Below the pieces are notes generated by a model, which had not been told where the DNA came from, ran no database searches, and was given only the letters and a program-made list of their open reading frames with translations. Source: Candidatus Abyssobacteria bacterium SURF_5 (GTDB taxonomy: Bacteria > Abyssobacteria > SURF-5). From it: a DNA stretch of 30,722 nt. The DNA lies in the NCBI GenBank assembly GCA_003598085.1, contig QZKU01000025.1, positions 1 through 30,722 of the forward strand, written 5' to 3'. Each line of letters opens with the position of its first letter. Position 1 is the first letter of the stretch. Below are positions 1 through 30,722 of this stretch, in pieces. Made by a program: the position numbers and the translations under genes.

Positions 1-108
1 GATCGCGACTTTGCTCAAGAAATCTGCTGGTGGGATTACTTAAGGCAACTCAAGAACTTATGTGGGAATTCCCCACCCGGTTTGCGGAATCGCTGGGAGC
101 GCGCCGGC

Positions 109-138
109 TTGACAGGCGCCTCTCATTTCGGATTAGAT
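109..138 (+). promoter_or_regulatory. possible sigma-70 promoter for the NTF2-like gene
   Basis: A perfect -35 hexamer TTGACA lies at 109-114. The best -10 candidate is TTAGAT at 133-138 with an 18-bp spacer, which is a poor match. Transcription would start near 145 and give a leader of about 40 nt before the ATG at 186. The first 185 bases otherwise hold a small inverted repeat (GTGGG at 62-66 facing CCCAC at 72-76). A possible 13-residue C-terminal tail ends at a TAA at 41-43, but all three forward frames are open there, so the tail cannot be assigned. Confidence 0.3.
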
Positions 139-185
139 GATACACACTTTTCCTCATGAAAACCGCATAACAAGGGGGGCCCTCC

Positions 186-575
186 ATGGAACCGACCGCA
201 GCCGCTTTGGCCGAAAAGCTCCGGGACGCATACAATAATTTTGCGGCGGACGAGCCGGAGACACTCGACCTCTTTTCTCAAGACGTCGTCTACACCGATC
301 CGCGCTTTCCGCCGTTCGAGGGAAAAGAGGCGCTGAGGAACTACCTCCAACAGCTTGCGGGCGAGAACCGCGCGCTCCAGGTCGCGTGGGAGTTCACCAA
401 CCTCATTTCCGAAGGCGAGCACGCCGCAGTCGAGTGGAAGGTCAGGAGCGGCGTCGACTTTGGCGGGAAACCGCTCGAATTTTCAGGCGCCGCCTTCTTC
501 CGGGCGCGCGCCGGCAAGATATGCTATTACCGCGGCTACTGGGACACGTCGATCCTGCAACGACTGATGGAATAA
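186..575 (+). CDS. NTF2/SnoaL-like small alpha+beta barrel protein
   Basis: The protein has 129 residues, the normal size for a single NTF2-like (SnoaL) domain. An N-terminal helix (about 5-20) is followed by an acidic stretch and the typical DVVYTDP segment (about 34-40), then FEGKEALRNYL, then alternating strands ending in a YYRGYWD segment near the C terminus. Proteins of this fold act as polyketide cyclases, steroid isomerases or orphan ligand-binding proteins, and no specific catalytic dyad can be assigned here. The ATG is preceded by a GGGGGG ribosome-binding site. The gene ends 35 nt before an acyl-CoA dehydrogenase on the same strand and is probably co-transcribed with it, which suggests a role in acyl-CoA or small-molecule metabolism. 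The fold call is fairly sure; the function is unknown. Confidence 0.8.
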   Translation: MEPTAAALAEKLRDAYNNFAADEPETLDLFSQDVVYTDPRFPPFEGKEALRNYLQQLAGENRALQVAWEFTNLISEGEHAAVEWKVRSGVDFGGKPLEFSGAAFFRARAGKICYYRGYWDTSILQRLME

Positions 576-610
576 CGGCAAACGGGGGGTTTTCCCCGCG
601 GGAGAACGTC

Positions 611-1762
611 ATGCTGGATTTCTCATTCACGGAAGAGCAGGAATTACTGAGGAAGATGCTGAGGCAGTTTTCGCTCAACGAGTTGCTGCCGCATTACGGC
701 TGCTGGGATAAGACCAGGCAATACCCGCACGAGCAAATCAGGAAAACGCTTGCGCTCGTGAATCCGTATGGCAACAACTGGCGGAAGGCCGCGGAACATC
801 CCGATCTGATTGCGGCCGGAATCGTCGCCGAGGAGATCGGACGCGGCGACTTCAACTGTGTTCTGCCGAGTCTGAGCCCGTTCATCCTGAACTTCTTTCT
901 TGCCGAGGCTTCCGAAGAGCTGAAGGAGCGCTGGTTTCCCGGACTGATGGCGGGCGAGAAGGTGATCGGGCTGTGTCTGACCGAGCCCAATGCCGGCTCG
1001 GACCTGGCATCGATGCGCTCGAGCGCGCGACGCGACGGGGACGAATACGTGTTGAACGGCGAAAAAAACTCCGTCAGCTTCGTGAACGCCGATGTTTTCT
1101 ACGTTTTCGCGCGCACCGGGTCTGAATCGACGGGTTATCGCGGCATCAGCGCGTTTCTGGTGCCGCGCGAGACCGAGGGTCTCACTTTCTCTGAGTATAA
1201 CGATATGGGCTGTAAAGCGGTGCCGCGCGGGCAACTGTTCATGACGGACGCTCGCGTTCCGGCCGCCGCGATGGTTGGGTCCGAGGGGAACGCATTCAAG
1301 ATGATCATGAAGTACCTCGACATCAACCGCGCATTCATCGGGTTGATGTGTCTCGGGGCGGCCGCGCAAACGCTCGATGAAACCATCCGGTACGTCAAGG
1401 AGAAGCAGGCGTTCGGCCTTCCCATCGGCAGATTTCAGGGAGTTGCCTTCCCGATAGCCGAGGCGGCAACGCTGCTCGAAATGGCCCGTCTTCTGTGTTA
1501 CAAGATTCTCTGGAAGCGGCAAAATGGGCTGGCGTGCGCGCTCGAAGGTGCAATGGCGAAGTGGTGGGCGCCGAAAACGTGCGTCGAAGTTATCCATGAA
1601 TGCCTGCTGCTGCATGGACATTACGGGTACACCGACGAGTTCCCGATCGAGCAGCGCCTGCGCGACGTCATCGGCTGGCAGATCGGCGACGGCACCCCGC
1701 AGATACAGAAGCTCATTATCTCGCGCCTGCTGTTGGGAAAAGATTTCGGGCCGGCGGTATGA
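611..1762 (+). CDS. acyl-CoA dehydrogenase family protein
   Basis: This is a 383-residue FAD-dependent acyl-CoA dehydrogenase, the usual length, expected to introduce an alpha,beta double bond into an acyl-CoA and pass electrons to ETF. Family motifs are in order: the N-terminal helical domain (1-115), LCLTEPNAGSD (121-131), the beta domain with LNGEK (148-152), QAFGLPIGRFQG (266-277) and IGDGTPQIQK (358-367). The frame is open further upstream to 386, but the ATG at 611 is preceded by GGGAG at good spacing and gives a standard N terminus. At the position of the usual catalytic Glu (YEGT in medium-chain enzymes) there is Asp360. The alternative helix-G Glu used by isovaleryl- and long-chain-type enzymes is Asn239. 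Substrate is unknown. It shares a transcript direction with the upstream NTF2-like gene. Confidence 0.92.
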   Translation: MLDFSFTEEQELLRKMLRQFSLNELLPHYGCWDKTRQYPHEQIRKTLALVNPYGNNWRKAAEHPDLIAAGIVAEEIGRGDFNCVLPSLSPFILNFFLAEASEELKERWFPGLMAGEKVIGLCLTEPNAGSDLASMRSSARRDGDEYVLNGEKNSVSFVNADVFYVFARTGSESTGYRGISAFLVPRETEGLTFSEYNDMGCKAVPRGQLFMTDARVPAAAMVGSEGNAFKMIMKYLDINRAFIGLMCLGAAAQTLDETIRYVKEKQAFGLPIGRFQGVAFPIAEAATLLEMARLLCYKILWKRQNGLACALEGAMAKWWAPKTCVEVIHECLLLHGHYGYTDEFPIEQRLRDVIGWQIGDGTPQIQKLIISRLLLGKDFGPAV

Positions 1763-1800
1763 TGTGCAGGCGCGGACAGTAAGATTGTACGACGATGAGG

Positions 1801-1880
1801 GGCTGGTTCTTGCGATGGGGACAGCCCCGAATCTACGGCCTAAAAGACGCGGCCCGTAATTCTTGGGACAGTCCCCATCG
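1801..1880 (+). repeat. REP-like palindromic element, copy 1
   Basis: This 80-bp non-coding element recurs in inverted orientation at 30306-30386. The core (1813-1880) begins CGATGGGGAC and ends GTCCCCATCG, so its ends are inverted repeats of each other. The core differs from the other copy by one base (C versus T in the middle). The shared sequence extends outward through a GGCTGGTTC box at 1801-1809. It has the look of a small non-autonomous REP or MITE-type repeat; no transposase lies beside it. Confidence 0.8.
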
Positions 1881-1883
1881 CCT

Positions 1884-1950
1884 GGGCCGAATTCATTCGG
1901 CCCTACCGGAGGGAAACACGTTCAACCGGTAGGTGCGAATTCATTCGCAC
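1884..1950. repeat. three-stem palindromic repeat cluster
   Basis: There are three inverted repeats in 67 bp. The first is a perfect 9-bp stem, GGGCCGAAT (1884-1892) facing ATTCGGCCC (1895-1903), with loop TC. The second is a 7-bp stem, CTACCGG (1903-1909) facing CCGGTAG (1926-1932). The third is a perfect 8-bp stem, GTGCGAAT (1933-1940) facing ATTCGCAC (1943-1950), with loop TC. The first and third share the core CGAATTCATTCG. The cluster sits 60 bp upstream of the next CDS and directly after the REP-like element. It may be a repeat family, a processing signal or both. Confidence 0.7.
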
Positions 1951-2010
1951 AGTTCTGGCCAAAGTAATTCCCCTCTTCACGAAACTCTATTTTACAAAAG
2001 AGGAGCACTC

Positions 2011-2385
2011 ATGCAAGAGAACCTCGATGATGTGGTGCGAAAGACGGCGACCGAGCGAATGACCGAGCAGCGGGTGGCCAACCTGCAGGAGTTGATGACG
2101 TATTTTGATCCGGAACTTGCCGCGGATATCGGCGGGTTTATCCTGGGCAAGCTCTATTCGCGCAGCGTCATCCCCTGGAAAACGCGCCAATTGTGCGCGA
2201 TTGCGGCGCTGAGCGTGCTGTACAGGCCCGAACAACTGCGGGGGCATATCATCTATGCGCTCCAGGCGGGGGCTACAAAGGAGGAGATCGGCGAAGTGAT
2301 CGTGCAGATGGCTATCTACGGCGGATTTCCTGCCGCCATTGAAGCGCTGAAAGTAGCCAAGGAGGTTATCGAGCAGCGAGTCTGA
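2011..2385 (+). CDS. carboxymuconolactone decarboxylase (CMD/AhpD)-family protein
   Basis: This is a 124-residue helical protein of the CMD family. The family signature is the central TRQLCAIAALSVLYRPEQL segment (about 62-80) followed by H and by the AGATKEEIGEVIVQMAIYGGFP segment (about 88-109). The family includes 4-carboxymuconolactone decarboxylases and AhpD-type disulfide reductases. The AhpD CxxC redox pair is absent, so a peroxidase-reductase role is unlikely, and the substrate cannot be named. The frame opens earlier at 1933, but the ATG at 2011 follows AAAGAGGAG with ideal spacing. The gene converges on the transglutaminase gene with only 4 bp between the two stop codons, leaving no room for a separate terminator. 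Confidence 0.88.
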   Translation: MQENLDDVVRKTATERMTEQRVANLQELMTYFDPELAADIGGFILGKLYSRSVIPWKTRQLCAIAALSVLYRPEQLRGHIIYALQAGATKEEIGEVIVQMAIYGGFPAAIEALKVAKEVIEQRV

Positions 2386-2389
2386 TAGG

Positions 2390-4672
2390 TCACGATCCGC
2401 CGTTGCGCGGTGCGGTGGAGGTGTGTCCATTGGCGTGTCTCAAACCGGCGAGGATGTCGTGAACAGCGGCGATTTCCTCATCGACGAGCGCGCGGCCTCC
2501 ATAGCGGGTACGGTAGTACAACGAAGTGAGCGTTTCGATATCCGAATGCCTCGGGTGCTCGCGCAAGGCCGGCAGCTCGAGGAATTCGAACGGCGTCAGG
2601 TGCAGCGGTTTCACGATTTTTCTTTTCTCGAGCAGTTTCAGCATTTTGCCGTAGAAGGCGGCGCCATTGCCGTTCCGGCTCAACGACGTCAGGAAGCGAA
2701 GGCGCGGCGGGATCTTGTGTCCGAACTTCCTGAGAATGCGGAAGAGCACCAGCGACATTGCCAGCACAAGAATGAGGGAAAAGAGCGTCATTCCGCTGAG
2801 GTTTCGAACCGCCTTCCCACCGTGACCGATCAGTTGAGCCAATAGCCGAGGCAGGTTTCGAGTGAACTCGGCGGCCTCGCCGAGGAGGCGCATCCGCCTT
2901 GCCTCATTGTACCCGATGACGTTCTGCCGCCAGAAAATCCGCATCCTCAGCAGTTGTTTCGACATCATTTTCGCCATCACCGAGCGGCGGCTTTCAAAGT
3001 AATCGTCGGCGACTGCGCGCGGTGACGGATCGAATTCCGCCCAGCCATATTGCGGGAAGAGCACTTCGACCCATGCGTGGCTGTCCTTCTGGCGCACTTC
3101 ATAAAAGCTGCCGGCCTCATTCCATGCCCCTTGCTGAAATCCGCGTGCCAGACGCGCGGGAATGCCGACAGCGCGGCACATGATAGTCATCGCAGTCGCG
3201 AAATATTCGCAGTGTCCGCTCTTGCTGATAAAAAGAAAATCATAAAGGGGATCGTCGTTGAGCGGTTTTTGCAGATCGAGGCTGTAGGTGTAATTGGTTT
3301 CGAGAAATCTCCGGAGAGCGACGATTTTATCATATGGCTTGCTGTAATTCCTGGTGACATCTTCGGCCAACTGTCTGACCTGAGGGTTTAAACTTGGCGG
3401 CAGTTGCAGGAATGATCTGCGGATGTAGTTGCCGTATCTCCCCGACTGGGTGAATGTCTGGAGGTCTTCCCAGGAGACGTTTCCGAGCTGTTCGGCTGTC
3501 GGCTGATCCGCCGAGGAATAGACGGTGTAGCTGATAAGGTCGGGAAGCGCCTGCCTGTTATTGATGTAAAACGAGGAATTGAAGTCACGGGCGACGCCGT
3601 ACCTGAAGGGTCCCTGGATCACCTTGATGTCACCGGCTGCGAACAGGCTCTCTGAGAACGGGATTTCCAGATAGAAAACCTGCTTGAGCAGCTCGGGCGA
3701 CGCATCCAATTGTTCAATCCGATCCAGGGCATAATCATCGTCTGCGATGAATTGGCTATTCATCCGCGGGAAGATCGAGCCCATGTTCTTATTGGTGACG
3801 TTCCACTTCCTGCCGTTGAAATAGCGGAAATGGTCGCGGCTCGAGCTCCAGGCGACGCCGTCATAGATATTCAACGCGCCGCCTCGCCATCTCATGCGCG
3901 TCTCGAGCGGGCGCCCCTGCGCAGCGGGAACTTCGACCCGCAGCGCGAGCGTCTGGTCTTCCTGCACGCGCCCGTAGGTTCCGAGCTCGACGATCTTGGT
4001 GAAGCCGGTTCGCTGGCGAGCGACCCGCATCTGGTTGAGCGAATCGATCGGGTTGTTCCGCGCGATCAAGGCGTAGCGCAGCCGCGGCATGCTGTAGAAG
4101 AACGTAAGCGTCAAAGGGATCAGTGCGGCCGCCAGCACAACCGAAAACAGGAACAGCCCCTGCGGAATCGCCTCTTTACCCGGCGCGCGCCCGTCGGATG
4201 CCCCTCCCTTCTGTATTCCGGTCAGAATAAACATCAGGAGAACGAAATATGTTGCGGCGAGGCAATAGGCGCTGATCAGGACGCCGAACCGCAGGTCGGT
4301 AGTGAGATTGGTGGATGCGAGAATTTGCGCGAAACTGATCGTGAGGATCCGGCGGTAGGCCCTTTCGTTTTTCACGTTCAGCAGCGAATACGCCTGCGCG
4401 AAAATCGAGAGATGCACCGCCGGCAACAGCAGCGAGCGCGTGTAGACCATATTCACCGGGAATGACAGCAGCATGAGAAGACCGATGACCATCCACATGC
4501 GGCGATAGGCGGTCTGGTGTCTTCGCGGGCCTTCATAAAACCATCCTGCGAGCACAAGGAGAGTAGACGCCGACGGCCAGACGATGGAGAAATAATCGGT
4601 GTATGTCACCGACCACAATCCGATCAGCGCGAGCAGGTATGCGCAGATTTTCAGGTGCAGTCGGATATTCAT
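2390..4672 (-). CDS. TgpA-like membrane transglutaminase (DUF3488 + transglutaminase core + DUF4129)
   Basis: The protein has 760 residues, typical for the family. A hydrophobic N-terminal block (about 10-155) contains several membrane helices, with one more at about 172-192. A long extracytoplasmic region follows and carries the transglutaminase-like core. The catalytic triad is complete: Cys488 in GHCEYFAT, His532 in DSHAWVEV and Asp548 in EFDPSP. A further membrane helix near 635-655 is followed by a cytoplasmic DUF4129-like tail ending in SLYYRTRYGG. TgpA-type proteins act in the inner membrane with the active site outside the cytoplasm; their substrate is unknown, with envelope protein modification suspected. 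The ATG overlaps the stop of the DUF58 gene by 4 bp, so moxR, the DUF58 gene and this gene form one translationally coupled operon, an arrangement common across bacteria. Confidence 0.92.
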   Translation of the reverse strand: MNIRLHLKICAYLLALIGLWSVTYTDYFSIVWPSASTLLVLAGWFYEGPRRHQTAYRRMWMVIGLLMLLSFPVNMVYTRSLLLPAVHLSIFAQAYSLLNVKNERAYRRILTISFAQILASTNLTTDLRFGVLISAYCLAATYFVLLMFILTGIQKGGASDGRAPGKEAIPQGLFLFSVVLAAALIPLTLTFFYSMPRLRYALIARNNPIDSLNQMRVARQRTGFTKIVELGTYGRVQEDQTLALRVEVPAAQGRPLETRMRWRGGALNIYDGVAWSSSRDHFRYFNGRKWNVTNKNMGSIFPRMNSQFIADDDYALDRIEQLDASPELLKQVFYLEIPFSESLFAAGDIKVIQGPFRYGVARDFNSSFYINNRQALPDLISYTVYSSADQPTAEQLGNVSWEDLQTFTQSGRYGNYIRRSFLQLPPSLNPQVRQLAEDVTRNYSKPYDKIVALRRFLETNYTYSLDLQKPLNDDPLYDFLFISKSGHCEYFATAMTIMCRAVGIPARLARGFQQGAWNEAGSFYEVRQKDSHAWVEVLFPQYGWAEFDPSPRAVADDYFESRRSVMAKMMSKQLLRMRIFWRQNVIGYNEARRMRLLGEAAEFTRNLPRLLAQLIGHGGKAVRNLSGMTLFSLILVLAMSLVLFRILRKFGHKIPPRLRFLTSLSRNGNGAAFYGKMLKLLEKRKIVKPLHLTPFEFLELPALREHPRHSDIETLTSLYYRTRYGGRALVDEEIAAVHDILAGLRHANGHTSTAPRNGGS

Positions 4673-5754
4673 CGGGAAATCCCCCCCGCTGCCTCAGAAA
4701 TGATCACCGCAAAATCCTTATCCGCCGGCCGCGGAGCCTGCTTCGCGCGCGAGTTCCTCACGAGGACTCCGGTCCCGCCCTCGAGGAGCCTCTTGTCCGG
4801 CGTATATCCGGTATCTTCCGGACTAACGGGTTCGATGAGCGCCAGCACGATCAGCATCTTGTGCATCTGTTCACTGCCGCCGCCGTACGGAATGATCCTG
4901 TCGCGCGTCACCAGTTTCACGACGTACCCGTTGCGGCAGAGATACCAGATAACCGAGGCGGCCGCGCTTACAGTCCGCTCGAAGCTTTCCAATCCAGCCT
5001 CGGAGAAATCGTCAAGGACGTTATCGAAAACGATGCAGACCCTTCGTCTTTCCTCGGCCTCGGTTTCGCGCACAATCAGCTTATCCATTTTCGCCGACAG
5101 CTTCCACGAGATATTCGAGATGTCCTCGCCGTGGCGATATTCGCGCACGCCATACAGGCCGCTGCCGGGACCTTTCGTGAATTGAGGGAATTCGTCGCGG
5201 ATGCGGCTCGAGCCGCTGATTATGCGGCGAATCTCATAGATGGCGGGATATACGATGAGATCCTGCTGTCCGCTCTTTTTTCGTTTTAGATCGAACAATC
5301 CCCACGGGAAGCGCGAGCTGATGATGATCGAGTCGAAACGGTAGAGGCCCCTGCGGCCGAACTGAAGCTTGATTTCGGTGGTATATTTCTCATTCTTTCT
5401 CACGAAGGGAACAAAGACCGCCCGTTCCTGGGCGGAACCGTCGACAATTTTGACACCGTAAGAATGAAACCGCTTTTTCCGGTTCGTGACCTCGAGGATC
5501 ATCCTGCACGCCTGATCCGAGAAGACATAAGGGGGAAGACGGCGGGAGACCGATACGCGAGCAAGGTTGAGATAACCGGCCGCCGCCGAAACGAGGATGC
5601 CGGCGAGCATGACACCCGATACCAAATAAAGCAGGTTGTTTCCGCTGTTGAATCCGGCGAGCGCGATCGAGAAGAATAATACGAGGAAAACGATGGTCTC
5701 ACCCGACATCGTACTGAAGACGCGGGCTTTATTCTGTTTCGCTGGGTGCATCAT
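4669..5754 (-). CDS. DUF58 domain membrane protein, MoxR partner
   Basis: This is a 361-residue protein of the DUF58 family. Two N-terminal membrane helices (about 19-63) precede a beta-rich region and then the family hallmark GVREYRHGEDISNISWKLSA (about 201-220), followed by LIVRETEAE. The C-terminal half resembles a von Willebrand A-type fold. The frame can be extended to a GTG at 5769, but the ATG at 5754 has GAGGGA seven bases upstream while the GTG has no Shine-Dalgarno sequence, so I chose the ATG. It lies between moxR and the transglutaminase gene and overlaps the latter by 4 bp. DUF58 proteins are thought to be remodelled or activated by MoxR AAA+ ATPases; the biochemical output is unknown. 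Confidence 0.92.
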   Translation of the reverse strand: MMHPAKQNKARVFSTMSGETIVFLVLFFSIALAGFNSGNNLLYLVSGVMLAGILVSAAAGYLNLARVSVSRRLPPYVFSDQACRMILEVTNRKKRFHSYGVKIVDGSAQERAVFVPFVRKNEKYTTEIKLQFGRRGLYRFDSIIISSRFPWGLFDLKRKKSGQQDLIVYPAIYEIRRIISGSSRIRDEFPQFTKGPGSGLYGVREYRHGEDISNISWKLSAKMDKLIVRETEAEERRRVCIVFDNVLDDFSEAGLESFERTVSAAASVIWYLCRNGYVVKLVTRDRIIPYGGGSEQMHKMLIVLALIEPVSPEDTGYTPDKRLLEGGTGVLVRNSRAKQAPRPADKDFAVIISEAAGGISR

Positions 5755-5770
5755 CGTCAGTTCCCTCACT

Positions 5771-6730
<960 letters not shown>

Positions 6731-6762
6731 AGACACCGCAAGCGCCGTACGCTCCTCCCTCC

Positions 6763-6778
6763 AGCCGCGGGCGCGGCT
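6763..6778. other. short perfect hairpin between alr and moxR
   Basis: The 7-bp stem AGCCGCG (6763-6769) faces CGCGGCT (6772-6778) with a GG loop. It lies in the 97-bp gap downstream of alr and upstream of the moxR ribosome-binding tract. In the direction of transcription (minus strand) it is not followed by a U tract, so it is not a convincing intrinsic terminator. It could slow polymerase or stabilise an RNA end. Confidence 0.3.
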
Positions 6779-6827
6779 CGTTCACTTTTATAATTTTGCA
6801 TCTTTTTCGGGAAACCGTCTAGCGCGT

Positions 6828-7964
6828 TCACGACGTCTCGCACTCTCCCACGTACATCCGCGGAACCCGTTTGCTGATGCCGCAGAGAATCTCGTATGGG
6901 ATGGTGCCAGCCCATTCCGCCAGGTTCTCGGCCGTAATCCGATCTTCGCCGTCGCGCCCCAAGAGCACCACTCTTTCACCAATCCCGACGCTCGGAACCT
7001 GAGTGACGTCGATCAGAACCTGATCCATGCTCACCCTGCCAACCACCGCCGCCCGCTTTCCGCGGATGAGGACAGAGGCTTTATTGGAAAGGCGCCACGG
7101 ATAGCCGTCGGCATAGCCGACATTCAGCGTCGCGACCTTCATCTCGCCTGAAGCGGTGAACGTGCGCCCGTATCCGAAAGTGGCGCCGGCACAGGCCGAT
7201 TTGAGAAAGGTAACCGCCGTCTCCAGAGCGAGAACGGGCCATACATCCAGCTTTTGCTTCAAATTCTGGCCGGGATATACACCATACAAGATCAGGCCCG
7301 GCCTGACCAGATTAAGATGCGCCTGAGGGCAGTTCAGGATTGCTCCGCTATTGGCGGCATGTACGTACCCGGGCTTGATGCCGCGCGACGCGAGTTCCTT
7401 TGCTATCTTCCGGAACAGATCCAATTGGGCGAGCGTGCCCGGATCGTCTTCGATCTCGGACGTCGCGAAGTGCGTGTATACGCCCTCGATGCGCAGGTTC
7501 GGGAGCCGCACCAGCTCGACGATCTCTTCAACGGCCCTGCTTGCCGCAAAACCGATCCGGCCCATCCCGGTATCGATGTCGATGTGGACAGGAGCCACGC
7601 ACCCCAGCCGTGCGGCCGCCGCGGAAACCTGTTGCACAAACTCCAGAGAAGGCGCCGTCACAGTGAGGTCATTTCTGAGAGCGAACTCGATTTCATCCGG
7701 ATGCACGCAGCATTGCACCAGGATGGGAAGGCGAAGGCCTGCCAGCCGAAGACTTGCACCCTCCTCGACCAAAGCCACCCCGAGCATTGATGCGCCGGCC
7801 GCCGCGCATGTGCGGGCGACCTCGACGGCGCCATGTCCATAGGCATCGGCCTTCACCACCGCCAGGACTGAAACGGTTTGTCCTGCACGGCTTCGGATTT
7901 GCGCCACATTATGTCTGAGCGCTCCAAGGTCTATGATCGCCCTTGTAGGGCGGCATCTTTCCAT
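6828..7964 (-). CDS. alr: alanine racemase
   Basis: The 378-residue protein is a fold-type III PLP enzyme interconverting L- and D-alanine for peptidoglycan synthesis in the cytoplasm. The PLP lysine is Lys38 in AVVKADAYGHG. The second catalytic base, Tyr265, is in FGYGRTF. Supporting residues include Arg136 in DTGMGRIGF, Arg221 in LVRPGLILYG and the GYADGYP motif at 283-289. The N-terminal TIM barrel and C-terminal beta domain are both full length. The ATG lies 3 nt after the mdh stop without an obvious Shine-Dalgarno sequence, so translation is probably coupled to mdh. The mdh-alr pairing is not a standard functional unit and may simply be shared transcription. Confidence 0.96.
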   Translation of the reverse strand: MERCRPTRAIIDLGALRHNVAQIRSRAGQTVSVLAVVKADAYGHGAVEVARTCAAAGASMLGVALVEEGASLRLAGLRLPILVQCCVHPDEIEFALRNDLTVTAPSLEFVQQVSAAAARLGCVAPVHIDIDTGMGRIGFAASRAVEEIVELVRLPNLRIEGVYTHFATSEIEDDPGTLAQLDLFRKIAKELASRGIKPGYVHAANSGAILNCPQAHLNLVRPGLILYGVYPGQNLKQKLDVWPVLALETAVTFLKSACAGATFGYGRTFTASGEMKVATLNVGYADGYPWRLSNKASVLIRGKRAAVVGRVSMDQVLIDVTQVPSVGIGERVVLLGRDGEDRITAENLAEWAGTIPYEILCGISKRVPRMYVGECETS

Positions 7965-7967
7965 ATT

Positions 7968-8894
7968 TTAAAACTTCAGCCGCTGGATGTCCTTCCTCAC
8001 TTCCTCGGCGGATTTTTTCATGGCCTCGGCTTCGGGAGGTTCCAGAGATATTTCAATGATCTTCTCGATTCCATTCTGTCCGAGCAGAACCGGCACGCCG
8101 GCGCAAATGTCTTTCAGGCCATATTCCCCTTCAAGAACGGCGGCGCATGGAAGCAGCCGCTTCTTGTTCCTGGCTACGGACTCGACCATTTCGGCGACGG
8201 AAGCGCCGGGAGAGTAGTAGGCGCTGCCGGCTTTCAGCAGATTGACGATCTCGCCGCCGGCTTTGCGGGTTCGATCCACCAGCCGCGCAATAGTTGCCCC
8301 GTCCATCAGTTCTGTGATGGGAACACCCGCGACCGTCGTATAGCGCGGAAGAGGCAACATTGAATCACCGTGACCGCCGAGCACCAGCGCCTGCGTATCT
8401 TTTATGCTGACGCCTAGTTCCATCGCGACAAAACTTCGCAATCGAGCGGAATCGAGGACGCCTGCCATTCCGAAAACGCGAGACCTGTTGAAGCCGGAAA
8501 CGCGGTAGGCGAGGTATGTGACCACATCGAGCGGATTTGTCACCAGAATGATGATCGCTTCGGGCGCATATCGGACGATGTTCTCGACAATGTTGCGGAC
8601 GATTTCCGCATTCTTGTCGAGCAGGTCCGAACGCGACATGCCAGGCTTTCGGGCAAGGCCGGCGGTGATGATCACCAGGTCCGAGTCCTTCATTGACTCC
8701 ATCTTGTTGCTGCCCTCGACCCGTGTATCCGACCCGAGCAGCGGAGCCGATTCCCACATATCCAGGCCCTTTCCCTGAGGGAGGCCCTCCACAACATCAA
8801 TCATGACGAGCTGTTCGCACAGTTCTTTCTGGGCGATATGCTGCACGGCCGTCGCGCCCACGTTTCCTGCCCCGACCATGGTGATTTTCCTCAT
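7968..8894 (-). CDS. mdh: malate dehydrogenase (LDH-like, NAD-dependent)
   Basis: This 308-residue protein belongs to the lactate/malate dehydrogenase family and oxidises malate to oxaloacetate in the TCA cycle. The Rossmann motif is GAGNVGAT (8-15). Asp33 at the end of the second strand indicates NAD preference. Arg82 in the mobile loop ARKPGMSRSD, where lactate dehydrogenases carry Gln, marks it as a malate enzyme. Arg88, Asn120 (TNPLD), Arg151 and His175 (GGHGD) complete the active site. The frame extends upstream to 8957, but the ATG at 8894 has an AGGAGGAGG ribosome-binding site and gives the normal N terminus. It is the first gene of the minus-strand run and is divergent from larA. Confidence 0.95.
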   Translation of the reverse strand: MRKITMVGAGNVGATAVQHIAQKELCEQLVMIDVVEGLPQGKGLDMWESAPLLGSDTRVEGSNKMESMKDSDLVIITAGLARKPGMSRSDLLDKNAEIVRNIVENIVRYAPEAIIILVTNPLDVVTYLAYRVSGFNRSRVFGMAGVLDSARLRSFVAMELGVSIKDTQALVLGGHGDSMLPLPRYTTVAGVPITELMDGATIARLVDRTRKAGGEIVNLLKAGSAYYSPGASVAEMVESVARNKKRLLPCAAVLEGEYGLKDICAGVPVLLGQNGIEKIIEISLEPPEAEAMKKSAEEVRKDIQRLKF

Positions 8895-9284
8895 GGGGTC
8901 TCCTCCTCCTGCGTCACTGGCAATTTTCTTGCCACTCAAGACTCGGTGGAAATACACACATTTCAGCTATCGATGTCGCAGAACATTAAACTACGCAGAC
9001 CTATTACAATAGCATATGTGCGGCCCAATATTCAACTTGACGAGCCTTCGCGAGAACTGCTTTTCAAGACGAGAAGATTCGCAACTATGTGTGTGGAAGG
9101 ACATATCTGCTCTTGTGATACACCGGCAGCTGCTCGAGACTCTGCGGAAGAGCCCCGGCGCCGTTGTTAACCTATAGGGCAATTAAATTTGAGGAGATAG
9201 AAGGAATCGCCTATTCGTTCGGATGGTGTGCCATGCCTCATCTGAGGTACAAAGAAGCTTTTTTGAGATTGAAAGCGATTGCGC

Positions 9285-9311
9285 GGGGCTGGTTTTCAAG
9301 CTCGCCCCCAC
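9285..9311. repeat. REP-like GC box, unit 1
   Basis: An imperfect inverted repeat with GGGGC at 9285-9289 facing GCCCC at 9304-9308 around a TTTTCAAG centre, ending in CCCCCAC. It resembles a second unit at 9355-9379, so the two probably belong to one small repeat family. No function is evident. Confidence 0.4.
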
Positions 9312-9354
9312 GCTTTGCCTTCGGGCGCCCTTTGTACGCAATTGGAACATATGC

Positions 9355-9379
9355 GGGCGGGTTTGAACCTTGCCCCCAC
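9355..9379. repeat. REP-like GC box, unit 2
   Basis: The unit starts GGGCGGGTTTGAACC and ends TTGCCCCCAC. It matches unit 1 at the GGTTT core and the GCCCCCAC end. It overlaps the only -35-like sequence of larA (TTGAAC, 9363-9368), so the repeat may have contributed part of that promoter. Confidence 0.4.
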
Positions 9380-9393
9380 TGGCGCTATATAAT
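9363..9393 (+). promoter_or_regulatory. possible larA promoter
   Basis: A perfect -10 hexamer TATAAT lies at 9388-9393. The best -35 candidate is TTGAAC at 9363-9368 with a 19-bp spacer, longer than optimal. Transcription would start near 9400, giving a leader of about 33 nt. The strong -10 and weak -35 suggest activator dependence, which is inference only. Confidence 0.4.
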
Positions 9394-9432
9394 GGCCGAT
9401 GGTATATTTGTCATTCAGAATGGTGGAGTCAC

Positions 9433-10719
9433 ATGAGATTAGATTTGAAGTATGGGCGAAATGAACTCGAGCTGGAGTTACCGGTCGGATTGAAATGCAA
9501 GATATTTCGGACAAAGGACATGCCGATCGTCAAAGAACCCGCCGCTCATATCAGGCAGTCGCTGGACGATCCTATTGGCGCTCCTCCGCTTCGGGAGTTG
9601 GTCAAAGGAAGAAAAGACGCATGCATTGTGGTGTCTGACGCCACCCGGCCCGTGCCCAACCGAGAGGTGCTGCCCCCCCTCATTGATAAGCTGCAAGAGG
9701 CGGGCATGTCGCCGGAGAAGGTCTCTCTTTTAATCGCGACCGGCATCCATCGTGCGCCGACACCCGATGAACTGGTGGAGATACTGGGAGAGGAAATATT
9801 AAGGCGTTATCGAATCATAACCCACGACGCGCGCGAGCGCACTCGGATTCGGCGAATCGGCTACACCTCCAGCGGAACGCCGATTGATATCAACGAGTTC
9901 TATCTTGAAAGCGACCTGAAAATAGTGGTTGGGCTGGTCGAGCCCCATTTCATGGCGGGATATTCCGGCGGCCGGAAATCGATCGCGGTCGGATTGACTT
10001 CTGTTGATGCAATCCGGACGCTTCACGGGCCGGCCATGCTCGAACAGACCGGCGCGCGCAACTGCGAGCTGAAAAGCAACCCCCTGCAGACTGAACTGCT
10101 GGAAATAGCGGCCGCTGCGGGGGCGGATATGTGTGTGAACGTGGTGTTGGATTCGAGCCGCAAGATCGCAGATGTTTTTACCGGCGATCTGGCGCTCTCG
10201 CATCTGAAGGCATGCGATTTTGCGGCCTGTTACTCGACTGAGCCGGGAACCGGATTATACGACATTGTCGTCACAACCGCGGCGGGTTATCCGCTCGATG
10301 CGACATATTATCAAGCGGTTAAAGGGCTGGTGGGCGCACTGGATATTCTGGCGCCAGGCGGCAGTATTATCCTGGCCGCCGAATGTTCTCATGGTCTTGG
10401 CAGTGTTGAATTTCGAGAAGGCCTCGAACTACTGAAGCAGGTGGGAGATCATGATCGATTTATTGAATATATCGCCGAACCCGCCCATTTTCATATAGAC
10501 CAGTGGGAAGTGGAGATGCTGGTAAAGGTACTGAGGAGAGCGAGGATCTATCTTTATTCGGAGGGGCTTTCCGAGGAGGAGATTGATCTCAGCGGAGCGA
10601 CTCAAATCAATTCGGTCGGAACTGGTATGCATCTTGCTCTGGCGGATGCCGGGCAGAAAGCACGCGTGGCAGTAATCCCGGAGGGGCCGTATTTTATTCC
10701 TTTGGCGGCGGGAGGGTAA
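9433..10719 (+). CDS. larA: LarA-type nickel-pincer racemase
   Basis: This 428-residue protein is the size of lactate racemase LarA, whose active site uses a nickel-pincer nucleotide. All known functional residues are present and keep the Lactobacillus plantarum spacing, shifted by two or three positions: Asp69 and Arg72 in SDATRP, His106 in TGIHRAP, His172 in PHFMAGYSGGRK, cofactor-bearing Lys182, and His198 in TLHGP. The ATG at 9433 follows GGTGGAG; the frame opens further upstream but without a ribosome-binding site. The cofactor-making genes larB, larC and larE are not in the window. The LarA superfamily includes racemases and epimerases of other 2-hydroxy acids, so lactate is the default but unproven substrate. 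It is divergent from mdh and upstream of the secretion operon, from which it is separated by a promoter. Confidence 0.9.
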   Translation: MRLDLKYGRNELELELPVGLKCKIFRTKDMPIVKEPAAHIRQSLDDPIGAPPLRELVKGRKDACIVVSDATRPVPNREVLPPLIDKLQEAGMSPEKVSLLIATGIHRAPTPDELVEILGEEILRRYRIITHDARERTRIRRIGYTSSGTPIDINEFYLESDLKIVVGLVEPHFMAGYSGGRKSIAVGLTSVDAIRTLHGPAMLEQTGARNCELKSNPLQTELLEIAAAAGADMCVNVVLDSSRKIADVFTGDLALSHLKACDFAACYSTEPGTGLYDIVVTTAAGYPLDATYYQAVKGLVGALDILAPGGSIILAAECSHGLGSVEFREGLELLKQVGDHDRFIEYIAEPAHFHIDQWEVEMLVKVLRRARIYLYSEGLSEEEIDLSGATQINSVGTGMHLALADAGQKARVAVIPEGPYFIPLAAGG

Positions 10720-10767
10720 AATTAATAGTTGCGCCCGTTTCTTCGGCTTCCGAAGGTGCCGTCTAAA

Positions 10768-10796
10768 TTGACTTTAGCTTTGGCACAGAGTATAAT
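10768..10796 (+). promoter_or_regulatory. sigma-70 promoter of the gsp operon
   Basis: TTGACT (10768-10773) and TATAAT (10791-10796) are separated by exactly 17 bp, 11 of 12 consensus positions. Transcription would start near 10803, followed closely by GGGGGG and the GTG start of gspC at 10825. It is the only strong promoter I see ahead of the gspC-M run. A small hairpin (CTTCGG at 10741-10746 facing CCGAAG at 10750-10755) lies just upstream. Confidence 0.8.
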
Positions 10797-10824
10797 TAAT
10801 CAAACAAAATTCGGGGGGTAGTTT

Positions 10825-11751
10825 GTGCCGATTCGCATACAACATCTGAGAACCATTTTCTGGGCCGTCGATCTGACATTGACGGCTGTCGTCGTATTTT
10901 TTTTGGTAAGAGGAGCCCAATTCTTGTTTGCAGCCCCGATTTCCGAACCGGCTCCGCTTGCCCTTCCACAGTCGAACCAGCCGGAAATGGAATTTTCAAA
11001 AATCAAATCATACGAACAATACGCCGCCCTGCGAAAAAGCAACCTCTTTGGAGCACTGTCCTCTTCAAACGTGAGCGTCAAGAAGGTCGTTGAGGAGCGC
11101 CTGCCGGAAACGACGCTCGAGCTCGAGCTGCTCGGGTGTGTTGCCGCGGCAACCCCGCAATCAAGCTTTGCCATAATCCGGGACAAGAAAGGTCGCGTCG
11201 AGAACACATACGGCGTCGGCGACTCCATCATGAACGATGCCCGGCTTGAGGAAGTGCGTGAAAATGAAGTAGTTATCGCTCGAGCCGGCCGGCGCGAAGT
11301 GCTGGCGATGTCGTTCTCGGACAAAGAGGGGGGGAGGCCGGGACCGAATCTGTTTGGAGCGTCCCGACCGCAATTTCCCTCTGGTCTTGAATCGGCCTCT
11401 TCAGATGTCCCCATCCGGGTAGTGAATGAAAACCTTCGATATGTGAACCGCGCAAAGATGCTGGAGACCATTGGCAGCAACATCGGGCAGCTTGCCGGTC
11501 AGGTGCACACTTCGCCCAATGTGGTGGATAACCAGCCGGCGGGAATGAAGATCGATCAGGTTGGCTCCGACCCGCTTCTCGGTCAATCGGGTCTGCAGCC
11601 GGGCGACATTGTGAAAAGCGTAAATGGGATACGGGTAAACTCAGTCGATGACCTTATGGGTCAGAGCGAGCGGCTTCAGAGCGCGCCCGAGATTCGCGTG
11701 GTTGTCGAGCGTGACGGCCGGCATCGAACGCTTGTGTACAAGATCCGCTGA
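10825..11751 (+). CDS. gspC: type II secretion system protein GspC
   Basis: The 308-residue inner-membrane clamp protein couples the inner-membrane platform to the secretin. A short cytoplasmic N terminus is followed by one membrane helix (about 13-37), a proline-rich linker, an HR domain (about 65-165) whose GCVAAATPQSSFAIIRD and YGVGDSI segments are typical, and a C-terminal PDZ domain (about 235-308) with SGLQPGDIVKSVNGI. The domain order and length fit GspC well. The start is GTG at 10825 with GGGGGG upstream. It is the first gene of the operon and lies 49 bp ahead of gspD, its direct partner through the HR-N0 contact. Confidence 0.93.
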   Translation: MPIRIQHLRTIFWAVDLTLTAVVVFFLVRGAQFLFAAPISEPAPLALPQSNQPEMEFSKIKSYEQYAALRKSNLFGALSSSNVSVKKVVEERLPETTLELELLGCVAAATPQSSFAIIRDKKGRVENTYGVGDSIMNDARLEEVRENEVVIARAGRREVLAMSFSDKEGGRPGPNLFGASRPQFPSGLESASSDVPIRVVNENLRYVNRAKMLETIGSNIGQLAGQVHTSPNVVDNQPAGMKIDQVGSDPLLGQSGLQPGDIVKSVNGIRVNSVDDLMGQSERLQSAPEIRVVVERDGRHRTLVYKIR

Positions 11752-11800
11752 CACATTTTGTTTCAGCCGGACAAGCAGTCTCTAAAGAGGAAACCAACGA

Positions 11801-13903
11801 ATGGGAAAACGCTATCTTGCTGTATTAACAGCGATCGTTGTGGGATATTCCGCCCTTCTTCAAACAGGGACTTTCGCACAACCGCCCCAAGCGCCTCCGT
11901 CGCCCGCCACACGAGAAACGAATAATCAGATCTCCATCAATTTCGATAACGCTTCCATCCTCGAAGTCATCGACGTGATGAGCAGGGTCACAGGCGAGAA
12001 CTTTATCATCGATCCTGCGGTGAAGGGGACGGTAACGGTCATCGCGCCGAAACGAGTGGAAAGAGACGAGGCGTTCGGCGTATTTCTGTCAATCCTCGAA
12101 ATGAACGGATTTTCGCTTGTGCGCATCGGAAACATTTACAAGGTGGTCCCCAGCCGGACCGCCACTCAGAAAAGCATCCCCGTCCACTCGGGTCGAGAGT
12201 CCAGGGACGTATCCGAAGTGGATAAGGTTATCACCCAGCTAATCCCAATAAAGTATTCGGATGCGCAAGCGATCGTGAGCGTGATTACTCCGCTCATTTC
12301 CCGCGACGCCAATATTACTGCTTACCCAAATACGAATACCATTATCATTACGGATACAGCCGCCAACATCAAGCGCCTCATACAGATCATTGAAGAGGTC
12401 GATGTCCCCGGATTCGAGCAGACCATTACGATCCTCCCTCTCATGAATGCCCAGGCGGACGTGCTGACGCAGGAGATATTGCAGGCGCTCGAAGCCGCTC
12501 CCGCCGGCATGGCCGGAGCGCCTGGCGCAGTTACGGCTCCGCGCACGCGCCGGCGGATTCCGGCGCAACAGGTAGTGGCTGCCACCGCCTCGCAAATCAA
12601 GATCATTCCGGACCTGAGAACGAACTCGTTAATAGTTGTCGCCAATGAATTTGACACCGAGCAAGTGCGCTTCCTTGTGCGCGAGCTCGATAAGCCGACG
12701 CCGATCGAGGCGAACAACATTCACGTCTACCGCCTGAAGAATGCCTTGGCCGAAGACGTCGCCGCAGTGCTTACCAATTTGGCCGGGCAAACAGCGCCGG
12801 CCGCACCCGGCGGCGCGCCGGGCGCGACTGCGGTAACCGGAATCCGCACGTTCTACAAGGAAGTCTCCATCGTTGCGGATAAGACGACCAACTCCCTCAT
12901 CATAACCGCTTCACCGCAGGATTACGCCGTGATAGCGGCCGTTATCGATGAACTCGATATTTTGCGCCCTCAGGTGCTTGTGGAGACACTGATTGCGGAG
13001 GTCAGCCTGGATTTCACGCGCGACCTCGGCATCCGATGGCTGGTTGCGAGTCCGGACGACGAACACGTCACGTTCGGAAGCGTTGGAGAGTTGTCCAACG
13101 CCGATTCGCTCGGCGCGAGCATAGCGGGGGCGTTGGCGGGCGACACTCTCGTTCTGCCGACGCAGCCGGCCGGAATCAATATCGGTTATCTGAATATCGA
13201 CGAGGACTTCTTGCGCGCATTTATTGAGGCGAACGCATCCCAGAGCAACAACGATTTTAATGTTCTCTCGGCGCCGCATATCTTGACACTGGACAATCAG
13301 AAAGCAACCATAAACGTTTCCCAGAGCGTTCCTTTTATCACTCAGCGGGTAAGCGACGTAGTCTCGGCCGGCGCATCGGCGGTAAACGAAGCTTTCGAGT
13401 ATCGCGACGTTGGGATCATCCTCGAAATTACGCCGCATATAAGTCCGGATCGCATGGTGCGTCTCGAGATCACGCAGGAAGTGAACGATGCGGTTCTGCA
13501 GGAGGTATCCTCGTCCACCGGAGAAGCGCTGACCGAGTTGAAGAGGGAGGCGAATACCACCGTCCTGGTCAAAGACCGAAACACACTCGTTCTTGGGGGT
13601 CTGATGCAGGACGATGATAGTGTTACGGTCAGCAAAGTTCCTTTCTTAGGAGATATTCCCTTTCTCGGATGGCTGTTCAAGAGCACCAGCGTTCAGCAAA
13701 GAAAGATGAACCTGCTGATCTTCATTACGCCCAGCATCGTAACCAGCGTTGCCGAGGCCGCCGAGCTCACGCTCGAGAGAAGGATGCAGGCGACCGACCT
13801 GTTGCAGGAGAAGCTTGAAGCCTGTCCGACGTTCCAGGACGGCGCCACGCTGGGCGAAAGTGCAATCTTTACCGGTCCCCTCGAGGAGTCGGGGCCGAAA
13901 TGA
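11801..13903 (+). CDS. gspD: type II secretion outer-membrane secretin GspD
   Basis: The 700-residue protein forms the outer-membrane channel of type II secretion. A signal peptide (about 1-26, ending TFAQ) is followed by the N0 domain (about 45-120, SINFDNASILEVIDVMSR), then the N1-N3 ring-forming repeats, each with the RLIQIIEEVD-type signature, then the secretin barrel domain (about 400-660). The barrel carries VPF at 510-512 and the TTVLVKDRNTLVLGGLM signature starting at 586. Two Ala/Gly/Pro-rich insertions (about 228-250 and 328-345) interrupt N-domain loops. The C terminus is short, without an obvious pilotin-binding S domain. The ATG follows AAAGAGGA. The call is secure. Confidence 0.96.
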   Translation: MGKRYLAVLTAIVVGYSALLQTGTFAQPPQAPPSPATRETNNQISINFDNASILEVIDVMSRVTGENFIIDPAVKGTVTVIAPKRVERDEAFGVFLSILEMNGFSLVRIGNIYKVVPSRTATQKSIPVHSGRESRDVSEVDKVITQLIPIKYSDAQAIVSVITPLISRDANITAYPNTNTIIITDTAANIKRLIQIIEEVDVPGFEQTITILPLMNAQADVLTQEILQALEAAPAGMAGAPGAVTAPRTRRRIPAQQVVAATASQIKIIPDLRTNSLIVVANEFDTEQVRFLVRELDKPTPIEANNIHVYRLKNALAEDVAAVLTNLAGQTAPAAPGGAPGATAVTGIRTFYKEVSIVADKTTNSLIITASPQDYAVIAAVIDELDILRPQVLVETLIAEVSLDFTRDLGIRWLVASPDDEHVTFGSVGELSNADSLGASIAGALAGDTLVLPTQPAGINIGYLNIDEDFLRAFIEANASQSNNDFNVLSAPHILTLDNQKATINVSQSVPFITQRVSDVVSAGASAVNEAFEYRDVGIILEITPHISPDRMVRLEITQEVNDAVLQEVSSSTGEALTELKREANTTVLVKDRNTLVLGGLMQDDDSVTVSKVPFLGDIPFLGWLFKSTSVQQRKMNLLIFITPSIVTSVAEAAELTLERRMQATDLLQEKLEACPTFQDGATLGESAIFTGPLEESGPK

Positions 13904-13919
13904 CAACCGCAGCATCCAA

Positions 13920-13947
13920 GCCCTGCGCATCGATGGATATGCAGGGC
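13920..13947 (+). other. hairpin in the gspD-gspE gap
   Basis: The 7-bp stem GCCCTGC (13920-13926) faces GCAGGGC (13941-13947) with a 14-nt loop, located 17 nt after the gspD stop. A second short stem, CAAGA facing TCTTG, follows. No U tract comes after either. This 104-bp gap is the largest inside the gspC-M run, so the hairpin could tune expression between the secretin and the inner-membrane machinery. Confidence 0.3.
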
Positions 13948-14007
13948 GCAAGAACCTGTCTTGAAACGCGCCCATATGTTGGCGCCTTCGCGTGAGGCTG
14001 ATTTAAG

Positions 14008-15726
14008 ATGACTACCACTGCCGCTACAAAAACCATCGGACGTTTTCTCGTTCAGAACGGAGCCCTTTCCCGTGACCAGCTTGCCGAGGTCGCGCAACTG
14101 CAGGAGGAAAAGAATATTCCTCTTTATGATGCCGTCCTCGAAAAGGGATACCTGTCAGAGGAAGAGTATCTGCAGGCTGTCGGGGAACTGCTTGATATCC
14201 CTTACCGCAGCAAGATCGACGTGCAGGTCAATCCGAACATTCTCTCGAAGGTACCACTCTCTTTCATAAAGGAGAACAAGGTGGTGCCGATCTGTGAAGA
14301 GAACGGGGAATGTCTGGTGGCGGTGCACGACCCGTTCAATTCCGCTCCGGTGGACGACCTGAAGCTCTTGCTCGGGATGCGGACCACGATGATGATCTGC
14401 CCTTCCCTTGAAATCGAGCGGATCATCAATCATTATTTCGATTTGCAGAACCATTCGGCGGCTCAGGTGATCATGGATATTGAAGAAGAGGAAATGGGGC
14501 TTCTGACCGCCGAGCCGTTCGAGGAGCGGCGCGACCTGCTCGATCTGGCAAATGAAGCGCCGATCATAAAACTGGTGAACGTTATCATTTCGCAGGCGTC
14601 CAAAGAACGGGCGAGCGACATCCATATCGAGCCGTACGAGAAGGACCTGCGCGTTCGCTACAGGATTGACGGTGTCCTGTACCCGATCCTCAGCCCTCCT
14701 CGCTCCTATCACGCCGCCATTGTTTCGCGCATCAAGATCATGGCCAATCTGAATATTGCCGAGCGGCGTCTTCCGCAGGATGGCCGCATCAAGATACGGC
14801 TGAGCGGGCGCGAGATGGACATTCGCGTCTCGATTGTGCCGACCGCTTACGGCGAGCGCGTGGTGATGCGTTTGCTGGATAAGGGAACGTACCTGCTCAC
14901 CCTCGAGGAGCTGGGGTACAGCACGGAGGATCTGAGCCAGTACGCGCGGCTGCTCGAATGTTCGCACGGCATCATCCTGACGACCGGTCCCACCGGCAGC
15001 GGCAAGACGACGACGCAATATGCGGCCTTGAATCGGCTGAACTCAATGGAAAAAAACATCATTACCGTCGAAGACCCGATCGAATACATGATGGAAGGCA
15101 TCGCACAGATACAGGTCAAGCCGAAAATCGACCTGACCTTCGCGAACGGGCTGCGCTCGATCCTGCGGCAGGATCCGGACATCATTCTGGTGGGCGAGAT
15201 TCGGGATGTGGAAACGGCCGAGATGGCCATCCAGGCCTCGCTTACGGGCCATCTCGTTTTCAGCACATTGCATACCAACGATGCCGCGGGCGCAATCACG
15301 CGCTTGCTGAACATGGGAATCGAGCCGTTCCTCGTTTCCTCTTCGGTCATTGCGGTGCTCGCGCAGCGCCTGGTGCGCACGATTTGCCCGAGCTGTAAGA
15401 CGCCCTATCAGCCGGACGATCTGGAACTGGAGAACATCGGAATCAAGAGGGAGCGCCTTCACGACGGATTCTTGTGGCGCGGCGGCGGATGCGCCAACTG
15501 CGTGGGCAGAGGCTATCGCGGGCGCACCGGCATCTTCGAATTGCTTCTGGTGCGCGAGAACATCCAGAGCCTCATTCTCGAGAACGTGGACTCGAATACG
15601 ATCAAGCGACAGGCGATCCTCAAGAATGCGATGACCACTCTTCGCGAGGACGGGGCGCGAAAGGCGATCGCGGGCATCACCACTATTGAGGAAGTCCTTC
15701 GAATCACCCGGGAAGACATTGTATAA
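14008..15726 (+). CDS. gspE: type II secretion ATPase GspE (first of three paralogues)
   Basis: The 572-residue cytoplasmic hexameric ATPase powers pseudopilus assembly. An N-terminal T2SSE/MshEN-like domain (about 1-150) is followed by the N2 and catalytic domains. Walker A is GPTGSGKT with Lys333, the Asp box includes ASDIHIEP, Walker B is DIILVGEIRD and the His box is STLHTND. The zinc-binding tetracysteine is intact (Cys460, Cys463, Cys495, Cys498). The N-terminal motifs are too degenerate to predict c-di-GMP binding. Its position between gspD and gspF marks it as the cognate ATPase of this secretion system. The ATG at 14008 has only a modest ribosome-binding site (TGAGG). Confidence 0.95.
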   Translation: MTTTAATKTIGRFLVQNGALSRDQLAEVAQLQEEKNIPLYDAVLEKGYLSEEEYLQAVGELLDIPYRSKIDVQVNPNILSKVPLSFIKENKVVPICEENGECLVAVHDPFNSAPVDDLKLLLGMRTTMMICPSLEIERIINHYFDLQNHSAAQVIMDIEEEEMGLLTAEPFEERRDLLDLANEAPIIKLVNVIISQASKERASDIHIEPYEKDLRVRYRIDGVLYPILSPPRSYHAAIVSRIKIMANLNIAERRLPQDGRIKIRLSGREMDIRVSIVPTAYGERVVMRLLDKGTYLLTLEELGYSTEDLSQYARLLECSHGIILTTGPTGSGKTTTQYAALNRLNSMEKNIITVEDPIEYMMEGIAQIQVKPKIDLTFANGLRSILRQDPDIILVGEIRDVETAEMAIQASLTGHLVFSTLHTNDAAGAITRLLNMGIEPFLVSSSVIAVLAQRLVRTICPSCKTPYQPDDLELENIGIKRERLHDGFLWRGGGCANCVGRGYRGRTGIFELLLVRENIQSLILENVDSNTIKRQAILKNAMTTLREDGARKAIAGITTIEEVLRITREDIV

Positions 15727-15753
15727 CGCTGCCATCTGCAAGAACAAGAGACT

Positions 15754-16977
15754 ATGCCGGTTTTTGAATACGTAGCCATCACCGCCCAGAGCAAGAAGGT
15801 AAAGGGCGTGCTTGACGCCGAGACGGCGCAGGCGGCCCGCGCAAAACTTCGCGAGATGGAACTGCTGCCGGTGGAGATCGGCGAAACTGCGTCGCAAACG
15901 GCGAAGCCGGCGCGCGAAATCAACCTGGGCGAATTCTTCACCCGTGTGAAAGCACCTGATATCGCTTTGATGACCCGGCAATTGGCCGTACTACTGCAGG
16001 CGGGAATGCCCTTGGTCGACGCGCTCAACGCCGTGCTCGACCAGGTGGATAATAAGGCGCTGAAGAAGATAGTTTACCAGATAAAGGAGACCATCAGCGA
16101 AGGCGCCGCCTTGTCGGCCGCTCTGGGCCAGCACCGGCGTTACTTTCCGCAGTTGTACGTGAACATGGTAAAAGCCGGCGAATCGTCGGGCGCGCTCGAA
16201 GTGGTCCTTTTCCGGCTGGCCGAATACATGGAGAAGCAACTGACGCTCCGCCGCAAAATCATATCGGCCATGCTGTATCCCGCGCTGATGACAGTGGTCG
16301 GATTTGGCGTCCTGTTCTTTCTGCTGACGTACATCATTCCCACAATCACCAAGATCTTTTTCCAGATCAACCGCGCGCTTCCGACGCCGACGGTCATCCT
16401 CATTAACATCTCCGCCTTCATGCGCTCGTACTGGTTGGTCATGGTCGTGCTGGCGGCGGTGGCGGTCATTGTGCTCAACCGCTACCTGAAAACCGAGACG
16501 GGGGGAACGGCGTGGGATAAGCTGAAGCTCGCGCTTCCCATTTTCGGCAAACTGAACCGCAAGCTGGCAGTCGCCCGGTTTGCGCGCACGCTGGGAACGC
16601 TTACCCAGAGCGGCGTGAATCTGATCGATTCCATGGAGATAGTGAAAAGCATCGTTAACAATCGAATCATCGCGAAAGCGATCGGGCAAGCGCAGGAAAA
16701 TGTTCGCAAGGGGGAGGACCTTGCGGCCTCACTGCGCAGAAGCGCCGTCTTTCCGCCGGTCGTCATCCACATGGTTGCGCTCGGCGAGCGGAGCGGCCAG
16801 CTCGAGGAGATGCTGATGAAAGTGGCCGATACGTACGACGACGAAGTCGATACCACGCTGTTGGGACTGGTTTCGCTTCTCGAGCCGCTGATGATTGTAA
16901 TTATGGCAACCATTGTCGGTTTTATCGTTCTGGCTATCCTGCTGCCGATATTCGATATTAATCAGATCGTCCATTAA
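15754..16977 (+). CDS. gspF: type II secretion platform protein GspF
   Basis: The 407-residue polytopic inner-membrane protein contacts GspE and GspL. An N-terminal beta segment (MPVFEYVAITAQSKKVKGVL) leads into two T2SSF helical domains (about 68-190 and 268-395), each with the KAGESSGALEVVL or ALGERSGQLEEML signature. Membrane helices lie at about 170-192, 222-242 and 370-397. Length and layout are standard for GspF/PilC. It lies 27 nt after gspE and is the only platform protein in the window, although three ATPases are encoded nearby. Confidence 0.95.
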   Translation: MPVFEYVAITAQSKKVKGVLDAETAQAARAKLREMELLPVEIGETASQTAKPAREINLGEFFTRVKAPDIALMTRQLAVLLQAGMPLVDALNAVLDQVDNKALKKIVYQIKETISEGAALSAALGQHRRYFPQLYVNMVKAGESSGALEVVLFRLAEYMEKQLTLRRKIISAMLYPALMTVVGFGVLFFLLTYIIPTITKIFFQINRALPTPTVILINISAFMRSYWLVMVVLAAVAVIVLNRYLKTETGGTAWDKLKLALPIFGKLNRKLAVARFARTLGTLTQSGVNLIDSMEIVKSIVNNRIIAKAIGQAQENVRKGEDLAASLRRSAVFPPVVIHMVALGERSGQLEEMLMKVADTYDDEVDTTLLGLVSLLEPLMIVIMATIVGFIVLAILLPIFDINQIVH

Positions 16978-16989
16978 GGAGAGGATTCA

Positions 16990-17442
16990 ATGGATACGAA
17001 AAGGAAAAAGCGGGGGGACCGCGGCTTCACCCTGATCGAGTTGATGGTCGTGATCGTTATTATCGGCATCCTCGCCGCCTATATTGCGCCAAAGCTCATT
17101 AACAGAACAGAGGATGCGAAGATAACCGCCGCAAAAGCGCAAATCAGAAGTTTTGAGACGGGGCTGAAACTGTTTCGGTTGGACTGTGGATTTTATCCGT
17201 CGACCGAGCAAGGTCTGCAGGCGCTGGTAAGCCAGCCCTCGACCGGCCGAATTCCAGAGCGGTATAAACAGGGAGGATACCTGGAGACGTCGGCAATACC
17301 GAATGATCCGTGGGGAAATGAATACATCTATGAGTCGCCCGGCCAGCACGGTTTCGACTATGAGATCCGTTCCCTCGGAGCCGACGGCGTGGATGGCGGC
17401 GAAAACGAGAGCCGCGATATCGAGAGCTGGAACATTGAATAA
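16990..17442 (+). CDS. gspG: major pseudopilin GspG
   Basis: The 150-residue precursor has a 12-residue positively charged leader and a prepilin peptidase site G/FTLIE, giving a mature protein starting at Phe13 with Glu17 as the conserved fifth residue. A 20-residue hydrophobic helix follows. GspG-specific features are DCGFYPSTEQGLQAL (65-79), NDPWGNEY (105-112) and the C-terminal calcium-binding loop LGADGVDGGENESRD (129-143). The GspG family usually has a non-Cys residue where Cys66 lies. It is 12 nt after gspF with an AGGAGAG ribosome-binding site. The processing peptidase (GspO/PilD) is not in the window. Confidence 0.96.
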   Translation: MDTKRKKRGDRGFTLIELMVVIVIIGILAAYIAPKLINRTEDAKITAAKAQIRSFETGLKLFRLDCGFYPSTEQGLQALVSQPSTGRIPERYKQGGYLETSAIPNDPWGNEYIYESPGQHGFDYEIRSLGADGVDGGENESRDIESWNIE

Positions 17443-18031
17443 CCGCGCGGGGAAAAAGGGATTCACCCTCATCGAGCTGGTGGTGGTCATCGCCATTATC
17501 AGCATCATGGCGGTTATTGTTCTGCCGAGGCTGGACCCCTTTGTTCCGAGCCGCCGCCTGAAAGGCGCGGCGCGGACGCTCTCAGGCACAATAACCCTCG
17601 CGTACGGCGAGTCGGTTGCAAAGAATAAAAGGTACCGACTCTACCTCGATCCCATGGAGGAAACATACTGGGTTGTGCAAGTAAAAGAGACGGAGAAAGA
17701 GGATTCGGGTGGCGCGATCGGGCTGACTCTCGGGACTCAGTTCGAACTGCTGCACTACGAGGAATCGGGGACGGAGGATGAAGTTGCCGCCCCTTCCGAG
17801 CCGCTGTTCGCCCCCCAGAAATTGCCGCAGGGCGTTCATTTCTCCTCGATGAGCGTTGGAGACGATACAGCCCTTGCCTCCTCAAAACCGCGTTATATAG
17901 AGTTTACTCCATTGGGCGTCGCGAGTCCCGCGACGGTGACGCTGGTAAATGAGGACGGCGACACGCTCTCTGTGCAGTACGACGGCATAACGGGCATGCC
18001 CACCCTTGTCGCCTCGACCGACGAAATCTGA
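17435..18031 (+). CDS. gspH: minor pseudopilin GspH
   Basis: The start is assigned to TTG at 17435, overlapping the end of gspG by 8 bp. This gives a 9-residue leader (MNNRAGKKG) directly before the cleavage site and FTLIE, like the leaders of gspI and gspJ. GAGAG lies eight bases upstream. The frame is open further upstream to 17303, but that region overlaps gspG heavily. The 198-residue product has the pseudopilin helix (10-30) followed by a beta-rich globular domain with an acidic loop (about 90-125). GspH is one of the minor pseudopilins near the pseudopilus tip. Confidence 0.88.
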   Translation: MNNRAGKKGFTLIELVVVIAIISIMAVIVLPRLDPFVPSRRLKGAARTLSGTITLAYGESVAKNKRYRLYLDPMEETYWVVQVKETEKEDSGGAIGLTLGTQFELLHYEESGTEDEVAAPSEPLFAPQKLPQGVHFSSMSVGDDTALASSKPRYIEFTPLGVASPATVTLVNEDGDTLSVQYDGITGMPTLVASTDEI

Positions 18032-18399
18032 TGAATAGAAGCCAGTCACAGAGTGGATTCACCTTGCTGGAAGTGATGGTTTCCGTCGCTATTATTGCGG
18101 CTGTTCTCGTCACGCTTCTCGGGACGCACCTGATGAGCCTCAACCTCGCTCACAAAAACCAGGAGCAGACGCTGGAGGCGACGCTCGCGAGGCAAAAAAT
18201 GGAGGAGGCCTTCACGACTCCGTATGATTCGCTTAACAATGATTCGGGCGATTTCGGTCCCGAATATCCGGAGCTCAACTGGGAGATTTTCGTCGAGGAA
18301 ACGAAGGTGGAAAATCTGAAAAACTTGAAAATAACGGTTTCCTCAGCGGAACGCACATTCGAGCTGCATACGGCCTTCTCGAAGGAGGCTGTCGAGTGA
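18031..18399 (+). CDS. gspI: minor pseudopilin GspI
   Basis: The 122-residue precursor has a leader MNRSQSQSG, a cleavage site before FTLLEVMVSVAII and a hydrophobic helix (10-30). The ARQKMEEAF segment (about 48-56) is typical of GspI, and the length matches the family. GspI nucleates the tip complex with GspJ and GspK. Its ATG shares one base with the gspH stop, and its end overlaps the gspJ start by 4 bp, so translation is coupled on both sides. No independent ribosome-binding site is visible. Confidence 0.92.
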   Translation: MNRSQSQSGFTLLEVMVSVAIIAAVLVTLLGTHLMSLNLAHKNQEQTLEATLARQKMEEAFTTPYDSLNNDSGDFGPEYPELNWEIFVEETKVENLKNLKITVSSAERTFELHTAFSKEAVE

Positions 18400-19268
18400 G
18401 AACCGGAACCCGAAACAGCGGATTCACGCTGATGGAAGTCCTTCTTGCGGTCACGATTCTGGCAATGATCTTCGGCATCGTCTTCGGCACGTTCTTCTAC
18501 ACCATCACCAATGCCGAAGAGCAGCAGGAACGCGCCGTAATTTATCACAAAGCCAACTTCCTCCTCAACGACATCACTCAAAACACGGCGTCCGCCTACG
18601 TTCCATTCGGCGGCCGGCTTGGCTCGGAGACATCTGCGGAAACGGGAGAAACGGTGGAAACGGAGGAGACAGAGCAGTCGATCTTTATGGGGACTCCGTC
18701 CGAGAACGAGGACACCCCCGTGGATTCGCTCGAGCTGTTCACGACGAATTCCCGTTTTTCAGCCCGTATGCTGGCCGGGGAGATCGCGCATGTCACATAT
18801 GGGCCGGCGGAACAGGATGTGGAGGATCTGCCTTATGCCGTCGACGAAAACAACCCCTATGCTCTTCAATGCACGGTGGCGCCCCTGCTGACGGAAACCG
18901 AGGATGGCGGAGGCGTCTTCCAATGGACCATGAACGTTCATTCGCTGAGGTTTGAGTATTTTGATGGAACTGAATGGCTGCCGGAATGGGTTTATGAAGA
19001 TGAGACCGCACTGCCTGCAGCCGTCAAGGTTACCCTCGAGATCGCCGATTCAAACGGCGAGCTTTTCCCGTTCTCCACAATCGCCCGCATTCCGGTGAAT
19101 TCCGTGCTTGAAGAGCCCGAGACCGCCTTCGAGGAACTCGAGGACGAGGAACAGGAAGAGCAGGAGGAAGATATTCTGGAAGACCAGGAAGAAGAGGAGA
19201 TCAATCCGCCTGCCGACGAAGGAGCGGAGGGCGACCAGGGGTCGTCGACACTCGAGACGCAGGAATGA
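18396..19268 (+). CDS. gspJ: minor pseudopilin GspJ with a long acidic C-terminal tail
   Basis: The start is GTG at 18396 with an excellent AAGGAGG seven bases upstream, inside the end of gspI. The 290-residue precursor has a 9-residue leader, a cleavage site before FTLMEVLLAVTIL, a membrane helix and a globular domain with RFEYFDGTEWLPEW (about 188-201), which is a GspJ feature. Residues 239-290 form a low-complexity tail in which 26 of 52 residues are Asp or Glu. GspJ homologues are usually around 190-240 residues, so this tail is an extension. It would lie in the periplasm at the pseudopilus tip. Confidence 0.9.
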   Translation: MRTGTRNSGFTLMEVLLAVTILAMIFGIVFGTFFYTITNAEEQQERAVIYHKANFLLNDITQNTASAYVPFGGRLGSETSAETGETVETEETEQSIFMGTPSENEDTPVDSLELFTTNSRFSARMLAGEIAHVTYGPAEQDVEDLPYAVDENNPYALQCTVAPLLTETEDGGGVFQWTMNVHSLRFEYFDGTEWLPEWVYEDETALPAAVKVTLEIADSNGELFPFSTIARIPVNSVLEEPETAFEELEDEEQEEQEEDILEDQEEEEINPPADEGAEGDQGSSTLETQE

Positions 19269-19328
19269 TGAGCGATATCTTTTGACGGTATGAGCCGGCA
19301 TCACCGAGGCCGACCGGGTTGACAGCAG

Positions 19329-20372
19329 ATGCGCAAATACTTCATAATGAATAATAAAAATTACCCGCACATGTACGCGCTCGGCGAACGTGGAATGGCT
19401 TTGTTGCTGACGCTGCTGGTCACGATCATCCTCACCGTTGTGGTACTGGAATTCAACTATCTGATCCGCGTGTATGCTACTCTGTCCGGCAATTTGGTGG
19501 ATGATCTTCAGGCGCAAGCGGCGGCGCGCGGAGGAATCGAAACGGCAAAAGCTCTTCTTCTGAACGATCTGAAGAACGACATGGACAAGAGCATCCGCGT
19601 TGATACGCTGGAGGAAGAGTGGGCGGAAGAAATCGATTTCACAACACCGGCTTCATCTGCGAAAACGAAAATTACCGATGAAATGTCCAAGCTGAATTTG
19701 AACCGCCTCATCAAAGGCACTCTCTCGGAAACAGCCATCGAAAGCAAGAACATCGAAATGGTTGAGAACATGAAGTACCTGTTCGAGCTTCTTGATCTCG
19801 ATCCGGGCCTGGTGGACTGCATCGTCGATTGGATTGACGAAAATGATCAGGAGGAGCCGCTGGGCGCGGAAGATTCTTATTATCAGTCGCTCGATCCGCC
19901 GCGATATTGCAAGAACGGCCCGCTGGACAGCGTCGAGGAACTCTTGCTGATCAAGGGGTTTGACGAAGAGATTCTTTTTGGCGATGATGAAAATCCGGGT
20001 CTCGCCGCATACGTGACGGTATTTGGGGATCCGAAGGGCCTGGTGAACATAAATACGGCCGACGAGGTGGTTTTATCCGCCGTTCTCAAAAGCGAAGCCG
20101 CAGGGTCGTCAGCTTTCGACTCGCGCCAGGATGATCCGTTTGAGACCGCCGCCGATCTGACGGCACGGCTGCCCGATATTGATCCTGCCAGGAAATTTGC
20201 GACCGGCAGCTCATATTTCCTCATCACTGCCACCGGCACAGTTCCCGCCGAGGGAGACCCGGTGCGGACGTTGAAAATCAAAACGCTCCTGAAGCGCTCG
20301 ATGCCGCAGGGGCTGGAAACAAGTGAAAACTATTTGCAGTTGGAAACTGCGTATTGGAAAGTGGAAAGATGA
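19329..20372 (+). CDS. gspK: tip pseudopilin GspK
   Basis: The 347-residue large minor pseudopilin caps the pseudopilus. The prepilin site is ERG/MALLLTLL with cleavage after Gly22. The fifth mature residue is Leu rather than Glu, as expected for GspK. A large alpha domain (about 60-290) contains DPGLVDCIVDWIDEND and NINTADEVVLSAVL, the helix-hairpin-helix-like region seen in GspK, and aspartate-rich segments that could bind calcium. The leader is long if the ATG at 19329 is used; ATGs at 19347 and 19371 are alternatives and none has a strong ribosome-binding site. It is separated from gspJ by 60 bp and overlaps gspL by 4 bp. Confidence 0.92.
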   Translation: MRKYFIMNNKNYPHMYALGERGMALLLTLLVTIILTVVVLEFNYLIRVYATLSGNLVDDLQAQAAARGGIETAKALLLNDLKNDMDKSIRVDTLEEEWAEEIDFTTPASSAKTKITDEMSKLNLNRLIKGTLSETAIESKNIEMVENMKYLFELLDLDPGLVDCIVDWIDENDQEEPLGAEDSYYQSLDPPRYCKNGPLDSVEELLLIKGFDEEILFGDDENPGLAAYVTVFGDPKGLVNINTADEVVLSAVLKSEAAGSSAFDSRQDDPFETAADLTARLPDIDPARKFATGSSYFLITATGTVPAEGDPVRTLKIKTLLKRSMPQGLETSENYLQLETAYWKVER

Positions 20373-21862
20373 TGTTCGAAACCAGAAGCATCGGCATAGA
20401 CATCAGGCCCGACTCGATAAAGATGGCTGTCGCCTCCCGGCACGGCGGGCGCACGAAAATCCTTGAACTCATAGAAAAGCAGGTTCCCGAGGTCACGGAT
20501 GAAGAGGGCAAAAAGCTTTTTGGAACCGTGATTCGGGAGGCCTTTGCCGAAAACGAATTGAACGGGGATACGTGCGTCGTTTCGCTGCCGGCGGCCTTTA
20601 CAATCAACAGGATACTGATCAGTCCGATCGCGGATGAGGGAAAAATCAGGCAAACGCTGAAATTCCAGATGGAGCCGCAGATACCATATCCCGTCGAGCA
20701 GGTGATTACGGATTTCATCCCCATCCGAAAGACGGGCGAAGGGACCGAAGTTCTCGCGATGGCGGTCACAAAAGAGATTTTGGCCGAACGCCTGAATATT
20801 ATGAAGAGCGCCCAGATCGACCCTCAAATCGTCACGGTCGACATTCTGGCGCTGAGCGACTTTTATCTGAACCCGTTCGACTTCTCGGATGACAAGCTCA
20901 CCGTCCTGCTGCGCCTGGGGTACGAGAACACGTTTCTCGGATTTTTCAGGGGACAGCGGCTTCTCGGTTTTCGCACGCTGGAAGGAATTTCGTTGTCCGA
21001 TGAACAGGCCGAGCAGAAAATGCTCAAGGAAATACAGCGCTCCCTGTTTACGTATCCGGCCGCGGAGGCGGCGAACAGCGAAATCGGAGTCGTCTGTGTC
21101 AGCGGAGCAAACGCGGAAAACTTCAGGAGTCTGTTGCAGAAGAAGCTGCCGGATATCCCCGTAAAAGTCGTTCTTTTCAATGAGAATTCCGTCGCCGAGA
21201 TTCCCCCGTATCTGCTGGCCGGCTCAGAGGAATTTCAGCTTGCGATCGCCCTTGCGCACGCTGGACTGGGAACCGGCGGCAACAAAATCAATTTCCGGCG
21301 CGAAGAATACGCGCCGGCGTCCCTCCTTTCGCGCGTAAAGCCGAACCTGCTGTTCAGCACGGGAATCCTCATTATCGCCCTGGTCGCGTGGCTGATAAAC
21401 GTGTGGACGTCCAACAGCTATAACGAGCGCCAACTGGAATATCTCAATCAGGAGATGGTGAAGACGTTTGCAGATACGCTGCCAGATGTTAAATCACCGG
21501 AAAGCGTGCAGCGGAAAATACGGGAGGAGCAGGAAAATTTCAGGTTGCTGAGAAATTACTCGTCCCGCTATGTGGCGCCGCTGGATGTACTTTCCGAGCT
21601 AACGGTAAACATTGCGGAAGGACAGGCGGTCACGTTAAACGACCTTTCGATTTCGGACAACACGTTGCGGATGACCGGCGAAGTCGGCTCATTCGACGAC
21701 ATCAACATATTTAAGAGCAAACTCGATAATTCTCCCCTGCTTGCCGAGGTGAAGATCGAGTCGGCCACAAAAGCGGAGAAGTCGAACAAGATCACGTTCC
21801 GCATCAGGGCGGATATCCAGAGGCGCGCCGCCGCGGCCCAATTACAAGGGGGTGCGGTATGA
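20369..21862 (+). CDS. gspL: type II secretion protein GspL (PilM-PilN-like)
   Basis: This is a 497-residue bitopic inner-membrane protein. The cytoplasmic part (about 1-310) is an actin-like ASKHA domain close to PilM: SIGIDIRPDSIKMAV at the start, VVSLPAAFTINRIL, then KFQMEPQIPYPVEQV. A membrane helix lies near 326-347, followed by a coiled-coil segment and a ferredoxin-like periplasmic domain (about 400-480), which corresponds to PilN. GspL recruits GspE to the membrane and pairs with GspM. The ATG at 20369 overlaps the gspK stop (ATGA); an in-frame TTG at 20354 is less likely. It ends with a 4-bp overlap with gspM. Confidence 0.9.
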   Translation: MMFETRSIGIDIRPDSIKMAVASRHGGRTKILELIEKQVPEVTDEEGKKLFGTVIREAFAENELNGDTCVVSLPAAFTINRILISPIADEGKIRQTLKFQMEPQIPYPVEQVITDFIPIRKTGEGTEVLAMAVTKEILAERLNIMKSAQIDPQIVTVDILALSDFYLNPFDFSDDKLTVLLRLGYENTFLGFFRGQRLLGFRTLEGISLSDEQAEQKMLKEIQRSLFTYPAAEAANSEIGVVCVSGANAENFRSLLQKKLPDIPVKVVLFNENSVAEIPPYLLAGSEEFQLAIALAHAGLGTGGNKINFRREEYAPASLLSRVKPNLLFSTGILIIALVAWLINVWTSNSYNERQLEYLNQEMVKTFADTLPDVKSPESVQRKIREEQENFRLLRNYSSRYVAPLDVLSELTVNIAEGQAVTLNDLSISDNTLRMTGEVGSFDDINIFKSKLDNSPLLAEVKIESATKAEKSNKITFRIRADIQRRAAAAQLQGGAV

Positions 21863-22383
21863 TCGAGTTGAAGAAGAGGGAAAAGAAGATAATCGCGGCT
21901 TGCCTCGCTATCGCCGCCATCATCATCATTCAGGTAGCGGTCATCTCCCCCGCTCTGGCGAAGCGAAGGAAGCTTGATGAGGGTATCAAGCAGGCTCGCG
22001 TGCAGAGTGCGGAGCTCAAGGTGCTCAAACAGCAGTACGATCAGATACTGAAGGAGAAGGAAAAGATAAACAGGAGGGTCCAGAACCGGCCGCGCAATTT
22101 TACGCTTTTTTCGTTTCTCGACCAGACGGCCAGCCGGCTGAACCTGAAGAATAATCTGGCAGCGATGAAGCCGTCGCGGCAAACGCTCAGCAAGAACTTC
22201 GTCGAGGACATGGTCGAGGTGAGGCTGGAGGGCATTTCCCTCGAGAATCTGGTGGCTTACCTGTACGAGATCGAACGCACCGGCGCCGCCGTCGTGATCT
22301 CCAGCATTCGAATTCAGCCGGAATCGCGCTTGGGCGGCGGATTGAACGTTTCCATGATGGTAACTTCCCTCGGGCCTGCGTAA
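21859..22383 (+). CDS. gspM: type II secretion protein GspM (PilO-like)
   Basis: The 174-residue protein has a short basic cytoplasmic N terminus, one membrane helix (about 10-34), a coiled coil (about 36-75) and a small ferredoxin-like periplasmic domain with EVRLEGISLENLVAYLYEIE (about 118-137). This layout matches GspM and PilO, which stabilise GspL/PilN. The ATG overlaps the gspL stop by 4 bp and follows GGGGG. It is the last gene of the gspC-M run; a separate promoter follows. Confidence 0.88.
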   Translation: MIELKKREKKIIAACLAIAAIIIIQVAVISPALAKRRKLDEGIKQARVQSAELKVLKQQYDQILKEKEKINRRVQNRPRNFTLFSFLDQTASRLNLKNNLAAMKPSRQTLSKNFVEDMVEVRLEGISLENLVAYLYEIERTGAAVVISSIRIQPESRLGGGLNVSMMVTSLGPA

Positions 22384-22424
22384 TAAATGCCCCGCCTCAA
22401 CAGGAAATTAAGAGGGTTGATTCC

Positions 22425-22453
22425 TTGACATCGTTTTCGGGCTGCGCTATAAT
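22425..22453 (+). promoter_or_regulatory. perfect-consensus sigma-70 promoter
   Basis: TTGACA (22425-22430) and TATAAT (22448-22453) are separated by exactly 17 bp, matching all 12 consensus positions. Transcription would begin near 22460, followed by AAAGGGGG and a GTG start at 22480. It sits in the 96-bp gap after gspM and should express the two downstream ATPases strongly and independently of the gspC promoter. Confidence 0.88.
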
Positions 22454-22479
22454 TTTATCACGATAAAGGGGGTGAACCG

Positions 22480-24273
22480 GTGGCTGTTGTTGAAAGCAGT
22501 AAGTCACTGGGCCAGATTCTGTTGGCCCAAGGCGCCATCACGCAGGAGCAACTCCAGGACGCCCTGAAGCGCCAGCAGACCAGGGCCAGCGGCAAGCGGC
22601 TTGGAGATGTCCTCGTCAGTTTCGGTTACGTAACTCCTCAACATCTGGCCGAAGCCCTCGCCACTCAGTTGAATCTCCCTCTGGTCAACCTTTCGAACCT
22701 CGAAATCTCGCAGGACCTGATCGACTTCGTCCAATCTTCCATCGCAAAAATCTACCAGGTCATCCCGGTCAGGAAGGAAGGCAGAACGCTTTATGTCGCG
22801 ATGGCCGACCCGACCAATCTGGGTGTGGTTGACAACCTGCGCCTGCTGCTCGAGTGCGATATCAGCCCCGTTATCGCCACACAGGAAACCATCAAAGAAG
22901 CGATTCGCAAATATTATGGTCTCGAAGAGGTGACCGTCGACACGATGCTTTCACAGGTCAGCGGCGACAGCCTCAGCACGGTCAGCAGTCTCAGCGTCAG
23001 CAGCCTCAGCGTAGAAAGCATCGAATTCGACGGCTCTCTCGTGGAGGGCGGCGACGACGAAGAGAGCGACGAGGGGCCCGTAATCAAACTGGTCACGCTG
23101 CTTATTCTCGAAGCGTTCCGGCACCGCGCGAGCGACATCCACATCGAGCCGTTCGAGCGGGAACTCAAAGTGAGGTACCGAATTGACGGCGTGCTTCACG
23201 AGGTGAACCCGCCGCCCAAGGCGCTGCAGAACGCCATCCTTTCGCGTTTGAAAATCATGGCCGGCATGGACATCTCCGAAAAAAGGATACCGCAGGACGG
23301 CCGCATCAAGCTGCAGCTCATGGGAAAGGACATCGACCTTCGCGCCTCGGCGCTGCCCGCCATTTACGGCGAGAGTTTCGTGCTCCGAATTCTCGACAAG
23401 AGCAGCCTCGCATTGGACTTGCGCGATCTCGGATATGCGTCTGACACGCTCAGAAGCTGGCAGGGTCTGCTGCACATCCCGACAGGAATCGTGCTGGTAA
23501 CCGGCCCGACCGGTTCGGGTAAGACAACGACGCTCTACGCTTCGCTCAATACGATTAACACGCCCGAGCGCAAGATCATCACCATTGAGAACCCGGTCGA
23601 GTACGTGCTTTCCGGAATCAATCAGGTGCAGATCGAAGAGGAAATCGGGCTTACCTTTGCCGCAGGTCTGCGTTCCATCCTGCGCCAATCGCCGGACATT
23701 GTGATGGTCGGTGAGATTCGCGACGGCGAGACTGCGGAAATCGCTATCAGGGCGTCGCTCACCGGTCACCTGGTTTTCAGCACGCTGCATACCAACGATT
23801 CCGCGGGCGCGCTGAACCGCTTGATCGATATGGGCATCAAACCCTTCCTGGTTTCATCGGCCGTTCAGGCGATTTCGGCCCAGCGACTTGTCCGCAAGAT
23901 CTGCAAGAGTTGCAAGACCGAAGAGCACCCGAGCGAAGAGAAGCTGCGTCACGTGGGCCTCGACCCCCAGGAAGTGAGCGATATCACCTTCTATAAGGGC
24001 GCCGGCTGTGAAAGCTGCAATCGGACCGGCTACCACGGCCGGACCACGGTCCTTGAGCTCCTCATTATGAATGAAAAGATCCGCGATATGGTCCTCGCGC
24101 ACGCTCCCACCGTCGATTTGAAGAACCAGGCGCGCCGGATGGGAATGAGGACGCTTCGTGACGACGCCTGGCTGAAAGTATTCGCCGGAGTCACTACGAT
24201 TGACGAAGCTGTGATGATCACGCAGCAGGACGACCTGCTGCCCGGCTTGAAACTGGTGAAGAGCGTATCGTAA
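22480..24273 (+). CDS. GspE/PilB-family assembly ATPase (second paralogue)
   Basis: The 597-residue hexameric secretion or pilus ATPase begins at GTG with AAAGGGGG upstream. Its MshEN-type N-terminal domain has two LG-x2-L-type motif units (KSLGQILLAQG and KRLGDVLVSFG). Only the second keeps the Arg seen in c-di-GMP-binding relatives. A serine-rich, then acidic linker (about 154-202) leads to the catalytic domains: RASDIHIEP, Walker A GPTGSGKT with Lys348, Walker B DIVMVGEIRD, STLHTND and an intact tetracysteine (Cys475, Cys478, Cys510, Cys513). All catalytic features are present, so it should be active. It could be a PilB for a type IV pilus whose other genes are elsewhere, or an alternative motor for the same secretion system. 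It is 29 nt ahead of a third paralogue. Confidence 0.93.
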   Translation: MAVVESSKSLGQILLAQGAITQEQLQDALKRQQTRASGKRLGDVLVSFGYVTPQHLAEALATQLNLPLVNLSNLEISQDLIDFVQSSIAKIYQVIPVRKEGRTLYVAMADPTNLGVVDNLRLLLECDISPVIATQETIKEAIRKYYGLEEVTVDTMLSQVSGDSLSTVSSLSVSSLSVESIEFDGSLVEGGDDEESDEGPVIKLVTLLILEAFRHRASDIHIEPFERELKVRYRIDGVLHEVNPPPKALQNAILSRLKIMAGMDISEKRIPQDGRIKLQLMGKDIDLRASALPAIYGESFVLRILDKSSLALDLRDLGYASDTLRSWQGLLHIPTGIVLVTGPTGSGKTTTLYASLNTINTPERKIITIENPVEYVLSGINQVQIEEEIGLTFAAGLRSILRQSPDIVMVGEIRDGETAEIAIRASLTGHLVFSTLHTNDSAGALNRLIDMGIKPFLVSSAVQAISAQRLVRKICKSCKTEEHPSEEKLRHVGLDPQEVSDITFYKGAGCESCNRTGYHGRTTVLELLIMNEKIRDMVLAHAPTVDLKNQARRMGMRTLRDDAWLKVFAGVTTIDEAVMITQQDDLLPGLKLVKSVS

Positions 24274-24302
24274 ACCCAGCGAAAACAGGAGAATGATCAG
24301 CA

Positions 24303-26027
24303 TTGACATTGGGTACTCGAAACCTCGGTGAGATCCTGCTGGAAAACGGCGTTATCACCGCCGCCCAGCTTGAAGAAGCCCTCGAAAAACAGCGAGCTAA
24401 CCGGGAGTTCCTTGGGCGCACCCTCGTCAGCCTGGGCTATGCGAAAGAACAGGATATCGTTAACGCCCTCGGGATTCAACAAGGCATGGAGCAGGTAGCC
24501 CTCGGTCAGGTTGCTATCGACCCGGAAGTGCTCCACCTGGTGACGCCCGATATCGCGCAGTTCTACAACATCATTCCCATACGAAAAACCGATAACGTGC
24601 TGACGATCGCAATGGCCGACCCGCTCGCCATCAACACGATCGACGATCTGAAAGTCATCATCGGCTGCGAGATCGAGGGAGCGGTAAGCAGCCAGAGCGA
24701 AATCGCTGCCGCCATTGAAAGACATTACGGCTATCAGAAGGAGTCGGCGGCGGCGCTCATCGATGAACTGTTCGCGGACGTCGAGAAAGTAATGGAGGAC
24801 CCCAACAAGGTCACGCGCGAGAAAATCGCGGACGCCAATAACCTCATTGCGCTTGCGCACGAGGCGCCTGTCATCAAGCTGATCAACCTGGTTATCCTTC
24901 AGGCGATTCAAAGTCGCGCATCGGACCTGCACTTCGAGCCGTTTGAAGAAGATTACCAGGTGCGCCAACGCGTTGACGGTGTGTTATATAACATTGCGAC
25001 GCCCCCGAAACATCTGGCGCTGGCTGTAAGCTCGCGCCTGAAAGTCATGGCAAACCTCGACATCGCAGAGCGGCGGCTTCCCCAGGACGGTCGTATCCAA
25101 TTATCGCTTGGCGGAAAAGATATCGACCTCCGCATTTCGTTCCTGCCGACGATGTTCGGAGAGAGCATCGTTATCCGTATCCTGGACAAGAGCGCCGTCA
25201 TGATCTCGCTCGACGGACTCGGCCTCGAAAAAGATCAGCATGATATCATCCAGGACCTCATTCAACGGCCAAACGGAATCATCCTCGTTACCGGCCCAAC
25301 CGGGTCCGGAAAAACGACCACCCTTTACGCCTGTCTGAATGAACTGAACGATCCCCAGTGGAAGATCATCACAACGGAAGACCCGGTCGAATACCAGGTG
25401 AATGGGATTGTCCAGGTCAATATCAATGAAAAAGTCGGACTCACTTTCGCCAAGTGCCTGCGATCCATTCTGCGCCAGGACCCGGATATCTGCATGGTCG
25501 GCGAAATCCGCGACGTGGAAACGGCCGCGCTCGCCATCGAAGCGTCGCTGACCGGACACCTTGTCTTCAGCACGCTTCACACGAATGATGCGCCAAGCAC
25601 AGTCACCCGTATGATCGACATGGACGTTGAACCGTTCCTATTGACATCCACCATTGAGGCTGTTGTCGCCCAGCGGCTCGTCCGAAAACTCTGCATGTTC
25701 TGCCGCGAAGCATACGATCCGCCCGATGAGGAACTTCGGACGGTCGGGTTGACCCGCGATCAGATCAAGGACACAAAAATCTACCGCTCTCGCGGGTGTA
25801 AAGAGTGCTCACACGTCGGCTACAAGGGCAGAACCGGCATCTACGAGCTCATGACGCTCAATGACGAGGTTCGCGACCTGATCCTCAAACGCAGCGCCAC
25901 CGGCGAAATCCGCGACGCCGCTGTCCGGAACGGCATGCACACCCTCCGCGAAGCCGGAATAAGGAAAATACTCGCCGGCATAACAACAATTGAAGAAGTA
26001 TTAGGCGAAACCATGGGGTACGGTTAA
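24303..26027 (+). CDS. GspE/PilB-family assembly ATPase (third paralogue)
   Basis: The 574-residue ATPase starts at TTG 24303 with AGGAG eleven bases upstream. An ATG at 24293 is nearer to that site but out of frame and only one base from it. The MshEN-like N terminus (RNLGEILLENG and EFLGRTLVSLG) lacks Arg in both motif units. Catalytic features are complete: RASDLHFEP, Walker A GPTGSGKT with Lys337, Walker B DICMVGEIRD, STLHTND, and tetracysteine Cys464, Cys467, Cys499, Cys502. The C terminus ends ITTIEEVLGETMGYG, the normal family end. It is co-transcribed with the second paralogue. No pilT-like retraction motor or pilC follows. Family assignment is certain; the partner system is not. Confidence 0.93.
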   Translation: MTLGTRNLGEILLENGVITAAQLEEALEKQRANREFLGRTLVSLGYAKEQDIVNALGIQQGMEQVALGQVAIDPEVLHLVTPDIAQFYNIIPIRKTDNVLTIAMADPLAINTIDDLKVIIGCEIEGAVSSQSEIAAAIERHYGYQKESAAALIDELFADVEKVMEDPNKVTREKIADANNLIALAHEAPVIKLINLVILQAIQSRASDLHFEPFEEDYQVRQRVDGVLYNIATPPKHLALAVSSRLKVMANLDIAERRLPQDGRIQLSLGGKDIDLRISFLPTMFGESIVIRILDKSAVMISLDGLGLEKDQHDIIQDLIQRPNGIILVTGPTGSGKTTTLYACLNELNDPQWKIITTEDPVEYQVNGIVQVNINEKVGLTFAKCLRSILRQDPDICMVGEIRDVETAALAIEASLTGHLVFSTLHTNDAPSTVTRMIDMDVEPFLLTSTIEAVVAQRLVRKLCMFCREAYDPPDEELRTVGLTRDQIKDTKIYRSRGCKECSHVGYKGRTGIYELMTLNDEVRDLILKRSATGEIRDAAVRNGMHTLREAGIRKILAGITTIEEVLGETMGYG

Positions 26028-26080
26028 TTTTCTTCCCTGTTGCTATTCTCTGAACTCATCCAGCGTATCATTCAAACTCT

Positions 26081-26329
26081 TTATTCTTCCTCCCAAAACT
26101 CCGCCTTGACGGTCGCCCTGCAGACTTTCCCCTGAGATATCGCGCAAGCGTCGGCCATTTGTTCTGCAAAGACGATGCTGAGGTGCTGCTTTGCCTCCTG
26201 CCGGGTAGCCCTCCGAGAGGCGGTCAGGTGGAACGAAATGGGACACATTATCCGCAAAAAGCTTCCTTTTTCAATGGGCTGAACGTTCGTTTCATCGATT
26301 TCGGAGACGTGCGCGTGCCGTTTCGTCAC
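26081..26329 (-). CDS. doubtful small open frame
   Basis: A minus-strand frame opens at GTG 26329 (or TTG 26410) and would encode 82 (or 109) residues ending AEFWEEE. Third-position GC is moderately high, as in real genes here, and the product has a helical, charged C-terminal half. I do not recognise it, the GTG has no clear ribosome-binding site, and it overlaps the DnaA-box-like cluster. It is listed only because it is the best coding candidate in the gap. Confidence 0.2.
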   Translation of the reverse strand: MTKRHAHVSEIDETNVQPIEKGSFLRIMCPISFHLTASRRATRQEAKQHLSIVFAEQMADACAISQGKVCRATVKAEFWEEE

Positions 26330-26451
26330 ATTCCGACACTGTGGATAACCTTGTTGATTAAACCGGAGACCTCTGTTGAGAAATAAAACTAACTTTTTGA
26401 CCTCAAACAAGTTGTGGATGATATTTTCGATGTTGATAATTTTGTGGAAAA
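26248..26451. promoter_or_regulatory. cluster of DnaA-box-like 9-mers
   Basis: One perfect DnaA box, TGTGGATAA (complement of TTATCCACA), is at 26340-26348. Three sites with one mismatch flank it: TTATCCGCA at 26248-26256, TGTGGATGA at 26413-26421 and TGTGGAAAA at 26443-26451. The interval 26376-26455 is AT-rich. Such clusters occur at replication origins and in DnaA-regulated promoters. No dnaA, dnaN or gyr gene is nearby, so an origin is only a possibility. Confidence 0.3.
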
Positions 26452-26606
26452 CATCTGCAGAACCGGGGTTGATCGCGTGGAACGACCGTTCAGCATGGCT
26501 GCCCTCCGCAGCTCGTCGTGCACAGTCTGCAAATGGGCCCAGCTTTATATCGAGGATCCATAACGGCGGGCGACGCGCAGGTGAGATTTCTTGCCGGCTT
26601 TTCGTC

Positions 26607-26635
26607 TTGACTTTGCTTTCTGATTATTCTAAAGT
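26607..26635 (+). promoter_or_regulatory. possible promoter in the long intergenic region
   Basis: TTGACT at 26607-26612 and TAAAGT at 26630-26635 have a 17-bp spacer (5 of 6 and 4 of 6 consensus bases). The predicted start near 26642 coincides with an imperfect palindrome, GTAAAG (26642-26647) facing CTTTAC (26657-26662), which could be an operator. The transcript would include the candidate structured RNA and could continue into polX. Confidence 0.3.
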
Positions 26636-26671
26636 GAAAATGTAAAGGGAAATTTTCTTTACCGGCAATCC

Positions 26672-26758
26672 CTGTTCGCGAACTGAAAGAGAGAAAGTGG
26701 CAGCCCGGGAGTGGAGATCTTTCAGACCATCGGGATTGGGTCGGCGGGTTCGCAACAG
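26672..26758 (+). ncRNA. candidate structured RNA, three-helix junction
   Basis: The outer stem pairs CTGTTCGCGAAC (26672-26683) with GTTCGCAACAG (26748-26758), 11 bp with one bulged C. Inside it, directly stacked, are TGAAAGA (26684-26690) paired with TCTTTCA (26718-26724), and GACC (26725-26728) paired with GGTC (26739-26742). The arrangement is a compact three-way junction with no unpaired bases on two of its three sides. I do not recognise a known RNA family, and the fold is drawn by eye only. Confidence 0.25.
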
Positions 26759-26969
26759 AGCCCCACAGCAATATCGGTCAAAACACTCCGATGTCATAAT
26801 TAACGCTGAAGAGAATGTATGATGATCCCCACGGCTCAATGAAAAGCGACCTAACTCAGCTTTCGTAGCCGAGGAGCGGATGTGCTATGCCGGGGCGAAT
26901 CAGAGCAGGCGAGATTGCCGATTCGATAAGCTGCAGACTAATGGGAAAGAAAGCGTTATATTGTGAACC

Positions 26970-28691
26970 ATGAAGAACGCAGAGATTGCTGACATATTTG
27001 ATCGAATTGCCGATATGCTCGAATTCAAAGGCGAGATGGTATTCAAGGTGGCCTCGTACAGGCGCGCTGCCCGCACGTTGCGTGATACGCCGGAGGATAT
27101 CGCCGTCGTGGTCGCAGAGAAACGGCTTTCCGAGCTTGCCGGCATCGGGAAGAGCATGGCGGAGAAAATAGAGGAATACCTGCGGACGGGAAAGATTGCG
27201 AAGTCCGAAGAACTCTGCAAGGGGTATTCTGAGGAGTTCATAGTGATGCTGCAGATTCCGGGAATGGGCCCGAAGAGTCTCGCTGTCATCCACTCGAATC
27301 TCAAGATATCAACCATAAAGGAACTCGAGGCGGCTTGTCTTGACGGGCGGCTCAGCCAACTGCCGGGTCTGGGCGCGAAAAAAGCTGAAAACATATTGAA
27401 AGGAATCGAGTTTCTTCGCCAGTCGTCGAAACGGATCCCCCTGGGCATCGCGCTTCCGGTGGCGGAACAGATAGTGGCGGCCGTAAGGAAATTCAAGGCG
27501 GTCGAGCGCGCTGAAATGGCCGGGAGCCTGCGCCGTATGCGCGATACCATAGGCGACATTGATATCCTCGCCTCTTCGGCGCACCCGCAGGACGCGATTC
27601 ATGCGTTCACCGCGATGCCTGAGGTCAAGCGAGTGCTTGCCGCCGGCGGCACGAAGGCGAGCGTCATCGTGGAAGGCAACCAGCAGATCGATCTGCGCGT
27701 TGTCGAGGAGGAAAGCTACGGATCGGCTCTCCTTTACTTCACCGGCTCGAAGCCGCACAACGTCAAGCTTCGCGACCTGGCGAAGGGCATGGGTCTGAAA
27801 ATTAACGAATATGGAGTTTTCCGCGGGGATCGCAAGATTGCAGGCCGCGATGAAGAGGATGTTTACGATGCGGCTGGGCTCGTGTGGATACCGCCGGAAC
27901 TGCGAGAAGACCGCGGGGAGATCGAGGCCGCCATGGAAAGCAAGCTCCCTCATCTGGTCACCATCGAGCAGATCAGGGGAGACTTGCACGTGCACTCGGA
28001 TTTCAGCGACGGCAGCGCCACGCTTGAACAACTGGCGCGGCGGGCGGAAGACTTGGGGTATGAGTATCTTGCCGTCACCGATCACTCGCAGTCGCTGAAG
28101 ATAGCTCACGGGCTGACCGCCGAGCGGGTCGAAGAAAAGATGGCGCGGATTCGCGAGTTAAACAAAAAATTGAAAAAGATGACGCTGCTGCTCGGCACGG
28201 AACTTGATATCCTGTCGAACGGGAAACTCGATTATCCCGACGAGGTACTCGAACAGTTCGATTGGGTTGTCGCATCGATACATTCCGGATTCAAACAGCC
28301 GGGCGAGAAAATTACGCAGCGCATTATCGCGGCGATGGAACATCCGCTGGTCGATTGCATAGCCCATCCAACCGGCAGGCAAATCGGCAGGCGGGCGCCA
28401 TACGAACTGGACTTGGAAAAGGTGCTTCAGGCGGCCGCCCGGACGGAGACGGCGATCGAGATAAACGCCAACTATGACAGGCTCGACCTCGACGATATCT
28501 GGTGCAGACGCGCGAAGAAGTATGGCGTAAAGCTTGCCATTGGCACCGATGCGCATAAGCTGGAGCATATGAGCATGATCCGCCTTGGCGTCGCCGTCGC
28601 GCGGCGAGGATGGCTCGAACCCCAAGACGTCCTCAATACGCTGCCGCTGAAAAAATTGAGGAGAAAAAGGCCCTGCCTCGCCCGAACGTGA
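26970..28691 (+). CDS. polX: DNA polymerase X with PHP domain
   Basis: The 573-residue bacterial PolX is the standard length and is involved in gap filling and base-excision repair. An N-terminal helix-hairpin-helix region (about 1-150, with LAGIGKSMAEKI and LPGLGAKKAENIL) precedes the polymerase beta-like palm: AGSLRRMRDTIGDIDIL, with metal ligands Asp196 and Asp198 and a third, Asp241, in QQIDLRVV. YFTGSKPHN (256-264) completes the nucleotide site. A C-terminal PHP metal-dependent nuclease domain (about 335-560) has LHVHSDFSDGS, TDHSQS, GTELDIL, IHSG, IAHPTGR and GTDAH. All residues expected for both activities are present. The ATG at 26970 has no clear ribosome-binding site. It is followed 82 bp later by a diguanylate cyclase gene. 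Confidence 0.95.
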   Translation: MKNAEIADIFDRIADMLEFKGEMVFKVASYRRAARTLRDTPEDIAVVVAEKRLSELAGIGKSMAEKIEEYLRTGKIAKSEELCKGYSEEFIVMLQIPGMGPKSLAVIHSNLKISTIKELEAACLDGRLSQLPGLGAKKAENILKGIEFLRQSSKRIPLGIALPVAEQIVAAVRKFKAVERAEMAGSLRRMRDTIGDIDILASSAHPQDAIHAFTAMPEVKRVLAAGGTKASVIVEGNQQIDLRVVEEESYGSALLYFTGSKPHNVKLRDLAKGMGLKINEYGVFRGDRKIAGRDEEDVYDAAGLVWIPPELREDRGEIEAAMESKLPHLVTIEQIRGDLHVHSDFSDGSATLEQLARRAEDLGYEYLAVTDHSQSLKIAHGLTAERVEEKMARIRELNKKLKKMTLLLGTELDILSNGKLDYPDEVLEQFDWVVASIHSGFKQPGEKITQRIIAAMEHPLVDCIAHPTGRQIGRRAPYELDLEKVLQAAARTETAIEINANYDRLDLDDIWCRRAKKYGVKLAIGTDAHKLEHMSMIRLGVAVARRGWLEPQDVLNTLPLKKLRRKRPCLART

Positions 28692-28773
28692 AGCGCGGGG
28701 CGAGCTGACGCAACCTGTTTTTCCGCCGCGAGATCAGAGCGCGGATATCATCTGGAGACTGAGATACGCCCAC

Positions 28774-30258
28774 ATGTATTCTTTCGAACCGGTCATCATA
28801 ATAGTCGCAACGCCGGATGAAAAAGTAAAAGATATTGCCGCCTCTGCGGCGCCTGAACGGTCTGAGGTTCTCTATCCCTCTAACAAAGCTTCATTGTACG
28901 GGCTTCTGATGGATTTGCCGGTCGATGTGCTCCTGATCGAGGAGAATTTCGACAGATGCCCGTTGCTTGACCACCTCCCGATCGTCAAGAAGATGAGCAA
29001 GAACCTTTCGATCGTCGCTGTTCTGGAGGAGAGGGCTTCAGAAGAGATGAAGAAAGTCATTTCGCCCCACGTGTTCGATTTGCTGATGAAGCCGCTTCAG
29101 CAGGATCACGTGCGGCACAAGCTGAAAAATGCCGTCGAGCATGTTCAGCTTCTTCGGGAAGTCAGCTTATTGGAGCAAAGCAAGCAGGCTGCCCGGCCTC
29201 CGTGGCCGGGGGTTCATGCCGTTTCGGAGGAGAGGGAAAACGACGTGTCGGGCCCGTTGCGCCAATTTTTTTCTGCATGCCTCCACCTTCAGGACATTAA
29301 TAAGCTGCTCGATCTCATGGTCGGCGCGTTCTCTGAATATTTCGTCTGCGCAAAGGCGGCGGCCGTCCTTCTTGATGAAGAGACGGGTAAGCTGCAGATC
29401 AGGGCGTCGCGCGGATTCGACAACCAGATTCTTCAATCTATTGAGCTGAATTTTCAGTCGGGCATCTATTTCTGGCTGCGAAAAAACAATCGCATTCTTT
29501 CAGCCCGGGAACTGTCGGCGGCGGTTAACGCAGAGAGCATGGTAGGCGTCGATAAGGAGATGAGGCTTCTGCAAGCTGAGATTGCGTCGCCGCTGTTGGG
29601 TCGGAAATATCCGGTCGGATTCGTAACGCTCGGCCAGAGGTTCAGCGGAGAGCCGTTCTCACCGAAAGAGGCGAAAAGCACATTCTTCCTTGCCAGGCAT
29701 GCGGGGGCGGCGATTGAAAATGCTTTTGTCCTGCAGGAGACAAGACAGCAGGCCGTTCACGATGAATTAACCCAACTCTACAACAGGCACTACTGGAAGA
29801 GAAGCCTCGAGGTCGAGATCGAACGCTCGAAGCGATACGATCGGCCGCTATCGGTTGCCATCTTCGATATCGATCACTTCAAGATCATCAACGACAAGTT
29901 CGGCCATCAGACAGGCGACGAGGTTCTCCGCAGTTTGGCGCGATACATGACCAAAACCTCGCGCCATACCGATGTCATCGGCCGGTACGGCGGCGAAGAA
30001 TTTATCGCGATCCTTCCGGAAACCACCGCCGAACTCGGCTTTTTCTACTGCGAGAGACTGCGCCAGGACGTCGAGCAAAGGCTCGGCGAACAGGAAAGCG
30101 ATGAGTGCATTCATCCCGGTCTCACGATCAGCGGCGGAATGACCACCTGCGACCGCAAAGAAGATACTTCCCAGCGCCTTATCGAGCGCGCCGACCAGGC
30201 GTTGTATGCCGCGAAACGCGAGGGCAGAAACAGAATCCACCAGCAGCTCCCGGCGTGA
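28774..30258 (+). CDS. diguanylate cyclase with pseudo-receiver, GAF and GGDEF domains
   Basis: The protein has 494 residues. Residues 1-125 form a receiver-like domain in which the phospho-acceptor position is Glu56 (DVLLIEEN) and the N-terminal acidic pair is missing, although Lys106 remains; it is probably not phosphorylated. A GAF domain (about 165-325) follows. The C-terminal GGDEF domain (about 330-490) has the active signature GGEEF (406-410), FDIDHFKIINDKFGH, and an inhibitory I-site RHTD (397-400) exactly five residues before GGEEF. It should make c-di-GMP from two GTP and be subject to product inhibition. There is no membrane segment, so it is cytosolic. It could supply c-di-GMP to the MshEN-bearing ATPases encoded upstream, which is inference. 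Confidence 0.94.
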   Translation: MYSFEPVIIIVATPDEKVKDIAASAAPERSEVLYPSNKASLYGLLMDLPVDVLLIEENFDRCPLLDHLPIVKKMSKNLSIVAVLEERASEEMKKVISPHVFDLLMKPLQQDHVRHKLKNAVEHVQLLREVSLLEQSKQAARPPWPGVHAVSEERENDVSGPLRQFFSACLHLQDINKLLDLMVGAFSEYFVCAKAAAVLLDEETGKLQIRASRGFDNQILQSIELNFQSGIYFWLRKNNRILSARELSAAVNAESMVGVDKEMRLLQAEIASPLLGRKYPVGFVTLGQRFSGEPFSPKEAKSTFFLARHAGAAIENAFVLQETRQQAVHDELTQLYNRHYWKRSLEVEIERSKRYDRPLSVAIFDIDHFKIINDKFGHQTGDEVLRSLARYMTKTSRHTDVIGRYGGEEFIAILPETTAELGFFYCERLRQDVEQRLGEQESDECIHPGLTISGGMTTCDRKEDTSQRLIERADQALYAAKREGRNRIHQQLPA

Positions 30259-30280
30259 CCCGGCGAAGGCGGACTGTTAG

Positions 30281-30306
30281 GGGGTCTGGCTCCACGTACG
30301 GAACTC
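30281..30306 (+). repeat. 26-bp direct repeat, unit 1
   Basis: It starts GGGGTCTGGCTCCACGTAC and matches 30446-30471 at 24 of 26 positions. It directly abuts the inverted copy of the 68-bp element, so the two sit together as a composite repeat. Confidence 0.7.
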
Positions 30307-30386
30307 GATGGGGACTGTCCCAAGAATTACGGGCCGCGTCTTTTAGACCGTAGATTCGGGGCTGTCCCCATCGAAAGGAACCAGCC
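30306..30386 (-). repeat. REP-like palindromic element, copy 2 (inverted)
   Basis: This is the reverse complement of the element at 1801-1880. The 68-bp core (30306-30373) differs by one base, and the shared sequence extends through GAACCAGCC at the right end with a small length difference. Near identity over non-coding sequence implies recent duplication or conversion. Confidence 0.8.
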
Positions 30387-30445
30387 AATTCAATCGCCGG
30401 ACACATTCACTGTTCCGGAATTGTTTTTAAGCGAAGGGGACTGAA

Positions 30446-30471
30446 GGGGTCTGGCTCCACGTATGGAATTC
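30446..30471 (+). repeat. 26-bp direct repeat, unit 2
   Basis: Second copy of the GGGGTCTGGCTCCACGTA unit. It is followed by a GAATTC pair and by a 5-bp hairpin GGGGC (30496-30500) facing GCCCC (30504-30508). Confidence 0.7.
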
Positions 30472-30565
30472 ATGCCTTCTTGAATTCGTGGATATGGGGC
30501 TGCGCCCCTGGCGCCTGTCCCCGAAGCTCCCAGTCCGCTCAATCGCCGAAACACCTCACCGTATC

Positions 30566-30722
30566 CTACCACTTGTAGAAAAATCGCTGATCGCTTGTAA
30601 TGACTGTTTTGGGGGTGGCGCCGAGGTCCAGTCCGCGCACCCGCCAGAGTATCCACTTTCCGCTGGGGACCTGATTCCAGATATTTAGCGGCACCGTCCA
30701 TTTCGGCTCGGTCAGCACGATG
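30566..30722 (-). CDS. C-terminal end of a minus-strand protein, truncated by the window edge
   Basis: The minus strand is open from the window end to a TAG at 30566-30568, giving the last 51 residues. The segments VPLNIWNQVPSGKWILWRVR and SDQRFFYKW alternate aromatic and hydrophobic residues like the final strands of a fibronectin-III or immunoglobulin-like domain of a secreted or surface protein. The start codon lies outside the window. Third-position GC and the sensible strand pattern favour a real gene; the family is a guess from the pattern. Confidence 0.6.
   Translation of the reverse strand, partial: IVLTEPKWTVPLNIWNQVPSGKWILWRVRGLDLGATPKTVITSDQRFFYKW

Follow-up and report, generated by a model that had tools for sequence, protein, structure and literature searches.

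The two ATPase genes that follow the type II secretion system (T2SS) operon in the window, by which we mean the whole stretch of 30,722 nucleotides analysed here, are likely to encode PilB1 and PilB2, the pair of extension motors belonging to a two-motor type IV pilus encoded elsewhere, with GspE alone driving the T2SS. We call these genes ATP2 and ATP3. The gspC–M operon before them is complete, spanning 10825-22383 according to open reading frames and profile or Pfam matches, and the features are as follows:

10768-10796: sigma-70-like promoter before gspC, 11/12 match
10825-11751, + strand: gspC (Pfam T2SSC, E=2e-24)
11801-13903, + strand: gspD, secretin (NCBIfam TIGR02517, 520 bits, cut-off 351)
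14008-15726, + strand: gspE, T2SS motor, 572 aa (TIGR02533, 710 bits, cut-off 630, exactly 630.25)
15754-16977, + strand: gspF, T2SS platform (TIGR02120, 456 bits, cut-off 424)
16990-17442, + strand: gspG, major pseudopilin (position and homology to the GspG of family relatives)
17303-18031, + strand: gspH as the longest open reading frame; homologs in relatives have 195-198 aa, and the true start is probably near 17435
18031-18399, + strand: gspI (prepilin-like N-terminus in translation; relatives have homologs in this position)
18396-19268, + strand: gspJ (Pfam T2SSJ)
19329-20372, + strand: gspK (NF037980, 168 bits, cut-off 130)
20354-21862, + strand: gspL, PilM-like and PilN-like (PilM_2, PilN and GspL_C matches; 53 bits against TIGR01709, under the cut-off of 65)
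21859-22383, + strand: gspM (Pfam T2SSM)
22425-22453, + strand: sigma-70-like promoter of the motor pair, TTGACA-N17-TATAAT, 12/12 match
22480-24273, + strand: ATP2, pilB1-type extension ATPase, 597 aa (PilB1 clade; NF053729, 66 bits, cut-off 38)
24303-26027, + strand: ATP3, pilB2-type extension ATPase, 574 aa, TTG start (PilB2 clade; NF053729, 60 bits)

An earlier, sequence-only reading had described three intact GspE/PilB-type ATPases, one within gspC–M and two in tandem after gspM, and the open reading frames bear this out. Motif inspection agrees with its statement that the catalytic motifs and the tetracysteine are kept: all three proteins have Walker A (GPTGSGKT), the Asp box (DIHIEP or DLHFEP), Walker B/GEIRD, the His box (TGHLVFSTLH) and a CxxC...CxxC pair. 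The N-terminal domains are, as it had noted, the most divergent parts, with 21–41% identity among the three proteins vs 54–55% in the ATPase core.

We placed the ATPases in two trees, one containing 147 ATPases that carried labels for their genomic context, the other 99 ATPases with Hydrogenedentota added; branch supports are SH-aLRT values from quick trees. The product of 14008-15726 groups with T2SS GspE (99–100), as sister of the Hydrogenedentota GspE (99), and with its TIGR02533 score above the cut-off it is, by score and clade, a true T2SS GspE. ATP2 falls in the PilB1 clade as sister of Hydrogenedentota PilB1 (99) and ATP3 in the PilB2 clade as sister of Hydrogenedentota PilB2 (99), both lineages being separate from classical PilB; judged by these placements, ATP2 and ATP3 belong to two ancient pilus-motor lineages. 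The phylogeny that the sequence-only reading had called for thus assigns its three ATPases to GspE, PilB1 and PilB2. AU tests rejected both a single clade of ATP2 and ATP3 (P = 3e-5) and a joint clade of GspE, ATP2 and ATP3 (P = 3e-85), so the window ATPases are not local duplicates, and the idea that gspE, or ATP2/ATP3, had recently duplicated in tandem was discarded. In the platform tree, the window GspF is the sister of Hydrogenedentota T2SS GspF (98), and all four gene trees set this genome beside Hydrogenedentota. Some profile scores count against the preferred reading: neither motor passes the curated cut-off for classical T4aP PilB (TIGR02538, 675.65), ATP2 with 654.5 and ATP3 with 667.9 being just under it and the PilB on contig C68 of the same genome scoring 706.7. 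ATP3, with 649 bits, also passes the GspE cut-off of 630.25, which ATP2 with 616 bits does not, yet it lies, as does ATP2, outside the GspE clade.

A cassette of the order pilB1–pilT–pilB2–pilC was seen in Planctomycetota, Verrucomicrobiota, Kiritimatiellota, UBP18 and Hydrogenedentota. In Hydrogenedentota, gspC–M is followed by pilB1, pilT, pilB2, pilC and pilin-like genes in one continuous stretch: at 14 loci, those with contigs long enough, pilB1 lies immediately 3' of gspM, and pilT–pilB2–pilC come next wherever the contig extends, while a few other loci carry the cassette without upstream gsp genes. Six Hydrogenedentota genomes have a long PilM ~17–20 kb beyond the cassette on the same contig, followed, where read, by a PilO-like gene and a TPR-secretin. 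No PilM was seen within 10 kb of the cassette in Planctomycetota and Verrucomicrobiota loci, and the link to PilM and the secretin therefore comes from Hydrogenedentota and the family relatives described below. The open-licence papers searched held no description of the cassette or of its linkage to a T2SS.

In the window, neither pilT nor pilC stands beside the motors. The order gspC–M–ATP2–ATP3 is identical in G001 and G002, which together with this genome are the only three species, each of its own genus, representing the family. The two ATPases share 84–91% protein identity with their counterparts there, and dN/dS across the three genera is 0.03–0.05 for both, in keeping with the earlier view that the extra copies are not decaying. 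The gap between gspM and ATP2 measures 96 bases and contains the promoter of the pair, which is found at the same site with 12/12 matches in G002 and as TTGACT-N18-TATAAT (11/12) in G001. Because this conserved promoter-like site sits in the gap, the ATP2–ATP3 pair is probably a transcription unit of its own.

The sequence-only reading had left two options, a pilus encoded elsewhere or a T2SS that swaps motors. Under the latter, the T2SS would alternate GspE, ATP2 and ATP3 on its single GspF, c-di-GMP choosing the motor; the adjacency to gspM, kept in three genera and in Hydrogenedentota, the PilM-like character of gspL and the differing state of the c-di-GMP motif in the N-termini would all suit this. 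However, the lineages of ATP2 and ATP3 are elsewhere accompanied by their own PilT and PilC, a cognate PilC survives in this genome, and the pair appears to be under a separate promoter. Extension ATPases of different systems are, moreover, generally incompatible and not interchanged (PMC11656802). This too speaks against a T2SS that swaps motors, a reading we regard as decidedly improbable. The old linkage to gspM, kept in two lineages, could still point to a functional tie to the T2SS, and it weighs against the preferred reading. If PilB1 and PilB2 formed a mixed or alternating motor shared by the adjacent T2SS and the dispersed pilus, with c-di-GMP shifting it between secretion and extension, this would explain why the pair retained its place behind gspM after the rest of the cassette had moved; we give such sharing very little credence.

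A pilus encoded elsewhere, the option favoured by the motor lineages, leaves parts to be found in the rest of the genome. The earlier statement that a single GspF is present and that pilT, pilC and a prepilin peptidase are missing is true of the window and fails for the genome, which has 5 GspF/PilC platforms, 11 PilT-like ATPases and one prepilin peptidase, along with 8 long ATPases and three secretins. The genome search for pilC, pilM and pilT that it had proposed returned an orphan PilC on contig C115 and a PilM, with a secretin, on contig C107; a cassette-clade PilT was absent among the PilT-like ATPases searched, which speaks against the preferred reading. In the platform tree, the orphan PilC is the sister of the Hydrogenedentota cassette PilC (100). 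Its gene lies between serA and speB and has orthologs on C151 of G001 and C4 of G002, with 90% identity and a dN/dS of 0.02–0.03 across the three genera. A possible cognate motor for this PilC, an ATPase on the same contig (L057:12171-14084), was rejected, as it lies four genes away and groups elsewhere in the tree; in G002 the two are on different contigs. This ATPase, itself an orphan, combines MshEN with a double zinc ribbon at the C-terminus and is conserved in both G001 and G002.

A candidate second part of the pilus was found in the two sister genera, G001 and G002, where a PilM/PilO-like/secretin locus adjoins waaA; its Hydrogenedentota counterpart is the PilM and secretin region that shares a contig with the cassette. 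The PilM and secretin of this locus match the Amuc_1101- and Amuc_1098-type families of the Akkermansia pilus (NF042912, NF045709) best or strongly, with 279 and 124 bits in G001, although these scores are far below the equivalog cut-offs of 650 and 750. No ATPase was seen in the assembled part of the locus, whose contigs end at a giant GspK-like gene, and every long ATPase of G001 and G002 is accounted for away from it. The locus was not found in the assembly of the present genome, where the waaA site is a contig end: contig C121 begins within waaA, and the genes that come next match those downstream of waaA in G001, so the PilM/secretin locus has probably been lost here to an assembly gap. 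That it is seen only in two sister genera, its far side lying beyond the contig end, is a further point against the preferred reading. According to the sequence-only reading, motor swapping would fail if the extra ATPases grouped with PilB and a motorless pilus locus existed elsewhere. The lineages, the orphan PilC and the sister-genus locus largely give this picture and favour the pilus over swapping. They do not give it in full: this assembly breaks off at a contig end where the pilus locus would be and lacks it, in both sister genera the locus likewise reaches the end of its contig, and ATP2 and ATP3 score just under the curated PilB cut-off. The giant GspK/PilX-like proteins encoded at the pilus locus (L257:14761-19263, L261:2115-9713) have 1500–2500 aa; one has a lamin-tail-domain match, and the family assemblies break there.

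The genome also encodes a classical T4aP on C68 (PilB/PilT/PilSR/PilC), and ATP2 and ATP3 might be extra extension motors of that pilus, assembled from C68 and C107. The presence of a classical T4aP with its own PilB and of PilM and a secretin on C107 would allow this, and there is a precedent in the competence pilus of Acinetobacter baylyi, which has two extension motors, PilB and TfpB (PMC8213720). As in that system, two phylogenetically distinct extension ATPases would serve one pilus, one of them away from pilC; unlike PilB and TfpB, the pair here is ancient, adjacent, co-conserved and next to a T2SS. With 473 and 464 bits against a TfpB cut-off of 850 (NF053534), identification of ATP2 or ATP3 as TfpB was rejected. 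The C68 PilB, moreover, groups with classical PilB, the C68 PilC lies apart from the dual-motor PilC clade, and C115 carries a PilC that is closer to the pair. Service in the classical T4aP is, on this evidence, unlikely. Upstream of the C68 pilB (L056:14899-16305) lies a gene for a 468-aa protein combining an MshEN domain with a DnaA-type AAA+ domain.

With the cassette pilT not found in the genome and the pilus locus missing from the assembly, the pair could also be a leftover that assembles no filament and has taken another role, for instance in c-di-GMP sensing or regulation. Such a fate fits poorly with catalytic motifs that are all intact, with the strong purifying selection seen for the orphan PilC as well as the two motors, and with a PilM/secretin locus intact in both sister genera, and we consider it the least probable of the readings.

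The N-termini were compared with the MshEN c-di-GMP receptor model NF053729 at its cut-off of 38 bits and at 14 key residues. ATP2 and ATP3 exceed the cut-off and keep 13/14 and 11/14 of the residues, whereas GspE, with 32 bits and 6/14, falls short. The window GspE is altered at G40, L54, L58 and Q61, the positions whose changes led to the loss of c-di-GMP binding in XpsE (PMC5013675), and it belongs with T2SS motors such as EpsE and XpsE, unlike ATP2 and ATP3. Over the three genera, identity in the MshEN-N region is 88–93% in ATP2 and ATP3 vs 52–57% in GspE. ATP2 and ATP3 share the N-terminal double 24-residue motif with Vibrio cholerae MshE and Myxococcus xanthus PilB but have its Arg positions partly replaced, and c-di-GMP binding is predicted here. 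Through this predicted binding, both are probably c-di-GMP-responsive. The earlier suggestion that the N-termini would suit different signals accords with the pilus motors keeping the motif and GspE having lost it. A GGDEF-domain gene with a weak GAF match lies close to the pair, after polX (28774-30258); this diguanylate cyclase was rejected as a dedicated partner, as it is not conserved beside the pair in G001 and G002.

Given the observed ancestry, linkage, conservation, promoter match and motif state, we propose that an ancestor shared with Hydrogenedentota carried pilB1–pilT–pilB2–pilC and pilin genes right after gspC–M, with pilM, a PilO-like gene and a secretin gene some distance beyond them, and that this locus was broken up in the family of the window. 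The two motor genes would have stayed behind gspM as a bicistron with a strong promoter of their own, pilC would have come to lie by itself, with serA and speB as its neighbours, and the PilM/secretin locus of Amuc_1101/Amuc_1098 similarity would have ended up near waaA. As to binding partners, both motors would probably work in trans with the orphan PilC (and the PilM/secretin locus) and respond to c-di-GMP; as to the division of labour, each may form its own hexamer or the two may take turns. GspE, having lost the motif, would drive the T2SS alone.

The reason why certain pili possess more than one extension ATPase is treated as an open question in a 2024 review, with Acinetobacter PilB/TfpB as the worked example (PMC11656802). 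In the present case, a single cassette has kept two extension-motor lineages next to each other in several phyla, and one family has its motors physically apart from their platform. Which partners the motors choose and how they divide the labour can therefore be tested directly, and the question of why one pilus keeps two different motors can be put to a clean system. The case also advises caution in reading function from gene neighbourhood, as motors adjacent to a T2SS are not thereby T2SS motors.

Several further features were noted. After ATP3, DnaA boxes (TTATCCACA, TTTTCCACA and two variants) are clustered in the intergenic region at 26340-26451 of the window, possibly an origin or a dnaA control region; the window has no dnaA-like gene, whereas in G001 and G002 the corresponding site has a similar cluster immediately before one. 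A second tandem pair of GspE/PilB-type ATPases occurs on C76 (L058:364-4610), on C241 of G001 and on C25 of G002, without the N-terminal c-di-GMP motif and with one platform gene alongside. The PilT family is expanded, four of the eleven PilT-like genes being consecutive on C113 (L230, with L231 on C128 and L232 on C52).
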